Shown piece after piece: positions 1-64,000 of a DNA stretch of 64,000 nucleotides; the stretch's first letter is position 1, and every line of letters starts with the position of its first letter. The stretch is taken from NCBI GenBank assembly GCA_017643495.1, contig JAEPNK010000001.1:1469623-1533622 (forward strand). The letters run 5' to 3'. Both the position numbers and the translations under genes were made by a program. The notes under the pieces were generated by a model, which had not been told where the DNA came from, made no database searches, and saw nothing but the letters and a program-made list of their open reading frames with translations. Source of the DNA: Rhizobiaceae bacterium. GTDB lineage: Bacteria > Pseudomonadota > Alphaproteobacteria > Rhizobiales > Rhizobiaceae.

Positions 1-318
1 TTGCCCACACCAGCCTCTAATTTGCCGGAAGGCAGCTGCAAGATTGGTTTCAGACCGCATCATGCTGCTCTGACGCCGGGCAATGGCAATGAACTGAAAA
101 TCGATCTTCCGGTTGCAGCAAGCGAGATCACCGGATCGGAGACTTTTGTCCATCTGGAAGACGGGCAAAGCAGGCTGGTTGTCCTGAGCCACGGCATTCA
201 CAACATGAAGATCGGGAGTACTGTTTCAGTCTATCTCGATCCGCGGAAATTCTTTGTTTTTGACAGTGCTGATCAGCTTGTGGCTGCCCCTGTACTCAAC
301 CAGGCGGAGGTTGCATAA
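1..318 (+). CDS. glpS: Glycerol ABC transporter ATP-binding subunit GlpS, C-terminal fragment
   Basis: The reading frame is open from the first base and ends in TAA, so the ATPase core and true start lie outside the window. The 105 visible residues are the C-terminal regulatory (TOBE-like) region of an MalK-type ABC ATPase: the IGFRPHHAAL segment is the usual start of that domain. It abuts glpT with no gap, and in rhizobial GlpSTPQV systems two different ATPases pair in one importer for glycerol. The assignment to GlpS rather than another MalK-like ATPase comes from gene order (second ATPase, two permeases, DUF2160 protein and binding protein follow). The initial TTG is only the first codon of the window, not a proposed start. 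Confidence 0.8.
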   Translation: MPTPASNLPEGSCKIGFRPHHAALTPGNGNELKIDLPVAASEITGSETFVHLEDGQSRLVVLSHGIHNMKIGSTVSVYLDPRKFFVFDSADQLVAAPVLNQAEVA

Positions 319-1392
319 ATGGCCCGCATTACCCTGGACAAGATTGCCCATTCCTATCTGCCGTCACCCAAGTCGGATGCAGATTTTTCTCTCAAGGAAA
401 TTGATCATGATTGGCATGATGGTGGTGCCTACGCGCTTCTGGGGCCTTCCGGTTGTGGCAAGACAACCCTGCTCAATATCATTTCCGGATTGCTCACACC
501 TTCAAAGGGAAACATCCTGTTCGATGGTGAAAACGTAACAGACCTGCCAACCGAACTGCGCAATATTGCCCAGGTATTCCAGTTCCCGGTGATCTACGAC
601 ACGATGACGGTTGCGCAAAACCTGGCCTTTCCTCTCGCAAACAGGCATGTCGCCAGAGACGAGATTGACCGGCGTGTTTCGGAAATGATCGAAATCCTTG
701 ACCTGGGTGACAAGGCGGACCGCAAGGCAAGAGGGCTCACGGCTGATGAAAAACAGAAGATTTCACTCGGCCGTGGCCTTGTCCGGCATGATGTGAATGC
801 GATCCTGTTTGATGAGCCCCTTACGGTTATTGATCCGCACATGAAATGGCAGTTGCGTACCAAGCTCAAGGAATTGCACCGCCAGCTTGGTCATACCATG
901 ATTTATGTGACCCATGACCAGACTGAAGCGCTTACCTTCGCTGACAAGGTTGTGGTCATGTACGAAGGAGAGGTTGTCCAGATTGGCACCCCTGAGGATC
1001 TCTTCGACCGTCCGGCACATACTTTTGTGGGCTATTTCATCGGTTCTCCGGGGATGAATGTTATTTCCTGCGAACTGGACGGAAAAAAAGCCCGGATCGG
1101 TGAAAGCACCATCAGTCTGGGCAAGGCGTATGGCAAGGACACCGGAAAGATCGAACTGGGTATCAGGCCCGAGTTCGTGAAGTTCACGAACAAGAAATCC
1201 GGCTTGCCGTTCCAGGTCGAGGCCGTTGAGAACATCGGGCGGTTCCGCATTGCCCGCGGAAGTGTTGAAGGGCACGGAATAACTGCACTTTTACAGGAAG
1301 GTGAGGTTGTCCCGGATTCACCGCGTGTGGCCTTCGAGAAAGACCGCATCAACATATACAGCGACTCCCACATCGTTGAAGGGAAGGGGTGA
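319..1392 (+). CDS. glpT: Glycerol ABC transporter ATP-binding subunit GlpT
   Basis: ABC ATPase of 357 residues, the second energising subunit of the glycerol importer. Walker A is GPSGCGKTT at residues 42-50, Walker B is AILFDEP near 161-167, the switch histidine is in THD near 199, and a C-terminal TOBE-type region follows from about residue 250. The ABC signature normally read as LSGGQ is replaced by a segment near residues 140-152 reading LTADEKQKISLGRGL. Two stacked composite sites with GlpS could therefore be asymmetric. The ATG follows directly after the glpS stop, and the stop overlaps the GTG of glpP (GTGA), indicating one transcript. As far as I recall, the degenerate signature is shared by relatives of this family, so it does not by itself imply a dead enzyme. 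Confidence 0.88.
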   Translation: MARITLDKIAHSYLPSPKSDADFSLKEIDHDWHDGGAYALLGPSGCGKTTLLNIISGLLTPSKGNILFDGENVTDLPTELRNIAQVFQFPVIYDTMTVAQNLAFPLANRHVARDEIDRRVSEMIEILDLGDKADRKARGLTADEKQKISLGRGLVRHDVNAILFDEPLTVIDPHMKWQLRTKLKELHRQLGHTMIYVTHDQTEALTFADKVVVMYEGEVVQIGTPEDLFDRPAHTFVGYFIGSPGMNVISCELDGKKARIGESTISLGKAYGKDTGKIELGIRPEFVKFTNKKSGLPFQVEAVENIGRFRIARGSVEGHGITALLQEGEVVPDSPRVAFEKDRINIYSDSHIVEGKG

Positions 1393-2279
1393 GCATGGAC
1401 AAAACCTACAACAACCGGGCCTGGTTGCTGGTCATTCCCGTCTTTGTACTTGTCGCACTCAGCGCAATCATTCCGATCATGACTGTGGTCAACTATTCCG
1501 TTCAGGACACGTTTGGCGGCAACCAGTTTTTCTGGGCCGGCACCGAATGGTTTCAGGATGTACTTCGCTCGGAGCGCTTCTGGAACGCCATGAGCCGCAA
1601 CCTCGTGTTCTCTGTCATCATTCTGGCAATTGAAATTCCGCTTGGAATAGCCATTGCCCTGGCCATGCCTCGCAAGGGAATATGGGTGCCGGTTTGTCTG
1701 GTGCTGATGGCCCTGCCACTACTTATTCCCTGGAATGTTGTGGGCACCATCTGGCAGATTTTCGGCCGGGCCGACATCGGGCTGATGGGCTATCTGCTTT
1801 CCGAGCTTGGCATTAATTACAACTACGCAAGCAATGTGCTTGATGCCTGGGTCACGATCATCATCATGGATGTATGGCATTGGACAAGTCTGGTTGTTTT
1901 GCTGTGCTACGCCGGTCTGGTTTCCATACCCGATGCATATTACCAGGCGGCCCGCATTGACGGCGCATCACGCTGGTCTGTGTTTCGCTATATTCAACTT
2001 CCCAAATTGCGGGGTGTCCTGATCATCGCATTCCTGCTCCGGTTCATGGATTCATTCATGATCTATACCGAGCCGTTCGTTCTGACCGGGGGAGGGCCGG
2101 GCAACTCGACGACCTTCACCTCGATTGATCTGGTCAAACAGGCCGTGGGTCAGTTCGATCTCGGGCCGGCAGCTGCAATGTCACTGATCTATCAACTCGT
2201 CGTGCTACTGGTTTGCTACGTTTTCTACACGGTGATGACCAATGTGGGCGCCGACAAGCCGGTGGAGGTGGAAGACTGA
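1389..2279 (+). CDS. glpP: Glycerol ABC transporter permease GlpP
   Basis: Inner-membrane permease of 296 residues, MalF-like in class, with about six predicted membrane segments beginning near residue 10. The cytoplasmic EAA coupling loop is visible as AARIDGASRWSVFRYIQLP near residues 195-213, the part that docks on the ATPase pair. GTG at 1389 overlaps the glpT stop; ATG at 1395 is an equally possible start two codons in. The gene ends in an ATGA overlap with glpQ. Function is assigned from family plus operon order; the substrate (glycerol) is inferred from the GlpSTPQV organisation. Confidence 0.88.
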   Translation: MSMDKTYNNRAWLLVIPVFVLVALSAIIPIMTVVNYSVQDTFGGNQFFWAGTEWFQDVLRSERFWNAMSRNLVFSVIILAIEIPLGIAIALAMPRKGIWVPVCLVLMALPLLIPWNVVGTIWQIFGRADIGLMGYLLSELGINYNYASNVLDAWVTIIIMDVWHWTSLVVLLCYAGLVSIPDAYYQAARIDGASRWSVFRYIQLPKLRGVLIIAFLLRFMDSFMIYTEPFVLTGGGPGNSTTFTSIDLVKQAVGQFDLGPAAAMSLIYQLVVLLVCYVFYTVMTNVGADKPVEVED

Positions 2280-3190
2280 TGAATACTGTCAACCGGACCC
2301 AGGTGGCTCAAACGGACATGGGCCAGACCACTGCCTCAGACAACCGCATTGATTTGAGCGGTTTGCGGACACACAATAAGGCGCAGACCGGTACAGGCTG
2401 GAAATGGCTTGTGCCAACGCTCTACATCGTTTTCCTGATGTTGCCGATCTACTGGTTGCTCAACATGAGCTTCAAGACAAACCAGGAGATACTCTCCAGT
2501 TTCACGCTTTTTCCCCAGGAGCCAACGCTTGCCAATTACCGGAAAATCCTGACAGATCCTTCCTGGTATTCAGGCTATATCAACTCCATCACGTATGTGG
2601 CCTTGAACACATTGATCTCGATATCGGTCGCCTTGCCGGCCGCATATGCGTTTTCCCGTTACCGGTTTCTCGGCGACAAGCACATGTTCTTCTGGCTCCT
2701 GTCAAACCGGATGGCACCGGCGGCAGTGTTTGTGTTGCCGTTCTTCCAGCTTTATTCCGCTTTCGGTCTGATTGACACCCATATCGCTGTTGCTCTGGCT
2801 CACTGCCTGTTCAATGTGCCTCTGGCAGTCTGGATCCTTGAAGGTTTCATGTCCGGAGTACCAAAGGAGATAGATGAAACCGCTTATATTGACGGTTATT
2901 CATTCCCAAAATTCTTCGTGAAGATATTCATTCCCCTGATCGCCTCCGGCATTGGTGTGGCTGCGTTCTTCTGCTTCATGTTCTCATGGGTGGAACTGCT
3001 GATTGCCCGCACATTGACAACCACGGATGCAAAACCGATCGCGGCAATCATGACGCGCACGGTCGGTGCAGCCGGTGTTGATTGGGGCGTACTTGCTGCA
3101 GCCGGGGTTCTTACCATCATTCCGGGTGCACTCGTCATTTGGTTTGTCCGCAATTACATCGCCAAGGGCTTCGCCCTGGGCCGGGTATAA
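2279..3190 (+). CDS. glpQ: Glycerol ABC transporter permease GlpQ
   Basis: Second permease, 303 residues, MalG-like. A hydrophilic N-terminus of about 40 residues precedes six predicted membrane spans, and the EAA loop contains ETAYIDGYSFPKFF near residues 200-213. I chose ATG 2279 because it forms the ATGA overlap with glpP and the protein then begins MNTVNRTQ; a start further upstream at 2213 would run deep into glpP. The protein pairs with GlpP as the transmembrane channel of the importer. Confidence 0.88.
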   Translation: MNTVNRTQVAQTDMGQTTASDNRIDLSGLRTHNKAQTGTGWKWLVPTLYIVFLMLPIYWLLNMSFKTNQEILSSFTLFPQEPTLANYRKILTDPSWYSGYINSITYVALNTLISISVALPAAYAFSRYRFLGDKHMFFWLLSNRMAPAAVFVLPFFQLYSAFGLIDTHIAVALAHCLFNVPLAVWILEGFMSGVPKEIDETAYIDGYSFPKFFVKIFIPLIASGIGVAAFFCFMFSWVELLIARTLTTTDAKPIAAIMTRTVGAAGVDWGVLAAAGVLTIIPGALVIWFVRNYIAKGFALGRV

Positions 3191-3204
3191 GGGAGGGAGT
3201 TACT

Positions 3205-3486
3205 ATGGATTTGTCATGGATGGCATGGACGCTTCCAACAGCCCTTTTCTGGATTGGTATCGTCGGATGCCTCGCTGCCATGTGTGTGTGGGAGTATTTC
3301 TCGCCCGGGGGCAGTCCCCGGGTAGGAATACTGCGCTTTGAGACCACTCGTGGCGACCGGCTTTTCATATCGCTTCTTGGCAGTGCTTTCATCCATCTCG
3401 CCTGGCTTGGACTTGTCGGTCCCGGCTTGTGGTGGGCTTTTGGCATCTCGCTTCTCTATGCACTGGTCGTGTTCAGAACAGTGTGA
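3205..3486 (+). CDS. Small membrane protein of the glycerol transporter operon (DUF2160 family)
   Basis: 93-residue protein with three hydrophobic stretches (about residues 8-28, 52-70 and 72-90) and little soluble sequence. The start ATG at 3205 is preceded by GGGAGGG at 3191-3197. It sits between permease glpQ and binding-protein gene glpV, the place where DUF2160 proteins are found in rhizobial glycerol uptake operons. No enzymatic motif is visible. It is probably an accessory membrane component of the transporter, but its role is not established. Confidence 0.8.
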   Translation: MDLSWMAWTLPTALFWIGIVGCLAAMCVWEYFSPGGSPRVGILRFETTRGDRLFISLLGSAFIHLAWLGLVGPGLWWAFGISLLYALVVFRTV

Positions 3487-3556
3487 TGCCCAACTCGATA
3501 CACCGTATGGTCGCGTGCGGTGCCAACAACGCATTAAACTCAAGGGAGGATACAAA

Positions 3557-5275
3557 ATGCGAAACTATCTTTTAACCACGGCAGCTGCAGCGGTTCTGCT
3601 TGCAGCTACCGGTTCTGCCCAGGCCGACATGGCCGCGGCAGAAAAATTCCTGGCCGAAGAAATCAACGGAGTTTCGGTTCTTTCGGAAGATGAGCAGAAA
3701 AAGGAAATGCAGTGGTTCATCGACGCTGCAAAGCCATTTGCAGGCATGGAAATCAAGGTGGTGTCAGAGACAATTGCCACCCATGAATATGAGTCCAAGG
3801 TTCTTGCACCTGCATTCACTGCCATTACCGGTATCAAGGTCACACACGACCTGATCGGCGAAGGCGATGTGGTTGAGAAACTGCAAACCCAGATGCAGTC
3901 TGGTGAAAACATCTATGATGCCTATGTCAACGACTCTGACCTGATCGGTACCCACTGGCGTTACCAGCAGGTCCGCAACCTGACAGACTGGATGGACGGT
4001 GAAGGCAAGGATGTAACCCTTCCAACACTCGACATCGAGGACTTCATCGGAACATCCTTTACGACTGCACCGGATGGCAAGCTCTACCAGCTTCCGGACC
4101 AGCAGTTCGCAAACCTTTACTGGTTTCGGTATGACTGGTTCAACGACGAGAAAAACAAGGCCGATTTCAAGGAAAAATACGGCTATGACCTCGGTGTTCC
4201 TGTAAACTGGTCAGCTTATGAAGACATCGCAGAATTCTTCACCGGACGGGATTTGTCCCACCTTGGTGTTGAAGGCAAGGTCTATGGCAACATGGACTAT
4301 GGCAAGAAAGACCCTTCTCTCGGCTGGCGTTACACTGATGCATGGATGTCCATGGCTGGCATGGGCGACAAGGGCGAACCAAACGGCCTTCCGGTTGATG
4401 AATGGGGTATTCGTGTGAACGAAAACTCCCAGCCTGTAGGTTCTTGTGTTGCCCGTGGCGGTGCAACCAATTCACCAGCCGCAGTCTATGCGGTCGAAAA
4501 AGCAATCGAGTGGTTGCAGAAGTATTCGCCACCGGAAGCAGCAGGCATGACCTTTGGTGAAGCCGGTCCAATCCCTGCCCAGGGTAATGTTGCTCAACAG
4601 ATGTTCTGGTATACTGCGTTCACAGCGGCAACCGTCAAACCTGACCTTCCAGTCATGAATGAAGACGGTACACCGAAATGGCGCATGGCTCCTTCCCCTC
4701 ACGGTGTGTACTGGGAAGAAGGCACAAAGATCGGTTATCAGGATGCCGGTTCGTGGACATTGATGAAATCAACACCGACTGACCGTGCAAAAGCGGCTTG
4801 GCTCTATGCCCAGTTCGTTGTTTCGAAAACGGTTGATGTCAAGAAGTCTGATGTTGGTCTTACCTTTATCCGCGAGTCCACGATCGATTCTGATCACTTC
4901 TCCGAACGTGCGGACAAGCTTGGTGGCCTGATCGAGTTTTACCGTTCGCCAGCCCGTGTTCAGTGGTCTCCAACCGGTACAAATGTTCCTGACTATCCAA
5001 AGCTTGCACAGCTGTGGTGGCAGAACATTGGCGACGCCATGTCCGGAGCCAAAACTGCACAGGAAGCACTCGACAGCCTTTGCGAAGCCCAGGAAAAGGT
5101 CCTTGCCCGTCTTGAGCGTGCTGGCGTTCAGGGTGACCTCGGTCCGAAGCTCAACGAGGAGCGCGACGCTGAGGAATGGCTGAAAGAAGCCGGTGCTCCA
5201 AAGGCAAAGGTTGAGAATGAAAAGCCGGATGGCGAAACAATCGCATATGACGAGCTGATCAAAAGCTGGCAATAA
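3557..5275 (+). CDS. glpV: Periplasmic glycerol-binding protein GlpV
   Basis: Extracellular solute-binding protein of 572 residues, larger than most sugar binders, as is usual for GlpV. The N-terminus is a Sec signal peptide: MRNY, a hydrophobic core rich in Ala and Leu, and a probable cleavage after AQA near residue 24. The start ATG at 3557 follows GGGAGGA at 3544-3550. It is the last gene of the operon in the window and is followed by a strong terminator. It would capture glycerol in the periplasm and deliver it to GlpPQ. No glpK or glpD is present downstream, so the catabolic genes are presumably upstream of the window or elsewhere. Confidence 0.87.
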   Translation: MRNYLLTTAAAAVLLAATGSAQADMAAAEKFLAEEINGVSVLSEDEQKKEMQWFIDAAKPFAGMEIKVVSETIATHEYESKVLAPAFTAITGIKVTHDLIGEGDVVEKLQTQMQSGENIYDAYVNDSDLIGTHWRYQQVRNLTDWMDGEGKDVTLPTLDIEDFIGTSFTTAPDGKLYQLPDQQFANLYWFRYDWFNDEKNKADFKEKYGYDLGVPVNWSAYEDIAEFFTGRDLSHLGVEGKVYGNMDYGKKDPSLGWRYTDAWMSMAGMGDKGEPNGLPVDEWGIRVNENSQPVGSCVARGGATNSPAAVYAVEKAIEWLQKYSPPEAAGMTFGEAGPIPAQGNVAQQMFWYTAFTAATVKPDLPVMNEDGTPKWRMAPSPHGVYWEEGTKIGYQDAGSWTLMKSTPTDRAKAAWLYAQFVVSKTVDVKKSDVGLTFIRESTIDSDHFSERADKLGGLIEFYRSPARVQWSPTGTNVPDYPKLAQLWWQNIGDAMSGAKTAQEALDSLCEAQEKVLARLERAGVQGDLGPKLNEERDAEEWLKEAGAPKAKVENEKPDGETIAYDELIKSWQ

Positions 5276-5311
5276 CAGCGACAAGAACAGCCTTACTGCA
5301 AGGCTAGAATG

Positions 5312-5338
5312 GCCCGGCACTTTTGTGCCGGGCTTTTT
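5312..5338 (+). terminator. Rho-independent terminator of the glycerol transporter operon
   Basis: Nine-base-pair perfect stem GCCCGGCAC / GTGCCGGGC (5312-5320 with 5325-5333), a TTTT loop and a run of five T at 5334-5338, 36 bp after the glpV stop. Confidence 0.93.
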
Positions 5339-5561
5339 CGTGGCAGTTGGCTTTGGTAATTTTGACTGACAATTAGTTCTTGCTTTCAACACAATTTGCG
5401 AATAATGCTTTACTTATCGATATTTGCCGGACTACTTGGCTTTTCGCCCATCTCCGATGGCTGCGCACAATTCAGGCTCTTCTACAATAATCGAAAATTG
5501 GCTGGGACACGATGAGCGTGGCTCAGTTTATGTGCAATTTCATTGGTGAAAGGACTTTTCA

Positions 5562-5771
5562 ATGACCAAGGGAACCGTAAAATTTTATAACAGCACCAAA
5601 GGCTTTGGTTTTATCCAACCTGAAGACGGCTCGCAGGATGTTTTCGTTCATGCGACTGCGCTCGAAAGAGCTGGCGTCAGCGGGCTTGCTGAAGGACAAC
5701 AGGTGAGTTTTGAAACAGAAATCGACAAGCGAAGCGGCAAGAGCGCTGTTAGCACGATCGAAGTTCTCTGA
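5562..5771 (+). CDS. Cold-shock domain protein (CspA family)
   Basis: 69-residue single-domain OB-fold nucleic-acid-binding protein. RNP1 is KGFGFI (residues 13-18) and RNP2 is VFVHATAL (near 27-34), with the usual aromatic and basic RNA-binding surface. The start ATG follows AAAGGA with good spacing. About 220 bp separate the gene from the preceding terminator, room for a promoter and the long 5' leader typical of cold-shock genes, although I cannot show a leader structure. Such proteins act as RNA chaperones; which condition induces this one is unknown. Confidence 0.93.
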
Positions 5772-5889
5772 TTGCTGTGTGGCATTCGGCGGCAAAATGC
5801 TTGCCGTTGAATGTTCAAGGTATGCGGATTGACCACGGATGTACTGGCAATTCGTATCGAATGGCTAAATGACCATTTGATAAAGGAAA

Positions 5890-5913
5890 GACGGGGCGCG
5901 CCCCGTCTTTTTT
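5890..5913 (+). terminator. Rho-independent terminator, probably bidirectional
   Basis: GACGGGG-CGCG-CCCCGTC at 5890-5907, with six T on the plus strand (5908-5913) and a T-rich stretch on the other strand. It lies between the cold-shock gene and the convergent dehydrogenase gene. Confidence 0.88.
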
Positions 5914-5926
5914 GTTTCTGCGATGC

Positions 5927-6688
5927 TTACGCCATCAATTGCCCGCCGTTAATCTCAATAACCTGTCCTGTAATGTAACCCGACAGTTTTTCGCTGGCGA
6001 GAAATACAAATGCGGGAGCGCAGTCTGCTGGCATACCAAGCCGCTGGAGGGGAATTGATTTTCGGGTTGTTTCCAACTTTTCCGAAGTCGAGTATCGGTC
6101 GTGAAAATCGGTTGAAATTGTACCCGGCGACACAGCGTTTACACGAATATTGTCTGGCCCGAGTTCTCTTGCAAGTGCTCTTGAATAGGTTGCTACAAAC
6201 GCTTTTGTTGCACTGTAAATGGAAGAACCGGGGCTGCCGCCCGTGCGGGCCGAGATTGAAACCGTGTTTACAATTGATCCGGCATCCGATTTCCGGATTG
6301 CGGGAATGAGGCCCCGGGTTACATTCACGACTGCTGTCTGGTTTAGCGTCACCAGTTGGTCATACTGTGCATCACTGAGTTCGTCGGCAGGGAAGCGTCC
6401 GAACATTGTGCCCGCATTGTTGACGAGTATGTCAATGCTGTCGGTCTCTTCCATGACGGCTTTTACAAATGATTGTATGTCCGCAAGCTTTGTGAAATCA
6501 GCTTCGAATACCTTGTCGGCGATGCCGTCCAGTTGATTGGCGGTACCTGTTCGCCCGCTATGTGCCAGCACACGGGCACCGCAGTTCCGAAATGCAATCG
6601 CTGCCGCCTGGCCAATTCCTCTGCCAGCACCCGTAATCACAACGGTTTTGCTATCTAGGAGATGGGGATCGAACCCTGTATGTGTCAT
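5927..6688 (-). CDS. Short-chain dehydrogenase/reductase
   Basis: 253-residue classical SDR. The NAD(P)-binding motif TGAGRGIGQ is near residues 18-26, NNAG near 90, and the catalytic Ser plus YSATK (Tyr-x-x-x-Lys) near residues 145-160, followed by the PG motif and a C-terminal SGYITGQ segment typical of the FabG-like group. The start at 6688 (MTHTGFDP) is chosen because further upstream codons give an unrelated basic extension. Likely an NAD(P)H-dependent oxidoreductase of an alcohol or ketone. The substrate cannot be read from the sequence, and neighbours give no pathway clue. Confidence 0.87.
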   Translation of the reverse strand: MTHTGFDPHLLDSKTVVITGAGRGIGQAAAIAFRNCGARVLAHSGRTGTANQLDGIADKVFEADFTKLADIQSFVKAVMEETDSIDILVNNAGTMFGRFPADELSDAQYDQLVTLNQTAVVNVTRGLIPAIRKSDAGSIVNTVSISARTGGSPGSSIYSATKAFVATYSRALARELGPDNIRVNAVSPGTISTDFHDRYSTSEKLETTRKSIPLQRLGMPADCAPAFVFLASEKLSGYITGQVIEINGGQLMA

Positions 6689-6754
6689 GAAAATTCCCAC
6701 ATGCTGAAATGTCTTTTTTGCACGTGGCTTGTATAGAGGTCTTGCTGTTGCAAG

Positions 6755-6788
6755 GCCAGTACCGGGCAAGGCCCGGTACTGGCTTTTT
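6755..6788. repeat. Strong hairpin between the dehydrogenase and BCCT genes
   Basis: Thirteen-base-pair inverted repeat GCCAGTACCGGGC / GCCCGGTACTGGC (6755-6767 with 6771-6783), followed by five T on the plus strand. Both flanking genes run on the minus strand, where the T-tract falls on the wrong side. It may stop antisense transcription or act without a U-tract after the transporter gene. Confidence 0.7.
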
Positions 6789-6791
6789 GGG

Positions 6792-8414
6792 TTACTGTTT
6801 GGATGCTTCTCGCAAGCCGATCACCAGGCTCACGCACATCGCCAGAAGCACGATCGTGAACGGGAAACCGGTCGAAACAGCCATGGCTTGAAGCGCCGTC
6901 AACGCACCTGCGCCACCAACCAGCAGCAGGGTCGCAGCAACAACACCTTCGAATGTGCACCAGAAGACCCTTTGGGATACCGGTGCGTCGGTCTTGCCGC
7001 CAGCCGTGATTGTGTCGATCACAAGCGATCCGGAGTCGGATGAGGTGATGAAGAACACAAGCACCAGCACAATGCCAATGAAGGACGCGATGGAAGCAAG
7101 TGGCAGCGGCTTCAGCATTTCAAACAGCTTTAGCTCAAGTGCTGCATCCTTCACCGGTGCGGCAGAGTCTGCAACAACCTGGGAAATGGCTGTGCCACCA
7201 AATACACCCATCCAGACCACGCACACCAGTGTCGGGATAACAATCACGCAGAAGACGAACTCGCGAACGGAACGTCCACGTGACACGCGTGCGATGAACA
7301 TGCCGACAAACGGGGACCAGGAAATCCACCAGGCCCAATAGAAGGCGGTCCAGCCCTGCATGAAGTTGGTGTCTTCACGTCCGAACGGATTGGACAGCGG
7401 CACCAGGTTGGTCACGTAAGAAGCACCACCCGAAGCGATTGTCGCAAGGATGTCACCGGTCGGCCCGACAAGAAGAACGAAAACCAGCAGTAATGCAGCA
7501 ATACCGATGTTGATTTCGGAGAGAACCTTCACACCGCCATCAAGGCCCCTGATAACGGAAACCAATGCCAGTGCGGTAATCAGCGAGATCAGGACAACCT
7601 TTGCAGCATTGCCGGTTCCCCAGCCAAACAGGTAGTTGAGGCCAGCCAGCGCTTGCTCTGTGCCGAAGCCCAGTGACGTGGCCAGACCGAACAGGGTTGC
7701 GAAGACTGCAGTGATGTCGATGATGTGACCCCACCAACCCCAGATACGCTCACCAAGGATCGGATAAAAAGCAGAACGCAATGTCAGCGGCAGGCCGCGG
7801 TTATACGTGAAAAATGCAAGCGAGAGCGCCACAACCGCATAAATGGCCCAGGGATGAAGGGCCCAGTGGAAAATGGTCGCCGCCATACCCAGGTCACGTG
7901 CGGCATCGACATTGTCTGCTGCTGCTCCAAGCGGCGCCCAGTCGGTGCGCAGCCCGTTTTCGGCACTGGTGCCGCCCAGTGATGAGGCGAAGTGGGACAT
8001 TGGCTCGGAAACCCCGAAGAACATGAGGCCGATGCCCATGCCGGCAGCGAAAAGCATCGCAAACCACCCCAGATATGAATAGTCAGGGGTTGCCTCATCG
8101 CCGCCCAGTCTCACCTTGCCGAGAGGGGAAAGCATGAGAAAGACGCAAAGCAGCACAAAAATGTTTGCGGCACTCAGGAAGAACCAGTCAAATGTTGAGG
8201 TCAGGAATGGCCGTAACCATCCGAAAAATTCGGTAGCGCCTGCCTGAAACATCAGCGTGATGAGAACGAATGCAATGATGGCTATCCCCGAGACAAGAAA
8301 AACGGGGTTGTGGATATCCAGGCCGAACGGTGTGATGTTGTCCTGGCCGATTTCATAATCCGTATCAATCGGATCCGGCGCTCTGTCGCCGGGATTGATG
8401 GTATCGTCAGTCAT
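6792..8414 (-). CDS. BCCT-family betaine/choline/carnitine transporter
   Basis: 540-residue integral membrane protein with twelve predicted spans. The family hallmark is the Trp-rich eighth helix, visible as AWWISWSPFVGMFIARVSRG around residues 350-370; the Gly-rich first helices (AGMGIGLMFFGVSEP) are also present. These symporters import quaternary-ammonium compounds with sodium or protons, for osmoprotection or as carbon and nitrogen source. The ATG at 8414 follows GAGGGG. There is no long C-terminal sensor tail of the BetP type, so osmotic self-regulation is less likely. The exact substrate is not determinable; no betaine catabolic genes are nearby. Confidence 0.92.
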   Translation of the reverse strand: MTDDTINPGDRAPDPIDTDYEIGQDNITPFGLDIHNPVFLVSGIAIIAFVLITLMFQAGATEFFGWLRPFLTSTFDWFFLSAANIFVLLCVFLMLSPLGKVRLGGDEATPDYSYLGWFAMLFAAGMGIGLMFFGVSEPMSHFASSLGGTSAENGLRTDWAPLGAAADNVDAARDLGMAATIFHWALHPWAIYAVVALSLAFFTYNRGLPLTLRSAFYPILGERIWGWWGHIIDITAVFATLFGLATSLGFGTEQALAGLNYLFGWGTGNAAKVVLISLITALALVSVIRGLDGGVKVLSEINIGIAALLLVFVLLVGPTGDILATIASGGASYVTNLVPLSNPFGREDTNFMQGWTAFYWAWWISWSPFVGMFIARVSRGRSVREFVFCVIVIPTLVCVVWMGVFGGTAISQVVADSAAPVKDAALELKLFEMLKPLPLASIASFIGIVLVLVFFITSSDSGSLVIDTITAGGKTDAPVSQRVFWCTFEGVVAATLLLVGGAGALTALQAMAVSTGFPFTIVLLAMCVSLVIGLREASKQ

Positions 8415-8536
8415 GGGATCCCCTCTGTGTTTTTGACGTAGAGTTTCAGAATAGCGGCAACCGAGGCGATTTTCCGCGATTCTGCGACGTTTTTCGGTCG
8501 TTAAGGGAATGATAATGGCAAAAAAGCGGCCTGCTG

Positions 8537-9373
8537 TTAACCCAAGCGCTGCTTTAAATTGAGGAGATCCCGCCAGGCAAGTGCCTTGTGGGCCGGTTGC
8601 CGCAAGAGATATGCAGGATGCAGTGTGGGTAATGCCGGAACGGTTATCTGTTGTGTTGTGACACTGTTCCAGCGCCCTCTGAGTTTCATTATGCCGTCGC
8701 TGGTCTTGAGCATGGTCTTTGCAGAAGAGCCGCCGAGAAGAACCAGGAATTTCGGTTTTGCCAGTTCAACATGGCGTTCAATGAATGGTCGGCAAATTTC
8801 TGTTTCCTGGGGTGTGGGAGTTCGATTGCCTGGCGGACGCCAGGGCAGTACGTTGGAAATATAGACACCGGTTCGGTCAAGGCCGATGGCGGCAAGCATC
8901 CGGTCAAGCAATTGTCCCGAACGCCCGACAAACGGCAGTCCTTGCAAATCTTCATCCCGCCCTGGGGCTTCTCCTACAAGCATTACCCGGGCTTCCGGGT
9001 TGCCATCTGCAAAGACAAGCGATTTTGCCGTCCGTTTCAGGTTGCACCCTTCGAAAGTCGACAGGATTTCGCGTAGTTCTTCTATTGTGCCTGCAGATCC
9101 CGCAAGCTCCCGGGCCTGATCAATTGCAGCCGCATCGGGAATGGTGGCTGATCCCGCAGGAGAATTGGTTGTTGGTGTTTGGGTTGGGTTTTTTCCCGTA
9201 CTGCCTCCAGGCGTTGTTTCGCGTTGTGCCAGAAACTGTTCCGGAGACTTTCGGGATGCGGGTTGGCGCGGAGGTGGGGGTGGTTCGCTAAAACGGTCAA
9301 TGGGCTTTTCATCCAGCAGCACATCGACGCCTGCCTCCACATACCACTCCAGAATTTCCCTGACCCTGTTCAT
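8537..9373 (-). CDS. Uracil-DNA glycosylase, family 4-like
   Basis: 278 residues. The first about 85 residues are low-complexity (Pro, Thr, Ser) and probably disordered. The glycosylase domain starts near residue 90: motif A is [17 protein letters not shown] (134-150) and motif B is HPAYLLRQP near 251. It would excise uracil from DNA to start base-excision repair. Classical family-4 enzymes bind a 4Fe-4S cluster through four cysteines. This protein has only two in all (110 and 194), so that cluster is not supported. The gene is divergent from etfQO with about 180 bp between. Confidence 0.85.
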
Positions 9374-9552
9374 GGAACCCTTTTAACGTTTTTTGCCTTC
9401 CATAAACAGAAAAACCGTATCTGGGGAGCGGCAAATCATGCGAGGAAACAAATGGCGGTTTGTCGCACCCTTTGAACATTGTACTGGTTTATGTTTATTG
9501 ACAGGAAGAAAATGCGCAATATGGCCCGTGCGAAGGATTTTGGGAGAAGATA

Positions 9553-11250
9553 ATGGCAGATGAGTTGGAACCGCGAGAAAGCATGGAATTCGATGTGGTG
9601 ATTGTTGGAGCCGGTCCGGCCGGACTTGCCGCTGCAATCAAACTCAAACAGATCAATGCTGACATCAATGTCGTGGTTCTGGAAAAGGGCGCAGAAGTTG
9701 GTGCGCATATTCTCTCGGGTGCCGTGATTGATCCGGTGGCAGTCAACGAACTCCTTCCCGACTGGAAAGATGATGCGGACCACCCGTTCAAGGTGCCTGT
9801 GAAGGACGACATTTTTTACTTCCTGACAGAAAACGGGAAGTTCAGGCTTCCGAATTTTGGCATGCCGCCGCTAATGAACAACCACGGCAATTACATCGTC
9901 TCTCTTGGAAATGTTTGTCGCTGGCTTGCAGAAAAGGCTGAAGCGCTTGGTGTGGAAGTATATCCGGGTTTTGCTGCTGCAGAGCTTGTCTATAACGACG
10001 ACGGAAGCGTGAAAGGCGTTGCCACTGGCGACATGGGTGTACAAAAAGATGGTACACCCGGACCAATGTTTGAAAGAGGCATGGAACTGCATGGCAAGTA
10101 TGTGCTGTTTGGTGAAGGTGCCAGGGGTTCGCTGTCCAAGCAGTTGATCGCCAAATTTGACTTGGCAAAGGACGCTTCTCCGCCCAAGTTCGGTATTGGC
10201 TTCAAGGAGCTTTGGGAACTTGACCCTTCCAAGCACAGCGAAGGGACGGTCCAGCATTCTCTGGGATGGCCGCTTTCAACTGACCAGGATGGCGGTTCAT
10301 TCATATATCACATCGAGAACAACCAGGCCTATGTGGGGTATGTTGTGGCCCTTGGCTACAAGAACCCGTACCTTTCTCCTTTTCAAGAGTTCCAGCGTTT
10401 CAAGAAGCATCCGTCGGTTGCTCCTTTGCTGGAAGGTGGAAAGCGCGTTTCCTACGGATCGCGCGCCATCACGCAGGGTGGCTGGCAATCCGTGCCAAAG
10501 CTTTCATTCCCGGGCGGCGCCCTGATCGGCTGTTCAGCCGGTTTCGTGAATGTGCCGCGGATCAAGGGATCGCATAATGCCATGCTCTCGGGAATGCTGG
10601 CGGCTGAACATGTTGCCGAGGCATTGAAAGCCGGGCGCGCAAGCGATGAACTGCTTTCCTATGAGGAAGCCTGGCGCTCCAGTGCCATCGGCAAGGACTT
10701 GAAACCTGTACGCAATGTAAAACCACTGGTCAGCAAATACGGGACTGTATTGGGAATGATCCTTGGTGGTGTGGACATGTGGTGCAATACACTGTTCGGC
10801 GGGTGGTCGCCCTTTGGCACAATGAAGCATGCGAAAGCTGATTATCAGGCAACCGAGCCTGCCAGCAAGCATCAGCCGATTGACTACCCCAAGCCGGATG
10901 GGGTCATGACCTTTGACCGATCATCATCTGTCTTCCTCTCTGGCACCAATCATGAGGAGAACCAGCCAACCCACTTGAAGGTTGCCGATCTTGATCTTCA
11001 AAAGCAATCGGAACTGTTTGAGTTTGCCGGTCCGTCGACCCGGTATTGTCCGGTGGGGGTTTACGAGTGGGTGGATGCAAAAGGTGACGCCATACCTGCA
11101 GGCAAGGAGGCTGAAGCGCAGGATGCTGTTTTCGTCATTAACAGTCAGAATTGCGTGCATTGCAAAACTTGTGACATCAAGGACCCCAACCAGAATATCA
11201 ATTGGACAACACCCCAGGGAGGTGAGGGGCCGGTTTATCCAAACATGTAA
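9553..11250 (+). CDS. Electron transfer flavoprotein-ubiquinone oxidoreductase
   Basis: 565-residue membrane-associated flavoprotein that passes electrons from ETF (fatty-acid and amino-acid oxidation) to ubiquinone. The FAD-binding dinucleotide motif VGAGPAGLAAA is at about residues 17-27. The quinone/membrane region lies mid-protein, and the C-terminus carries the 4Fe-4S cysteines: YCPVG near 499 and CVHCKTCDIKDP near 533-544. Full family length. The start ATG at 9553 follows GGGAGAAG. It is transcribed alone. Acyl-CoA dehydrogenases and etfAB that feed it are not in the window. Confidence 0.94.
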   Translation: MADELEPRESMEFDVVIVGAGPAGLAAAIKLKQINADINVVVLEKGAEVGAHILSGAVIDPVAVNELLPDWKDDADHPFKVPVKDDIFYFLTENGKFRLPNFGMPPLMNNHGNYIVSLGNVCRWLAEKAEALGVEVYPGFAAAELVYNDDGSVKGVATGDMGVQKDGTPGPMFERGMELHGKYVLFGEGARGSLSKQLIAKFDLAKDASPPKFGIGFKELWELDPSKHSEGTVQHSLGWPLSTDQDGGSFIYHIENNQAYVGYVVALGYKNPYLSPFQEFQRFKKHPSVAPLLEGGKRVSYGSRAITQGGWQSVPKLSFPGGALIGCSAGFVNVPRIKGSHNAMLSGMLAAEHVAEALKAGRASDELLSYEEAWRSSAIGKDLKPVRNVKPLVSKYGTVLGMILGGVDMWCNTLFGGWSPFGTMKHAKADYQATEPASKHQPIDYPKPDGVMTFDRSSSVFLSGTNHEENQPTHLKVADLDLQKQSELFEFAGPSTRYCPVGVYEWVDAKGDAIPAGKEAEAQDAVFVINSQNCVHCKTCDIKDPNQNINWTTPQGGEGPVYPNM

Positions 11251-11268
11251 GCCAAAATCCGGGCTATT

Positions 11269-11295
11269 GGCTGGACGCAAATCCTGCGTCTGGCC
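11269..11295. repeat. Hairpin between convergent etfQO and CBS genes
   Basis: Eleven-pair imperfect stem GGCTGGACGCA / TGCGTCTGGCC with two G-T pairs and an AATCC loop. No U-tract follows on either strand, so it could be a weak or Rho-assisted terminator. Confidence 0.45.
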
Positions 11296-11331
11296 ATCCC
11301 TAAATATAGCAGCCGTCCAACAGTGGGGTTT

Positions 11332-11760
11332 TCACCCTGCTATGTAGTGCTTGAGGTCTTCAGCATCCTGTTCGGCCTGCTCGATCTTTCTCTTGACCAC
11401 ATCGCCGATTGATATGATTCCGCGAAGCTCTCCCTTCATGATGACGGGCAGATGACGGAAACGGCCGACAGTCATTTTCTGCATTGCGACGTCAATTGAG
11501 TCGGTATCGACACAATGTATGACTTTCTCGGTCATCGAAGTTGAGACTTTGTCAGAAAGCGCTTTGGCACCATGACGTGCAATGTGCTTGACGATGTCAC
11601 GCTCGGAAACAATCCCGCAAACCTTGCCCTGAGGGTCAAGTACGACAGTCGCCCCTACCTTGTGTCTGGTCAGGAGATTGCAGACTTCTTCAAGGCTGGC
11701 ATCAGCATTCGTGGTAATGACTTCACGCCCCTTGCTTGCAAGAATTTCGCCAACTGACAT
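11332..11760 (-). CDS. Tandem CBS-domain protein
   Basis: 142 residues made almost entirely of two CBS motifs: the first about residues 10-65 (VGATVVLDPQGKVCGIVSERD), the second about 75-130 (RHLPVIMKGELRGIISIGDV). Such Bateman modules usually bind adenine nucleotides and regulate a partner. There is no attached catalytic or membrane domain, so the partner acts in trans and is unknown. A GGAGG ribosome site precedes the ATG at 11760. It is convergent with etfQO; no operon partner is obvious. Confidence 0.88.
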   Translation of the reverse strand: MSVGEILASKGREVITTNADASLEEVCNLLTRHKVGATVVLDPQGKVCGIVSERDIVKHIARHGAKALSDKVSTSMTEKVIHCVDTDSIDVAMQKMTVGRFRHLPVIMKGELRGIISIGDVVKRKIEQAEQDAEDLKHYIAG

Positions 11761-11904
11761 GAATACCTCCCTGAATTATCCACTCAAAGGGAAAGTTTAG
11801 GGCAAAATGTGACAGTAAGCCAATCGCAAAGTCTTACGTATTTTGACAATACGACAGTTATCATCGAAAGGGCGGGGCTGAATTGCACCTGGAAAGGGGC
11901 CGGA

Positions 11905-13029
11905 TCAGGACGCACGCATGACAAAAAACTTGCTGTCAGGTTCCAGTATTTTTCCCGGAATGCGGAACGACACGACACCGCCCCTGCCGCGTTCAGCAGT
12001 TTCTTCGATCCAGAGTTCGCCGCCTCGTGCCTCAATCAACCTTTTCGATGCCTCGAGGCCAAAACCATTGGTATCATCTTCAATAGCAGGTCCGGAAGGT
12101 GGCTCGCCAGCAGTAAAATGAACAGGGGAAAAGCCTGGCCCGTCATCCCTGACAGTAAAGATGAGATTGGACTTTACGGTCTTCACGTCTACTGCGACTT
12201 CTCCATTCGCGTGCTTGCATGCATTGTCAATCAGGTTCCTCATGACAATGTCGAGTACGAATTTCTCGCAATGCAGTGATGCTGAAGGATAAACAAAATC
12301 GTATTTCTTCAGGGGGTCAAGAAGCGCAATGATGTCGAGACACCATTTGCCGAATTCAAAATCAGACATCAAACCCGTTTGCGGCTTGTCTTTCTTGGCT
12401 TGCCGCATGACTTCATCCAGCTGGGCAAGTGCGTTTTCGATAATGTCTTTGCCCTTGTTCAGCAGTTGAAGCTTGTTGTCACCCAGATCGGTAAAGTCTT
12501 TCAGAACCAGGTCCTTGATCATTCCAATCTGCCTGAGCGGTGCCCTGAGGTCATGTGCAATCGTGTTGGAAAGAATGCGCAAGTCATTCTTTTCCCGTTT
12601 TGCGACTTCAAGGCTCTCAAACAGATATTTCTCGGTTTGTTTCAGGTGGGTAATGTCAAATGCAATGCCCAAGATTCCGATAATTTTATCATCATTGAAA
12701 ACAGGTGTCAGGATTGTATCCCAGTACATCTCGCGTGCCGGCATTGAAAGGACTTCTTCAAACCGGTACGAACCTCTTGAGTTCAAACAGCGACTGTAAT
12801 TGATTGAGACCGTTTCCGCGAAACGTGGCGGGAAGAACTCTTCCGGCGTTTTACCTGCGATCTCTCCACTATCCATGCCGGTGGCAAGCATATGGGCTTT
12901 GTTGAGTTTGCGGTAGCGAAACGTCTTTTCATTTTCCACTTCGATCAGGAAGATCGGAATTGGAAACCCGTCAATGCTTGCTTCGAGGGATTGAAGATCG
13001 CTGGTGTGGCTGATCTGTTCAAAATTCAT
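11905..13029 (-). CDS. PAS-domain sensor histidine kinase, cytoplasmic orphan
   Basis: 374 residues without membrane segment or signal peptide. A PAS domain covers about residues 20-135, a short coiled linker follows, and the dimerisation/phosphoacceptor helix carries the catalytic His in IAHDLRAPLRQIG (near 160-172). The ATPase domain has the N-box NLIDNACKHANG near 270 and the G-box DDGPGFSP near 298, then GFGLEASKRL. The PAS sequence near residue 80 (SRGSYRFEEV) is typical of ligand-sensing folds. No response regulator gene lies beside it, so its phosphoryl acceptor is elsewhere. The signal is unknown. Confidence 0.88.
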   Translation of the reverse strand: MNFEQISHTSDLQSLEASIDGFPIPIFLIEVENEKTFRYRKLNKAHMLATGMDSGEIAGKTPEEFFPPRFAETVSINYSRCLNSRGSYRFEEVLSMPAREMYWDTILTPVFNDDKIIGILGIAFDITHLKQTEKYLFESLEVAKREKNDLRILSNTIAHDLRAPLRQIGMIKDLVLKDFTDLGDNKLQLLNKGKDIIENALAQLDEVMRQAKKDKPQTGLMSDFEFGKWCLDIIALLDPLKKYDFVYPSASLHCEKFVLDIVMRNLIDNACKHANGEVAVDVKTVKSNLIFTVRDDGPGFSPVHFTAGEPPSGPAIEDDTNGFGLEASKRLIEARGGELWIEETAERGRGGVVSFRIPGKILEPDSKFFVMRAS

Positions 13030-13294
13030 GAGGGGGCTTCCTTCGCCACGATGGGTATCGTGTAGTTGGGCTCACCTCTGCGATATCCACACTTTCTCGC
13101 GAACCGAGCAATAAAACTTCTGTTATTCCTGTATGTTATTTACCTTTCGGCAAAAAATCTGCTCTTGGTCGCATCACAATTTGCTTATTGGAATTTATAG
13201 ACGGAAAATCGCAGGCTCGGCAACAAATGTACATCAATTTCATATGCTTGGCCCTGCCAAACATCAATTATTGGGACTATGAGGCCTGCTTCTG

Positions 13295-14236
13295 ATGTTT
13301 CGGGTTATGAGAATACTGGCACAGCTTGCTGTTCTGCCATTAATTGCTGCGGTGATTCTCGGGTTTTTCGGGTGGGTTCACCCGGCCCTCGATACCTTCT
13401 CCCATTTCAGGTTGCACTTGTCGGTTGGCCTGCTGGGTTGTGTAATCGCATTGTTTTTCTTGCGCACACCGGGCACCGCGATTGCCACTTTGCTTGTCGC
13501 AGTTGGAGGGTTGTATTCGGCATTGCCCGGAACAGTTTTGTCAGCCCGCGCCTTGGAAGCAAATCCGGATTTGCCGGTTTATTCGCTCTTTCATTTCAAC
13601 TTGCTTCTCAACAACCCCGAGAAGGAGCGTGTGCTGGGTGTTATCAAAAAGCTTGATCCGGACCTGGTAACCGTGACGGAACAATCACCTGAATGGCGAA
13701 AGCAGTTTGAAAAAATTGAAGGCAATTGGCCGCACAAATATGAATGTCGTCAATCCGGGCAGTGGAATGCCACAACACTGTATTCGAAATGGCCAATTGA
13801 GCCGGGCAGCGAGTTCTGCGGCGTCTACTCTGCCATGGCGCGTATCAACCTTGTTGCCCCCGATGGACGTCCACTTACATTTGCTGCCGCCCACATGCGA
13901 TGGCCCTGGCCTGCGAGTGGTCCCGAACAGCTTGAAATCCTGTCTCCCGATATTGCCAGCTTCGGAAATGATGCAATTGTGGCGGGTGATTTCAACGCAG
14001 TCACATGGTCCTGGGCTGTCCGCAAATTTGCTGCTTTGGGCGGTTTGACAATTGTGCCGGGAATAGGTTCGACATGGATGGCGGACGAACCAGTCATCAG
14101 CAAATGGTTTTGGGCAGGCCTGCCGATTGACAACGTTATGAGCAAGGGTGCAGTTCGTGTCTTGTCGGCCAAAACGCTTGAAGATATTGGCTCCGATCAC
14201 CTGCCCATACTGGTGGAATTCCAGCTTTCCCGCTGA
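13295..14236 (+). CDS. Membrane-tethered endonuclease/exonuclease/phosphatase-fold protein
   Basis: 313 residues. Three hydrophobic segments within residues 1-80 anchor the protein; the rest is an EEP-fold catalytic domain. Metal and catalytic residues are recognisable: Glu in TVTEQSPEW (near 127), HMRWPWP (near 198), AGDFNA (near 229), the IDN segment near 272 and GSDHLP near 299. The fold hydrolyses phosphodiesters or phosphomonoesters, including phospholipid headgroups, inositol phosphates and nucleic acids; the substrate here is unknown. The anchored arrangement places the catalytic domain probably on the periplasmic side. The L,D-transpeptidase gene follows closely downstream. Confidence 0.83.
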   Translation: MFRVMRILAQLAVLPLIAAVILGFFGWVHPALDTFSHFRLHLSVGLLGCVIALFFLRTPGTAIATLLVAVGGLYSALPGTVLSARALEANPDLPVYSLFHFNLLLNNPEKERVLGVIKKLDPDLVTVTEQSPEWRKQFEKIEGNWPHKYECRQSGQWNATTLYSKWPIEPGSEFCGVYSAMARINLVAPDGRPLTFAAAHMRWPWPASGPEQLEILSPDIASFGNDAIVAGDFNAVTWSWAVRKFAALGGLTIVPGIGSTWMADEPVISKWFWAGLPIDNVMSKGAVRVLSAKTLEDIGSDHLPILVEFQLSR

Positions 14237-14348
14237 GCTTGCAGGGCCTGTTTCAAACTCACGTATTCGTTATGAAACTCTGCTGGCATTTGATGCATTA
14301 AGAGCGTATCCGGGCACAGTGTTCAAAGAGTTTTACAGCGATAGAAAA

Positions 14349-15065
14349 TTGACAAAGAATCCTCCCATTTTTTCAAGGCGCAGTTTGCTTTCAGGCTTGG
14401 GCGCATCCTCTACACTTGCACTGGCTGGTTGTGCTTCATTACCACGTGGTGAAAACAGGCAACCATTCTTCAACCGTACATCTTCTGCCGACAGGGAATT
14501 GCCATCAGTTCAGGACACTGATCTGGCGCTGGCATACGGTCCGAGACCGAATGAACAGTTTCCAATTCCGGCAGTAAACCTGAACGAGGTGCCTGAAAGA
14601 TTCTACCGTCGGCGTATCAGGTATGACAGTAGGGAAAAACCTGGCACGATCATCGTGGATACAGGTAATTTTTATCTCTATCACATTGAGCGTGGTGGAT
14701 ATGCGTGGCGTTATGGTGTTGGGCTGGGACGCGCCGGTTTTGCGTGGTCGGGACGTGCGAAGGTTCGCTGGAAGCAAAAATGGCCTAAATGGACACCACC
14801 TGCGGAGATGATTGCCCGTCGACCTGAACTGGAAAAATGGAGTGTGGAAAACGGTGGCATGCCTCCCGGTCCGACAAACCCGCTCGGGTCCCGTGCCTTG
14901 TACATTTTCGAAGGCAATGTGGACACACTTTATCGTATCCATGGCACGCCGGAACACCGGTCAATCGGCAAGGCGGTTTCCAGCGGTTGCGTCAGGATGA
15001 TACATCAGGATGTCATACATTTGTATGACCGTGTTCGCCCCGGCTCTGATATTCTGGTCTACTGA
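14349..15065 (+). CDS. L,D-transpeptidase (YkuD) lipoprotein
   Basis: About 238 residues. The mature part is a YkuD domain with the active-site pattern HGTPEHRSIGK and SSGCVRM near the C-terminus; the Cys is the acyl-enzyme nucleophile forming 3-3 peptidoglycan cross-links or attaching proteins to the wall. No ATG is available at the N-terminus. TTG at 14349 gives MTKNPPIFSRRSLLSGL, which leads into a combined twin-arginine and lipobox signal (SRRSLL then LAGC); GTG at 14319 is the alternative. The protein is therefore predicted to be exported by Tat or Sec and lipidated at the Cys. It lies 112 bp after the EEP gene. Confidence 0.8.
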   Translation: MTKNPPIFSRRSLLSGLGASSTLALAGCASLPRGENRQPFFNRTSSADRELPSVQDTDLALAYGPRPNEQFPIPAVNLNEVPERFYRRRIRYDSREKPGTIIVDTGNFYLYHIERGGYAWRYGVGLGRAGFAWSGRAKVRWKQKWPKWTPPAEMIARRPELEKWSVENGGMPPGPTNPLGSRALYIFEGNVDTLYRIHGTPEHRSIGKAVSSGCVRMIHQDVIHLYDRVRPGSDILVY

Positions 15066-15132
15066 TTGAATTGCGGGGCGTAATCCTCACGGAACGCCCC
15101 TCGTTGCCATGTCAGGCCGAATGGAGAAAACA

Positions 15133-15843
15133 ATGACCGAGCAAAAGAAACCGATTGAGCTTTTCTACTGGCCTACACCAAATGGCTGGAAAATCTCGGT
15201 TATGCTTGAGGAACTCGGCGTTCCCTACAATGTCAACTATGTCAACATAGGCAAGGGCGATCAGTTCAAACCTGATTTCCTAAAAATTTCGCCAAACAAC
15301 CGGATGCCGGCAATCATTGATCCGGAAGGTCCGGATGGAACGGAGATTTCGGTTTTCGAATCCGGAGCCATACTCCAGTATTTGGGGCGCAAGTTTGATC
15401 GCTTCTATCCGGCGGACGAACGAGGTCGGGTTGCCGTTGACCAGTGGTTGATGTGGCAAATGGGAGGGCTTGGGCCAATGGCTGGCCAAACTCATCATTT
15501 CAGGGTCTATGCGCCGGAACAGGTTCCTTATGCAATCGACCGCTATACGAACGAAGTGAACAGGCTTTACGGCGTCATGAACAAGCAATTGAAAGACCGC
15601 GATTATCTTGCGGAAGACTATTCCATTGCCGATATGGCCTGCATCGGTTGGGCAATCCTGTGGGAGCGCCAAGGACAGAATATTGAAGAATTCCCAAACC
15701 TGGAAAAATGGGTTGAGCGCATGAGAAGTCGGCCAGCTGTCGAGAAGGGGCTCAAGCTTGGCATAGAAAAACGGGAACAAAGCAATCCCAAAGACAAGGA
15801 AAGCCAAAAAATCCTGTTTGGCCAGAAAGCATCCAAACAGTGA
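15133..15843 (+). CDS. Glutathione S-transferase, YghU/Ure2p-like
   Basis: 236-residue cytosolic GST. The thioredoxin-like N-terminal domain (residues 8-85) begins IELFYWPTPNGWKIS, with the Asn-Gly-x-Lys pattern of the nu class that binds glutathione without a catalytic Tyr/Ser. It is followed by NRMPAIIDP (cis-Pro region) and the ES glutathione-binding pair. An all-helical C-terminal domain follows. ATG 15133 is preferred to 15121 because GGAG at 15124-15127 is spaced for it. In related proteins disulfide-reductase activity is reported; the function here is not proven. Its stop overlaps the next gene. Confidence 0.87.
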   Translation: MTEQKKPIELFYWPTPNGWKISVMLEELGVPYNVNYVNIGKGDQFKPDFLKISPNNRMPAIIDPEGPDGTEISVFESGAILQYLGRKFDRFYPADERGRVAVDQWLMWQMGGLGPMAGQTHHFRVYAPEQVPYAIDRYTNEVNRLYGVMNKQLKDRDYLAEDYSIADMACIGWAILWERQGQNIEEFPNLEKWVERMRSRPAVEKGLKLGIEKREQSNPKDKESQKILFGQKASKQ

Positions 15844-16229
15844 GATATTTGCTCCTCCTTGCCTGTTTGGTTTCGGGGTTTCTGGTCTCTCCTGCGCAGT
15901 CAGAGTTTCTTGGCGATGAATGGATAAGCGAACAGGAAATGCAGCGGCAGTCGCGTTTCGCAAGACGTCACAATCTGGTGCTTGCCGACCTTCAGTGTAA
16001 ATTTCATGAAAATATTGAGGCGCCCGGTCGCGAGCATGTTCTGTTTCGCGCCGATTTCATGCGCCCGCCTGCGCCGGTTGCCTGGGGCTGGACTTTTGAA
16101 GCCAACGGACCAAACCCGTTACCCGAGGAGCAGGCCAGAAAAGCAGGCTTCGAAGTGGTGGGAGAAGATTATTATGAAATTACCGGCGTAACGTGGGTGC
16201 GTTGCAAACTGTGGCATCGTTTGCCCTGA
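15840..16229 (+). CDS. Small secreted protein of unknown function
   Basis: 129 residues beginning with a clear signal peptide (MRYLLLLACLVSGFLVSPAQS, cleavage probably after AQS). GTG at 15840 overlaps the GST stop (GTGA), suggesting co-transcription. The mature part has two cysteines (LQCKFH and VRCKLW), which could form a disulfide, and several Trp. I do not recognise a family. Confidence 0.68.
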   Translation: MRYLLLLACLVSGFLVSPAQSEFLGDEWISEQEMQRQSRFARRHNLVLADLQCKFHENIEAPGREHVLFRADFMRPPAPVAWGWTFEANGPNPLPEEQARKAGFEVVGEDYYEITGVTWVRCKLWHRLP

Positions 16230-16260
16230 CGTGGAGACCTGACAGTATCCTGGAATCAGA

Positions 16261-16282
16261 AAGCCCCCGTTACCGGGGGCTT
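16261..16282. terminator. Rho-independent terminator, probably bidirectional
   Basis: AAGCCCCCG-TTAC-CGGGGGCTT perfect nine-pair stem between convergent genes; short T-rich segments follow on both strands. Confidence 0.8.
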
Positions 16283-16309
16283 TCGTCTTGTCTTGTTAAT
16301 TGTCAGCTC

Positions 16310-16654
16310 TCAGAGCTTGTTCCATTTTTGGGTCTTGCAGAAAATCTTGAGTGCACAGCCCTTCAGACTCATTTTTGAACCAGTGACCTTGGCCGAGCCG
16401 GAATATTCCTTGCCGTCAGCAGGGTCTGTGATTGTGCCATTATAGCTGCCGCCGTTCCCGGACATTTTTCCAATCCGTTGTCCGGAATATTTGCCGGTCA
16501 CGAGCTGGATACAATAGGAACCGCCACATTTGGCAATTTTTGCAGTTTCACCGCTTTGGGTTTTCCAGTTCCCCACAATTGGCTCGGCAAAGGCAATTGT
16601 TGTTCCGGCCAGCAGTGCAGCTGCTGTGATAATCAATGTCCTGGTGGTTTTCAT
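16310..16654 (-). CDS. Secreted DUF2147-like protein
   Basis: 114 residues with a signal peptide (MKTTRTLIITAAALLAG, cleavage probably after AFA). The mature domain starts EPIVGNWKTQSGE, the hallmark beginning of DUF2147 periplasmic proteins, and carries four cysteines (CGGSYC, KGCALKIFC) that may form disulfides. Start ATG 16654 follows GAGGAG. Function unknown; relatives are small beta-barrel-like secreted proteins. It is shorter than the roughly 140 residues I expect for the family. Confidence 0.78.
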   Translation of the reverse strand: MKTTRTLIITAAALLAGTTIAFAEPIVGNWKTQSGETAKIAKCGGSYCIQLVTGKYSGQRIGKMSGNGGSYNGTITDPADGKEYSGSAKVTGSKMSLKGCALKIFCKTQKWNKL

Positions 16655-17184
16655 GATATTCTCCTCACATCCACATAATCGAAGAAAACCCCGAATTGAC
16701 GTAAACGTCAATATGATTTTGCACGCGTAACCGCGATTTTGTGTCGTGTGGCTTACGATTTCGCAGTGCATTGGCCAAACTTGGAGAAGGGTTGGCTGTC
16801 GAAACTTCGGTCAAATTTTATTCAAATGCAAAATGCCATCGGCGGTAATGGTTACCGACAGGTTGAAAACCAAACCTGAATCCCGGGTTAAAAACGTTTT
16901 ATCTTGTTGATTCTACTGTCATTTGTTCGTGAATCAGACGTTAAATTAGGATTTCGTTTTGAAATTGTTTGAACCTCGTTAAGCATTGTTTTTAAGCGGG
17001 GATTCAGAGCCTGGCGGCATGATCAGCCCATCGGAACAACAAGACCGGGTTAGCCGGCACCGAGACCAGAAAAAGAGAAAAGACCAGGTCAACCTGGCAG
17101 AAACGCTCTGAAAAGGAATGGCAGGGAAACAGGCCGAATAAGGGCCTGGCCAATTGAAAGAATAGGGAAACAGGGGAGATACCC
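16655..17184. other. 530-bp region without a confident gene
   Basis: The left part is AT-rich and should hold the promoter of the DUF2147 gene (minus strand); the right part leads into the Sel1-like gene. A 30-codon reading frame at 17019-17111 (MISPSEQQDR..., rich in Lys/Arg) has only a weak ribosome site and is not called. I see no tRNA-like fold, long repeat or terminator here. Confidence 0.5.
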
Positions 17185-17457
17185 ATGGCATATTTGGATA
17201 CACTGAATACCGCTTATTTTGAAATGGACACGGCATCTGCAGGCACCGCCAATGCATTGTATGAGTTGGGACTTATCTATGCGACAGGCCGTGATGGCGA
17301 GCAGGATATGGTTGCCGCACACAAATGGTTCAACATTGCCGCATTCCGGGGCATGGAAGAAGCCAGGTTGCGTCGTGAGGAAATTGCCCGTGACATGACC
17401 CGTAGTGAAATCCGCATTGCCCAGCGCGAAGCACGCGAATGGATTACCCAGCACTAA
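17185..17457 (+). CDS. Small Sel1-repeat-like protein
   Basis: 90 residues. Residues 20-60 form one Sel1/TPR-like helical hairpin: ALYELGLIYATGRDG followed by VAAHKWFNIAAFRG, the classic Sel1 spacing. The C-terminal third is a charged helix (ARLRREEIARDMTRSEIRIA). AGGGGAGA precedes the ATG. No signal peptide. A single-repeat protein of this size is probably a partner-binding adaptor, but its target is unknown. Confidence 0.8.
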   Translation: MAYLDTLNTAYFEMDTASAGTANALYELGLIYATGRDGEQDMVAAHKWFNIAAFRGMEEARLRREEIARDMTRSEIRIAQREAREWITQH

Positions 17458-17592
17458 TTGCCTTGACTAAACCCGGAAAGGAAATTCCGGAAATTGACAA
17501 CAAGAACGCGACAAGCGTCTACAAGACAAAAGAATGCAGAAAATGCATCACTCGGGGGCACCGGATATTATCCGGTATTGTGAAGTGACGTA

Positions 17593-17637
17593 ACGGAAGT
17601 GGATGAATTGGTCTCATCCGGCTTCCGTTTTGTTTTT
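17593..17637 (+). terminator. Rho-independent terminator after the Sel1-like gene
   Basis: Arms ACGGAAG / CTTCCGT and GGATGA / TCATCC (17593-17606 with 17614-17628) form an interrupted 13-bp stem followed by T-rich sequence to 17637. A second, tiny perfect inverted repeat (ACCGGATA/TATCCGGT) lies just upstream at 17560-17576. Confidence 0.78.
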
Positions 17638-17710
17638 CTGGGAAAAGCCTGCATTGCCATCGTCATACTGAAACCTTACAAGAGGCCCGTAAATCACGCA
17701 GGGGCAGGTT

Positions 17711-18100
17711 ATGGGAAAAGGCAGCAGCAGGTTCGAACAGGGCATGGCAACACGCCGTGCTGTACTTGGCGATTCACATGTCGACAGGGCTGTCGAGGGT
17801 ACGACGGATTTCAACGAACCTTTTCAAACGCTTATCACAGAAGGCGCTTGGGGAAAGGTATGGTCCGGTCCACACTGGACACACCGCGAAAGGTCCATGG
17901 TGACCATTGCGCTTCTTGCCGCGTTGGGACATGACGAAGAAGTTGCCATGCATGTGCGCGCGACTGCAAATACCGGCGCCACGCGGGAAGATATTTGTGA
18001 ATCGCTGATGCACGTCGCCATTTATGCGGGGGTTCCTGCTGCAAACCGGGCCTTCAAGATTGCTGCCCGTGAACTCGACAAGATGGAGAAAGGTGAATGA
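17711..18100 (+). CDS. pcaC: 4-carboxymuconolactone decarboxylase PcaC
   Basis: 129-residue all-helical CMD/AhpD-fold enzyme converting 4-carboxymuconolactone to beta-ketoadipate enol-lactone in protocatechuate degradation. Family features are WGKVWSGPHWTHRERSM (near 47-63), the LLAALGHDEE segment and the HVRATANTGATRED helix. Length matches stand-alone PcaC. ATG 17711 follows GGGGCAGG. The stop overlaps pcaH by ATGA. Its usual partners pcaD, pcaB and the LysR regulator pcaQ are absent from the window, so they must lie elsewhere. Confidence 0.93.
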   Translation: MGKGSSRFEQGMATRRAVLGDSHVDRAVEGTTDFNEPFQTLITEGAWGKVWSGPHWTHRERSMVTIALLAALGHDEEVAMHVRATANTGATREDICESLMHVAIYAGVPAANRAFKIAARELDKMEKGE

Positions 18101-18819
18101 CCAACCTGTTTCTCAAGCGGGACCGGTCCCGTCATCCGGCGGCGCTCACTCCCGATTATAAAAGTACCCGTTTCAGGGCACCCGAAAAGCCGCTTGTCAT
18201 GCTGGAGCAATCCGCTGCCGAGTTGACCGGCCCCGTGTTCGGCCACGATCTGCTGGGTGAGAAGGACAACAATCTTATTGAAAACTACGCCGCTGACGGT
18301 GGTGAACCGATTGGCCCGCGTTTGAAGATTGTCGGGCGGGTTATCGATGAAAACGGCAAGCCGGTTCCCGATTGCCTGATCGAGATATGGCAGGCAAATG
18401 CAGGGGGCAGGTATCGTCACAAGGCTGAAAGTTATCGTGCGCCTCTGGATCCCAATTTTGGTGGTTGTGGCCGCACCATTACGGCGGCGGACGGTTCATA
18501 TGAATTCATAACCATTCGTCCCGCCGCCTATCCGTTTCCCAACGGACCAAACAGCTGGCGACCCGCCCATATCCATTTTTCCCTTTTTGGTGATGCGTTT
18601 GCCCAGCGGCTTGTAACACAGATGTATTTTGAAGGCGATCCGCTCATTCCCCTCTGTCCGATTGTCGAGACGCTGCCCGATCAGGATGCGATACGGGCAT
18701 TAACCGCCTTGTATGACCCTGAGGCAACCTTGCCAATGGACATGCAGGCATACCGTTTCGACATAGTGCTGCGCGGGCGTTCGCAGACCCTGTTTGAAAA
18801 CCGCATGGAAGGTCTTTGA
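18097..18819 (+). CDS. pcaH: Protocatechuate 3,4-dioxygenase beta subunit PcaH
   Basis: 240-residue iron-binding subunit that cleaves protocatechuate intradiol to 3-carboxy-muconate. The four ferric ligands can be placed: Tyr in GGRYRHK (near 108), Tyr in RPAAYPFPNGP (near 147), and two His in RPAHIHF (near 160-162). An N-terminal PcaH segment (residues 1-45) precedes the beta-sandwich. It overlaps pcaC and is followed one base later by pcaG. Confidence 0.95.
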   Translation: MTNLFLKRDRSRHPAALTPDYKSTRFRAPEKPLVMLEQSAAELTGPVFGHDLLGEKDNNLIENYAADGGEPIGPRLKIVGRVIDENGKPVPDCLIEIWQANAGGRYRHKAESYRAPLDPNFGGCGRTITAADGSYEFITIRPAAYPFPNGPNSWRPAHIHFSLFGDAFAQRLVTQMYFEGDPLIPLCPIVETLPDQDAIRALTALYDPEATLPMDMQAYRFDIVLRGRSQTLFENRMEGL

Positions 18820-18820
18820 G

Positions 18821-19294
18821 ATGACAGAATTTCGGGAAAGTCCCTCTCAAACCGCTGGTCCGTATGTCCATATCGGCTTCATGCCTGAAGATCAGGAAAT
18901 CACCGGTCTCAAAATGGCAGAAGTTGGCAAGCAGCCTGAAAACGCCCGGTACAGAATTCAGGGTTCCGTAACGGATGGACAAGGCACGCCTGTTGATGAT
19001 GCGGTAATCGAAGTTTTTGCAGATGACGTATTCTTTCGGGTGCCTACACGCGGCGGTTTTTCCTTTCGGATTGATCGTCCTGACAGCGGCTTTCTTACCC
19101 TTATGATCTTTGCACGCGGGATCAATATGGCACTTCATACGCGCATGTATTTCCCGGATTGTGAACCTGATCCGTGCATTCCGGTTGAGCGCGCCGCGAC
19201 ATTGGTGGCAAAACCCAATGGCGACAACAGCAATGACCTGAGATTTGATATCCGTTTGCAGGGAGAAGACGAGACGGTTTTCTTCGATTTCTGA
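18821..19294 (+). CDS. pcaG: Protocatechuate 3,4-dioxygenase alpha subunit PcaG
   Basis: 157-residue beta-sandwich partner of PcaH. It begins with the family pattern SPSQTAGPYVHIGFMP and lacks the iron ligands, as alpha subunits do (FSFRIDRPDSGFLTLMIFAR takes the place of the metal segment). At 157 residues it is compact relative to the roughly 200 typical of PcaG. ATG 18821 starts one base after the pcaH stop, so translation is coupled. Confidence 0.92.
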   Translation: MTEFRESPSQTAGPYVHIGFMPEDQEITGLKMAEVGKQPENARYRIQGSVTDGQGTPVDDAVIEVFADDVFFRVPTRGGFSFRIDRPDSGFLTLMIFARGINMALHTRMYFPDCEPDPCIPVERAATLVAKPNGDNSNDLRFDIRLQGEDETVFFDF

Positions 19295-19318
19295 TGAAAT
19301 GTGTATGGTGAGGCGAAC

Positions 19319-20293
19319 ATGACCCATTTGATAACCGGCGTTGCCGGATTCATAGGCTATCACCTCGCCCGGACATTGTTGCAGAGAGGTGATGCGGTTG
19401 TTGGTCTCGATAATCTCAACGACTATTATTCGCCGGAACTCAAGAAAGCCCGCCTTGAAAAACTTTCCGCACATGAAGGGTTCACCTTCCACCATACCGA
19501 CATTTCTGACCACGAGGCGCTAGAACAGGTTTCGCAGAACGCGGATTATTCGAATATAATTCATCTGGCTGCACAGGCGGGGGTTCGTTACTCGCTGGAA
19601 AATCCCGGTGCCTATGTGCGGTCTAACCTGGTGGGTCATGCAAACATGCTGGAACTGGCTCGCAATACATCAGGTTTGCGGCATATGATCTATGCTTCAT
19701 CAAGCTCGGTATATGGTGGCCGGAGCGACTTGCCATTTCTGGAAACCGACCGGGCAGACAAGCCGGTATCCCTTTATGCAGCAACCAAAAAAGCAGATGA
19801 ACTGATGAGCCATACCTATGCGCATCTGTATGATATTCCGCTGACTGGCCTGCGGTTTTTCACGGTTTACGGCCCGATGGGGCGACCGGACATGGCTTAT
19901 TATTCCTTCACCCGGAAAATGATTGCCGGTGAACCGATTGAGGTTTTCAATCATGGCAATATGCTTCGCGATTTTACGTATATTGACGACATAATCGACG
20001 GCATTTTGAGAATTCTGGACAAGGGACATCTGCGCAAGGAGGAGGTGCCACATGCTGTTTACAACATTGGCAACAACGATCCTGTGCGACTTGAGGATTT
20101 TTTGCTGATCCTGCAAGGGGAACTCGGGGTTGAGGCAGAGCGTGTCAATCTGCCAATGCAGCCCGGGGACGTACCAGCCACCTATGCCGACATTTCTGCG
20201 ATACGGGAGGATTACGGTTTTGAACCGAAAACCGGTTTGAAAGAGGGTTTGCGGATTTTCGTGCAATGGTACAGGCAGTATTACGGCGAGTGA
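19319..20293 (+). CDS. NAD-dependent sugar-nucleotide epimerase, UDP-glucuronate 4-epimerase-like
   Basis: 324-residue extended SDR. NAD-binding TGVAGFIGYHLA (5-16), catalytic YAATKKADE (Tyr-x-x-x-Lys near 156-160) and substrate-loop residues RFFTVYGPMGRPDMAYY, the pattern of UDP-glucuronate/galacturonate 4-epimerases of polysaccharide loci. ATG 19319 is chosen because GAGG lies eight bases upstream. It follows pcaG by 24 bp and may read through from it, yet functionally belongs with surface glycan genes such as the glycosyltransferases at 26-31 kb. Confidence 0.86.
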   Translation: MTHLITGVAGFIGYHLARTLLQRGDAVVGLDNLNDYYSPELKKARLEKLSAHEGFTFHHTDISDHEALEQVSQNADYSNIIHLAAQAGVRYSLENPGAYVRSNLVGHANMLELARNTSGLRHMIYASSSSVYGGRSDLPFLETDRADKPVSLYAATKKADELMSHTYAHLYDIPLTGLRFFTVYGPMGRPDMAYYSFTRKMIAGEPIEVFNHGNMLRDFTYIDDIIDGILRILDKGHLRKEEVPHAVYNIGNNDPVRLEDFLLILQGELGVEAERVNLPMQPGDVPATYADISAIREDYGFEPKTGLKEGLRIFVQWYRQYYGE

Positions 20294-20426
20294 GGCTTTT
20301 TTTAGTTATCGGAAAGCTTTTTGCAGGACCGTCGCCGGATTGAAATAATGGTCTATTAATCCTTTTCGCCATGTGCATAATTGTTATCGGGAAAGGCGGC
20401 ATCAAGGGGCTGCTGGGAGTGACAGA

Positions 20427-22346
20427 GTGCCAATGGCTTTGACGGGGAATCTGCTGGAGGTTCATGACCTTCACGTATCCTTTGACATTCAGGGAGGACA
20501 AGTGGATGCCGTCAAGGGTGTAAGCTTCAACGTTGCGCCCGGAAAAGTGGTTGCGCTGGTTGGCGAGTCCGGTTCCGGCAAGTCTGTTATCGCCCAAAGC
20601 ATTCTTCGCATACTGCCCAGAAATGGCAGGATTGTTTCCGGTTCTATCCTTTTCAATGATCCTGCAAGTGATACCGACCGGGTAGACATCGCCGGATTGC
20701 ATGACAAGGATCCGTTCCTCTACAAGTTGCGAGGTGGTCGTGTTTCCATGGTTTTCCAGGAACCGATGACCGCGTTGTCTCCTCTCCATACAATCGGTAA
20801 CCAGATCGAGGAAGCGCTTACGATCCACCAGAAAATCGAAAGCGGCAAGGCTCGTAAAGAGACCGAGGAAATTCTGGATCTGGTTGGTTTTCCCGACCCT
20901 CAACGCGGCTACACAATGTACCCGTTTGAACTGTCCGGCGGTTTGCGTCAGCGAGCAGTCATCGCCATGGCGTTGATCTGCAATCCGGCTATGGTCATCG
21001 CCGATGAGCCGACAACGGCGCTGGACGTAACGGTTCAGGCGCAAATACTCGGACTGATGAAGCGGCTTCAATCGAAGTTTTCAACCTCCATTCTGCTGAT
21101 CACCCATGACCTTGGCGTGGTGGCAAACATGGCGGACGAGGTGGTCGTTATCTATCACGGCGAGATCATGGAGACCGGCCAGGTGGAGGAAATTTTCCGG
21201 CGCCCGCAACATCCCTATCTCAAGGCGCTGATGGCCGCTGTCCCGCATTTTGACATGAAGCCGGATGAGCGTCTTGTGTCCTTGCGTGATGCAGGTCGGG
21301 AAAATGATGCGGCGGTAATCCAGAAATTGGCGCCCCGTTTCAAATCGTCTGCACCGGAGAAGATTGAAGGCCCGCATCTCAAAGTCTCGAATTTGCGCAA
21401 GGAATATTACCTCAGCAAGGGAAGCTGGTTTGGCACCGGCGAGCAAAGAAAGATCGTGGCAGTCGACGATGTAAGCTTTGAAATCAACAAAGGCGAATGC
21501 CTCGGCCTAGTGGGTGAGAGCGGATGTGGCAAGACAACTGTCTCAAAGCTGATCATGCGGGCAATTGATGCAACGGCCGGAAGCGTAATGCTCAATTCTG
21601 ATGGTGGCATGCAGGATGTACTTGCAAAGAGCGGCCAGGACCTGATGACATACCGCCGTCGTGTCCAGATGATTTTTCAGGATCCGTATTCCTCGCTGAA
21701 CCCGCGCATGACCGTCCAGAATATCCTGCGTGAGCCATTGGAAATTCATGGCAGGGGCAAGTCGGAAGAACAGCGTAACGAAATCGTCGACCTGATGTCT
21801 CTTGTCGGCCTTGATCCGAGATTTCTTAACCGCTATCCGCATTCATTTTCCGGCGGACAGCGACAGCGGATCGGGATTGCCCGTGCTTTGGCGCTCCATC
21901 CGGAACTGATGATTTGTGACGAGCCGGTTTCTGCGCTTGATGTCTCCGTACAGGCTCAAATACTGAACCTGCTAAACGATCTGCGCACGGAATTGGGGTT
22001 GACCAGCCTGTTCATCTCCCACAACCTCGCTGTGGTGAATTATGTCGCGGACCGCATTGCAGTGATGTGCCAAGGGAAACTGGTTGAAATCGCTTCACGG
22101 GAGCAGTTGTTCAACAATCCCTGCCATCCGTATACGAAATCACTTCTCGCAGCAGTACCCTATCCGGACCTGGATCGCCTGCTGGATTTCGAGAAGTTCA
22201 ATTATACGTCCTCGACAAATGCCAGCGACGCTTGGGGGGCCGGATTCCTTCCTTCCGAACAGGGGGCACTTGCCAGTCTTGAAATAGACAGGGATCATTA
22301 CGTCCTGGCCAATGAAAATATCGAACTCAAGGAGTTGCGTGTATGA
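20427..22346 (+). CDS. Peptide/oligosaccharide ABC transporter, fused double ATP-binding protein
   Basis: About 639 residues with two complete ABC ATPase halves of the DppD/DppF kind. First half: Walker A GESGSGKSVIAQS (near 45), signature LSGGLRQR, Walker B MVIADEPTTALD. Second half: GESGCGKTTVSK, FSGGQRQRIGIARAL, LMICDEPVSALD. Both active sites look intact. GTG 20427 has GGAG at a good distance; ATG 20433 is the alternative. First gene of a four-gene operon with the binding protein (overlap ATGA) and two permeases, like the YejF-type arrangement. Confidence 0.9.
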   Translation: MPMALTGNLLEVHDLHVSFDIQGGQVDAVKGVSFNVAPGKVVALVGESGSGKSVIAQSILRILPRNGRIVSGSILFNDPASDTDRVDIAGLHDKDPFLYKLRGGRVSMVFQEPMTALSPLHTIGNQIEEALTIHQKIESGKARKETEEILDLVGFPDPQRGYTMYPFELSGGLRQRAVIAMALICNPAMVIADEPTTALDVTVQAQILGLMKRLQSKFSTSILLITHDLGVVANMADEVVVIYHGEIMETGQVEEIFRRPQHPYLKALMAAVPHFDMKPDERLVSLRDAGRENDAAVIQKLAPRFKSSAPEKIEGPHLKVSNLRKEYYLSKGSWFGTGEQRKIVAVDDVSFEINKGECLGLVGESGCGKTTVSKLIMRAIDATAGSVMLNSDGGMQDVLAKSGQDLMTYRRRVQMIFQDPYSSLNPRMTVQNILREPLEIHGRGKSEEQRNEIVDLMSLVGLDPRFLNRYPHSFSGGQRQRIGIARALALHPELMICDEPVSALDVSVQAQILNLLNDLRTELGLTSLFISHNLAVVNYVADRIAVMCQGKLVEIASREQLFNNPCHPYTKSLLAAVPYPDLDRLLDFEKFNYTSSTNASDAWGAGFLPSEQGALASLEIDRDHYVLANENIELKELRV

Positions 22347-24256
22347 CTTCCTTCACTACTCTTTTCAGAAAATCTGTATTCTGCGGGTTTGTTCTGGCTC
22401 TTGGGCTTTCTGTGGCCGCAATCTCAGCCCGGGCAGAGGTGCCATTCCTTCAGGACAAGGTGCAAAGTGGCAAACTTCCCCCAGTCGCGGAACGGCTGCC
22501 GCAGGAACCTCTCAAGATTGATTTTGCTGCTGAGGGAAAAGTAATCGGCAAGTATGGCGGTGATCTCCGCATGCTCATGGGCAAGATCAAGGATCTGGGT
22601 CAGATTACGGTTTATACCTATGCAAGACTGGTTGGGTATGGCCCGGATTTCAACTTCTATGCCGACATTGCCGAAAGCTATGAGGTGAAAGAGGGGCGGG
22701 AATTCACGTTCAAACTTCGCAAGGGACACAAATGGTCTGATGGCCATCCGGTTACCTCGGAAGATTTTCGTTATTTCTGGGAGGATATGGTCAATAACGA
22801 GGAACTGGGTCGGGAAGGGGTTCCCAGCCAGATGCTCGTTGATGGCGAACCCCCGGTTTTCAAGGTGATTGATGAACAGACATTTTCCTACACCTGGAAA
22901 AAGAACAACCCGGCCTTCCTGCCAGCCATTGCAGCACCTTCACCGCTCTATCTCTACCGGCCTGCCCATTACATGAAGCAGTTTCATGACAAATATGCAG
23001 ATGCCGACAAACTCAAGCGCATGGTGGAAGAGGAAAATGTCAAGGACTGGGCTGCCCTTCACACCAGGAAACAGCGACAGAGACGTCCGGAAAATCCTGA
23101 ACTCCCAAGTCTTCAGGCCTGGATGAACACAACGCCCCCTCCCAGTACGCGGTTTGTATTTGTACGCAATCCGTTTTTCCACCGGATTGATCCCGAGGGG
23201 AACCAGTTGCCCTATATTGACCGTCTCGTTATGCATGTTGTCTCGAAAGATGTGATTGCAGCAAAGACAGGCTCCGGGGAAGCTGATCTGCAGGCAAGGT
23301 ATTTGCGGTTTGACGATTTGCCGTTTTTGAAAAGCGGAGAGGAAACCAATGATTTCACCACGCATCTTTGGCTCAACGGCAAGGGGTCGCAAGTAGCCCT
23401 GTTTCCCAATCTCAACGTCAATGATCCGGTGTGGCGAAAGCTTACCCGCGATGTGCGGTTCCGCCGGGCCCTTTCTCTTGCCATAGACCGGGAGGAAATC
23501 AACGAAGCAATTTACTTTGGACTGGCAACACCAAGTGCCAACACTGTTTTGCCGAGAAGTCCTCTCTACCGGGAGGAGTTCGCGAAAATGTGGGCCGAGC
23601 GCGATATTGATCTGGCAAACAAGTTGTTGGATGAAGCCGGACTGGACAAGAAAGACAGTTATGGGTTTCGCCTGCTTCCCGATGGCCGCCCTGCCGAGAT
23701 TACGCTGGAGACGGCAGGTGAAAGTTCGGAAGAAACCGATGTTCTGGAACTGATTATTGATCACATGAAGGATATCGGCATCAAACTGTATGTTCGCTCG
23801 TCTCAACGCGATATTTTCAGGCGTCGTGCCTATGCCGGCGACACAATCATTTCGGTCGCACAAGGATTGAACAATGGTATTTCGAGTGCGGAGATGGACC
23901 CCGAAGAGCTTGCCCCTACCGATCAGGCACAATTGCAGTGGCCAAGCTGGGGGCAGTATTACGGAACCAAGCAAATGGCCGGAGAGCCTGCTGACCTTGA
24001 TGAAGCAAAGGCCCAGCTTGAATTGTACGAATCGTGGATGGCAGCGACCTCATTGGAGGAGAAAGAGCAGATCTGGCTGGAGATGCTCAAGAATTATGCT
24101 GACCAGGTGTTTACGATCGGTACCGTAAACAACAGCAGGCAGCCGGTCGTGGTTTCAAACAAACTGCAGAATGTGCCGGAGGAAGGCATCTATTCCTGGG
24201 AGCCAACTTCCTATTTCGGCAACTACAAACCCGATACCTTCTGGTACGACAAGTAA
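22343..24256 (+). CDS. Periplasmic substrate-binding protein, family 5 (DppA/OppA class)
   Basis: 637-residue binding protein with signal peptide (hydrophobic segment about 12-30, cleavage after ARA). The lobe pattern GRELTFKLRKG-type segment (here REFTFKLRKGHKWSDGHPVT) and the RRALSLAIDREEIN helix are diagnostic of family SBP_bac_5. The N-terminus SGKLPPVAERLP resembles AgpA-like binders of rhizobia, some of which take galactosides instead of peptides, so the cargo is open. It overlaps the ATPase gene by ATGA. Confidence 0.88.
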   Translation: MTSFTTLFRKSVFCGFVLALGLSVAAISARAEVPFLQDKVQSGKLPPVAERLPQEPLKIDFAAEGKVIGKYGGDLRMLMGKIKDLGQITVYTYARLVGYGPDFNFYADIAESYEVKEGREFTFKLRKGHKWSDGHPVTSEDFRYFWEDMVNNEELGREGVPSQMLVDGEPPVFKVIDEQTFSYTWKKNNPAFLPAIAAPSPLYLYRPAHYMKQFHDKYADADKLKRMVEEENVKDWAALHTRKQRQRRPENPELPSLQAWMNTTPPPSTRFVFVRNPFFHRIDPEGNQLPYIDRLVMHVVSKDVIAAKTGSGEADLQARYLRFDDLPFLKSGEETNDFTTHLWLNGKGSQVALFPNLNVNDPVWRKLTRDVRFRRALSLAIDREEINEAIYFGLATPSANTVLPRSPLYREEFAKMWAERDIDLANKLLDEAGLDKKDSYGFRLLPDGRPAEITLETAGESSEETDVLELIIDHMKDIGIKLYVRSSQRDIFRRRAYAGDTIISVAQGLNNGISSAEMDPEELAPTDQAQLQWPSWGQYYGTKQMAGEPADLDEAKAQLELYESWMAATSLEEKEQIWLEMLKNYADQVFTIGTVNNSRQPVVVSNKLQNVPEEGIYSWEPTSYFGNYKPDTFWYDK

Positions 24257-24282
24257 TAGAGACCTGAGACACCGGCTGTTCC

Positions 24283-25281
24283 ATGCTTGCATATATCGTA
24301 CGACGCATTCTTTACATGATACCCACGCTGGTCTTGACCAGCATACTGGTTTTCACGCTTATTGAATTGCCACCGGGCGATTATCTTGAAAGCTATGTAA
24401 ACGAATTACTGGCTGCCGGTGAAACCGTGGATCCCCAGCGTATCGAGTTCCTTCGGGAGGAGTATGGTTTCGACAAACCGGTCTGGCAACGTTACTGGCA
24501 ATGGGCAACCGGTATGCTTGTTGGCGATTTCGGTTATTCGTTCGAGTATCAATTGCCCGTGCGTGATGTGATTGGCGACAGGCTTCTTTTCACGATCATT
24601 GTTACGTTCTTCACGATCATCTTTACCTGGCTGATTGCCTTTCCGATCGGTATTTACTCAGCCACCCATCAGTACAGCTGGGGTGATTACGGGCTCACCT
24701 TCATGGGGCTGTTGGGGCTCGCAACGCCAAATTTTCTGCTTGCACTCATCATGATGTATCTCGCCAACCAGTGGTTTGGTACTTCGATCGGAGGTCTGGT
24801 GGACCCGCAATATGTTGGCAAGCCGCTCAGTTGGGGCAAGTTTGTATCCGTACTTGAGCACCTCTGGATACCGGTCATCGTGATCGGTACTTCCGGAACC
24901 GCCGCAATGATCCGCCGGGTCAGGGCCAACCTGCTTGATGAACTTCGCAGACCTTATGTCACGACGGCCAGAGCCAAGGGGGTGCCGGAATTCAAGGGCC
25001 TGATGAAATACCCTTTCCGCATGTCACTCAATTTTTTCATTGCCGATATCGGCAGTATACTGCCTCAGGTTATTTCCGGTGCCGAAATCGTGGCGATTGT
25101 TCTGTCTCTGGAGACCACAGGCCCATTGCTCATCCAGGCCCTGCAAAGCCAGGACATGTATCTGGCAGGGTCATTTCTCATGTTGCTCGGCTTCCTGACA
25201 GTCATTGGCGTGCTTATCTCGGACATTGCACTGGCAATTCTTGATCCCCGCATTCGCTTGCAGGGGGGAGTAAGCCGGTGA
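24283..25281 (+). CDS. ABC transporter permease, DppB class
   Basis: 332-residue inner-membrane permease with six predicted spans. The N-terminal MLAYIVRRILYMIPTL helix is characteristic, and the coupling loop lies around TARAKGVPEFKGLMKYPFR (near 228-246). 26 bp after the binding protein, overlapping the next permease (GTGA). Longer than typical DppB because of the loop at about residues 165-190. Confidence 0.88.
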   Translation: MLAYIVRRILYMIPTLVLTSILVFTLIELPPGDYLESYVNELLAAGETVDPQRIEFLREEYGFDKPVWQRYWQWATGMLVGDFGYSFEYQLPVRDVIGDRLLFTIIVTFFTIIFTWLIAFPIGIYSATHQYSWGDYGLTFMGLLGLATPNFLLALIMMYLANQWFGTSIGGLVDPQYVGKPLSWGKFVSVLEHLWIPVIVIGTSGTAAMIRRVRANLLDELRRPYVTTARAKGVPEFKGLMKYPFRMSLNFFIADIGSILPQVISGAEIVAIVLSLETTGPLLIQALQSQDMYLAGSFLMLLGFLTVIGVLISDIALAILDPRIRLQGGVSR

Positions 25282-26456
25282 CCAAACAGGATGAGACACA
25301 GCAGATGACTGGCAATGTCCACTACGTCAACACGGCACCTTTCGACCCCCGCTCGATTGAAAAACTGACGCCTGACCAGGAAGCTGTTTTCCTTGCATCG
25401 CAGAAAAAACTGATGTGGTGGAAATTCAAGAAACACAAGCTCGCCGTTTATAGCGGCCTGTTTCTGTTGTTCATGTATTTGGTGACAGTCTTTGCCGAAT
25501 TTCTTGCGCCCTACAATCTGGAAACAAGAAATTCAAAATACATTTATGCACCCCCGCACAGTATCCATCTCTTTCATGAGGGCGAGTTTGTCGGGCCGTT
25601 CGTCTATGACTACAAGCGGACGCTAAATCTGGAAACGATGAAGCGCGTTTACACGGAAAACCCCGACAAGATTATTCCCCTCCGTTTTTTCTGCTCTGGT
25701 GATCCGTATGTGTTCTGGAACCTCTTTGAAGCAGATAACCACCTCATGTGTGCAGACATCAAGACACCGGTTTTCCTGCTGGGGTCAGACCAGTTGGGAA
25801 GGGATATTTTCTCACGAATAATTTACGGTGCCCGTATCTCGCTTACCATTGGGCTTGTCGGTATTGCCATCAGCTTTGTGCTCGGCATCACCATCGGCGG
25901 CCTGGCAGGTTACTATGGCGGATGGGTGGACATGGTGGTGCAACGCATGATCGAGGTGATCCAGTCCCTGCCCACGCTTCCCTTGTGGCTGACACTGGTT
26001 GCAATCATGCCGGCCAACTGGAGCCAGTTGACCGTCTATCTGGCCATCACAGTCATACTTGGCCTGATTGACTGGACCGGCTTGGCGAGGGCGGTTCGGT
26101 CAAAGTTGTTGTCGCTTCGCGAAGAAGATTATGTGCTGGCTGCCCGTCTTATGGGCGCCAAACCGAAGCGCATTATCGGGCTTCACCTGGTGCCAGGCTT
26201 CATGAGCCATCTCATTGCCTCGGCAACGATTACCATACCGACCATGATACTGGGTGAGACCGCACTTTCATTCCTTGGGCTTGGCCTGCGTCCGCCGACA
26301 GTGAGTTGGGGTGTGCTGTTGAACAAGGCCCAGAATATTACTGCCGTTGCAGAATTCCCCTGGATGATATTTCCGGTTGTGCCGGTAATCCTTGTAATTC
26401 TTGCCTTCAACTTTTTTGGTGACGGCCTGCGCGATGCGGCAGACCCTTACGGCTGA
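25278..26456 (+). CDS. ABC transporter permease, DppC class
   Basis: 392 residues, start GTG 25278. A hydrophilic N-terminus of about 55 residues, one span, then a large periplasmic insertion (about 75-155) before the five-helix core; the coupling loop is AARLMGAKPKRIIGLHLVP near 292-310. The long insertion is typical of the YejE/large DppC group. The operon ends here, three bases from the stop of a convergent glycosyltransferase gene, leaving no room for a separate terminator. Confidence 0.88.
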   Translation: MTKQDETQQMTGNVHYVNTAPFDPRSIEKLTPDQEAVFLASQKKLMWWKFKKHKLAVYSGLFLLFMYLVTVFAEFLAPYNLETRNSKYIYAPPHSIHLFHEGEFVGPFVYDYKRTLNLETMKRVYTENPDKIIPLRFFCSGDPYVFWNLFEADNHLMCADIKTPVFLLGSDQLGRDIFSRIIYGARISLTIGLVGIAISFVLGITIGGLAGYYGGWVDMVVQRMIEVIQSLPTLPLWLTLVAIMPANWSQLTVYLAITVILGLIDWTGLARAVRSKLLSLREEDYVLAARLMGAKPKRIIGLHLVPGFMSHLIASATITIPTMILGETALSFLGLGLRPPTVSWGVLLNKAQNITAVAEFPWMIFPVVPVILVILAFNFFGDGLRDAADPYG

Positions 26457-26459
26457 TAG

Positions 26460-27587
26460 TCAGAGATCAGCAAGCACTTCCTGCAAGCGTCGGGCTGCAG
26501 ATTCAAGACTGTGTTCGCGTTGAACCTTGATGCTGCCCGCTTTGCCCATTGAGGAACGCTTGTTCCTGTCTGCAAGCATGACAAGAATGTTGGAACACAT
26601 CGCCGCGCTATCCCCTTCAGGCGAGAGAAGTCCGGTTTTGCCATGCTCAACGACAAGCGGCACTCCCATGCTGTTTGACGCGATCACCGGCAGTCCTTCC
26701 AGTTGGGCCTCCAGATAGACCATGCCTATCGGTTCTTTCCAGCCGGGCCATATAAACAGGTTTGCTGCCCGCATCCATGACAAAACCTCGTCGTGACTGA
26801 CCTGTCCGGTCCAGTAAATGTTTTCTTGGGGCAGGGACGCAAACCTAGAACGAATTGTGTTTTCTTCCGGCCCCCCGCCAATAATGACAAGGTTCAGGGG
26901 AAAGCCAGGAAGACTTGCCAATGCCTCTGCAAGTAGTTCAAAATTCTTGAGCTTCTTGCCCGGCCGCATCATGCCCGTGGTTACCAATACAGGTACGTCC
27001 GGTTTCCAGTTGTTTGGCAAGATTGCCTTGCTGATACCCTCTCTTGGCTGGGTATCAATGAATGCCGGAAAATCGAAAATTTTCTCATCGCCATCCAGAA
27101 GTTGGGAAAGATACTTCCTGTCTGTCGGCTTGAAGCAAAGGTGCCTGTCTGCCTTGCGAATCCCTGCCTGGGCCTCCATCCGCCACGGCTTCCACTCGTC
27201 ATTGATGCCCTGTGCCGTTCTGGCGGCCTCAACGGTTACATAGGGAATGTCGAGTGCCTTTGAAATTCTGGGGCCGATCCAGTCCGGTGCCTTGCAATAT
27301 GGATGGTAGGTCAGCCACAAATCCGGCCTTTGTTCAGGTGCCATCTTGCTGTACCTGGCCAGCAACCGGTCAACTTCTTCCAGTGCGCCCTCTTTTCTGG
27401 CTTCCAGTATGTCGGTCGCGCTGCGCTTGGAATAACAGATGTATCTGGAAGAAATTTCTGCATGAAATCCGGCAAGTTCCAGTGCCTTCAGCAAATTGCC
27501 TGCAATCAGGCGGTCTCCGGAAGGTATGGGGTGGTCAGGCGGTTTGATGGGCGCGAAGAAAGCAATTCTTTTTGATGTGATTGTCAT
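26460..27587 (-). CDS. Glycosyltransferase, GT4 type
   Basis: 375-residue GT-B fold enzyme. The donor-binding C-terminal half is recognisable: TTGMMRPGKKLKNFELLAEA (near 202), GGGPEENTIRSRF, and the E-x7-E pattern KEPIGMVYLEAQLEGLPVIA (near 290-309). No signal peptide or membrane span, so cytoplasmic or peripheral. It is divergent from the next glycosyltransferase gene (140 bp between) and convergent with the ABC operon. Donor and acceptor are unknown. Confidence 0.87.
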   Translation of the reverse strand: MTITSKRIAFFAPIKPPDHPIPSGDRLIAGNLLKALELAGFHAEISSRYICYSKRSATDILEARKEGALEEVDRLLARYSKMAPEQRPDLWLTYHPYCKAPDWIGPRISKALDIPYVTVEAARTAQGINDEWKPWRMEAQAGIRKADRHLCFKPTDRKYLSQLLDGDEKIFDFPAFIDTQPREGISKAILPNNWKPDVPVLVTTGMMRPGKKLKNFELLAEALASLPGFPLNLVIIGGGPEENTIRSRFASLPQENIYWTGQVSHDEVLSWMRAANLFIWPGWKEPIGMVYLEAQLEGLPVIASNSMGVPLVVEHGKTGLLSPEGDSAAMCSNILVMLADRNKRSSMGKAGSIKVQREHSLESAARRLQEVLADL

Positions 27588-27727
27588 TCTCTATCCATGC
27601 AAGTTTCTGGGCCGTACCCGTGCGGAAATTACGCTCGAGACCTTTTATTTCATGGCCTCGGCTTGTTAAACAGGCTAAAAAAGCCATAATGTCTTGAACA
27701 GCCCGCAAGCAGCAGGATGCTCATTCC

Positions 27728-28969
27728 TTGACCGTCACTCGCCTAGAGCACATCAGGATTTTGATGTACAGCCATGACACGTTCGGCCTGGGGCACCTGA
27801 GGCGTTGCCGTGCAATCGCCCATGCGATCGTGGAACGCTTCAAGGGCGTAAGCGTGCTGATCATCTCCGGCTCACAGATTGCGGGTGCCTTTGATTTCCG
27901 GGCACGCGTTGATTTTGTCAAAATTCCTTCCGTTATCAAGCTGTACAATGGTCAGTATGACTCGATCGGCGAGTATATCGACATCGATGAAATTCTGGAG
28001 ATGCGAAAGCTGATCATCCGGCAGACTGCACAGGTCTTCCAGCCGGATATTTTTATCGTGGACAAGGAGCCGATGGGGCTGCGGGGTGAGCTTGAGCCCA
28101 CCCTGGAAATGTTTCGCGATACCGCTACACGCACCATAATTGGTTTGCGCGATGTTATGGACAGTCCTGAACTGTTGAAACGGGAATGGAGCAAGTCAGG
28201 TTTGCTGGACAAGCTTGACTATTACTATGACAGGGCGTGGGTATACGGACCCAAGAGTTTCTGGAATCCACTGGAAGGCTTTGATCTGTCAGCCAGCCTG
28301 CAAGACAAGCTCCATTATGTCGGTTTCCTTGATCGGGAACCCTTGAGCGCACAATCTGCTGAAAACCAGGGGTTACCGGATGAGTACATCCTTGTAACAG
28401 CAGGTGGCGGCGGCGATGGTAGCCAGCTGATGGAGCAGGTGCTTGCCGCACGTGAGCATGACCCGAAACTGGACTTTCCCATCGTGATGGTTCTCGGGCC
28501 CTTCATGAAGTCGGACAACCGGGAGCGAATCCGCCTTCGGGCATCCAAACTGGCAAACATTTCAGTGATTGATTTCGAAAACCGTATGGAAATCCTGATG
28601 GACGAGGCCAGCGCTATCGTGGGTATGTGCGGTTACAATACATTTTGCGAGGCAATGTCTTTTGACAAAAAAGTGTTGTTCGTTCCGCGCACCAGCCCCC
28701 GTGAGGAGCAATATATTCGTGCCAAACGGGCCAAGGAAATGGGATTGTGCGAGATGCTGACGCCCGAAGAGGCGGCAGTACCAAGCGCCATGGCAGAAAA
28801 ATTGCGGTTGCTGCCCGATCTTCCAAAGCCGTCCGAACACCTCCTGCCCAAAAACATGGCGGGGCTGGACCACATTTGTGAAGACCTCGTGGACTTGCTG
28901 GATGCACGGGAAAGTCCGGTGGACGAGCCTGATGCAAGGTTGCTTCACACAGTGGCATCGCAACAGTGA
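27728..28969 (+). CDS. MurG/GT28-like glycosyltransferase
   Basis: 413 residues. Near the N-terminus is MYSHDTFGLGHLRRCRAIA, a Gly-rich acceptor-side loop. The C-terminal domain carries a MurG-type nucleotide-sugar site: AIVGMCGYNTFCEAM followed by VPRTSPREEQYIRAKRA (near 295-335). TTG 27728 is the first possible start; ATG 27761 (at the conserved MYSHD) is the alternative. It opens a three-gene plus-strand operon. The protein is soluble; no lipid carrier enzyme is nearby. Substrate unknown. Confidence 0.78.
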   Translation: MTVTRLEHIRILMYSHDTFGLGHLRRCRAIAHAIVERFKGVSVLIISGSQIAGAFDFRARVDFVKIPSVIKLYNGQYDSIGEYIDIDEILEMRKLIIRQTAQVFQPDIFIVDKEPMGLRGELEPTLEMFRDTATRTIIGLRDVMDSPELLKREWSKSGLLDKLDYYYDRAWVYGPKSFWNPLEGFDLSASLQDKLHYVGFLDREPLSAQSAENQGLPDEYILVTAGGGGDGSQLMEQVLAAREHDPKLDFPIVMVLGPFMKSDNRERIRLRASKLANISVIDFENRMEILMDEASAIVGMCGYNTFCEAMSFDKKVLFVPRTSPREEQYIRAKRAKEMGLCEMLTPEEAAVPSAMAEKLRLLPDLPKPSEHLLPKNMAGLDHICEDLVDLLDARESPVDEPDARLLHTVASQQ

Positions 28970-30204
28970 ACAAGGGACGGATCGCATTGGTCCTGAAAGG
29001 TTACCCCCGCCTTTCAGAGACGTTTATCGCCCAGGAAATTCTGGAACTGGAGAGGGTCGGATTTGAGCTTTCCATCATTTCCCTGAGACACCCCACAGAC
29101 AAGGCAACCCATCCGGTACATGCCGAAATCAAGGCTTCCCGCCATTACCTGCCGGAATACCTCCATGAAGAGCCCGGTCGTGTTCTGAAGGCTTTGTTTT
29201 CGACTTTTCTGCGGCCGCGTTTCTGGAAACTTCTTCCGGTATTCCTCAAGGATTTTTTGCGCGACCCGACGGTAAATCGCGTACGCCGGTTTGGTCAGGC
29301 ACTTGTTCTTGCAAGGGAGTATGCATCAGATCACGACCATTTTTATGTGCATTTTCTACACACTCCGTGCTCTGTAACCCGCTATGCATCAATCATGACC
29401 GCCAAGTCTTTTTCCATCTCGGCCCATGCAAAGGATATCTGGACATCGCCCGACTGGGAGATACGTGAAAAACTTGCGGATGCTGACTGGCTGGTTACCT
29501 GTACCAAGAGGGCTGCTTCGCACTTGGCAAAGCTTGCTCCTCAAGCACACGTACAACTTGTCTATCACGGACTTGATCTTACCCGTTTTCCTTCGCCATC
29601 GGATATGCCGGACAGGCGCACCGGTTCAAATCCTTCAGATGCCATCCGTATTGTGACCGTGGGTCGTGCGGTTGCAAAAAAGGGGATCGACAGTTTACTG
29701 GAAGCACTGGCCAGACTGCCGGCCGGGCTTTGTTGGCAATGGGTACATATCGGCGGTGGCCCTTTGCGTGACGAACTTCAGGCTCAAGCGCAACGGCTCG
29801 GCATTGGGGACCGATGTGATTTTCGTGGCAGTTTGCCTCAAGTCGAGGTGTTGGAAACCTATCGTTCGAGTGATCTTTTTGTGTTGCCTTGCAGGATTGA
29901 TGAAAACGGAGACCGGGACGGATTGCCAAATGTTATTGTCGAAGCGCAAAGCCAGCGCCTGCCCGTGATTTCGACCACAATTTCTGGCATTCCGGAATTG
30001 GTCACCAGCGGAGAAAACGGCATCCTTGTCGAGCCGGATGATGTTTCTGCCCTGGTATCTGCCATTGAGGAGCTTTCATCAGACGCCGACAAGCGAAAGC
30101 AGATGGGAGCGCTTGGTGAGGAACGGGTGAGATCCGGATTTTCCCACAAGCAGACAATTGGTGAAATTGTCGATCTTCTCAACAAGAGCCTGGCAGGTAA
30201 CTAG
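28966..30204 (+). CDS. Glycosyltransferase, GT4 type (exopolysaccharide class)
   Basis: 412 residues, GTG start overlapping the previous stop (GTGA). N-terminal domain KGYPRLSETFIAQEI is typical of GT4 enzymes of colanic-acid/exopolysaccharide loci. The donor domain shows VGRAVAKKGIDSLLEAL, IGGGPLRDEL and DGLPNVIVEAQSQRLPVIS (near 325-345). Cytoplasmic. Together with its two MurG-like neighbours it should add several sugars to a common acceptor; which one is unknown. Confidence 0.86.
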   Translation: MNKGRIALVLKGYPRLSETFIAQEILELERVGFELSIISLRHPTDKATHPVHAEIKASRHYLPEYLHEEPGRVLKALFSTFLRPRFWKLLPVFLKDFLRDPTVNRVRRFGQALVLAREYASDHDHFYVHFLHTPCSVTRYASIMTAKSFSISAHAKDIWTSPDWEIREKLADADWLVTCTKRAASHLAKLAPQAHVQLVYHGLDLTRFPSPSDMPDRRTGSNPSDAIRIVTVGRAVAKKGIDSLLEALARLPAGLCWQWVHIGGGPLRDELQAQAQRLGIGDRCDFRGSLPQVEVLETYRSSDLFVLPCRIDENGDRDGLPNVIVEAQSQRLPVISTTISGIPELVTSGENGILVEPDDVSALVSAIEELSSDADKRKQMGALGEERVRSGFSHKQTIGEIVDLLNKSLAGN

Positions 30205-31359
30205 ATGCAACCAAAGGTGTTCTTCTACGTGCAACACCTGTGGGGCGTGGGACATGTCTATCGGGCAAGCCGCATAGCGCGTGCCATGGCCCGGCATGGG
30301 TTCGATGTACACCTGATCTGGGGAGGTACAAGACTTCCGGGATTCAATCTTGAAGGAGTAAAGACCCGCTACCTCACACCCGTCAGGACGAGCGATGTTT
30401 CTTTCAGCCAGTTATTGCATGAGGACCTTCGCCCATTCACCAAAGAAGATGAAAATGTTCGTCGAGCCATGCTTCTGGAGTTGTTTGATGAAATCGTGCC
30501 AGACATCGTCATCACTGAGGCATATCCTTTCGGGCGCCGTCAGATGCGCTTCGAGTTGTTGCCATTGATGGAGCGTATTCATGCGAGCTCCAACCGTCCG
30601 CTGGTCATCGCCTCGATCCGGGATATCATGCAGGAAGGCAGGAAGGAAAAGAGAGTTTCGGAATCGGTCTCACTCATTGAACAATTCTACGACCTTGTCC
30701 TCGTACACGGTGATGAAAGGTTTGCTGCCATTTCTGACAGTCTTCAAGGCACTGAGTCATTCCGGGACAAGATACGTTACACAGGTCTAGTTACCCCGAC
30801 ACCATCAGACGAAGCCTTGTCCACGCTGGCGCCCTCAAATGTACTTGTCAGTGTGGGGGGAGGTGCCTTTGGGCAGGCACTCACAAGAGCGGCAGTCCAG
30901 GCAATGCAGTATTCACGGCACTATCCTTCGGGCTGGGTGGTTTCCGCCGGTACTGAACTGGCGGATGATGAGTATGAAACATTGCAAGCCGGTTGTCAGT
31001 CAGGCATGCGTATCGTCCGCCATGTGCCGGGCCTTGTTAACGCGATGAAGGAAACCGGCGTCTCCGTTTCCCATGCCGGATACAATACGGTTGCAGACAT
31101 TTTTAGGTCAGGATGCCGTGCTGTGCTTTGTCCCTATGCTGACGGCAATGAGACAGAGCAATTGCGGCGGACACAAATCATGGAGCGGGCAGGGCTTGCT
31201 GTAGCGCTTGCTCCTGACCACCTGACTCCGCAACTGCTGGCATCGGCGGTGGACAAGGCAGCCACGTGCCCGCCATCGGTTCATCATTTCGATCTGGATG
31301 GTGCAGAAAACACCGCCCGCATAGTGTTGGAAGAGTTCAAATCATTGAAACTTGCATGA
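30205..31359 (+). CDS. Second MurG/GT28-like glycosyltransferase
   Basis: 384 residues beginning directly after the previous stop. It has the same architecture as the 413-residue gene product: N-terminal YVQHLWGVGHVYRASRIARA and a C-terminal donor site VSHAGYNTVADIFRSG ... CPYADGNETEQLRR (near 290-335). It is therefore a distant paralogue of that product. Last gene of the glycosyltransferase operon; the Mrp operon begins 114 bp later. Confidence 0.78.
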   Translation: MQPKVFFYVQHLWGVGHVYRASRIARAMARHGFDVHLIWGGTRLPGFNLEGVKTRYLTPVRTSDVSFSQLLHEDLRPFTKEDENVRRAMLLELFDEIVPDIVITEAYPFGRRQMRFELLPLMERIHASSNRPLVIASIRDIMQEGRKEKRVSESVSLIEQFYDLVLVHGDERFAAISDSLQGTESFRDKIRYTGLVTPTPSDEALSTLAPSNVLVSVGGGAFGQALTRAAVQAMQYSRHYPSGWVVSAGTELADDEYETLQAGCQSGMRIVRHVPGLVNAMKETGVSVSHAGYNTVADIFRSGCRAVLCPYADGNETEQLRRTQIMERAGLAVALAPDHLTPQLLASAVDKAATCPPSVHHFDLDGAENTARIVLEEFKSLKLA

Positions 31360-31472
31360 TTTTCCACAAAACTTGACTGCTGAATGCACCACCGCGGTTT
31401 TCCTCGGCGTTCTAAATGACTATGCTGAACGTCAACCAGTTTTCGGGTTGATCGGATTTGGGAAGGTGCCGG

Positions 31473-31961
31473 ATGATCAGGAACATCATGGGAGCTTTGG
31501 GCCTGGTTGCCCTGTGGCTGTTGATGTCGGGGGTGTACAAGCCACTCGTGCTCATCCTTGGTGCCATTTCTGTATTACTGGCACTCACGATAGCAAACCG
31601 GATGGACCGGGCCGATGGTAACAATTATCTCGCTTACCCCATTTCGGTAATTGCTGCGTTTCGGTACCTTTTGTGGCTTCTGGTTGAAATAGCGAAATCA
31701 AACTGGGCGGTCACGAAGATCATTCTCTCACCGGGAAGCAAATCGAGGCAGAACCTGTTCACGGTTCCGGTTTCCTGCAAGAGTGAGATTGGGCAAGTGA
31801 TTTTTGCAAGTTCAATAACCCTCACGCCGGGCACCATTACAGTTGAAACCGAGGACGAGCATTTCATCGTGCATGCATTGTCTTTCTCGGATGATGACAT
31901 GGATGCACTTGCAGACATGGATGCGCGTGTGCGTGCAATTGAAACGGAGGCGCGCGACTAA
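31473..31961 (+). CDS. mrpE: Mrp antiporter subunit E
   Basis: 162-residue membrane protein: two or three N-terminal spans, then a soluble C-terminal domain with the MrpE/MnhE pattern FASSITLTPGTITVE (near 110-124). ATG 31473 follows GGGAAGGTG. First gene of a ten-gene operon whose members overlap or touch. MrpE supports assembly or activity of the multi-subunit cation/proton antiporter. Confidence 0.93.
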   Translation: MIRNIMGALGLVALWLLMSGVYKPLVLILGAISVLLALTIANRMDRADGNNYLAYPISVIAAFRYLLWLLVEIAKSNWAVTKIILSPGSKSRQNLFTVPVSCKSEIGQVIFASSITLTPGTITVETEDEHFIVHALSFSDDDMDALADMDARVRAIETEARD

Positions 31962-32284
31962 TGTTTCTGGCAGCCACAATTGCCCTTTTCATTGGCATGA
32001 TAATGGTGCTGGTTCGTCTTTTTGCCGGACCTTCCCTGTATGACCGGGTTTTGGCAAGCAATTCGTTCGGTACGTACACGGTGTTGTTTATTGGAGTGTT
32101 GGGCTTCCTGAATGGCAGGCCTGATTTTCTGGACATCGCATTGTTATATGCCCTGATAAACTTTGCCGGCACGATAGCTGTTTTGAAATATTTCCGTTAC
32201 CGCACGGTTGGTGATACCTCACCGCAGAAAAAAGGTGTGAAGAACACACCCGGCAAGCTTCGTGATCGCGGGGTGTTGGGATGA
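31961..32284 (+). CDS. mrpF: Mrp antiporter subunit F
   Basis: 107-residue protein with three predicted spans; RLFAGPSLYDRVLASNSFG (near 22-40) is the MrpF/MnhF signature. Its ATG shares a base with the mrpE stop and its end overlaps mrpG. In characterised Mrp complexes MrpF lies next to MrpG and MrpC in the membrane. Confidence 0.93.
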   Translation: MFLAATIALFIGMIMVLVRLFAGPSLYDRVLASNSFGTYTVLFIGVLGFLNGRPDFLDIALLYALINFAGTIAVLKYFRYRTVGDTSPQKKGVKNTPGKLRDRGVLG

Positions 32285-32712
32285 ACGGTTTTGACTTGTT
32301 GATCGACCTGCTGAGTTGGGCCCTCATTCTCGCAGGCAGCGCCTTTCTTCTCATTGGTGCGATCGGAACATTGCGGTTTCCTGATTTCTGGTCACGTTTG
32401 CATGCAGTCTCTGTCACGGACTCCGCGGGGATGATCCTGCTCGTTTTGGGCATGATCCTGCAAGCGGGACTGACACTGGTGACAGTCAAGCTTGTCCTGA
32501 TAGGTGTTTTCCTGTTTGTGACCGGACCTACTGCAACGCATGCCGTTGCAAATGCAGCCCTGGTTTCCGGATTCCTGCCCGAGGGCTTGTCGCGCCCAGC
32601 GCTCCCCAAGAGAAAAGCTGTCCGCAAGAAGTCACCTGCGAAGAAAACAAAAGCCACTACAAAGACACGGACCAGAACGGCAAGTAAAACCCGGAAAGGC
32701 GGTACAGGATGA
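32281..32712 (+). CDS. mrpG: Mrp antiporter subunit G with a basic C-terminal tail
   Basis: 143 residues. Residues 1-100 are a normal MrpG (three spans, LRFPDFWSRLHAVSVTDSAG near 31-50, LFVTGPTATHAVANAA near 78-93). An unusual tail follows from about residue 109: roughly 15 Lys/Arg with Ala, Thr, Ser and Pro in 32 residues, resembling histone-H1-like low-complexity tails. It ends in an overlap with the next gene. The tail should be cytoplasmic or disordered; its role is unknown. Confidence 0.92.
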   Translation: MNGFDLLIDLLSWALILAGSAFLLIGAIGTLRFPDFWSRLHAVSVTDSAGMILLVLGMILQAGLTLVTVKLVLIGVFLFVTGPTATHAVANAALVSGFLPEGLSRPALPKRKAVRKKSPAKKTKATTKTRTRTASKTRKGGTG

Positions 32713-33281
32713 TTGAGATACTCATCAATATTGTGCTGTTTTTCTTCATGATTGTAACGGCCATTGCGGTCCTGCGCATGCAGAGATTGTTCGGGGTCGT
32801 TATGTTGTCCGGCGTGTTTTCGCTTCTTTCAGCTCTCCTGTTTGTAACGCTGGATGCTGTCGATGTAGCCTTCACCGAAGCAGCCGTGGGGGCAGGTATA
32901 ACAACGGTTCTGATGCTTGGGACAATGGCGCTTACTGCCCGCGAAGAGAAATTGCGCAGCAATTTTTCACCCGTTCCTCTCATTGTCGTGCTTGTGACCG
33001 GTGCCGTATTGATCTACGGGACGCTCGACATGCCACACTTTGGCGCTGCGGACTCTCCAGCCCAGACGCAGGTCGCGAATGTCTATCTGACAGAAAGCCC
33101 TGACGATATCGGGGTTCCGAATGTCGTTACAGCGATCTTGGCAAGTTATCGTGGCTACGATACGCTTGGAGAAACGGTTGTTGTATTCACCGCGTGCGTC
33201 GGTGTTCTCATGCTGATCGGGAGCTTCGCCAGACGTGGTGTTCGGCTGCCCCGCCGTCGCAGAAGAGGGCCGTCCTCATGA
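32709..33281 (+). CDS. Mrp subunit equivalent to the C-terminal part of MrpA (DUF4040/MnhB-related)
   Basis: 190 residues. The first 80 (VGAGITTVLMLGTMALTARE near 61-80) match the DUF4040 hydrogenase/antiporter subunit domain that in Bacillus-type MrpA is fused at its C-terminus. Residues 85-175 resemble the following MrpB-related membrane part. It is thus a split-off MrpA-B segment, as in operons lacking a full-length MrpA. It ends in a basic stretch (RRGVRLPRRRRRG) and overlaps mrpB. Confidence 0.82.
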   Translation: MIEILINIVLFFFMIVTAIAVLRMQRLFGVVMLSGVFSLLSALLFVTLDAVDVAFTEAAVGAGITTVLMLGTMALTAREEKLRSNFSPVPLIVVLVTGAVLIYGTLDMPHFGAADSPAQTQVANVYLTESPDDIGVPNVVTAILASYRGYDTLGETVVVFTACVGVLMLIGSFARRGVRLPRRRRRGPSS

Positions 33282-33718
33282 GGCACCACCTTATATTGCG
33301 GGTAGTCGTCAAGCTGCTGGTTGCACCCATTGCATTGTTTGCACTCTATGTTCAGTTTCACGGCGATTATTCGCCCGGGGGTGGTTTCCAGGCGGGTGTG
33401 ATACTTGCCGTTGCCTTTATCCTCTATGGCATCGTTTTCGGCCTGGCCAAGGTTCATCAGGTTTTTCCGCCCTGGCTGGTTCAAAAGATGGCTGCGCTGG
33501 GTGTCCTGCTTTATGCCGGTACCGGGGTGTTGAGCCTCTTGTTGGGATATACCTATCTTGATTACGGGGCATTCACCCCCGGACATCCCGAGCATGGCCA
33601 GCACTGGGGCATTCTGGTTGTTGAACTCGGTGTCGGGATAACCGTCGCTGCAGTGATGGTTGCAATTTATTATGCATTCGCCGGGCGCACTCCGAGAATC
33701 AATGATGAGGACTGGTAA
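33278..33718 (+). CDS. mrpB: Mrp antiporter subunit B
   Basis: 146 residues with four predicted spans. The MnhB signature YVQFHGDYSPGGGFQAGVI is near residues 24-42. ATG 33278 overlaps the preceding stop and is preferred to an upstream in-frame start at 33194, which would overlap 87 bp. It pairs with the DUF4040 subunit. Confidence 0.93.
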   Translation: MRHHLILRVVVKLLVAPIALFALYVQFHGDYSPGGGFQAGVILAVAFILYGIVFGLAKVHQVFPPWLVQKMAALGVLLYAGTGVLSLLLGYTYLDYGAFTPGHPEHGQHWGILVVELGVGITVAAVMVAIYYAFAGRTPRINDEDW

Positions 33719-33721
33719 GCC

Positions 33722-34150
33722 ATGAGCGTCGATTTCATTATCAGTCACATGAATTACTGGTTGTTCATTGTCCTCATGATGACCGGGTTTTACATTGTTG
33801 TTTCGCGCGGCAATTTCATCAAGAAAATAATAGGGCTGAACATTTTCCAGTCCGCAGTCTTCATGTTCTACATTTCGCTTGGAAAGGTGACCGGAGGCAC
33901 CGCTCCGATTTTTCCGCTTAAGCTGGAGAATATTGATCCGTCGGTCGTTTATTCAAATCCGTTGCCGCATGTTTTGATCCTTACCGCGATTGTCGTTGGA
34001 GTTGCAACGACTGCTCTTGGTCTCGCACTGATTGTTCGCATCCGCGAGGAATTCGGAACCATAGAGGAAGAAGACATTCTTGAAATCGAGAGTGACATGC
34101 AGGCGAAGGATAACCGTCGTCATGGTGATGCTATGGGAGGTCGCGCCTGA
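33722..34150 (+). CDS. mrpC: Mrp antiporter subunit C (NuoK-like)
   Basis: 142 residues, three spans, homologous in fold to NuoK. Conserved are GFYIVVSRGNFIKKIIGLNI (near 21-40) and LTAIVVGVATTALGLALIV (near 86-104). The last about 30 residues are charged and hydrophilic. Starts three bases after mrpB and ends in an overlap with mrpD. Confidence 0.93.
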   Translation: MSVDFIISHMNYWLFIVLMMTGFYIVVSRGNFIKKIIGLNIFQSAVFMFYISLGKVTGGTAPIFPLKLENIDPSVVYSNPLPHVLILTAIVVGVATTALGLALIVRIREEFGTIEEEDILEIESDMQAKDNRRHGDAMGGRA

Positions 34151-35679
34151 TGGCAGCCGCAACAACTGTGCCGGTACTCGGCATTATCGACCAGTTACCG
34201 CTTCTTGTCGTGGTTGTGCCGATGATCGCAGCTCCGCTTTGCGTGCTTTTCGGAAACCGTACGATTGCCTGGATACTGACCTTTGCTGCCAGCCTGGCTT
34301 CATTGCTGTTTTCCCTGCATTTGCTGTTGCAGGTGATGGATGGCGATGTTGTTTCCTATTGGCTCGGCGGTTGGGGGCCAAAAGATGGCGGCATTGCCAA
34401 GGGAATTGAATATCGGATAGATGCGGCAAATGCCTTCGTGTTGGTGCTCATATCCCTGATTTCAACAATAGTGCTGCCTTATGCCCGTCGCAGCATCGAG
34501 TTTGAAATAACCAAAGTCAGCCACACGCTGTTTTACTGTTGCTATCTGCTTTGTTTCACAGGACTGTTGGGTGTGGTCGCAACAGGCGACGCATTCAATG
34601 TTTTCGTGTTTCTCGAAATTTCTTCCCTTTCCACCTACGTGCTGGTTGCCATGGGAGCCGAACGGGACAAGCGTGCGCTCACGGCAGCATATGATTATCT
34701 CATACTCGGTACCATCGGCGCCACTTTCTTTGTGATCGGTATCGGTTTTCTCTATTCGGCAACCGGAACGCTCAACATGGAAGAGCTTTCAGTCAGGTTG
34801 CCGGAACTGGGCACCAACCGGACAGTCCAGGTAGGGTTTGCGTTCGTGGTTGTTGGCATGGGACTGAAGGCGGCATTCTATCCGCTTCATCTCTGGCTTC
34901 CCGGAGCCTATACATTTGCCCCGTCCGTGGTAACGGCCTTTCTTGCCGGAACCGCCACAAAAGCTGCAATCTATGTCCTGCTGCGGTTTCTCTTCACGGT
35001 GTTCAATCCGGAGATGGTGTTCAACACGGACGCACTTTCCTATCTGTTGATACCACTGGCTGTACTGGCCATGTTTGCCGGCTCGCTAATCGCTGTTTTC
35101 CAGACAGAGTTGAAGCGTCTCTTGGCTTATTCTTCAGTGGCACAAGTCGGATACATGGCGCTCGGTATCGGTTTTCTGAGCACTACCGGTGTCACGGCAA
35201 CCATGGTTCACCTTTTCAACCACGGCATCACAAAGGCAGCCCTGTTTCTGGTAGTCGGTGCCTATGTATTGAGAGCCGGTACAAGCTTTACGGATCGCCT
35301 GGCCGGACTGGGCCGTCAAATGCCGTGGACAAGTGCAGCATTTGTAATAGGCGGCCTCAGTTTGATTGGCGTGCCGGGTACCGCAGGTTTCATCTCGAAA
35401 TGGGTGTTGTTGCAGGCCGCGCTGGAAAAAGACTGGTGGTGGATGGGGCTGCTGATCGTTGCATCATCGCTGCTTGCGGTCATCTATGTTTGGCGGATTG
35501 TGGAAATCCTGTACCTGCAACAACCCCGAGCCGGGAAGGAAATTGCTGAAGCTCCTCTCTCAATGCTGGTCCCGATATGGATACTGGCCATTGCCTGCAT
35601 TTGGTTCGGGTTTGCAACTGAGATGACGATCGGTGCTTCAGAAACAGCGGCCAACAGCCTGATCGGGGGACGGTCATGA
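34150..35679 (+). CDS. mrpD: Mrp antiporter subunit D (first large antiporter-like subunit)
   Basis: 509-residue polytopic protein of the NuoL/M/N-MrpA/D family, about 14 spans. Proton-path residues are visible: FVFLEISSLSTYVLVAMGAE (Glu near 153), MGLKAAFYPLHLWLPGAY (Lys near 240), GTATKAAIYVLLRF and NHGITKAALF. Its closeness to MrpD is from the LHLWLPGAY pattern. Start ATG 34150 overlaps mrpC. Confidence 0.92.
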   Translation: MAAATTVPVLGIIDQLPLLVVVVPMIAAPLCVLFGNRTIAWILTFAASLASLLFSLHLLLQVMDGDVVSYWLGGWGPKDGGIAKGIEYRIDAANAFVLVLISLISTIVLPYARRSIEFEITKVSHTLFYCCYLLCFTGLLGVVATGDAFNVFVFLEISSLSTYVLVAMGAERDKRALTAAYDYLILGTIGATFFVIGIGFLYSATGTLNMEELSVRLPELGTNRTVQVGFAFVVVGMGLKAAFYPLHLWLPGAYTFAPSVVTAFLAGTATKAAIYVLLRFLFTVFNPEMVFNTDALSYLLIPLAVLAMFAGSLIAVFQTELKRLLAYSSVAQVGYMALGIGFLSTTGVTATMVHLFNHGITKAALFLVVGAYVLRAGTSFTDRLAGLGRQMPWTSAAFVIGGLSLIGVPGTAGFISKWVLLQAALEKDWWWMGLLIVASSLLAVIYVWRIVEILYLQQPRAGKEIAEAPLSMLVPIWILAIACIWFGFATEMTIGASETAANSLIGGRS

Positions 35680-37154
35680 TGGATGTCAATACTGCAATCC
35701 TGACCGCCATGGGCATTCCGTTGCTTGCCACGCTCAGCAATCTGATCCATCCCGATAGCGGGGGACGCGCCAATCTGCGGGACGGAATTACGTTGCTCGC
35801 CGCCATTGGCACCTTTGCCGCTGTTGTTTCAATCCTGTTTACAAATGGGGGAGCGCCTACCGAAACGTTATCCTTGTTTACCGTTTTGCCGGGTCTGGAT
35901 ATCGCATTTTCAATTGAACCTTTGGGGCTTGTCTTTGCCTTGATCGCGTCTGGTTTGTGGATTGTCACGCACCTCTACGGTATCGGTTACATGCGCGGCA
36001 ATGCAGAGAAAAACCATGCCCGTTTCTTTGCAGCCTTTTCCTTTTCCATCTTTGCAACGATCGGTATTGCCTTCTCGGCAAACATGTTTTCGCTGTTTGT
36101 TTTCTACGAAATCCTGACCCTCGCCACTTATCCCCTTGTTGCCCACAAGGGAACTGAAGAAGCCAAACGCGGTGCACGTGTTTACCTTGGTATCCTGCTT
36201 GGAACATCAATTGCCTTTCAGCTGACGGCGATTGTCTGGACTTATGTGATAGCCGGAACTCTGGACTTTACTCAGGGAGGCATTCTGGAAGGCAAGGTGA
36301 GTGCTGCGCTGGCGGCCGTACTGCTGGCGCTTTATGCATTTGGTATCGGCAAGGCAGCGCTCATGCCGTTTCACCGGTGGTTGCCCTCTGCAATGGTTGC
36401 GCCAACGCCGGTTTCGGCCTTGCTGCATGCCGTAGCGGTTGTGAAGGCTGGTGTCTTTACCATGTTGAAGGTCGGCATTTATGTATTCGGTATTGATTTC
36501 CTGGCTGAAACGGGTGCTTCGGAATGGCTGATGTGGCTGGCTGCATTCTCCATTCTTGTAGCATCAATTGTTGCCATGACGAAGGATAACCTGAAGGCAA
36601 GGCTTGCATATTCAACAGTCAGTCAGCTTTCCTACATAACCTTGGGAATGGCGTTGGCAACCTCCATGGGGGTAGTCGGTGGCGGGCTTCATATTGTGAT
36701 GCATGCCTTCGGAAAGATCACGCTGTTCATGTGTGCAGGCGCGATTTATGTGGCAACGCACAAGACCGAGATCAGGCAAATGACAGGGCTTGGCAGGCTC
36801 ATGCCGTTCACCTTCGGGGCTTTCCTTGTCGGTTCCCTGTCAATCATTGGCCTGCCGCCTCTGGGGGGATCCTGGAGCAAGTGGTTGCTGATGATTGCGG
36901 CTGCCGATACTGGTCAGCTTGTCATGATAGCAGTGTTGATGGTCAGTTCGCTGCTGAATGTTGCCTATTTGCTGCCAATTGTTGCCAAGGGATTCTTCCT
37001 GAATGATCCGCAGAATGACAATTCGGAAGGTATTCGGGAAGCTCCCTTCTGGTGCGTTGCGCCACCAGTGCTGACAGCCCTTGGCTGTATTGTATTGTAT
37101 TTCGCATCTGGTGATATTCAGGCATTCCTGATGCCAATCGGGGAGGGAAATTGA
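35676..37154 (+). CDS. Second large antiporter-like subunit (MrpA/MrpD family)
   Basis: 492 residues, about 14 spans. Conserved Glu in FVFYEILTLATYPLVAHKG, then GIGKAALMPFHRWLPSAMVA and the HAVAVVKAGVFTMLKVGIY helix, closer to the N-terminal part of MrpA/NuoL than to MrpD. It could replace the missing full-length MrpA together with the DUF4040 subunit. It overlaps mrpD at its start and the small-protein gene at its end (ATGA). Confidence 0.9.
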   Translation: MMDVNTAILTAMGIPLLATLSNLIHPDSGGRANLRDGITLLAAIGTFAAVVSILFTNGGAPTETLSLFTVLPGLDIAFSIEPLGLVFALIASGLWIVTHLYGIGYMRGNAEKNHARFFAAFSFSIFATIGIAFSANMFSLFVFYEILTLATYPLVAHKGTEEAKRGARVYLGILLGTSIAFQLTAIVWTYVIAGTLDFTQGGILEGKVSAALAAVLLALYAFGIGKAALMPFHRWLPSAMVAPTPVSALLHAVAVVKAGVFTMLKVGIYVFGIDFLAETGASEWLMWLAAFSILVASIVAMTKDNLKARLAYSTVSQLSYITLGMALATSMGVVGGGLHIVMHAFGKITLFMCAGAIYVATHKTEIRQMTGLGRLMPFTFGAFLVGSLSIIGLPPLGGSWSKWLLMIAAADTGQLVMIAVLMVSSLLNVAYLLPIVAKGFFLNDPQNDNSEGIREAPFWCVAPPVLTALGCIVLYFASGDIQAFLMPIGEGN

Positions 37155-37501
37155 TGGCCCGGAAAGCTGAAGACAGCACGAAAGATTATCCGGCACTCGG
37201 ACGAAAACTGTTGTGGCTCGACAACATGAAAAATGTCAACCGCATTGTCTATGGTTTGTACGGATTGTGTGCCGTTCTGTTTCTTGCCGACTTCTTCTAC
37301 AAGAAAAAAACCTATGTAGCGATTGAGAACTTTCCAGGTTTCTATGCCCTGTACGGGTTTGTCATGTGTGCAGCTCTGGTGATTTGTGCACGTGGAATGC
37401 GTATTTTCCTGATGCGCGACGAGAAATATTACGCTCCCAAAGATGTGGAGTCAGAACCGTTTCCGGAATCCGACATGGAGCGGGAGACTGTTCATGACTG
37501 A
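37154..37501 (+). CDS. Unrecognised small membrane protein of the Mrp operon
   Basis: 115 residues; not one of the classical MrpA-G subunits. The N-terminal 30 residues are charged, two hydrophobic spans follow (about residues 36-53 and 66-84) separated by KKKTYVAIENFPGF, and the C-terminal 25 residues are acidic. ATG 37154 is preceded by GGGAGGG (37141-37147) and overlaps the previous stop; its own stop overlaps the next gene by eight bases. Its position between two antiporter subunits suggests it is part of the complex. Function unknown. Confidence 0.82.
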   Translation: MARKAEDSTKDYPALGRKLLWLDNMKNVNRIVYGLYGLCAVLFLADFFYKKKTYVAIENFPGFYALYGFVMCAALVICARGMRIFLMRDEKYYAPKDVESEPFPESDMERETVHD

Positions 37502-39188
37502 ATATTTCCCGCCGTTTCTCGTCTATGTGATTGGCGCAATTGTTCTGCCTTTCCTGCCAAATGATGGCCGAAGGGCAAGCTTGCTGCTTGTTGTGCCGTT
37601 GATCGGTGCATCGATGATCTGGTCAATGCCGGAAGGCATGCACGGCTTGATGGTCCTTGCCGGCGTTGAGATGAATTTCCTGCGGGTCGACAAACTCTCG
37701 ACCATTTTTGGACTGGTCTTCTCCCTCGCGGCATTTCTTTCACTTCTGTATGCATGGCATGTACGCGACACGATCCAGCAAGTTGCAACACTATTGTACG
37801 CAGGTTCCGCCATAGGTGCGGTATTTGCCGGTGATCTGGGGTCCCTGTTCATCTTCTGGGAAGGTACTGCGATTGCATCCGTTTTCCTCATATGGGCGCG
37901 CAGAACCGAAGGGGCATACCATACGGGTATGCGTTATCTGATAATCCAGATCGCTTCCGGTGTCATTCTGCTGGCTGGCGCTGTTCTTTTCTACCGTGAT
38001 ACAGGGTCTCTTGCATTTGAAAAGATGACGCTGGGCAGCCTTGGTACCTGGCTTATCTTCCTTGCTTTCGGGATAAAATGTGCGTTTCCGCTACTGCATA
38101 ACTGGTTGCAGGATTCCTATCCGGCAGCAACGGTGACCGGCACTGTCATTCTCTCATCGTTCACCACAAAACTTGCCGTTTATGCATTGGCGCGCGGATT
38201 TCCCGGTACGGAAATGCTGATTTATATCGGGGCGACAATGACCCTGTTCCCGATCTTTTATGCTGTGATTGAAAATGACCTGCGTCGCGTTCTTGCCTAT
38301 TCCCTCAACAACCAGCTTGGCTTCATGGTTGTGGGTATCGGTATCGGAACCGAACTTTCGCTGAATGGTACTGCGGCCCATGCCTTCGCCCACATTCTCT
38401 ACAAGTCGCTTCTCTTCATGAGTGTTGGCGCTGTCCTGTTTAGAACCGGGACTGCCAAGGGATCCGAACTTGGCGGGCTGTACCGTACCATGCCATTGAC
38501 AATGATTTTCTGTGTTATCGGCGCGGCTTCAATTTCCGCTTTCCCATTGTTTTCGGGCTTCGTCACCAAATCCCTGATCCTGTCGGATGCAGCTCACGAA
38601 GGATATTACATTGTCTGGGGAATTTTGCTGTTTGCATCCGCAGGTGTGTTTCACCATTCAGGAATTAAGATTCCCTATTTTGCATTTTTTGCCCATGACA
38701 GCGGATTGAGGCCCAAAGAGGCGCCTAAACACATGCTCTGGGCAATGGGGATTACCGCATTCCTGTGTGTTGCCATTGGCGTTTATCCCGAGCCGCTTTA
38801 TGCCTTGTTACCCTACGAAGTGGAGTATGTACCTTACACAACAACGCACGTGATAACGCAGCTCCAGCTGCTGTTTTTCTCGGCATTGGCCTTCACTGTT
38901 TTGATGCGTACCGGGATTTATCCGCCAGAGCTCAAATCGGTCAATCTTGATTTCGACTGGACCTATCGCAAACTGTTTCCTGCAATATTGCGTCATGCAG
39001 CAAATTTTGTGTCCACGGTCATGGCTGCAGGGTCACACTTCATCCGGCGCAAACGCGAAACGGTGATCCGGGGGCTTTACCAGAGTCATGGCCCGGAAGG
39101 GCGCATGGCAAAGGTTTGGCCAACCGGATCGATGGTGCTTTGGATTGCAATCATTCTCAGTGCCACACTGATCGTGAATTTTTTCTGA
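37494..39188 (+). CDS. Third large antiporter-like subunit (MrpD/NuoN family)
   Basis: 564 residues. The antiporter fold spans about residues 1-470: FIFWEGTAIASVFLIWARR (Glu near 123), FGIKCAFPLLHNWLQDSYP (Lys near 195) and AHAFAHILYKSLLFM. A further 90 residues form an extra soluble segment and one last span. ATG 37494 is chosen over upstream codons because it gives the usual short N-terminus. Ends the operon, 24 bp from a convergent CoA-transferase gene. Confidence 0.9.
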   Translation: MTEYFPPFLVYVIGAIVLPFLPNDGRRASLLLVVPLIGASMIWSMPEGMHGLMVLAGVEMNFLRVDKLSTIFGLVFSLAAFLSLLYAWHVRDTIQQVATLLYAGSAIGAVFAGDLGSLFIFWEGTAIASVFLIWARRTEGAYHTGMRYLIIQIASGVILLAGAVLFYRDTGSLAFEKMTLGSLGTWLIFLAFGIKCAFPLLHNWLQDSYPAATVTGTVILSSFTTKLAVYALARGFPGTEMLIYIGATMTLFPIFYAVIENDLRRVLAYSLNNQLGFMVVGIGIGTELSLNGTAAHAFAHILYKSLLFMSVGAVLFRTGTAKGSELGGLYRTMPLTMIFCVIGAASISAFPLFSGFVTKSLILSDAAHEGYYIVWGILLFASAGVFHHSGIKIPYFAFFAHDSGLRPKEAPKHMLWAMGITAFLCVAIGVYPEPLYALLPYEVEYVPYTTTHVITQLQLLFFSALAFTVLMRTGIYPPELKSVNLDFDWTYRKLFPAILRHAANFVSTVMAAGSHFIRRKRETVIRGLYQSHGPEGRMAKVWPTGSMVLWIAIILSATLIVNFF

Positions 39189-39212
39189 TAACCGGGTTTA
39201 ACCCCAGGCAGA

Positions 39213-41153
39213 TTATTCGGCGGCCTTGATCATCTGGATGTAGGCTGCCGCCTCTTTGCGCGTCTCGAAAATATGGGGTGAGATTGAACGCTGTTTCAGG
39301 TCCTCACCTAGTTTCTGACGCAGGAATGCACTGGTCGTGTATGCAGTCGATGTAAGGTAATAATCATATTCAAGTTGCGAAAGCACATTGGCAAACCGGC
39401 TTGCAAGCCTTGGTGAAATGGAAACACCATCATAGTTGGAAATGATGTTCACCTTCTTTCCAAGCTGGGAGAAAAACGCATTTGCAGCATCAGAGAAGTT
39501 TCCGAGTTCCTCGGAGTTCTCGATATCAAGTCCGCTCATGTTGCTGTAAACAATGTCGTTCAGCTCATCATAGACAAACCTGTCCATCAGCGGGATGTCG
39601 AGCAACTGCTTGCGCAGTTTCATGGATCGTGTTTCGAACAGGCGCGAGTCCATGAGCTTTGGATGGTTCACGACCGGTTCAAAATCCATGTGAGCCAGAA
39701 TGTCTTTCTCAATGTCTATGCCCGGTGCAACTTCGCTGAGTTCCATCCCGTCCGGAGTGAGTTGGAAGACGCATCGCTCGGTCACATACAAAACATCCTT
39801 GCCCTGTTCCGCGCCGTAGCTGCCGTTGAATGTTATCTGTTCAACATCGGCTATCAGTTTTTTGGCGCGTCCTTCATTCTTGATGCGCAGTGTCCCGTCA
39901 CCGGTTTCAACTTCAAGTCCGCCAGCAGTGAAGGTTCCTACAAAAATCACCTTGCGCGCATTTTGGGAGATGTTGATGAAACCTCCGGCGCCTGCAAACC
40001 TGTTCTTGAAACGGCTGACATTGACATTGCCGTGCTGGTCCGTTTCAGCCATCCCGAGACAGGCAAGATCCAGTCCTCCGCCATCATAAAAATCGAACTG
40101 CTGGTTTGTTTGTATGATTGCATTGGCATTAATGGCAGCGCCAAAGTCCAGGCCCGATTGGGGGACGCCGCCAAGCACACCTGCTTCTGTTGTCAGCGTT
40201 ATGCAGTCAATGATGTTTTCTTCATTGGCAACGGCCGCTACCCCTTCCGGCATGCCGATCCCCAGATTGACCACACCGTTGACCGGAAGTTCCATGGCGG
40301 CACGTCTGGCAATGATTTTGCGCTCACTCATTTTCATGGGAGCATCCTGACCAATAACCCCTCGCATGCGTCCGGCAAAGCCATGATGATATGAGGTCTG
40401 ATAGGTCTGCTTGTGTTCATCCGGTTCCGCCACGACAACGCAATCAACCAGGTTGCCGGGAACGATGACTTCCTTAGGGTTAAGGGAGCCTGGAGCAGCA
40501 ATCCGCTCCACCTGTGCGATAACCAGCCCGCCACTGTTTTTTGCTGCCATGGCAATCGACAGCATGTCGAGTGTCAATGCTTCACGTTCCATCGTGATAT
40601 TGCCGTGTGTGTCGGCGGTTGTTCCGCGGATGAGGGCAACATCAACCGGAATGGAATGGTAGAACAGCCATTCCTCTCCGGAGAGTTCCTTGACTTCGAC
40701 CAGCGGTTCGGTTGTCCGGGAATTGATGGCTCCGCCAGATTGGCGGGGGTCGACAAAAGTGCGCAACCCGACCTTTGAAAACATCCCCGGTTTCCCTGCT
40801 GCGATATCCCGGTAAAGCTGAGAAATACAACCAAGGGGCAAATTATATGCCTCGATATCCTCATTTACGGCCATCGCGCCAAGTTTGGGAACCAGTGACC
40901 AGTGCCCGCCAATGGCACGTTTCACGAGGCCCGGTTTGGCAAGGCGGTTCAAACCCTGATCCTTGCCGTCTCCGGGTGCCGCAGCAAAAAGAAGGGATAT
41001 GTTCTTGGGTTCCTGATGAGTGAGATAGCGCTCCTCGATCCCGCGCAAGAGGCACTCTGGCGTGCCAATTCCGACAAACCCGGAAACGCATACAGTGTCT
41101 TCGTCGCTGATGGTTGCTATGGCATCAGCGAGTGATACGACCTTGTCGACCAT
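39213..41153 (-). CDS. Family I CoA transferase (propionate/acetate CoA-transferase-like) with extra C-terminal domain
   Basis: 646 residues. The alpha (1-275) and beta (276-520) halves of a 3-oxoacid/propionate CoA-transferase are fused. The catalytic Glu is in TTEAGVLGG (residue 323), forming the covalent CoA thioester. Residues about 530-646 are an extension absent from the shorter enzymes I know of this family (about 520 residues), with an alpha/beta pattern ending in FETRKEAAAYIQMIKAAE. Start ATG 41153 follows AGGAGGAG. It is 12 bp after phaC and last in the PHA operon, which suggests it activates hydroxy acids to CoA thioesters for polymerisation. Confidence 0.85.
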   Translation of the reverse strand: MVDKVVSLADAIATISDEDTVCVSGFVGIGTPECLLRGIEERYLTHQEPKNISLLFAAAPGDGKDQGLNRLAKPGLVKRAIGGHWSLVPKLGAMAVNEDIEAYNLPLGCISQLYRDIAAGKPGMFSKVGLRTFVDPRQSGGAINSRTTEPLVEVKELSGEEWLFYHSIPVDVALIRGTTADTHGNITMEREALTLDMLSIAMAAKNSGGLVIAQVERIAAPGSLNPKEVIVPGNLVDCVVVAEPDEHKQTYQTSYHHGFAGRMRGVIGQDAPMKMSERKIIARRAAMELPVNGVVNLGIGMPEGVAAVANEENIIDCITLTTEAGVLGGVPQSGLDFGAAINANAIIQTNQQFDFYDGGGLDLACLGMAETDQHGNVNVSRFKNRFAGAGGFINISQNARKVIFVGTFTAGGLEVETGDGTLRIKNEGRAKKLIADVEQITFNGSYGAEQGKDVLYVTERCVFQLTPDGMELSEVAPGIDIEKDILAHMDFEPVVNHPKLMDSRLFETRSMKLRKQLLDIPLMDRFVYDELNDIVYSNMSGLDIENSEELGNFSDAANAFFSQLGKKVNIISNYDGVSISPRLASRFANVLSQLEYDYYLTSTAYTTSAFLRQKLGEDLKQRSISPHIFETRKEAAAYIQMIKAAE

Positions 41154-41165
41154 TGACTCCTCCTC

Positions 41166-42398
41166 TTACTCCTTCCCGTTCGCAGCTTTGCTTTTGCTTT
41201 TGCGCCGCGTCGTTTTTTTCTTTTGTACCTGTGCTCCCGGATTGGTTTTATTGTGCTTGCTTGTCAGCCATTCGCACAACCCGCCTGCAACAACCCCTTG
41301 GGCTTTCTTGCTGACAAATACACCAACATGTCCTCCCGGAAATCCGATCTCCTCATAGAGTTCCGGTTTCACGAACTTTCCCAGTGCCTTGGAACAGCTC
41401 ACCGGAATGATGTGGTCTCTCATCGCGAAGATATTGAGCACCGGACAGGAAATTGCCGACAGGTCCACTTTTTGCCCGGAAACCTCGAATGTACCTTTGA
41501 CCAGGCGGTTGTCACGATAAAGTTCATTCAGCCATTGCCTGGCAGCTTCGCCCGGATGGTCCGGTCGGTCTGATATCCATTTTTCCATGCGAAGGAAATT
41601 CAGCATGGCCGCCTCGTCACCCTGCATCTCGGCAAGCCCGAGATTGTACTTCGTCATGCTGTTGATCGGAGTCAGGGAAGAAAAGACCGCACCTGTCATG
41701 GCACCCGGCAACATGCCATAGGTCTCAACAATCAAATCCACATCTTCCTGGCTGAGGTTTCGGGTCCAGTGATTGAGAAACCCCTCTCCACGCCAGAATT
41801 TGTCCGGTTCGCCGTGAAAATCTATGGGGGTTATTGCAAGTGCCAGCCCGGCAAACAGTTCGGGACTTAGTGCAACAAGGGCCGCTGCGAATGTGCCTCC
41901 TTCGCAAATGCCGAACATGTTTACAGGCTTCTTGCCATTCTTCTCGTAAACATACTCGACACAGGAACCGAGATAGAGGTCTATGTAATCATCAAAACCC
42001 AGATATTGGTCAGCCCGTGTCGGGTTCCCCCAGTCCACCACATAGACATCAATACCTTCATTCAGCAGGTTCTGAACCAGCGAACGGTCGGACTGGAGGT
42101 CAATCATTGTCTGTCGCCCGAACAGGCCATAGCAAATGATTATGGGCGGAAGGCCGGATTTCTTTTCTGACAACGGGCGATAGTGAAAGAGCCGTACCTT
42201 GTCTATCTCGAAGACCACATCGTGCGGTGTTTCAGCAATCGCAATATCGTCTGCCTTTACCCGGGAAAGATAGGAGCTTGAACGGATTGCCTTTGCCCCG
42301 GCCTCAATCATTTGGGTCCAGGCAATTGCCCATGCGTCAGCGGCAGCCCGTGCGGGGTCGGAAACTTCCTTTTCTTGTGGCTTTTCCTCGTTCTTCAT
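41166..42398 (-). CDS. phaC: Class III polyhydroxyalkanoate synthase, catalytic subunit PhaC
   Basis: 410-residue alpha/beta-fold polymerase. The lipase-like box is GICEGG with the catalytic Cys (near 164); the partner Asp lies in AMRDHIIP (near 335) and the His in GGHVG (near 362). Length of about 370-410 and the adjacent phaE define class III, unlike the roughly 600-residue class I enzymes usual in rhizobia. The last about 30 residues are Lys/Arg-rich (KKKTTRRKSKSK) and may bind nucleic acid or polymer surfaces. The start overlaps the phaE stop (ATGA). Confidence 0.92.
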   Translation of the reverse strand: MKNEEKPQEKEVSDPARAAADAWAIAWTQMIEAGAKAIRSSSYLSRVKADDIAIAETPHDVVFEIDKVRLFHYRPLSEKKSGLPPIIICYGLFGRQTMIDLQSDRSLVQNLLNEGIDVYVVDWGNPTRADQYLGFDDYIDLYLGSCVEYVYEKNGKKPVNMFGICEGGTFAAALVALSPELFAGLALAITPIDFHGEPDKFWRGEGFLNHWTRNLSQEDVDLIVETYGMLPGAMTGAVFSSLTPINSMTKYNLGLAEMQGDEAAMLNFLRMEKWISDRPDHPGEAARQWLNELYRDNRLVKGTFEVSGQKVDLSAISCPVLNIFAMRDHIIPVSCSKALGKFVKPELYEEIGFPGGHVGVFVSKKAQGVVAGGLCEWLTSKHNKTNPGAQVQKKKTTRRKSKSKAANGKE

Positions 42399-43183
42399 GA
42401 CTTGAGTGCAGCCACCTCGCGTTTCAGCTTGCGCACTTCCCGTCTCAATTCGTGAACAATCTTTGTCAGATCATCAATCTCGGACCGGGTTGGCATCTGG
42501 TAAGCTTCTGACCATGCTTCCGCCATGTCCCGTTGTCTTGCCTTTATTTCCATTGAGGCACGCAGCAAGCGTTTTTGTGCATCCATGAACTCAGGCGATT
42601 TTTGTGTGTCGAGCAGTTCGGCATTTGCAGCGGCTAGCCATGCATCCAGCGCACCTTTGACATTGCCTGCCTGAAGGTCCTCAAGAGTATGGTTTTCACT
42701 GTATTTCTTGAATGCCCTTGTCCATGCGTCCTGCATGACTTTCGACATGTCTGCTGCAGCTTCGCTGTAGTCAAGTGACTCACGCCAGGCATTGGCAGCA
42801 TCCTGTTGGGGCATGGCCAAATCCGCAAACCGAGGTCCTTGTGCAATCGTACTCAGAATCTTGCGCAGTTCTTCCGGCGCGTAGCGGGTCCAGTTCGTGG
42901 GTTCCAGCATTGCAAACAAGGCGTCATTGCCATTTTGCCACGCACTTGCATCAAAGCCATTCTGAGACATGAAGCTGCTCGGGTCCCAGGCAGGAGCCCA
43001 TGATTTTATGAAATCATTCCAGGCTTCGAGATGTTCTGTACCTTTTGTTTCGCTTTCACTCGTCACCTGGCCAAGGGACTTCTGAAATTCCTTGGCAACT
43101 TCTGCCTGTGCCTTGAAAAATGCCTCCTGGCTTTCCTGCCAGATGTTCATCATTTCGCTGAACGGATTTTCATTTTTGGCCAT
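42395..43183 (-). CDS. phaE: Class III PHA synthase subunit PhaE
   Basis: 262 residues, helical, without catalytic residues; needed by class III PhaC for activity. The N-terminus MAKNENPFSEMMNIWQES and the C-terminal coiled segment (about 228-262, RREVRKLKREVAALKS) fit the PhaE family, whose C-terminal box contacts PhaC. Start ATG 43183 follows GGGAGG. It overlaps phaC, giving coupled synthesis of the two subunits. Confidence 0.9.
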   Translation of the reverse strand: MAKNENPFSEMMNIWQESQEAFFKAQAEVAKEFQKSLGQVTSESETKGTEHLEAWNDFIKSWAPAWDPSSFMSQNGFDASAWQNGNDALFAMLEPTNWTRYAPEELRKILSTIAQGPRFADLAMPQQDAANAWRESLDYSEAAADMSKVMQDAWTRAFKKYSENHTLEDLQAGNVKGALDAWLAAANAELLDTQKSPEFMDAQKRLLRASMEIKARQRDMAEAWSEAYQMPTRSEIDDLTKIVHELRREVRKLKREVAALKS

Positions 43184-43212
43184 CTGACCTCCCTTGTGCC
43201 CAAACCGGCTTG

Positions 43213-44367
43213 TTATAGCGCCTGCGTGTAGATTTCGAGTGCCGCATCGTAAGTCATCTCGCGCGGGTTGTTCACAAGAAGCCTGGTTTGCTTCATGGCA
43301 TCCTCGGCGAGCATTGGAAGGTTATTGTGATTGACCCCGACTTCCGAAAGCTTCGCTTCCATGCCCAGTTCAGGTCCCAGTTTTTTGAAGCCATCAATCA
43401 TGCCGGCGCCGATTTCACCTGTGGATTTGCCGGCAAGTTCCGGGAAGATGATCGGCGCAATCTCGGCATAAAGTTCGGAAGCGCTTTCCATGTTGAATTC
43501 CAGAACATACGGCAATACGAGCGCATTGGAGAGGCCATGGGGAACCTTGAAATGTCCGCCAAGGGGGTAGGCAAGGGCATGCACAGCCGCTACCGGGGCA
43601 TTGGCAAATGCCATGCCTGCCAGCATCGAACCGAGAAGCATGTTGGATCGGGCTTCCTTGTTTTTGCCATCGGTACAGGCGGTGCGGATGCTGCCACCCA
43701 ATAGCTGCAATGCCTGTCGTGCCAGTGTATCGGACACAATGTTCTTTTTGTGGGCAGAGGTGTAAGCCTCAATCGCATGCACCATCGCGTCAATGCCTGT
43801 GGCCGCAGTGACATTCGCAGGCAGGCCAAGTGTCAATTCGGCATCAAGAATGGCCCAGTCAGGTAGCAGTTGGTGGGACACCACCCCTTTTTTCTCGCTC
43901 TTTCCTGTTGTGACGATCGAGATTGGCGTTACTTCTGATCCGGTGCCGGCCGTAGTGGGTGCCAGCACCATGGGCAGGCGGTTGTCCTTTACCAAGCCCA
44001 CTCCGTACATCTCAGCGATGGGTTGGTCTGAGCCGACGAGAACAGCAATCAGCTTTGCAGTATCCATTGAGGAACCGCCACCCACGGAAACCACACCGTC
44101 AATACCGGCTTGTTTGCATTCCTCGACAGCAGCAAGGATCATTTGCTCGGGAGGATCCGCGACTACATCATCAATAATGTGAACATCAACATTGCTTGCC
44201 TTAAGGCCGTCCAGCGCAGCTTGGGCAAGGCCGAGTTCCAGTATTATCTTGTCCGTCACAAAACCAATCTTGCGACACCCCATCCCGGCCATTATTTCAC
44301 CGATCTTTGAAGTGGCGCCGACTTCACTGAGTACGGATTTTGTTGTCTGGAATGTGAATTCTTGCAT
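43213..44367 (-). CDS. Iron-dependent alcohol dehydrogenase
   Basis: 384 residues, the two-domain group III ADH fold. NAD-binding SVGGGSSMDTAKLIAVL near 95-111; metal ligands in GIDAMVHAIEAY (Asp and His near 194-198) and in HALAYPLGGHFKVPHG (two further His near 263-280). It reduces an aldehyde to an alcohol, or the reverse. Relatives include 4-hydroxybutyrate, 1,3-propanediol and lactaldehyde dehydrogenases. The gene lies 29 bp before phaE in the same direction, so its product is probably linked to PHA monomer supply. Confidence 0.88.
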   Translation of the reverse strand: MQEFTFQTTKSVLSEVGATSKIGEIMAGMGCRKIGFVTDKIILELGLAQAALDGLKASNVDVHIIDDVVADPPEQMILAAVEECKQAGIDGVVSVGGGSSMDTAKLIAVLVGSDQPIAEMYGVGLVKDNRLPMVLAPTTAGTGSEVTPISIVTTGKSEKKGVVSHQLLPDWAILDAELTLGLPANVTAATGIDAMVHAIEAYTSAHKKNIVSDTLARQALQLLGGSIRTACTDGKNKEARSNMLLGSMLAGMAFANAPVAAVHALAYPLGGHFKVPHGLSNALVLPYVLEFNMESASELYAEIAPIIFPELAGKSTGEIGAGMIDGFKKLGPELGMEAKLSEVGVNHNNLPMLAEDAMKQTRLLVNNPREMTYDAALEIYTQAL

Positions 44368-44392
44368 GGAAAATCTTTCCCTTGTTCGCGGT

Positions 44393-46069
44393 CTAGCAAT
44401 CCTCGAACGACTTCATGCTTTTCAGCCGTTCGGTAAGTTTCATGTTTTCAGAATAATCGACAGGACAATCGATGAGTGAAACCCCACCGTCACCGAGGGC
44501 AGTTTCAAGAATCGATTCCAGGTCTTCTGTTTTCTCGACCTTGTAGCCCTTGGCACCAAAAGCTTCGGCGAACTTGACGAAGTCCGGATTGCCGACGTCA
44601 ATATTGCTTTTGCGTCCGTAATGACGAAGCTGGTGCCATTCGATCAAGCCAAGCTTGTTGTCGTTGAACATCAGGATGGTGATATTGAGCCCCAGCCGTA
44701 CCGCAGTCTCAATTTCCTGGTTGTTCATCATGAAGCCACCGTCTCCGCAAACGGCCAGGACATTTCTGTCCGGGTAAACCAGTTTTGCGGCAATGGCGCC
44801 AGGCAATGATATGCCCATAGAGGCAAATCCGTTGGAGATGATGCATGTATTGGGGCGTTCAGCCTGATACATCCGTGCCATCCACATTTTGTGCGCGCCC
44901 ACATCCGATATCACGATATCTTCTGCTGCGAGCACTTTCCGTATCCCGCAGATAATGCGTTGCGGTTTCACAGGATAGGCTGTGTCGTCAGCATGCGCCT
45001 TGAGTTCCTTTACAATGCTGGAGCGAAGTTTCTTCATTGCCGGAATGGGTTCGCGTTCGCACTGGGCACCAATCCGTGCCATGGAATCCTTCAGATCCCC
45101 GATTACGCCCGCTTCCACAATGTAGTTCGTGTCGACCTCGGCAGGGGACCCGTCCACGTGGATGATTTTCTTGTCGTGATTGGGGTTCCAGTGGCCGGGG
45201 TCATACTCCACAAGGTCATACCCGACACAAATCACCAGATCTGCCGCATCAATGCCGAAAGCCACAAGGTCATGTGCCTTAAGGCCGACCGTGCCGAGAC
45301 TTAGCGGATGCGATGAAGGAATGACGCCCTTGGCCATGAACGTGGTTGCAACAGGTGAATTGATTGCTTCGGCAAACTCGACCAATTCTTTCGAGGCGCC
45401 GTGTCTGATAATGCCATTGCCCGCGATGATGATCGGGTTTTGGGCATTGGAGATCATTTCTGCAACCTGCCGGCATTTGCCCTTGGCTGCCTGTGGCGGC
45501 ATCGGAGACTGGACTTTCAGTGGCTCCAGGTTTTCAACTTCCATCTCGGCGATATTTTCCGGGAAATCAATAAAGGTCGCCCCCGGCTTTTCCGATTGGG
45601 AAAACTTGAACGCCTTGCGCACGATTTCGGGAACGATTTCCGGTTCGCGAATTTGGGTGCTGTATTTGGTGATGGGTTCAAAGAGATTGACCAGATCGAG
45701 GACCTGATGGCTTTCCTTGTGCATTCGCGTGGTCGCGCCCTGACCTGCAATGGCTACCATCGGTGCGCGATCCATATTGCCATCGGCAACCCCCGTAACA
45801 AGGTTTGTCGCACCAGGACCCAGCGTGGACATGCAAACCCCGGCTCGTCCGGTCAGCCTGCCGTATACATCCGCCATGAAGGCAGCACCCTGCTCATGGC
45901 GTGTGACTATGAAGCGGATATTGCTGTCAAGGAGGGCGTCCATCACCCCGATATTCTCTTCCCCCGGTATGCCGAATATGTACTCAACCCCTTCATGCTC
46001 CAAACATTTTACCAAGAGTTGCGCTGCGCGCATTTTCCCTTGCACGGGCTGCGTATCTTTGTTCGGCAA
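44393..46069 (-). CDS. Thiamine-diphosphate-dependent enzyme, acetolactate-synthase-like
   Basis: 558 residues with three ThDP-enzyme domains: pyrimidine-binding (Glu in TRHEQGAAFMADVYGR, near 58), a central FAD-like domain (about 195-330), and a diphosphate domain with GDGGFMMNNQEIETA (near 438). TTG at 46069 has AGGAGG five bases upstream and is the best start. It resembles the catalytic subunit of acetolactate synthase, but no regulatory subunit gene (ilvH) follows. First gene of the Fe-ADH/phaEC/CoA-transferase operon. It may instead carboligate or decarboxylate another 2-oxo acid. Confidence 0.82.
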   Translation of the reverse strand: MPNKDTQPVQGKMRAAQLLVKCLEHEGVEYIFGIPGEENIGVMDALLDSNIRFIVTRHEQGAAFMADVYGRLTGRAGVCMSTLGPGATNLVTGVADGNMDRAPMVAIAGQGATTRMHKESHQVLDLVNLFEPITKYSTQIREPEIVPEIVRKAFKFSQSEKPGATFIDFPENIAEMEVENLEPLKVQSPMPPQAAKGKCRQVAEMISNAQNPIIIAGNGIIRHGASKELVEFAEAINSPVATTFMAKGVIPSSHPLSLGTVGLKAHDLVAFGIDAADLVICVGYDLVEYDPGHWNPNHDKKIIHVDGSPAEVDTNYIVEAGVIGDLKDSMARIGAQCEREPIPAMKKLRSSIVKELKAHADDTAYPVKPQRIICGIRKVLAAEDIVISDVGAHKMWMARMYQAERPNTCIISNGFASMGISLPGAIAAKLVYPDRNVLAVCGDGGFMMNNQEIETAVRLGLNITILMFNDNKLGLIEWHQLRHYGRKSNIDVGNPDFVKFAEAFGAKGYKVEKTEDLESILETALGDGGVSLIDCPVDYSENMKLTERLKSMKSFEDC

Positions 46070-46245
46070 ATCAACCTCCTAATAATGGATCAGACTGGTG
46101 AAATGGCCAGCCCGATCAAAAGTTCCTCCATACATATTTGTTAAGCTTAAAGATCATATGTCAACCAGAGCGAAGTCATCAAAACGGCTAACTCGCCATT
46201 TTAATTGATATTTCACGTATCTGGAGCGGGGTGCGTGCAAAAATT

Positions 46246-46280
46246 TTGTGCGGCGCACAAAAAAATGTTGCAATGCACAA
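46246..46280. promoter_or_regulatory. Candidate PhaR operator pair upstream of the phasin gene
   Basis: Two 15-bp inverted repeats: TTGTGC-GGC-GCACAA (46246-46260, perfect) and TGTTGC-AAT-GCACAA (46266-46280). The second covers a possible -35 element (TTGCAA, 46269) with TATATA at 46290. Same architecture as the site in front of phaR. They lie in the shared divergent region, so they could also affect the PHA operon on the minus strand. Confidence 0.62.
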
Positions 46281-46363
46281 AAACCATGCTATATATGGAG
46301 CATGAAAGCCGGGATTGGTTACTGATACGTACCCGGGGAATTCCAGAGAAAGGAATTATTACG

Positions 46364-46747
46364 ATGACTACTAAGAAAATTGACGGCACTGAAGCCATGG
46401 AAAAATCTCAGGAATACGTTTCAAAAGGTATCACGAATTCTGAGAAGGTTGTTGAAAGCATGATCGAATACAATGCGGCCTGCTTCAAGGGCGGCGAAGC
46501 GATCGCAACCAAAATGTACGAAAACTTCATTTCAAATGTCGCTGCCTCTTTCGATGGCGTGAAGGCTTTGAACAAGACCAGTGACGTTGCTGAGTTCTAC
46601 AAGGTTGCCTCTGCAAATGTTTCTGCTGCTGCCGAGCGTTTCAATGACCAAACCAAAGGCATTACCGAGCTTTCCAGCAAGGTCATGAAAGAAACCGGTG
46701 AAGCCGGACGGCTTGCCTATTCGAAAAGCTTTCCGCTGAGCATGTAA
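46364..46747 (+). CDS. Phasin (PHA granule-associated protein)
   Basis: 127 residues, helical and amphipathic, without signal peptide. The segment SMIEYNAACFKGGEAIATKM and the following VAEFYKVASANVSAAAERFN repeat are typical of the PhaP/phasin_2 family, which coats polymer granules. ATG 46364 follows AAAGGA. Divergent from the PHA synthase operon and followed by a strong terminator and phaR. It is expected to be repressed by PhaR when no polymer is present. Confidence 0.88.
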   Translation: MTTKKIDGTEAMEKSQEYVSKGITNSEKVVESMIEYNAACFKGGEAIATKMYENFISNVAASFDGVKALNKTSDVAEFYKVASANVSAAAERFNDQTKGITELSSKVMKETGEAGRLAYSKSFPLSM

Positions 46748-46823
46748 TCCTGCTCAAGCGAAGGTTGCCGCAGGGTCATTTTTCATACTCCTCCCAAAAA
46801 TGGCTTTGTAGCAACAAGTGTAG

Positions 46824-46858
46824 CCGCCAACCCCTTGTACCGGGGTTGGCGGTTTTTT
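46824..46858 (+). terminator. Rho-independent terminator of the phasin gene
   Basis: Eleven-pair perfect stem CCGCCAACCCC / GGGGTTGGCGG (46824-46834 with 46842-46852), 7-nt loop and six T. Confidence 0.95.
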
Positions 46859-46918
46859 GTTGCGCACAATTGCAGCCAAGGCTTTTCAAGCAGTGTCATT
46901 CGCGCTAGGTTTTTCATT

Positions 46919-46933
46919 TGTTGCAATGCAACA
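46919..46933. promoter_or_regulatory. Candidate PhaR autoregulatory operator
   Basis: Perfect inverted repeat TGTTGC-AAT-GCAACA, ending 17 bp before the proposed phaR start. It shares TGTTGCAATGCA with one phasin-promoter site. A related TGTTGC/GCACAA pair without spacer overlaps the terminator end at about 46859-46870. Confidence 0.62.
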
Positions 46934-46950
46934 TGGTTGTGAGGTGCGCG

Positions 46951-47568
46951 TTGACAAAGAACCAGGAAACACAAAAGGGAGATGGGTCGTCGTCGCCGCT
47001 TCTGATCAAGAAATATCCGAACCGCAGACTCTATAATACATCTACCAGTTCATACATCGTGCTTGATGACATTGTGAAACTGGTAAAGGACGGAGAAGAG
47101 TTTGTCATTCAGGATGCCAAGACCGGGGATGACATTACCCGTAGCATTCTCAACCAGATCATTTTCGAACGGGAGACCAAGCCGTCCAATTACCACTTTC
47201 CGCTGGAAGTGCAGAAACAGCTGATTGGCATGTATGACGACACTTATGGGCGTCTCATTCCTGATTATCTCAAGGAGTCGATGAAACTGTTCAGCAATGA
47301 GCGCGAAAAAATGTCTGAAGCGGTCGAAGACAACATTGGCCGCAATACCAGGGCGATGATGGAATTCTCGCAAAGCATGGCTCGCCAAAACGCCGAAATG
47401 TTCAGAAGATCCTGGGAAATGTTTACTTCGGCCATGCCCGGCAATCCTGATACAGGACCGGAAGCAGATGCTGAGGTGAAAAAGAACATGTCACGTGAGG
47501 AGGAGCTTGATGAAATCCAGGAGAAGATTGAGAGCCTGCAGGCTCGTCTCAAATCCTTGAAAGAGTAA
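46951..47568 (+). CDS. phaR: PHA synthesis repressor PhaR
   Basis: 205 residues. The N-terminal PHB_acc_N domain begins KKYPNRRLYNTSTSSYIVLDD-like (Tyr-Pro-Asn-Arg-Arg-Leu-Tyr-Asn-Thr motif near 22-30) and covers to about residue 85. The PHB_acc domain (TYGRLIPDYLKESMKLFS) and a C-terminal coiled coil (about 178-203) follow. TTG 46951 is chosen because TGAGG lies six bases upstream and longer starts would translate the operator palindrome at 46919-46933. PhaR binds DNA or nascent polymer and so links phasin synthesis to granule formation. Confidence 0.92.
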   Translation: MTKNQETQKGDGSSSPLLIKKYPNRRLYNTSTSSYIVLDDIVKLVKDGEEFVIQDAKTGDDITRSILNQIIFERETKPSNYHFPLEVQKQLIGMYDDTYGRLIPDYLKESMKLFSNEREKMSEAVEDNIGRNTRAMMEFSQSMARQNAEMFRRSWEMFTSAMPGNPDTGPEADAEVKKNMSREEELDEIQEKIESLQARLKSLKE

Positions 47569-47598
47569 CAACACGCCGGGAAGTCACCAGTACGGAAA

Positions 47599-48495
47599 AT
47601 GGAAATGCCTTACAGACTGAAAAAACCAGTCAAAGCCTACTCAAAACATTATCACCTTGGCCTGGGGTTTCACGGATTCCACCGCATCAATTATCTCGAA
47701 TGGGGTGATGTCGAGAAGTTCAGTACCCAGGAAACGCTGGTTTGCGTTCACGGGTTGACCCGAAATGCGCGGGACTTCGATTTCTTTGCCAGCAAACTGT
47801 GCAACCAATATCGGGTTGTCTGTCCAGATGTCGTCGGTCGCGGTGACAGTGATCATTTGCTGGATGACGAGAGTTACAATTACTTCCAGTATAACGCAGA
47901 CATGAATGCGTTGCTTTCCCGGCTGGGGGTAACCGAAGTGAACTGGATAGGTACGTCCATGGGAGGGATCATAGGCATGGTCCTAGCTTCTGTGCCGCAA
48001 TCTCCCATACGCCGTCTGGTGATCAATGATATCGGACCCGAGGTCTCACGGGATGCCCTGATGTCGATTGCCGCCTATATAGGAAAATCCGAGGAATTTG
48101 CATCGCAAAAGGATGTCGAGGATTATCTGCGTAAAATCTATCCCGAGTTCGGTCCGATGACGGATGAGGACTGGGCGCACATGGCAAAATACTCCAGCAA
48201 GCGCACAGAGCACGGCACATGGAAGATGAAAGTGGACAGCCGTGTAGGCGATGCCTTCCGGGATTCCATATCGTATTTTAACGTGGACATGTGGGACACA
48301 TGGGAGCGGATTTCCTGCCCTGTATTGGTGCTGCGTGGCAAGGAATCCACCTTTCTGTCCGAAGAAGTGGCATCAAGAATGATGACTTGCGGCCCTGAAA
48401 CAACCATCGTCGAATTTGACGGATGCGGTCATACACCGACCTTGCGCAATGATGAACAGGTCAGTGTGATTGAGGACTGGTTGGCCCATAGCTGA
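47599..48495 (+). CDS. Alpha/beta hydrolase
   Basis: 298 residues. Oxyanion HG in VHGLTRNARDFDFFA (near 50) and nucleophile elbow GTSMGG (Ser near 118); catalytic His in DGCGHTPTL (near 279). At the position where close relatives usually carry the acid (RGxxSD), this protein has RGKESTF, so the third triad residue must come from another position or be a nearby Glu. It follows phaR by 30 bp and may be co-transcribed. A polymer or ester hydrolase role is possible but not shown. Confidence 0.82.
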   Translation: MEMPYRLKKPVKAYSKHYHLGLGFHGFHRINYLEWGDVEKFSTQETLVCVHGLTRNARDFDFFASKLCNQYRVVCPDVVGRGDSDHLLDDESYNYFQYNADMNALLSRLGVTEVNWIGTSMGGIIGMVLASVPQSPIRRLVINDIGPEVSRDALMSIAAYIGKSEEFASQKDVEDYLRKIYPEFGPMTDEDWAHMAKYSSKRTEHGTWKMKVDSRVGDAFRDSISYFNVDMWDTWERISCPVLVLRGKESTFLSEEVASRMMTCGPETTIVEFDGCGHTPTLRNDEQVSVIEDWLAHS

Positions 48496-48550
48496 CAAGC
48501 GGGCTTTCTCTCGCCAACTAGAATCAATCAATACGGTGCGCCGTCACCAA

Positions 48551-49762
48551 TCAGTGGATCCGAACCGGAAGTTTGTGGAAGCCGCGGAAGCGTGCCAGAG
48601 GCAGGCGCTCGGCCTTGCCGTCAATTTGGATGTTGGGAAATCTGGTGACCAGCTTCTGCAATGCAATGCGCCCTTCGATCCGTGCAAGGGTCGCTCCAAG
48701 ACACACATGAATGCCCGTAATGAATGCAAGATGCTTGTTAGGCGTACGCGTAAAGTCCACCGCATGGGGCGTGTGGAATTGGTCGGGATCCCGGTTTGCG
48801 GCCGCAATGGAAGTGTGAACATAGGTTCCGGCAGTGATGGTTCCGCAAGATAGTTTCACGTCTTCGGTCGCAAGCCTGTTGCCAATCTGGAGCGGGCTTT
48901 CAACGCGCAGGATTTCTTCCACGGCGGTATCAACTATTTCCGGATTTTGAGCAAGAAGCCTGTATTGGTCAGGACAATCCAGCAGGATTCCCAATGCATT
49001 CGACATCAGGCTGGTTGTGGTTTCATGTCCCGCATTCAGAAGGAATATGCAGTTCTGGATAAGTTCTCTCGGGTTGAGGCTGCGTCCGTCGACTTCGCCG
49101 AAAATCAGTGCGTCCAGCACTTCTCCGGGGCCGGCTGCCTCCGGGTTTTTCCGCCTGTGCTCAACCAGTTCATCTAGCAGCACACCAAATTCTTCCACCG
49201 CCCGGTTGCCGGCATCCAGTCTTTCCTGTGGCACAACCGGATCAAGTGCCCCAAGAATGGATAGTGAATATCCGCGCAGAAGGTGCCGGTGCTGCTCAGG
49301 TATGCCGAGCATCAGGGAAATGATTTCGGTCGGCAGCCTCATCGCGAAATCGGATACAAATTCAACCGGACCATTGTGATCAATATCATCGAGAATCCGG
49401 TCGACAATTGATTCCACTAGCGGTGTCATTTCTGCAAGTTTGCGGGGTGTGAAAGCGCCGGCCAACAGTTTCCGCACGATTGTGTGATAAGGTGGGTCAT
49501 TGAAAACCAGACTGGTGGTATGGTGTTCACGAAGAGGAGAATCACCGAACTTCTCCTGCATGGTTTCCGTCTTGTCGGAAATCATGCTCCGGTCCTGGTA
49601 GACCGAGCGTATATCGGCATACCGGGTCAGGAAAACCGAACCGTCCGGGTTGTAGTGTAGCGGTTGCTGATTTTGCAGGTTTTCAAGAACCGGATAGGGG
49701 TTGTCGATAAAGTTTCCGTCAATCGAATTGATGTCGAACGACTTTATATCGTGAAAATTCAT
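48551..49762 (-). CDS. Cytochrome P450, soluble bacterial class
   Basis: 403 residues. I-helix oxygen-binding NAGHETTTSLM (near 241-251), K-helix ExxR in EILRVESP (near 284), haem Cys in FITGIHVCLGATLARIEGR (near 348). No membrane anchor. ATG 49762 is preferred among three close in-frame ATGs because AGGGA is six bases upstream. No ferredoxin or reductase gene lies next to it, so redox partners are elsewhere. It is divergent from the TRAP operon. A link to aromatic substrates is only contextual. Confidence 0.88.
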   Translation of the reverse strand: MNFHDIKSFDINSIDGNFIDNPYPVLENLQNQQPLHYNPDGSVFLTRYADIRSVYQDRSMISDKTETMQEKFGDSPLREHHTTSLVFNDPPYHTIVRKLLAGAFTPRKLAEMTPLVESIVDRILDDIDHNGPVEFVSDFAMRLPTEIISLMLGIPEQHRHLLRGYSLSILGALDPVVPQERLDAGNRAVEEFGVLLDELVEHRRKNPEAAGPGEVLDALIFGEVDGRSLNPRELIQNCIFLLNAGHETTTSLMSNALGILLDCPDQYRLLAQNPEIVDTAVEEILRVESPLQIGNRLATEDVKLSCGTITAGTYVHTSIAAANRDPDQFHTPHAVDFTRTPNKHLAFITGIHVCLGATLARIEGRIALQKLVTRFPNIQIDGKAERLPLARFRGFHKLPVRIH

Positions 49763-49868
49763 TTGCATTCCCTGCATGTCGCTTGGCGGTCACAATAGCC
49801 TATGCTAACGTTTTCGCGAAGTCGCAATATCATTGGAACAAACCCTTGATGCAGTCGCAACTGCCATG

Positions 49869-49906
49869 TTGCATTATAAAACAACACATGCAATATATTG
49901 CATTAT
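49869..49906. promoter_or_regulatory. Candidate BoxR operator upstream of the TRAP/benzoate-CoA ligase operon
   Basis: Perfect 16-bp palindrome ATGCAATATATTGCAT (49888-49903), with TTGCATTAT occurring twice (49869-49877 and 49898-49906). It lies 60-95 bp before the dctP start and overlaps a likely sigma-70 promoter region. Same 16-bp pattern as at boxC. Confidence 0.68.
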
Positions 49907-49964
49907 CGGGGGTGTTGCTGCTGGGAGGCGGCTTCCGAAAATCATAAAAACAGGAGGAGTTTTC

Positions 49965-51002
49965 GTGAACAAGTTTGTTAAGTCCCTGGTGGGCGCAAGC
50001 GCTGCCGCACTGATGTTCTCTGCGATGAGCGCAGCAACATTTGCTCAGGAAGTAACGCTGAAGTTGCACCAGTTCTTGCCGCCGCAGGCAAACGTTCCAA
50101 AGCTGGTGTTGGATGTATGGGCCGATAATGTTGAAAAGGCTTCCGACGGACGCATCAAGGTTGACCGTTATCCGTCGATGCAACTCGGTGGCAAGCCGCC
50201 TGAATTGATGGACCAGGCCATTGACGGTGTTGCAGATGTTGTCTGGACCGTGGTTGGCTACACACCTGGCCGTTTCCCGCGTACCGAGGTGTTTGAACTG
50301 CCGTTCATGATGACTGATGCCGGTGCGGTTTCGCGCGCATATTGGCAGATGTTTGAAAAGCACATGAAAGACGCCGACTTCAAGGATGTGCACATCCTTG
50401 GCACTTGGGTGCACGGTCCTGGTATCATTCATTCAAAAGAGCCTATCCGCGAAGTTGCCGATCTCAATGGCGTAAAGGTGCGTGGTGCTTCACGCATGGT
50501 TACGAACCTGTTCGAAAAATTTGGTGCGACCTCGGTTGGCATGCCGGTTCCTGCTGTTCCTGAGGCTCTTTCAAAGGGTGTGATTGATGCAACCACTATT
50601 CCGTGGGAAGTAACTGCCGCACTCAAGGTGCCGGAACTGGTCAAGAACCACACCGAATTTTCAAACAAGGCGCTTTACACTGTTACGTTCGTTCTTGCGA
50701 TGAACAAGGCAAAATACGAAAGCCTTCCTGACGATCTCAAAAAAGTAATTGATGAAAATTCGGGCGAAGAGTTTTCCGTGTTTGCTGGCGAAACCCAGGC
50801 CGGTTCAGACGGGCCGTCTCGCGAGATGGCAGTCAACGCTGGCAACAACATCATCACACTGTCTGATGAGGAAGTTGAGAAATGGCGCGAAGCTTCCCAG
50901 CCTGTATACGATGAGTGGATTGCCGACATGAAGTCGAAAGACATCGATGGCGAGGCGCTGATCAAGGAAGCACAAGAGTTGATCGCAAAATACAGCAAGT
51001 AA
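49965..51002 (+). CDS. dctP: TRAP transporter periplasmic binding protein DctP
   Basis: 345 residues with signal peptide (hydrophobic 8-25, cleavage after TFAQ region). The DctP fold is indicated by EVTLKLHQFLPPQANVPK at the mature N-terminus, GADVVWTVVGYTPGRFPRT-type segment (VADVVWTVVG), and VKVRGASRMVTNLFEKFGA (substrate Arg near 172). GTG 49965 is preceded by AGGAGGAG. It delivers a carboxylate to DctQM. With benzoate-CoA ligase in the same unit, the likely cargo is benzoate or a related aromatic acid; that is inference. Confidence 0.9.
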   Translation: MNKFVKSLVGASAAALMFSAMSAATFAQEVTLKLHQFLPPQANVPKLVLDVWADNVEKASDGRIKVDRYPSMQLGGKPPELMDQAIDGVADVVWTVVGYTPGRFPRTEVFELPFMMTDAGAVSRAYWQMFEKHMKDADFKDVHILGTWVHGPGIIHSKEPIREVADLNGVKVRGASRMVTNLFEKFGATSVGMPVPAVPEALSKGVIDATTIPWEVTAALKVPELVKNHTEFSNKALYTVTFVLAMNKAKYESLPDDLKKVIDENSGEEFSVFAGETQAGSDGPSREMAVNAGNNIITLSDEEVEKWREASQPVYDEWIADMKSKDIDGEALIKEAQELIAKYSK

Positions 51003-51024
51003 AGCTGTAGTGCTGCAGATGATA

Positions 51025-51056
51025 CACCCGGGCATGATTGTCCGGGTGTCTTTTTA
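51025..51056 (+). terminator. Terminator between dctP and dctQ
   Basis: Stem ACACCCGG / CCGGGTGT (51025-51032 with 51043-51050), ten-base loop and five T. Being inside the operon it probably lets binding protein be made in excess over the membrane subunits. Confidence 0.82.
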
Positions 51057-51111
51057 GAAGGGTGGCAAACGCTGCAATTGTCATTCCTGATGATCTTTGG
51101 GGGGCAGGTTG

Positions 51112-51687
51112 ATGGACAGGCTGGTTCGGAAACTGGCAAATTTCATGGCCTATCTGGGAGGAGGGGTTCTTCTTGCCTTGATAGGGATTACTTGCGTATC
51201 GGTAATCGGTCGAACACTGAATACGCTTGGCCACTCAGACTTTGTTTCGGCATTCACGCCATTCCTTGCCCCTTTGCTAACCGGTTTTGGCCCAATCCTG
51301 GGTGATTTCGAATTGGTGGAAGCCGGGGTTGCTTTCTCCATCATGGCGTTTCTTCCATTGTGTCAACTGAACCGCGGGCATGCCACAGTAGAACTGGTAA
51401 CCGGATTGTTCCCGCAAGGCATCAACCGGCTGTTGGCACTGCTCTGGGAAACCGTTTTTGCTTTTGTACTGATAGTAATTGCCTGGCGTCTCTATGTTGG
51501 GACGACAGACAAGATGCGCTATGGCGAAACCACTTTCATGTTGCAGTTTCCCGTTTGGTGGGGATACGCGGCTTGTGCCTTTGCTGCGGTGATTGCATGC
51601 ATGGTGGCGGTTTATTCAGTGTATTTGCATATCCGCGATGTTGCCGCCCGCGATGAATACACTGTTTCCGGAGATGTGCAGCAATGA
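51112..51687 (+). CDS. dctQ: TRAP transporter small membrane subunit DctQ
   Basis: 191 residues with four predicted spans and the DctQ pattern around EAGVAFSIMAFLPLCQLNRGHA (Glu near 68). ATG 51112 is preferred since GGGGGGCAGG stands just upstream. It overlaps dctM at its end (ATGA). It forms the membrane complex with DctM. Confidence 0.9.
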   Translation: MDRLVRKLANFMAYLGGGVLLALIGITCVSVIGRTLNTLGHSDFVSAFTPFLAPLLTGFGPILGDFELVEAGVAFSIMAFLPLCQLNRGHATVELVTGLFPQGINRLLALLWETVFAFVLIVIAWRLYVGTTDKMRYGETTFMLQFPVWWGYAACAFAAVIACMVAVYSVYLHIRDVAARDEYTVSGDVQQ

Positions 51688-53006
51688 CCAGTCTTGAAGT
51701 CGGAATTCTGTCGCTGCCCGTTCTCTTGTTGCTGATTTTCCTGCGCATGCCGATCGGGCTGGCCATGCTGGTCTGTGGTCTGGGCGGGACCATGTGGCTC
51801 ACGGGCGGTTCTCTGGTTGTGCTCGCCAAGCTTAAAAACGAAACCTATTCAACCTTTTCCGATTATTCGCTTTCCATCGTGCCGCTGTTCCTTTTGATGG
51901 GGCAGTTCGCGACTTTGGGCGGCATGTCGACTTCCCTGTTCAAGGCAGCGGAAACCTGGCTTGGGCATCGCAAGGGTGGTGTCGCAATGGCCGCGGTGGG
52001 CGCCTGTGGCGGTTTTGGAGCGATCTGTGGCTCTTCCCTCGCAACAGCTGCAACCATGGGGCAGGTCGCTTTGCCCGAATTGCGTCGTTACGGCTATTCT
52101 GGCGGGCTTTCAACCGCCACGCTGGCTGCAGGTGGAACTCTTGGAATTCTCATTCCCCCCTCCGTTGTTCTGGTGATTTATGCGATCCTTACCGAGCAGA
52201 ATATCGCCAAACTGTTTCTTGCCGCATTCATCCCAGGTATTCTTGCGGCACTCGGCTACATTATCACAATTTCGATCTATATCCGGGTAAATCCAGGAGA
52301 CGCCCAATTACGTGAGCGTGTCCCGTATTTCGAGCGGTTCAAGGCGCTTTTTGATGTCTGGCCGGTGTTGGTGGTGTTCTTTCTCGTGGTTGGCGGTATT
52401 TACCTGGGCTGGTTCACCCCGACTGAAGCGGCCGCAATTGGTGCGGCAGGGACAGGCATCATTGCCCTTGTAAATGGGGGGCTCAGCCGAAAGTCGCTTG
52501 CAGACGCCATCCTGAAAACAGCATCCAATACGGCGATGATTTTCATCATCATCCTGGGTGCCGGTTTCTTCAATTCATTCCTTGCCCTCAGTCAGTTGCC
52601 ACAGGAAGTGTCAACGATAATCGTGGAGCAGGGGTTTAATGCATGGATCGTCCTCATCATCATCCTGTTGCTGTATCTGGTCCTGGGTTGCTTTATGGAT
52701 TCACTGTCCATGGTGTTGCTAACGATCCCGATTTTCTTTCCGATCATATCCGCGCTGGATTTTGGCCTGACCATGGAAGAAACCGCAATCTGGTTTGGTA
52801 TCCTAGTTTTGATCGTCGTTGAGGTCGGCCTGATTACGCCGCCGGTTGGCATGAACCTGTTTGTAATCAACGCAATGGCAAGGAACACCCGGATTGTGGA
52901 AACCTACAGGTCCGTACTGCCCTTTGTGGCATCCGATATCATCCGGACTGCAATCCTTATAGCGTTCCCCGGGATAACCCTGTTTTTGCTGAGACTTGTT
53001 TACTGA
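51684..53006 (+). CDS. dctM: TRAP transporter large membrane subunit DctM
   Basis: 440 residues, about 12-13 spans. Family features are GFGAICGSSLATAATMGQVA (near 111-130), GGTLGILIPPSVVLVIYA and LITPPVGMNLFVI near 390. This is the ion-coupled translocator for the substrate bound by DctP, driven by sodium. Full length. The benzoate-CoA ligase gene begins 30 bp downstream. Confidence 0.94.
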   Translation: MTSLEVGILSLPVLLLLIFLRMPIGLAMLVCGLGGTMWLTGGSLVVLAKLKNETYSTFSDYSLSIVPLFLLMGQFATLGGMSTSLFKAAETWLGHRKGGVAMAAVGACGGFGAICGSSLATAATMGQVALPELRRYGYSGGLSTATLAAGGTLGILIPPSVVLVIYAILTEQNIAKLFLAAFIPGILAALGYIITISIYIRVNPGDAQLRERVPYFERFKALFDVWPVLVVFFLVVGGIYLGWFTPTEAAAIGAAGTGIIALVNGGLSRKSLADAILKTASNTAMIFIIILGAGFFNSFLALSQLPQEVSTIIVEQGFNAWIVLIIILLLYLVLGCFMDSLSMVLLTIPIFFPIISALDFGLTMEETAIWFGILVLIVVEVGLITPPVGMNLFVINAMARNTRIVETYRSVLPFVASDIIRTAILIAFPGITLFLLRLVY

Positions 53007-53036
53007 ATTGAATAACCGTTAAATCTGGAGGAGATC

Positions 53037-54581
53037 ATGAGCGGACTGGAAGGAAATTCAGCCCTCTATTTTGTTGATCGCCATGCGCAAGGTCCGCTGG
53101 CAGACAAACCGGCTTTTGTCGAAGCTTCAGGTGCCAAGCGTACCATGACCTATGGCGAACTGGCTGCCGATAGCGGGCGCATGGCCGAATTGTATGAGAA
53201 GCATGGCATTCGACGGGAAGACCGGGTTGCAATGCTTGTGCTGGACCAGGTTGAGTTTCCTGTGATCTTCTGGGGTAGCCTGAAGGCCGGTGTCATACCC
53301 GTAGCACTCAATACGCTTCTGGCAGGTGATGTATACGATGTGATCCTGAGAGACAGTCGTGCACAGGCCCTGTTTGTTTCAGTCGAATTGTTGCCTGTTG
53401 TTGCGCCGGTGCTGGAAGGAAACCCTTATCTGTCAAAGGTCTTTGTAATTGGCAGTGACAGCAACGATTATCTTGATTTTGGCAGTGAACTGAAATCCTG
53501 CCAACCCAGGGAGGCTTTGCCGGTTACTTCTGACGAAGGTGCCTTCTGGTTGTATTCATCAGGCTCCACCGGGCAACCAAAAGGGGTCCGGCATGTGCAT
53601 GGCAGCCTCAAGTACACTGCTGATACCTATGGCACCCAGGTTCTCGGCATCACGGAAGAGGACATCGTGTATTCTGCGGCAAAGTTCTTCTTTGCCTATG
53701 GTCTTGGCAATGCCATGACGTTTCCGATGTCCGTCGGTGCAACCACAATTCTGCTTTCCGGTCGCCCTACACCGGATTCCGTGCTGGAACTTGTCAATGA
53801 ATACAGGCCGACAATCTTCTGTGGTGTTCCCACTTTGTATGCAGCGCTGAACGCGCACGTGGAGAGTGGGAAAGGCAAGCTGGATGCGAGCCTTCGCAGA
53901 TGCATTTCGGCTGGCGAGGCGTTGCCGGAAGAAGTTGGCAAGTCATGGGAGGCAATCACACAATGTGAAATCCTTGATGGCGTCGGTTCGACAGAAATGC
54001 TGCATATCTTCCTGTCCAACCGCAGTGATGACGTGGTTTACGGCACGTCAGGCGTGGCAGTTCCGGGCTATGAATTGCGGCTGGTTGACGAGACCGGAAA
54101 CGATGTTGGTGATGGTGAAGTCGGTGAGTTGCTCGTTAATGGCAACTCTGCTGCTGCCGATTACTGGAACCAGAGAACAAAAACGCGAACAACCTTCGAA
54201 GGTGAATGGACCCGGACCGGAGACAAGTATGAAAGGCGGGCGGATGGCAGGCTTGTCTATTGCGGACGTACGGATGACATGTTCAAGGTCTCCGGCATAT
54301 GGGTATCTCCGTTTGAAGTCGAACAAAGCCTGGCTTCCCACAAGCTTGTACTTGAAGCAGCCGTTGTTCCGTTTCGCGATAATGATGATCTGGAAAAGCC
54401 GAAAGCTTTCGTTGTGCTGAAAGACGGGGTTGCTGAGGACAACATTTCCGAAGTGCTCAAGTCACATGTACAGAACCAGATCGGAAAATGGAAATACCCC
54501 AGGCGTATCGAGATTGTCGGGGAATTGCCCAAGACAGCGACCGGCAAGATCCAGCGCTTCAAACTGAGAGATCAGTCATGA
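53037..54581 (+). CDS. Benzoate-CoA ligase
   Basis: 514-residue ANL adenylating enzyme. P-loop YSSGSTGQPKGVRH (near 178-191), DGVGSTEM (near 313-320) and TGDKY and YCGRTDDMFKVSG near 400-420; C-terminal PKTATGKIQRFKLR with catalytic Lys (near 505). The N-terminal GNSALYFVDR and FFFAYGLGN segments resemble benzoate/2-aminobenzoate-CoA ligases (BadA/BclA group). It activates benzoate to benzoyl-CoA, the first step before BoxAB. GGAGGAG precedes its ATG; an ATGA overlap links it to the hydrolase. Confidence 0.9.
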   Translation: MSGLEGNSALYFVDRHAQGPLADKPAFVEASGAKRTMTYGELAADSGRMAELYEKHGIRREDRVAMLVLDQVEFPVIFWGSLKAGVIPVALNTLLAGDVYDVILRDSRAQALFVSVELLPVVAPVLEGNPYLSKVFVIGSDSNDYLDFGSELKSCQPREALPVTSDEGAFWLYSSGSTGQPKGVRHVHGSLKYTADTYGTQVLGITEEDIVYSAAKFFFAYGLGNAMTFPMSVGATTILLSGRPTPDSVLELVNEYRPTIFCGVPTLYAALNAHVESGKGKLDASLRRCISAGEALPEEVGKSWEAITQCEILDGVGSTEMLHIFLSNRSDDVVYGTSGVAVPGYELRLVDETGNDVGDGEVGELLVNGNSAAADYWNQRTKTRTTFEGEWTRTGDKYERRADGRLVYCGRTDDMFKVSGIWVSPFEVEQSLASHKLVLEAAVVPFRDNDDLEKPKAFVVLKDGVAEDNISEVLKSHVQNQIGKWKYPRRIEIVGELPKTATGKIQRFKLRDQS

Positions 54582-55405
54582 GCGAAATTGAATGGAAAGA
54601 CGGCGCTTCGGGGTTTCTGGAAACAGACCGCGGACGGATTGAATTTGCTTGCCATGGACCTGCCCCTGACAATGCGCCCACTGTGGTCATGCTGCATGAG
54701 GGGCTTGGTTCTGTCAGTGCCTGGAAAGATTTTCCGCAAGTCCTCGCTGAACAAACAGGTCTTGGTGTCTTTGTCTATTCCCGTTTTGGTTACGGGCGCT
54801 CATCAACTGTTACCCTACCGAGACCCATTGATTACCAGTCGCAGGAAGCAAAAGAGATATTGCCCCTTGTCCTTGACCGGATAGGGTTCCGTAGCGGAAT
54901 CCTGCTTGGTCACAGTGACGGTGCAACGATGGCTGCAATATATGCCGGTTCATTCCAGGATCATCGGGTAAGGGGCTTGATCCTCCTTGCACCGCATTTC
55001 TTTTGCGAGGACATCAGTGTTGAGGGCATAGCCGCAGCCAAGGAAGCATATGAGGACGGTGATCTGAAGTCCGGCCTTGCCCGACATCATGATGATCCTG
55101 ATACTGCATTTTATGGCTGGAACGATACCTGGCTTGATCCGGAGTTCAGAAATTGGAATGTTTCTGAAGTCATTGATTATCTGCGCATACCGGTTTTGGC
55201 CATTCAGGGTAGGGACGACCAGTATGGCACTCTGGCTCAAATCGATGAAATAGAGCAGCGCATTTATTCACCTGTCGATACGGTCATTCTGGATAAGTGT
55301 GGTCACTGGCCGCATCGTGAGAAGCGTGAAGAAACACTCTCTGCAATAACCGAATTTTCGGAACGTCTTCTGCGTATTGAACGTGAGCAAGTTGCAGTCG
55401 CGTGA
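54578..55405 (+). CDS. Alpha/beta hydrolase of the benzoate operon
   Basis: 275 residues. Oxyanion-hole segment MLHEGLGSVSAWKDFP (near 43-58), nucleophile GHSDG (Ser near 111), Asp in IQGRDDQYG (near 212) and His in CGHWPH (near 243): complete triad. It starts inside the ligase stop (ATGA) and overlaps the next gene by GTGA, so it is coexpressed. Possible roles are thioesterase removing dead-end CoA esters or hydrolysis of ring-opened lactone-type products; the sequence does not decide. Confidence 0.86.
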   Translation: MSEIEWKDGASGFLETDRGRIEFACHGPAPDNAPTVVMLHEGLGSVSAWKDFPQVLAEQTGLGVFVYSRFGYGRSSTVTLPRPIDYQSQEAKEILPLVLDRIGFRSGILLGHSDGATMAAIYAGSFQDHRVRGLILLAPHFFCEDISVEGIAAAKEAYEDGDLKSGLARHHDDPDTAFYGWNDTWLDPEFRNWNVSEVIDYLRIPVLAIQGRDDQYGTLAQIDEIEQRIYSPVDTVILDKCGHWPHREKREETLSAITEFSERLLRIEREQVAVA

Positions 55406-55854
55406 GTGCGGTTGCTGATGCAAAAGCCTTGCCCTTGCCTGACCATGCTTATGTTCCAGGCTTGACATCGCGTCATCCCGAAGGGTTTCTCGACCATGTG
55501 ATTGTTCAATCACCCGAGGCCACAAATACCGACGGGGCTTCTGAAAACCTGCCATGGCATTACGGTATCCGCCTGTTTCATGAGGGCTACTATTGGGAAG
55601 CGCATGAAGTCTGGGAAGCTGTATGGATAAAGGCCCCACCAGCCAGCAGAGAGCGCTTTCTGGTTCAGGCAGCCATTCATGTCACCAATGCCCGTCTCAA
55701 ATTGCGGATGAACAGGCAGGCTGCCCATAACCGCTTGCTTGATCTGGCTGTAGAATGCCTGAACCGTGCTTTTCAGGGGGCAGGGACGGGCAAAAGCGCG
55801 ACTGTTGTTATGGGGTATGAGAAAACGGTATTCTTGAAAGAATATGAATTATAA
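55402..55854 (+). CDS. DUF309 protein
   Basis: 150 residues. The DUF309 core is at about 52-120: HYGIRLFHEGYYWEAHEVWE then LVQAAIHVTNARLKL, an all-helical bundle with His/Glu that could bind metal. GTG start overlaps the hydrolase stop. The N-terminal 45 residues include PDHAYVPGLTSRHPEG. DUF309 proteins have no known function; its place in the benzoate transcription unit is notable. Confidence 0.84.
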   Translation: MSAVADAKALPLPDHAYVPGLTSRHPEGFLDHVIVQSPEATNTDGASENLPWHYGIRLFHEGYYWEAHEVWEAVWIKAPPASRERFLVQAAIHVTNARLKLRMNRQAAHNRLLDLAVECLNRAFQGAGTGKSATVVMGYEKTVFLKEYEL

Positions 55855-55880
55855 TGCCGATAGTCTAGAAAATTGGTCTG

Positions 55881-55911
55881 TTGACATATCGATAAATGCA
55901 TTATAATACAT
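55881..55911 (+). promoter_or_regulatory. boxC promoter with overlapping candidate BoxR operator
   Basis: TTGACA (55881-55886) and TATAAT (55902-55907) are perfect -35 and -10 matches with a short 15-bp spacer. ATGCATTATAATACAT (55896-55911), a near-palindrome with one mismatched pair, covers the -10 box. Binding there would block RNA polymerase. Confidence 0.75.
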
Positions 55912-55934
55912 AATTCTGATTTAGGGAGCTGCAC

Positions 55935-57599
55935 ATGACCAAGACAATTGATTTTCAGACGGATCCTTCCAGCTATCGCCATTGGCGCTTGGAATACGAT
56001 GGCAATGTTGCCAACCTGATCATGGATGTTGACGAGAATGGCGGGTTGTTTGACGGTTACGAGTTGAAGCTCAATTCCTATGACCTCGGCGTTGATATTG
56101 AGCTTGCTGATATTGTCCAGCGCATGCGCTTTGAGCACCCTGAAGTGGGTGCCGTTGTCATGAAGTCGGGCAAGGACAAGGTTTTTTGCGCAGGTGCGAA
56201 CATTCGCATGCTTGGCGGTGCGGCGCACGCACACAAGGTCAATTTCTGTAAGTTTACCAACGAAACCCGCAACACATTTGAAAAGGCCGGCGAGGAATCC
56301 GGCCAGCATTACATTGCAGCGGTGAAAGGTGCTTGTGCAGGAGGGGGCTATGAACTCGCTCTGGCCTGCGACAAGATTTTCATGACGGATGACGGATCAA
56401 CTGCCGTGTCTTTGCCCGAAGTTCCCCTGCTTGCAGTTCTGCCGGGCACCGGTGGGCTGACCCGTGTGACTGACAAGCGCAAGGTTCGTCGTGACCGCGC
56501 AGACGTGTTCTGTTCCTTTGAGGAAGGGGTAAAGGGCAAGCGTGCGCAAGAGTGGCGTTTGGTCGATGCTGTGGTCCCGAATTCAAAGTTTGATGACTTT
56601 GTCGAAAGTGAAGCCAAAAGCATTGCTGAAAAGGCAAAAGCAGGCAAGGATCTCAAGGGCATCAAGCTTGGGCCGCTTGACCGGAAATTGCACGATGACG
56701 GCTCGCTTGTTTATTCGCTTGTGGAAGTCGATGTTCAGCGCAAGGAAGGAATAGCCACCATCACAATCAAGGGGCCGGATCAGGAAGTGCCGGCTTCAAC
56801 ATCTGCCTTGCATGAACTGGGGGACCAGTACTGGGCGCTGCGTCTTGCTCGTGAGCTTGATGATGCAATCCTGCATCTTCGCCTGAACGAACTTGAACTT
56901 GGCGTTGTGGTTTTCAAAACTGCAGGTGAGCCGGAGGCCGTCCTTGCCCATGAGAAATTCCTCATGGACAACAGGCAGGATGACTGGCTTTCCAATGAGA
57001 TACTTCTCTATATCAAGCGTTTGCTGAAACGTATCGACGTGACTTCGCGCTCCCTTGTGGCGCTGGTTGAAAACGGCTCCTGTTTTGCCGGTTTCCTGGC
57101 CGAACTGCTTTTTGCAGTTGATCGCAGCTACATGATGGAAGGTGATTTTGAGGAAGATAATCGCCCCGTTGCAGCAATCACCCTGAGTGAAGCAAATTTC
57201 GGACCGTTCCCCATGGCCAACGACCTGTCCCGTCTGGAGACGCGGTTCCTTGGAGAGCCTGAAATGGTAGACAAGGCAAAAGAACAAGCCGGTGAACCGC
57301 TTGAAGCGTTTGATGCCGATGAACTTGGCCTGATCACAGAGGCATATGACGAACTCGATTGGGATGACGAAGTACGGATTTTCCTCGAGGAGCGTGCGAG
57401 CTTCTCTCCGGATGCCATGACCGGAATGGAAGCAAACCTCCGCTTTGCGGGGCCGGAAACAATGGAAACACGGATATTTGGCAGGCTGACAGCCTGGCAA
57501 AACTGGATCTTCCAGCGACCCAATGCTGTCGGCGAGAGTGGTGCGTTGCAGCGTTACGGTACTGGTGTGCGCGGTGAATACGACATGAAGCGGGTTTAA
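55935..57599 (+). CDS. boxC: Benzoyl-CoA-dihydrodiol lyase BoxC
   Basis: 554 residues: two crotonase-like halves. The first has KVFCAGANIRMLGGAAHA (near 75-92) and KGACAGGGYELALACDK (oxyanion region near 130-146); the second lies at about 280-540. BoxC cleaves the ring of 2,3-epoxybenzoyl-CoA by hydrolysis, releasing formate. Typical family length. GGGAGC precedes the ATG. First gene of the boxCBA set, with its own promoter. Confidence 0.95.
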   Translation: MTKTIDFQTDPSSYRHWRLEYDGNVANLIMDVDENGGLFDGYELKLNSYDLGVDIELADIVQRMRFEHPEVGAVVMKSGKDKVFCAGANIRMLGGAAHAHKVNFCKFTNETRNTFEKAGEESGQHYIAAVKGACAGGGYELALACDKIFMTDDGSTAVSLPEVPLLAVLPGTGGLTRVTDKRKVRRDRADVFCSFEEGVKGKRAQEWRLVDAVVPNSKFDDFVESEAKSIAEKAKAGKDLKGIKLGPLDRKLHDDGSLVYSLVEVDVQRKEGIATITIKGPDQEVPASTSALHELGDQYWALRLARELDDAILHLRLNELELGVVVFKTAGEPEAVLAHEKFLMDNRQDDWLSNEILLYIKRLLKRIDVTSRSLVALVENGSCFAGFLAELLFAVDRSYMMEGDFEEDNRPVAAITLSEANFGPFPMANDLSRLETRFLGEPEMVDKAKEQAGEPLEAFDADELGLITEAYDELDWDDEVRIFLEERASFSPDAMTGMEANLRFAGPETMETRIFGRLTAWQNWIFQRPNAVGESGALQRYGTGVRGEYDMKRV

Positions 57600-57634
57600 G
57601 GCCCGAACCTGATCTGAAAAGAGGAGCGACAGAA

Positions 57635-59086
57635 ATGCTTGATCTTGTGAATGTTGAATATGATACGCTAATCCCGAACAATGTGGGCCTGTCTTCTGAC
57701 AAGCGGGTACAAAAGGCCCTTGAGAAGTGGCATCCGGGTTACATCAATTGGTGGAATGATCTCATTCCGCAGGACTTCCAGAAATCACTTGTCTATCTTC
57801 GCACCGCTGTATCGGTTGATCCCAAGGGTTGGGCAAAGTTCGATTATGTGAAAATGCCTGAATACCGTTGGGGTATTCTCCTTGCACCGCAGGTCGAGGA
57901 CCGGAAAATTCCGTGTGGTGAGCATTATGGCGAAGCTGCCTGGCAGGAAGTACCCGGTGAGTATCGCGCCATGCTTCAGCGCCTTATCGTCATTCAGGGC
58001 GACACAGAACCGGGTTCGGTTGAGCAGCAGCGCTTCCTTGGTCTGACCGCGCCGTCTCTTTATGACATGCGTAACCTGTTCCAGGTCAATGTGGAGGAAG
58101 GACGTCACCTGTGGGCAATGGTGTATCTGTTGCAGAAATATTTCGGCAAGATCGGCCGTGAAGAAGCTGATGACCTGCTTATCCGCTCATCAGGCTCCGA
58201 CGAGGCGCCGCGCATGCTGGGGGCATTCAATGAGGAAACCCCTGACTGGCTTTCCTTCTTCATGTTTACCTACTTCACTGACCGTGACGGCAAGATGCAG
58301 CTTGAATCGCTTGCGCAATCGGGCTTCGATCCCCTGTCGCGCACATGTCGCTTCATGCTGACCGAAGAAGCCCACCACATGTTCGTTGGCGAGACAGGTG
58401 TGTCACGTGTCATCCAGAGAACCTGCGAAGCGATGAATGAAGCAGGCATTACGGATCCGTACGATATCAACAAGATCCGCGATCTTGGTGTGATTGATCT
58501 GCCAACGATCCAGAAAAAACTGAACATGCATTATTCATTGTCGCTCGACCTGTTTGGTCAGGAAGTGTCAACCAATGCAGCCAACGCTTTCAATGCAGGC
58601 ATCAAGGGGCGTTACATGGAACATCGCCTTGACGATGATCACAAGCTCAATGATGCCACTTATCCTGTGGTTCAGTTCGAAGACGGCAAGATTGAACTGA
58701 AAGACGTGCCTGCGTTGACAGCAATCAACATGCGGCTGCGTGATGACTACAAACGTGATGCATCCGGTGGTGTTGGTCGTTGGAACAAGCTTATTTCAAA
58801 GTACAATATCGATTTTGAGATGACCTTGCCCCATGAAGGCTTTAACCGTGATATCGGTGTCTTCAAGGATCAGCCGATTGACCCCGAGGGCAAGCTGATC
58901 AGTCGTGAAGAATATGATGCGAAGAAGTCTGATTGGCTGACGGACACGGCCGACGGTGATTTCATCCAGTCCCTGATGGTTCCCTGTTACGAACCCGGGA
59001 AATACGCTGGCTGGATCGCACCACCAAAAGTCGGGATCGACAACAAGCCTGGTGACTTCGAGTATGTGAAGCTGCACATGGCGTGA
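57635..59086 (+). CDS. boxB: Benzoyl-CoA 2,3-epoxidase, di-iron subunit BoxB
   Basis: 483 residues, a ferritin-like four-helix bundle. Metal ligands are visible in NVEEGRHLWAMVYLL (Glu and His near 150-153), EETPDWLSFFMFTYF and EEAHHMFVGETGVSR (near 242-256). BoxB uses molecular oxygen to epoxidise benzoyl-CoA with electrons from BoxA. GAGGAG lies before the ATG. The set is ordered C-B-A, reverse of the numbering. Confidence 0.96.
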   Translation: MLDLVNVEYDTLIPNNVGLSSDKRVQKALEKWHPGYINWWNDLIPQDFQKSLVYLRTAVSVDPKGWAKFDYVKMPEYRWGILLAPQVEDRKIPCGEHYGEAAWQEVPGEYRAMLQRLIVIQGDTEPGSVEQQRFLGLTAPSLYDMRNLFQVNVEEGRHLWAMVYLLQKYFGKIGREEADDLLIRSSGSDEAPRMLGAFNEETPDWLSFFMFTYFTDRDGKMQLESLAQSGFDPLSRTCRFMLTEEAHHMFVGETGVSRVIQRTCEAMNEAGITDPYDINKIRDLGVIDLPTIQKKLNMHYSLSLDLFGQEVSTNAANAFNAGIKGRYMEHRLDDDHKLNDATYPVVQFEDGKIELKDVPALTAINMRLRDDYKRDASGGVGRWNKLISKYNIDFEMTLPHEGFNRDIGVFKDQPIDPEGKLISREEYDAKKSDWLTDTADGDFIQSLMVPCYEPGKYAGWIAPPKVGIDNKPGDFEYVKLHMA

Positions 59087-59113
59087 TGAACGGCTTTCAT
59101 GCTTGTTATGGTG

Positions 59114-59157
59114 ATGAATGCCTGGCTTTGTTTTAAGCAGTAGCGTCAGGCATTCAT
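59114..59157. repeat. Inverted repeat between boxB and boxA
   Basis: Eleven-pair perfect stem ATGAATGCCTG / CAGGCATTCAT (59114-59124 with 59147-59157) around a 22-nt loop, no U-tract. Could be an mRNA-stabilising or processing hairpin between the two epoxidase subunits. Confidence 0.5.
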
Positions 59158-59223
59158 TCCGGCATAGACTAACGGTTGAAGAACCGGTTCAAATTCAAAC
59201 CAGGAGACTGTGAGTACGTACCA

Positions 59224-60417
59224 ATGAACGCACCCGTCAAACAGCATCTCATCGACCCGGAAATATGTATACGCTGTTATACCTGCGAGATGACCTGCCC
59301 GATTGAGGCGATCACCCACAATGACGACAACGTTGTTGTTGATTTTGAAAAATGCAACTTCTGCATGGATTGCATTCCGGTATGTCCGACAGGTTCCATT
59401 GACGAGTGGCGTGTAGTCGAAACCCCGTTCACTGTTGAACAACAGTTTGAGTTCATGGAATTGCCTGAACAACAGGAATTCGAATCCGGTTCCAGCGAGG
59501 CGTCAACCGGACTTGAGGCGCTGGATGATGAAGTTGCAAAACTGCTTGCAGAGGCCCATGCCGGTGCCGGTGGCAAGGCCAGGGCTCCTGCGTCAGCAAC
59601 CAAGGCCAGTATTAATCTCTATACAATCGGCAAACCTGCGGAACTCACGGTTCAGGGAAACTACAAGCTGACAAAAGATGAGGGGCATGATGTTCGCCAT
59701 ATCATCCTTGACGCCGGCCAACTGCCATTCCCGGTTCTCGAAGGCCAGAGTGTCGGTATCATCCCTCCCGGAACAGATGAAAAAGGTAACCCGCATCTTC
59801 CGAGACTCTACTCGATTTCCAGTCCGAGAGATGGTGAACGCCCGAACTACAACAACTTCTCTCTCACCGTAAAACGTGAAGACAAGGGGGTCTGCTCCAA
59901 CTATGTCTGCGACCTGAAAGCTGGTGACAAGGTGCAGGTAACCGGACCATTCGGATCAACCTTTCTCATGCCGAATGATGATGACAGCAGACTCTTGATG
60001 ATTTGCACCGGCACGGGTTCTGCTCCAATGCGGGCATTCACAATGCATCGCCAGAGGACTTCACCCAACAGCAAGAATACAATGACCCTTCTGTTTGGCG
60101 CGCGGACACCAGGAGCGCTGCCCTATTTCGGTCCGCTCAAGAAGGTTCCGGAGACCTTGCTCGACAAACATCTGGTATTCAGTCGCGAAGAGGGGCAGCC
60201 CAAACGACATGTGCAGGATGAATTGCGGGCGATGGAAGACCAAATTGCCGAGATGCTGGCTGACCCGAAAACGCACATATACATCTGTGGTTTGAGGGCA
60301 ATGGAAGAAGGTGTTGAAGCAGCGTTCACAAGCATTGCGGAAACCATGGGCGAACAATGGGCCAGCATGCGTGATGTCATGCGTGAAGAAGGCCGCTATC
60401 ATGTCGAAACCTATTGA
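59224..60417 (+). CDS. boxA: Benzoyl-CoA epoxidase reductase subunit BoxA
   Basis: 397 residues. Two 4Fe-4S clusters: CIRCYTCEMTCP (Cys 15, 18, 21, 25) and CNFCMDCIPVCP (Cys 44, 47, 50, 54). Then a linker of about 80 residues and a ferredoxin-NADP reductase-like domain with LYSISS (FAD), GVCSNYVCD and MICTGTGSAPMR (NADPH site). ATG 59224 (MNAPVKQHLIDPE) matches the usual BoxA start. The Shine-Dalgarno AGGAG is rather far (17 bp). It transfers electrons from NADPH to BoxB. Confidence 0.93.
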   Translation: MNAPVKQHLIDPEICIRCYTCEMTCPIEAITHNDDNVVVDFEKCNFCMDCIPVCPTGSIDEWRVVETPFTVEQQFEFMELPEQQEFESGSSEASTGLEALDDEVAKLLAEAHAGAGGKARAPASATKASINLYTIGKPAELTVQGNYKLTKDEGHDVRHIILDAGQLPFPVLEGQSVGIIPPGTDEKGNPHLPRLYSISSPRDGERPNYNNFSLTVKREDKGVCSNYVCDLKAGDKVQVTGPFGSTFLMPNDDDSRLLMICTGTGSAPMRAFTMHRQRTSPNSKNTMTLLFGARTPGALPYFGPLKKVPETLLDKHLVFSREEGQPKRHVQDELRAMEDQIAEMLADPKTHIYICGLRAMEEGVEAAFTSIAETMGEQWASMRDVMREEGRYHVETY

Positions 60418-60525
60418 CGTTTCCCCGGGTAAGTAGGCACCTGTACTGGCTGGGCATTACATTTGTTGCGGGATATCTGTTATCTGTGTAGCACAGGCAA
60501 CAAAGGGCCAAGCTCTCTTTTAATC

Positions 60526-60541
60526 CGGAAATATATTGCAT
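60526..60541. promoter_or_regulatory. Partial candidate BoxR operator in front of boxR
   Basis: The sequence ending TATATTGCAT at 60541 matches about 13 of 16 positions of the palindrome upstream of dctP; only its right half is intact. It lies 40 bp before the boxR start, in a place suited to autoregulation. Confidence 0.5.
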
Positions 60542-60580
60542 AGACTGCGTAAGTTCTCATTTACGGCAGACTGTTCAATC

Positions 60581-61495
60581 ATGTCCTCAACACCTCAGCT
60601 TTCAAACCCTTTTACCGGAAAGATTCTGGATGAGGACGAAGTAGAAGCATTTGTTTCACAAGTTGGTGCCCGTGTACGTGAAACCAGACTGCAAAAAGCG
60701 ATTTCACGACGTGTATTGTCAGAACTTTCTGGCGTGTCCCAAAGGTACTTGGCCAAACTGGAAGCAGGAAGTGGCAACATATCCATTGCATTATTGTTCA
60801 AGGTTGCCCATGCGTTGGGGCGTGATCCGCAATTCTTCCTTTCTCAACGACATGCTGACAGCAAAAGCCAGTTCCTGATTGACCGCTTTTCGATGGCTGG
60901 CCCAGATGTTCAGGCGCGTGTCACACAGATTCTTGAAGCAATAGAAACCGGCTCCGAGAAGAAACAGAGAATCTGTCTCATAGGCCTGCGGGGTGCTGGC
61001 AAGTCCACTTTGGGCGGAATGTTGTCGAAGATGCTCGGACTGGAGTTCATAGAACTGAATGCGGCAATCGAGCGGGAAAGTGGCATGCCTGTTTCAGAAG
61101 TGATCGCATTGTATGGTCAGGAGGGCTACAGAACGCTGGAACATCAGGCCGTTCAAACGGTGGTTGATGAGCATGAGCAAGTCGTATTGGCTGTGGGGGG
61201 TGGTATTGTATCCGAACCGGATACTTTCAACCTTGTTTTACGCTGCTTCCATACCGTGTGGCTGAAAGCCTCTCCGGAAGAACACATGCAACGGGTACGG
61301 GATCAGGGAGATAACAGGCCAATGGCCGGCAATCCGCGAGCCATGGATGAGTTACGTTCCATTCTCACAAGTCGCGAAGCACTCTATGCCAGGGCTGACC
61401 TGATGGTGGATACCTCAAGCAGCACACCTGAAAAGAGCGTCGAGAAACTCAAAACCGCACTACTTCAGGACTTGGACCTCGATCTGGATGCCTGA
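60581..61495 (+). CDS. boxR: Transcriptional regulator BoxR (HTH plus shikimate-kinase-like domain)
   Basis: 304 residues. XRE-type HTH at about 25-80 (SRRVLSELSGVSQRYLAKLE), then a shikimate-kinase-like domain from about 130 with P-loop GLRGAGKSTLGGML and VGGGIVSEP. This two-domain plan is that of BoxR/BzdR, repressors released by benzoyl-CoA, which binds the kinase-like domain. ATG 60581 gives the family-like start; the longer TTG 60536 version would include the operator. It lies 163 bp after boxA and overlaps the next gene. Confidence 0.93.
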   Translation: MSSTPQLSNPFTGKILDEDEVEAFVSQVGARVRETRLQKAISRRVLSELSGVSQRYLAKLEAGSGNISIALLFKVAHALGRDPQFFLSQRHADSKSQFLIDRFSMAGPDVQARVTQILEAIETGSEKKQRICLIGLRGAGKSTLGGMLSKMLGLEFIELNAAIERESGMPVSEVIALYGQEGYRTLEHQAVQTVVDEHEQVVLAVGGGIVSEPDTFNLVLRCFHTVWLKASPEEHMQRVRDQGDNRPMAGNPRAMDELRSILTSREALYARADLMVDTSSSTPEKSVEKLKTALLQDLDLDLDA

Positions 61496-62150
61496 TGATG
61501 TTGAATTGCGCCTGACTGCAGCCCTTTACAAGGCCGCGGAGCTTCTTTTGCTTCATGGAGCAACCCCCAGTGAGGTTGATGAAGCCATGGTTGCGGGCGG
61601 AATGAAAATGGGGGTCTTTGAAGCACAAGACCTGAGCGGGCTGGATAACGCATATCACTTGCGAAAGAACGGATTGGAAGAACGATACCCCCATTTGTTT
61701 GGCCTTGCCATTTCCGATCGCATGGTCATGGATGGAAAGCTTGGCAAAAAGCTGAATGTTGGCTGGTACCGATATCCGGGAGGCAAGGGCAAGGTAGAAG
61801 ATCCGATAGTAGAAGATCTCGTCGCAGAAGAGTCCTGGTTTGCCGGAATTGAACGTCAGCACTTTGATGCAGATACCATCCGGAACTGTCTGTCCGTTGC
61901 TATCATCCTTGAAGCCCATCGTGTTCTGGAAACGTGCGAAGGGCAGGATGTTTCCCGGATGGAAAAAGAACTGATGCAGCTCTTGCCGTTTTGCGATCCT
62001 GGACATTCCCTGACACCGGGCGATGGAAGCAGAATGGAATTTTTAATCGGAATTGCAAACAAATGGGCCCATTCTGACAATGCATTCTGGTCGCTCCCGA
62101 CACGCATTCGCTCCATTGCCGGTAGTCCTGAAGGAGGATTGAAACCGTGA
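61488..62150 (+). CDS. Stand-alone 3-hydroxyacyl-CoA dehydrogenase C-terminal domain protein
   Basis: 220 residues. The first about 115 match a dehydrogenase C-terminal helical domain: ALYKAAELLLLHGATPSEVD, GGMKMGVFEAQDLSGLDNAY, then KKLNVGWYRYPGGKGKVEDP. No Rossmann NAD-binding domain precedes it; the gene starts at ATG 61488, inside the end of boxR. The second half resembles the second repeat of such domains (AIILEAHRVLE, then RMEFLIGIANKWA). It could pair in trans with a dehydrogenase, or be a shortened descendant of one. The box pathway does end in beta-oxidation of 3-hydroxyadipyl-CoA. Confidence 0.72.
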   Translation: MPDDVELRLTAALYKAAELLLLHGATPSEVDEAMVAGGMKMGVFEAQDLSGLDNAYHLRKNGLEERYPHLFGLAISDRMVMDGKLGKKLNVGWYRYPGGKGKVEDPIVEDLVAEESWFAGIERQHFDADTIRNCLSVAIILEAHRVLETCEGQDVSRMEKELMQLLPFCDPGHSLTPGDGSRMEFLIGIANKWAHSDNAFWSLPTRIRSIAGSPEGGLKP

Positions 62151-63226
62151 CCGGTGACACGCCGCTACCAAACAAAATTTGGCAAAGCGAGTGGGCGAGA
62201 AATGTTCTTGCCCTGGTCATTGGTGTGGTCGGCTACCTGGTTGCAGATGCGTTGCATTTTCCTGCTCCCGCTCTGACAGGTCCTGCTCTTTTCACCAGTG
62301 TGGTTTCGTTGTCAGGGCTCAAAATCGAGATTCACCCACGGTTCTGCAATATCATTTTCATGCTTATCGGGATCGCAACCGGCACGAGTGTTACGCCGGA
62401 TGTATTGGAAGCGGCCCGCCTGTGGCCGGAAAGCTTTCTGTTGTTGTCAGTGGGGATTGTGGTGATTTTTCTGCTTTGCCGCTACATGCTGCAGCGTGTC
62501 TGGGGCCTGGACAGGGAAACATCGACATTGGCATCCACTCCAGGACACATGAGTTACGTATTGGGCCTTACGATGGAATCAAAGGCCGACCTTGCTACGG
62601 TAAGCGTTGTACAGAGTATTCGTGTATTGGCACTCACCTTGATTGTACCCCTGATCATAACATTGCTCGGCTATGAGCCGGTGGCCCTGGCTTCTTCAGG
62701 CAAGCAGTTGCCTGTTCTTGAACTGGTTGTAATTCTCGGTCTTTCATTCCTATGCGCGCTTTGTTTCCAGCGCATACGTCTGGCAGCGGCCTATCTGTTG
62801 GCTGGCATGTTTGTTTCGACGCTCATTTTTATAACGGGCACTGTTGAAGGTGTGATGCCGCAAACAATTTATCTGCCTACCATTGTGATCATGGGCACTA
62901 TCATCGGGACCAGAATATCAGGGGTCAGTTTCAAGCTTTTCATATCTGCTGCGGGCAGTGGATTGGCCTTGATGATGGTGGCTGTGTTGCTGTCAGCATT
63001 AATGGCAAGTTTTTATGCATGGTGGAGTGGTCTGCCGTTTGGCCAATTGCTGATCGCATTTGCTCCCGGCGGCCTGGAAACGATGATCGCCATGTCGCTT
63101 CTGCTGGATGCTGATCCCGCATATGTGGCTGCCCATCATGTCTGGCGTCTGATCATTTTGACTTTTTTGGCGCCGTTGATGCTTGCAACCCCACGGCTTG
63201 GAAAACAAAAAGGCCCTGATGGTTAG
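62147..63226 (+). CDS. AbrB-family membrane protein (putative transporter)
   Basis: 359 residues, about ten to eleven spans in two similar halves, each with a Gly/Pro-rich re-entrant pattern (for example FHFPAPALTGPALFTS-like FPAPALTGPALF and FAPGGLETMIAMSLLLDADP near 305-324). These features define the AbrB duplication family (not the DNA-binding AbrB). GTG start overlaps the previous stop. The stop codon TAG lies in the loop of the opposing gene's terminator. Substrate unknown; placement suggests exchange of an aromatic acid or related metabolite. Confidence 0.84.
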   Translation: MTGDTPLPNKIWQSEWARNVLALVIGVVGYLVADALHFPAPALTGPALFTSVVSLSGLKIEIHPRFCNIIFMLIGIATGTSVTPDVLEAARLWPESFLLLSVGIVVIFLLCRYMLQRVWGLDRETSTLASTPGHMSYVLGLTMESKADLATVSVVQSIRVLALTLIVPLIITLLGYEPVALASSGKQLPVLELVVILGLSFLCALCFQRIRLAAAYLLAGMFVSTLIFITGTVEGVMPQTIYLPTIVIMGTIIGTRISGVSFKLFISAAGSGLALMMVAVLLSALMASFYAWWSGLPFGQLLIAFAPGGLETMIAMSLLLDADPAYVAAHHVWRLIILTFLAPLMLATPRLGKQKGPDG

Positions 63227-63234
63227 TCAGGGCC
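63212..63234 (-). terminator. Terminator of the chemotaxis gene, overlapping the end of the AbrB gene
   Basis: GGCCCTGA-N7-TCAGGGCC (63212-63219 with 63227-63234); on the minus strand it is followed by a T-rich stretch (AAAACAAAAA on plus). The AbrB-family stop codon (63224-63226) is in its loop. Confidence 0.85.
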
Positions 63235-63261
63235 ATAGCGCTTCGTTGAAGACGGGACTTG

Positions 63262-64000
63262 TCAGGAAACCTTGGCAAGTCTCAATTCTTGGTCCGGACT
63301 ATTCTGGTCATTGAGGTTTATTGCAAAGACAGCGAGCATCGTCGTCAACTCTGTTGCGAGATCAGCCAGTGCCTGGGTTGCTGCATTTGTCTGTTCTGCC
63401 ATCGCTGCATTCTGCTGGGTCATGTCATCAAGTTGACGTATCGCCTGGTTGATTTCTTCCAGGTCCTGTGACTGCTCCTTGGATGTGTTCGCAATCGAAA
63501 GCATGTGTTCGTTCATCAGGTTGACCTTTTCCTCAATCGTATGAATTGAGTCCCCTGTTCCTTTCACGAGTTTCACACCGTTTTCAACTTCACCAACAGA
63601 GGTTGAGATAAGTCCCTTGATCTCCTTGGCAGCTTCGGCAGTACGTCCGGCGAGTTCACGCACTTCTTGTGCGACAACCGCAAAGCCTCGTCCGGCTTCA
63701 CCAGCCCTTGCTGCTTCGACACCGGCATTCAGCGCGAGCAGATTGGTCTGGAATGCAATCTCGTCGATCAGGGAAATGATTTGCGAAATCTTGCCTGAAG
63801 TGTCCTCAATCCGGATCATTGCTTCAATCGCATTTTGGACGATCTTGGAAGCTTCATGCGCTGATGAATTGGTCACTTGCACAATGTCGCTGGCTTCTGT
63901 CGCTTTTTGCGAAGAGTTTACAACCTGTTCCGTAATGCGGCTGAGCGTGTTTGCCGTTTCCTCAATGGATGCAGCCTGTGATTCAGTACGATTGGAAAGG
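63262..64000 (-). CDS. Methyl-accepting chemotaxis protein, C-terminal signalling domain (partial)
   Basis: The gene enters from beyond the right edge. The 246 visible residues, read upstream from the stop at 63262, are an MCP signalling coiled coil: [20 protein letters not shown] at the upstream edge, the hairpin tip with [20 protein letters not shown] and [20 protein letters not shown]. The protein ends in about 20 residues ([20 protein letters not shown]) without a CheR pentapeptide. The sensor and membrane parts are outside the window. It controls CheA and thus motility. Confidence 0.92.

Follow-up and report, generated by a model that had tools for sequence, protein, structure and literature searches.

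From what source does a PHA synthase receive its monomer when neither phaA nor phaB is found in its operon? This question is raised by a locus in the window (the whole 64,000-nucleotide stretch of a Rhizobiaceae bacterium that was analysed), where five minus-strand genes for a ThDP enzyme, an Fe-alcohol dehydrogenase (Fe-ADH), PhaE, PhaC and a CoA-transferase follow one another in this order. An earlier note on this DNA had read them as a chain from a 2-oxo acid via an aldehyde, a hydroxy acid and a CoA ester to a polymer, with 2-oxoglutarate and 4-hydroxybutyrate (4HB) as an example. Our main reading, to which we give a probability of about 0.55, is that the PHA locus is self-contained and that the TCA cycle, not acetyl-CoA, supplies its monomer, in the order 2-oxoglutarate, succinic semialdehyde, 4HB, 4HB-CoA and polymer. 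That some route from an aldehyde through a hydroxy acid to a polymer operates here is quite probable. Gene order, conservation, family matches, active-site residues and the presence or absence of other genes are directly established, and from them we infer every reaction and the identity of the monomer.

Layout and Conservation of the Locus

The features of the locus are as follows.

39213-41153, minus strand: Pct/YdiF-type CoA-transferase, 646 aa (YdiF alignment, CoA_trans domain)
41166-42398, minus strand: phaC, class III-like, 410 aa, overlapping phaE by 4 bp (TIGR01836, catalytic motifs)
42395-43183, minus strand: phaE, 262 aa (PF09712, PHA_synth_III_E, 66.4 bits, cut-off 25.7)
43213-44367, minus strand: group III Fe-ADH, 384 aa (PF00465, PF25137), proposed succinic semialdehyde / 4HB dehydrogenase
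44393-46069, minus strand: ThDP enzyme of the PRK08322 family, 558 aa (NF006187 match, active-site residues, ALS fold), proposed 2-oxo acid (2-oxoglutarate) decarboxylase
46246-46280, no strand: twin palindromes TTGTGCGGCGCACAA and TGTTGCAATGCACAA, candidate PhaR operator (similar pairs in the intergenic regions inspected)
46364-46747, plus strand: phasin (PF09361, 41.4 bits, cut-off 24.9)
46918-47568, plus strand: phaR repressor (TIGR01848, 120.9 bits, above the cut-off of 109.45)
47599-48495, plus strand: alpha/beta hydrolase kept in the cassette (PF00561), proposed polymer or oligomer hydrolase

The ORF coordinates, checked in the window, confirm the gene order, gaps and overlap claimed earlier (25, 29, -4 and 12 bp, in gene order). 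The PHA unit exceeds the interval first described: the phasin, phaR and hydrolase genes, divergent from the five-gene operon, are part of the same unit. The ThDP gene starts with TTG preceded by AGGAGG, and the phasin likely starts at the ATG at 46364, its listed ORF beginning at TTG 46205. Against NF050089, a model for short-chain PHA depolymerases, the hydrolase scores weakly (60.5 of 300 bits). Palindrome pairs like those of the window are found in all seven intergenic regions inspected; the palindrome count by itself is not above chance at 2 mismatches.

When gene order was compared across genomes, as the earlier note had proposed, the complete five-gene set was found co-located in 12 further alphaproteobacterial loci, which rules out chance proximity of the five genes. 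At one locus (L021) the ThDP gene is cut by the contig end. Close orthologues of the Fe-ADH occur in three of 385 class genomes, every one inside the cassette. The cassette is absent from 12 of the 15 class genomes carrying this CoA-transferase, which speaks against the main reading.

The Synthase, the CoA-Transferase and the Fe-ADH

PhaC belongs to the alpha/beta hydrolase family, and its best PHA-synthase model is that of class III (TIGR01836), where its 320.2 bits are below the cut-off of 365.3. Since it is also under the cut-offs of class I (118.6 of 622.65 bits) and class II (75 of 855.4), it is regarded as divergent and class III-like. The class III label of the earlier note is right as to the best model and goes too far as to the cut-off. 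Its Cys, Asp and His motifs are GICEGG from residue 163, RDH from 327 and GGHVG from 355. The pair resembles class III PhaEC in having two subunits, one of them a PhaE family match; it differs in that both PhaC and PhaE (73.3 bits against TIGR01834, cut-off 154.95) are below the NCBIfam cut-offs, and in its different monomer supply.

The CoA-transferase passes PF01144 (CoA_trans; 113.3 bits, cut-off 23). It is similar to E. coli YdiF / propionate CoA-transferase, with 454 bits across residues 5-511 and its Glu323 aligned with YdiF Glu333, which we take to be the nucleophile. Unlike YdiF, it extends at the C-terminus by about 130 residues, for which no Pfam family passes its cut-off: of five pieces scanned, four are without any hit at E<=1 and one has a hit below cut-off. 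AlphaFold models the full-length protein poorly (pLDDT 50.6).

The Fe-ADH carries the motifs GGGS from residue 96, DAMVHA from 193, VHALA from 262 and PHGL from 276, so that the catalytic motifs claimed for the operon are present in PhaC and the Fe-ADH, as is the aligned Glu of the CoA-transferase. It fails the 4-hydroxybutyrate dehydrogenase model NF058672 (236 bits, cut-off 500), which two other Fe-ADHs of the same genome fit better (362 and 360 bits) and which no protein in 13 genomes matches over cut-off. Neither the Fe-ADH nor the CoA-transferase reaches the curated threshold of any NCBIfam model that it matches, and the roles first suggested for them stay tentative.

The ThDP Enzyme and Its Neighbours

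The ThDP enzyme has the TPP_enzyme_N, M and C domains and matches NF006187 (PRK08322) at 796.4 bits (cut-off 509); the name "acetolactate synthase" of this family is an annotation and does not count as a test of function. Eleven of the 13 active-site residues reported for the 2-oxoglutarate decarboxylase of Microcystis are kept, as judged from the published residue positions (E50, V382, A384, H385, K386, A408, M410, D435, D462, L467 and Y531 in Microcystis numbering), and they lie in near-constant register with that enzyme. The two changed positions are K471, here His479, and Y465, here Leu473; Gln254 is outside the 13-residue comparison. In the available excerpts of the Microcystis study, K471 is docked as a salt bridge to the carboxylate of 2-oxoglutarate, and the roles of K386 and K471 come from docking to a model, not from mutants (PMC10418658). 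In the ThDP enzymes of loci L022-L028, 12 of the 13 residues are present.

The neighbours of its relatives point in a similar direction. An ALDH adjoins 12 of 20 relatives outside PHA loci (one is annotated SSADH) and is missing beside the other eight, and a glutamate dehydrogenase or glutamate-synthase-domain protein adjoins six. From these neighbours, many PRK08322 genes named "acetolactate synthase large subunit" may make aldehydes. Within the cassette, an SSADH directly follows the hydrolase in five of 11 cassette-type loci (L022, L023, L024, L025 and L029), of which L025 belongs to Ahrensia sp. R2A130, a cultured strain; none is found there in the other six, the window's included. All five cassette-linked SSADHs scanned pass TIGR01780 (692-711 bits, cut-off 646), are under the narrower NF008415 cut-off (828), and lie in a clade to which the other SSADH of the genome does not belong.

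Because of this linkage, 2-oxoglutarate and 4HB, offered earlier as an example, become the best candidate, and the kept residues agree; the change of K471 to His and the AlsS model passed by the enzyme (NF006378; 521.5 bits, cut-off 510) speak against it, as do the low 4HB dehydrogenase score of the Fe-ADH and the missing SSADH in the window's cassette. The general route from a 2-oxo acid to a polymer is supported by the conserved co-location, the ALDH neighbours, the decarboxylase-like active site and the lack of PhaB over cut-off in the genome.

Alternative Products

The same architecture could serve another monomer, if the ThDP enzyme acts on another 2-oxo acid and PhaEC polymerises the resulting hydroxy acid: for example, oxaloacetate could give malonic semialdehyde and 3-hydroxypropionate (3HP), 2-oxoadipate could give 5-hydroxyvalerate (5HV), and a smaller acid a lactaldehyde- or glycolaldehyde-type product. 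The change of K471 to His would alter the substrate pocket, the best NCBIfam models of the Fe-ADH are ErcA, sulfoacetaldehyde reductase and lactaldehyde reductase (all below cut-off), and the majority of ALDHs adjoining the ThDP relatives are not SSADH by model. According to one study, a Pct from Megasphaera is active on 3HP and further hydroxy acids, but inactive on 5HV (PMC9107728). Another monomer is nevertheless rather unlikely, given that the cassette-linked ALDHs pass the SSADH cut-off and that the glutamate enzymes beside the relatives point to 2-oxoglutarate. For a true acetolactate synthase, the names and passed cut-offs of NF006187 and NF006378 can be cited, together with the ALS fold and nearest solved structures that are acetolactate synthases; against the other AlsS model, TIGR02418, the enzyme is below cut-off (478.3 of 551.1 bits). 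Such an enzyme might be unrelated to the monomer, or might feed a hydroxylated polyester: acetolactate is a 3-oxo acid, and therefore the chain would be chemically complete, with the Fe-ADH reducing this 3-oxo group, the CoA-transferase activating 2,3-dihydroxy-2-methylbutyrate and PhaEC polymerising it. However, Lys394 of the window enzyme is missing in all five acetolactate synthase chains aligned, four of them have Gln and the fifth Lys in place of His479, the relatives adjoin ALDHs, and the SSADH linkage would be left unexplained. No acetolactate decarboxylase was found in 13 genomes, the source genome among them, and acetoin formation was rejected on the same ground. We consider this alternative very improbable.

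The operon might also make an ordinary 3-hydroxybutyrate (3HB) polymer, while the ThDP enzyme and Fe-ADH act as a co-regulated carbon or redox valve that does not feed the synthase. 3HB polymers are known products of class III synthases, and the source genome has numerous SDR relatives of PhaB (best 264 bits, below cut-off). Pct activates 3HB as well, in the study cited above (PMC9107728). Yet the absence of phaA and phaB from the operon, correctly seen in the earlier note, extends for PhaB over cut-off to the source genome. None of nine genus genomes searched has a PhaB over cut-off, whereas all three other genomes that pass the class I PhaC cut-off have one. No class I PhaC was found in the source genome, where the search matched only the cassette's own phaC (117 bits). 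A 3HB polymer would also leave the lasting five-gene linkage and the linked SSADH unexplained, and it appears quite improbable.

Proposed Route to a 4HB Polymer

In the preferred reading, non-oxidative decarboxylation of 2-oxoglutarate by the ThDP enzyme would give succinic semialdehyde, which the Fe-ADH would reduce to 4HB, the CoA-transferase would form 4HB-CoA with CoA from a short acyl-CoA donor, and PhaEC would polymerise it. The granule would be coated by the phasin, and PhaR may repress via the twin palindrome. For mobilisation, 4HB could be freed by the hydrolase, re-oxidised by the Fe-ADH and converted to succinate by an SSADH, which is cassette-linked in some relatives and encoded elsewhere in this genome. 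More tentatively, the locus may be a dedicated natural poly(4-hydroxybutyrate) operon, storing carbon of the TCA cycle, from 2-oxoglutarate and glutamate, in a polyester rich in 4HB or made of 4HB only, and returning it to succinate via SSADH, with no acetyl-CoA/PhaB route detected. A TCA bypass of the cyanobacterial style was rejected: since the genome has 2-OGDH E1, it is not needed.

Comparison with Known Systems

No published description of this operon was found in the open-access PMC literature, as judged by titles, abstract starts and counts, among all matching papers for some searches and the best 12 to 15 of 16 to 448 for the others. In the available parts of one review, wild-type strains make 4HB copolymers from related precursors only, and P4HB from unrelated carbon is made only in recombinants (PMC7147479). 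Hydrogenophaga pseudoflava and Bacillus cereus are named as exceptions in excerpts of another, which calls for working out the H. pseudoflava pathway (PMC8659255). If our reading is true, a natural operon in which the full supply of a monomer is combined with its synthase makes the open question of 4HB from unrelated carbon directly testable, offers a matched set of enzymes for a plastic in medical use, and couples carbon storage to 2-oxoglutarate and nitrogen status rather than to acetyl-CoA.

In the Clostridium kluyveri sucD-4hbD-orfZ route, the semialdehyde comes from succinyl-CoA (PMC7147479). As proposed here, an alcohol dehydrogenase and a CoA-transferase take succinic semialdehyde to 4HB and on to its CoA ester, but no synthase is linked there, and here a ThDP decarboxylase is the proposed source of the semialdehyde. 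Cyanobacteria have a 2-oxoglutarate decarboxylase and SSADH operon (ogdA-ssaD, A2770-A2771; PMC5160925). The SSADH linkage in some cassette relatives is similar, as are the active-site residues shared with the Microcystis decarboxylase (MaKGD; PMC10418658) by the window enzyme and, more fully, by those of L022-L028; by contrast, K471 is His here, 2-OGDH is in the genome, and the partners are a reductase and a synthase. A parallel in function was engineered: Synechococcus sp. PCC 7002 was given ogdA, gbd1, cat2 and phaABEC to make P(3HB-co-4HB), according to parts of two papers (PMC7147479, PMC8659255). It combines a 2-oxoglutarate decarboxylase, a 4HB dehydrogenase, a CoA-transferase and a class III-type PhaEC, the functions proposed for the window operon. 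That pathway is artificial and drawn from several organisms, whereas the genes of the window form one natural operon, accompanied by phasin, phaR and hydrolase genes and lacking phaA and phaB. Thus, a route from a 2-oxo acid via 4HB to a storage plastic, so far known mainly from genetic engineering, may have a natural counterpart in this locus.

Conservation and Layout of the Cassette

The earlier note had placed five minus-strand genes (ThDP enzyme, Fe-alcohol dehydrogenase [Fe-ADH], phaE, phaC and CoA-transferase) in one operon, and all were recovered at the coordinates that it gave, with intergenic gaps of 25, 29, -4 and 12 bp between successive genes. On the opposite strand, pointing away from them, profile matches in the window identify a phasin, PhaR (over cut-off) and an alpha/beta hydrolase. 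TTG is the start codon of the ThDP gene, with AGGAGG ahead of it, and PhaC carries the motifs GICEGG, RDH and GGHVG. Residues 5-511 of the CoA-transferase align with YdiF, the E. coli family I enzyme; the predicted structure of the window protein is poor overall and fairly confident at residues 521-600. Features within and around the cassette are as follows.

35676-39188, plus strand: flank with Mrp/NADH-dehydrogenase-type antiporter subunits
39216-39620, minus strand: C-terminal ~130 residues of the CoA-transferase, outside the YdiF-like region, kept in cassette and other alphaproteobacteria; no Pfam family over cut-off
46246 and 46266: TTGTGCGGCGCACAA and TGTTGCAATGCACAA, palindromes between the divergent operons
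46855-46869: TTTTGTTGCGCACAA, third palindrome-like site (2 mismatches) upstream of phaR
48551-49777, minus strand: cytochrome P450, at the place taken by succinic semialdehyde dehydrogenase (SSADH) in related loci
51684-53006, plus strand: other flank, TRAP transporter (DctM)

Among 61 genomes, including the window's own (G000) and 11 genus mates, a close ThDP gene (at least 83% identity) was found in G000 and eight of the mates, and not in G002, G007 (97% complete) or G009 (99%). At all nine loci Fe-ADH adjoins the ThDP gene and the phasin is divergent; L007 is without phaE and L006 without phaR, both truncated by contig ends. In G001, G003, G005, G006 and G008 the five genes are spread over two overlapping stretches each. 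A phaC scan gave ten loci, eight with all five genes (the ThDP gene of L021 is interrupted by a contig end); at the archaeal match L030 (34%) phaC is the only one of the five. The remaining locus, L029 (2828-9119), is a natural variant: SSADH, hydrolase, phaR, Fe-ADH, phaE and phaC are present, and no ThDP enzyme, CoA-transferase or phasin was found within it. With G010 (L039), G252, G356 and G065, the loci carrying all five genes number 12, not counting the window. Carriers are Hyphomicrobiales (including Ahrensia), Amylibacter and one more alphaproteobacterial family. In G065 (L126, 7273-17711) genes for a TctA transporter and a 4-oxalomesaconate tautomerase-like protein (the latter 470.6 bits, cut-off 440) precede the cassette. 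Close Fe-ADH orthologues (E<=1e-150) occur in 3/385 class genomes, always inside the cassette; the CoA-transferase is less cassette-specific (15/385 at E<=1e-180, 3 with and 12 without the cassette in the stretches taken). Conservation of the five-gene operon is as good as certain.

Palindrome pairs spaced 17-25 bp occur in all seven intergenic regions inspected. With two mismatches allowed, the window holds 6 matches against 4.73 expected, so that the case for the palindromes rests on conservation, not count. Those between the divergent operons are candidate PhaR sites, and TTTTGTTGCGCACAA possibly serves autoregulation.

The ThDP Enzyme and Its Product

By family models the ThDP enzyme could be an acetolactate synthase (ALS): it scores 796.4 bits against NF006187/PRK08322 (cut-off 509) and passes the AlsS model NF006378 (521.5, cut-off 510), with 478.3 bits against TIGR02418 (below cut-off, 551.1). 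The predicted structure also has the ALS fold (pLDDT 84.6, pTM 0.87). Acetolactate decarboxylase was found in none of 13 genomes searched. A Microcystis 2-oxoglutarate decarboxylase, active on 2-oxoglutarate and not on pyruvate, is described in the available part of a report that gives its residues near ThDP and the docked substrate (PMC10418658). Eleven of these 13 are kept in the window enzyme (E50, V382, A384, H385, K386, A408, M410, D435, D462, L467 and Y531; window numbering is +8, +9 for Glu50), the differences being Y465 to Leu473 and K471 to His479. The L022-L028 enzymes keep 12, losing only K471 (the L021 sequence is incomplete). Five aligned ALS chains show A, A, Y, H and M at Lys394, and Q, Q, Q, Q and K at His479. 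An alignment of 44 rows, excluding duplicates and rows under 500 residues, has two main types, DNGxYK with YGMIRWKQ and DVGAHK with YGLIxWKQ (exceptions L017, L066, L068 and L069); those of the cassette belong to the second, with K471H.

A tree built from 32 of these rows, with long outgroup branches, unites nine cassette rows as a clade (100/100). The G065 cassette enzyme is sister to an aldehyde dehydrogenase (ALDH)-adjacent Leisingera plasmid enzyme (98/95), which suggests that reductase and oxidase swap as partners of one ThDP enzyme; such exchange would fit an aldehyde product. Among 20 non-PHA contexts of ThDP relatives, ALDH adjoins the gene in 12, a glutamate enzyme stands beside it in six, and six have neither. 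At L038 glutamate dehydrogenase (624.8 bits, cut-off 536) leads directly into the ThDP gene. A glutamate-synthase-domain protein recurs with the PRK08322 enzyme in varying order at L035, L064, L067, L072 and L073, together with ALDH except at L064. The ALDH gene overlapping the ThDP gene at L066 is annotated SSADH and scores 610.1 bits against a model cut-off of 730; the ALDHs of L032, L061, L065 and L067 matched no named model over cut-off.

Five of the 11 loci whose flank past the hydrolase is visible (L022, L023, L024, L025 and L029) carry an ALDH there that exceeds the SSADH cut-off; the window, L026, L027, L039, L112 and L113 do not. Likeness is 74-88% among these five and 53-55% to the other SSADH of G000 (671.6 bits, elsewhere in the genome), suggesting a dedicated gene; all five fall below the narrower NF008415 cut-off.

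Substrate and Monomer

The route from aldehyde through hydroxy acid to polymer has, in our estimate, about a three-in-four probability. For its specific form, from 2-oxoglutarate through succinic semialdehyde, 4-hydroxybutyrate (4HB) and 4HB-CoA, the balance tips slightly in favour. Against the 4HB dehydrogenase model (cut-off 500), two other G000 Fe-ADHs score 362 and 360 bits vs 236 for the cassette enzyme, none passing, and these better scores speak against 2-oxoglutarate and 4HB. 2-oxoglutarate dehydrogenase E1 is present in G000. The available part of PMC9107728 describes a Megasphaera propionate CoA-transferase that accepts 2-hydroxy and 3-hydroxy acids of no more than five carbons and is inactive on 5HV and 6HHx; 4HB is absent from its list of monomers.

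In G000 (99.99% complete) the only class I PhaC match is the cassette phaC (117 bits). Relatives in G004 (488 bits) and G005 (482 bits) miss the cut-off of 622.65; G002 and G007, where the cassette ThDP gene is also absent, gave no match. The best PhaB score in G000 is 264 bits (cut-off 302.1), and none of nine genus genomes searched, some incomplete, passes; G037, G038 and G040 do, and it is also these three that exceed the class I PhaC cut-off.

Comparison with Known Systems

The operon does not appear in the portions available of PMC5160925, PMC11268599 or PMC9728866. As far as the accessible text of PMC7147479 goes, wild types use only related precursors, and that of PMC8659255 gives two natural exceptions, Hydrogenophaga pseudoflava and Bacillus cereus. 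The engineered Synechococcus route in that part of PMC7147479 comprises the same functions as the cassette.
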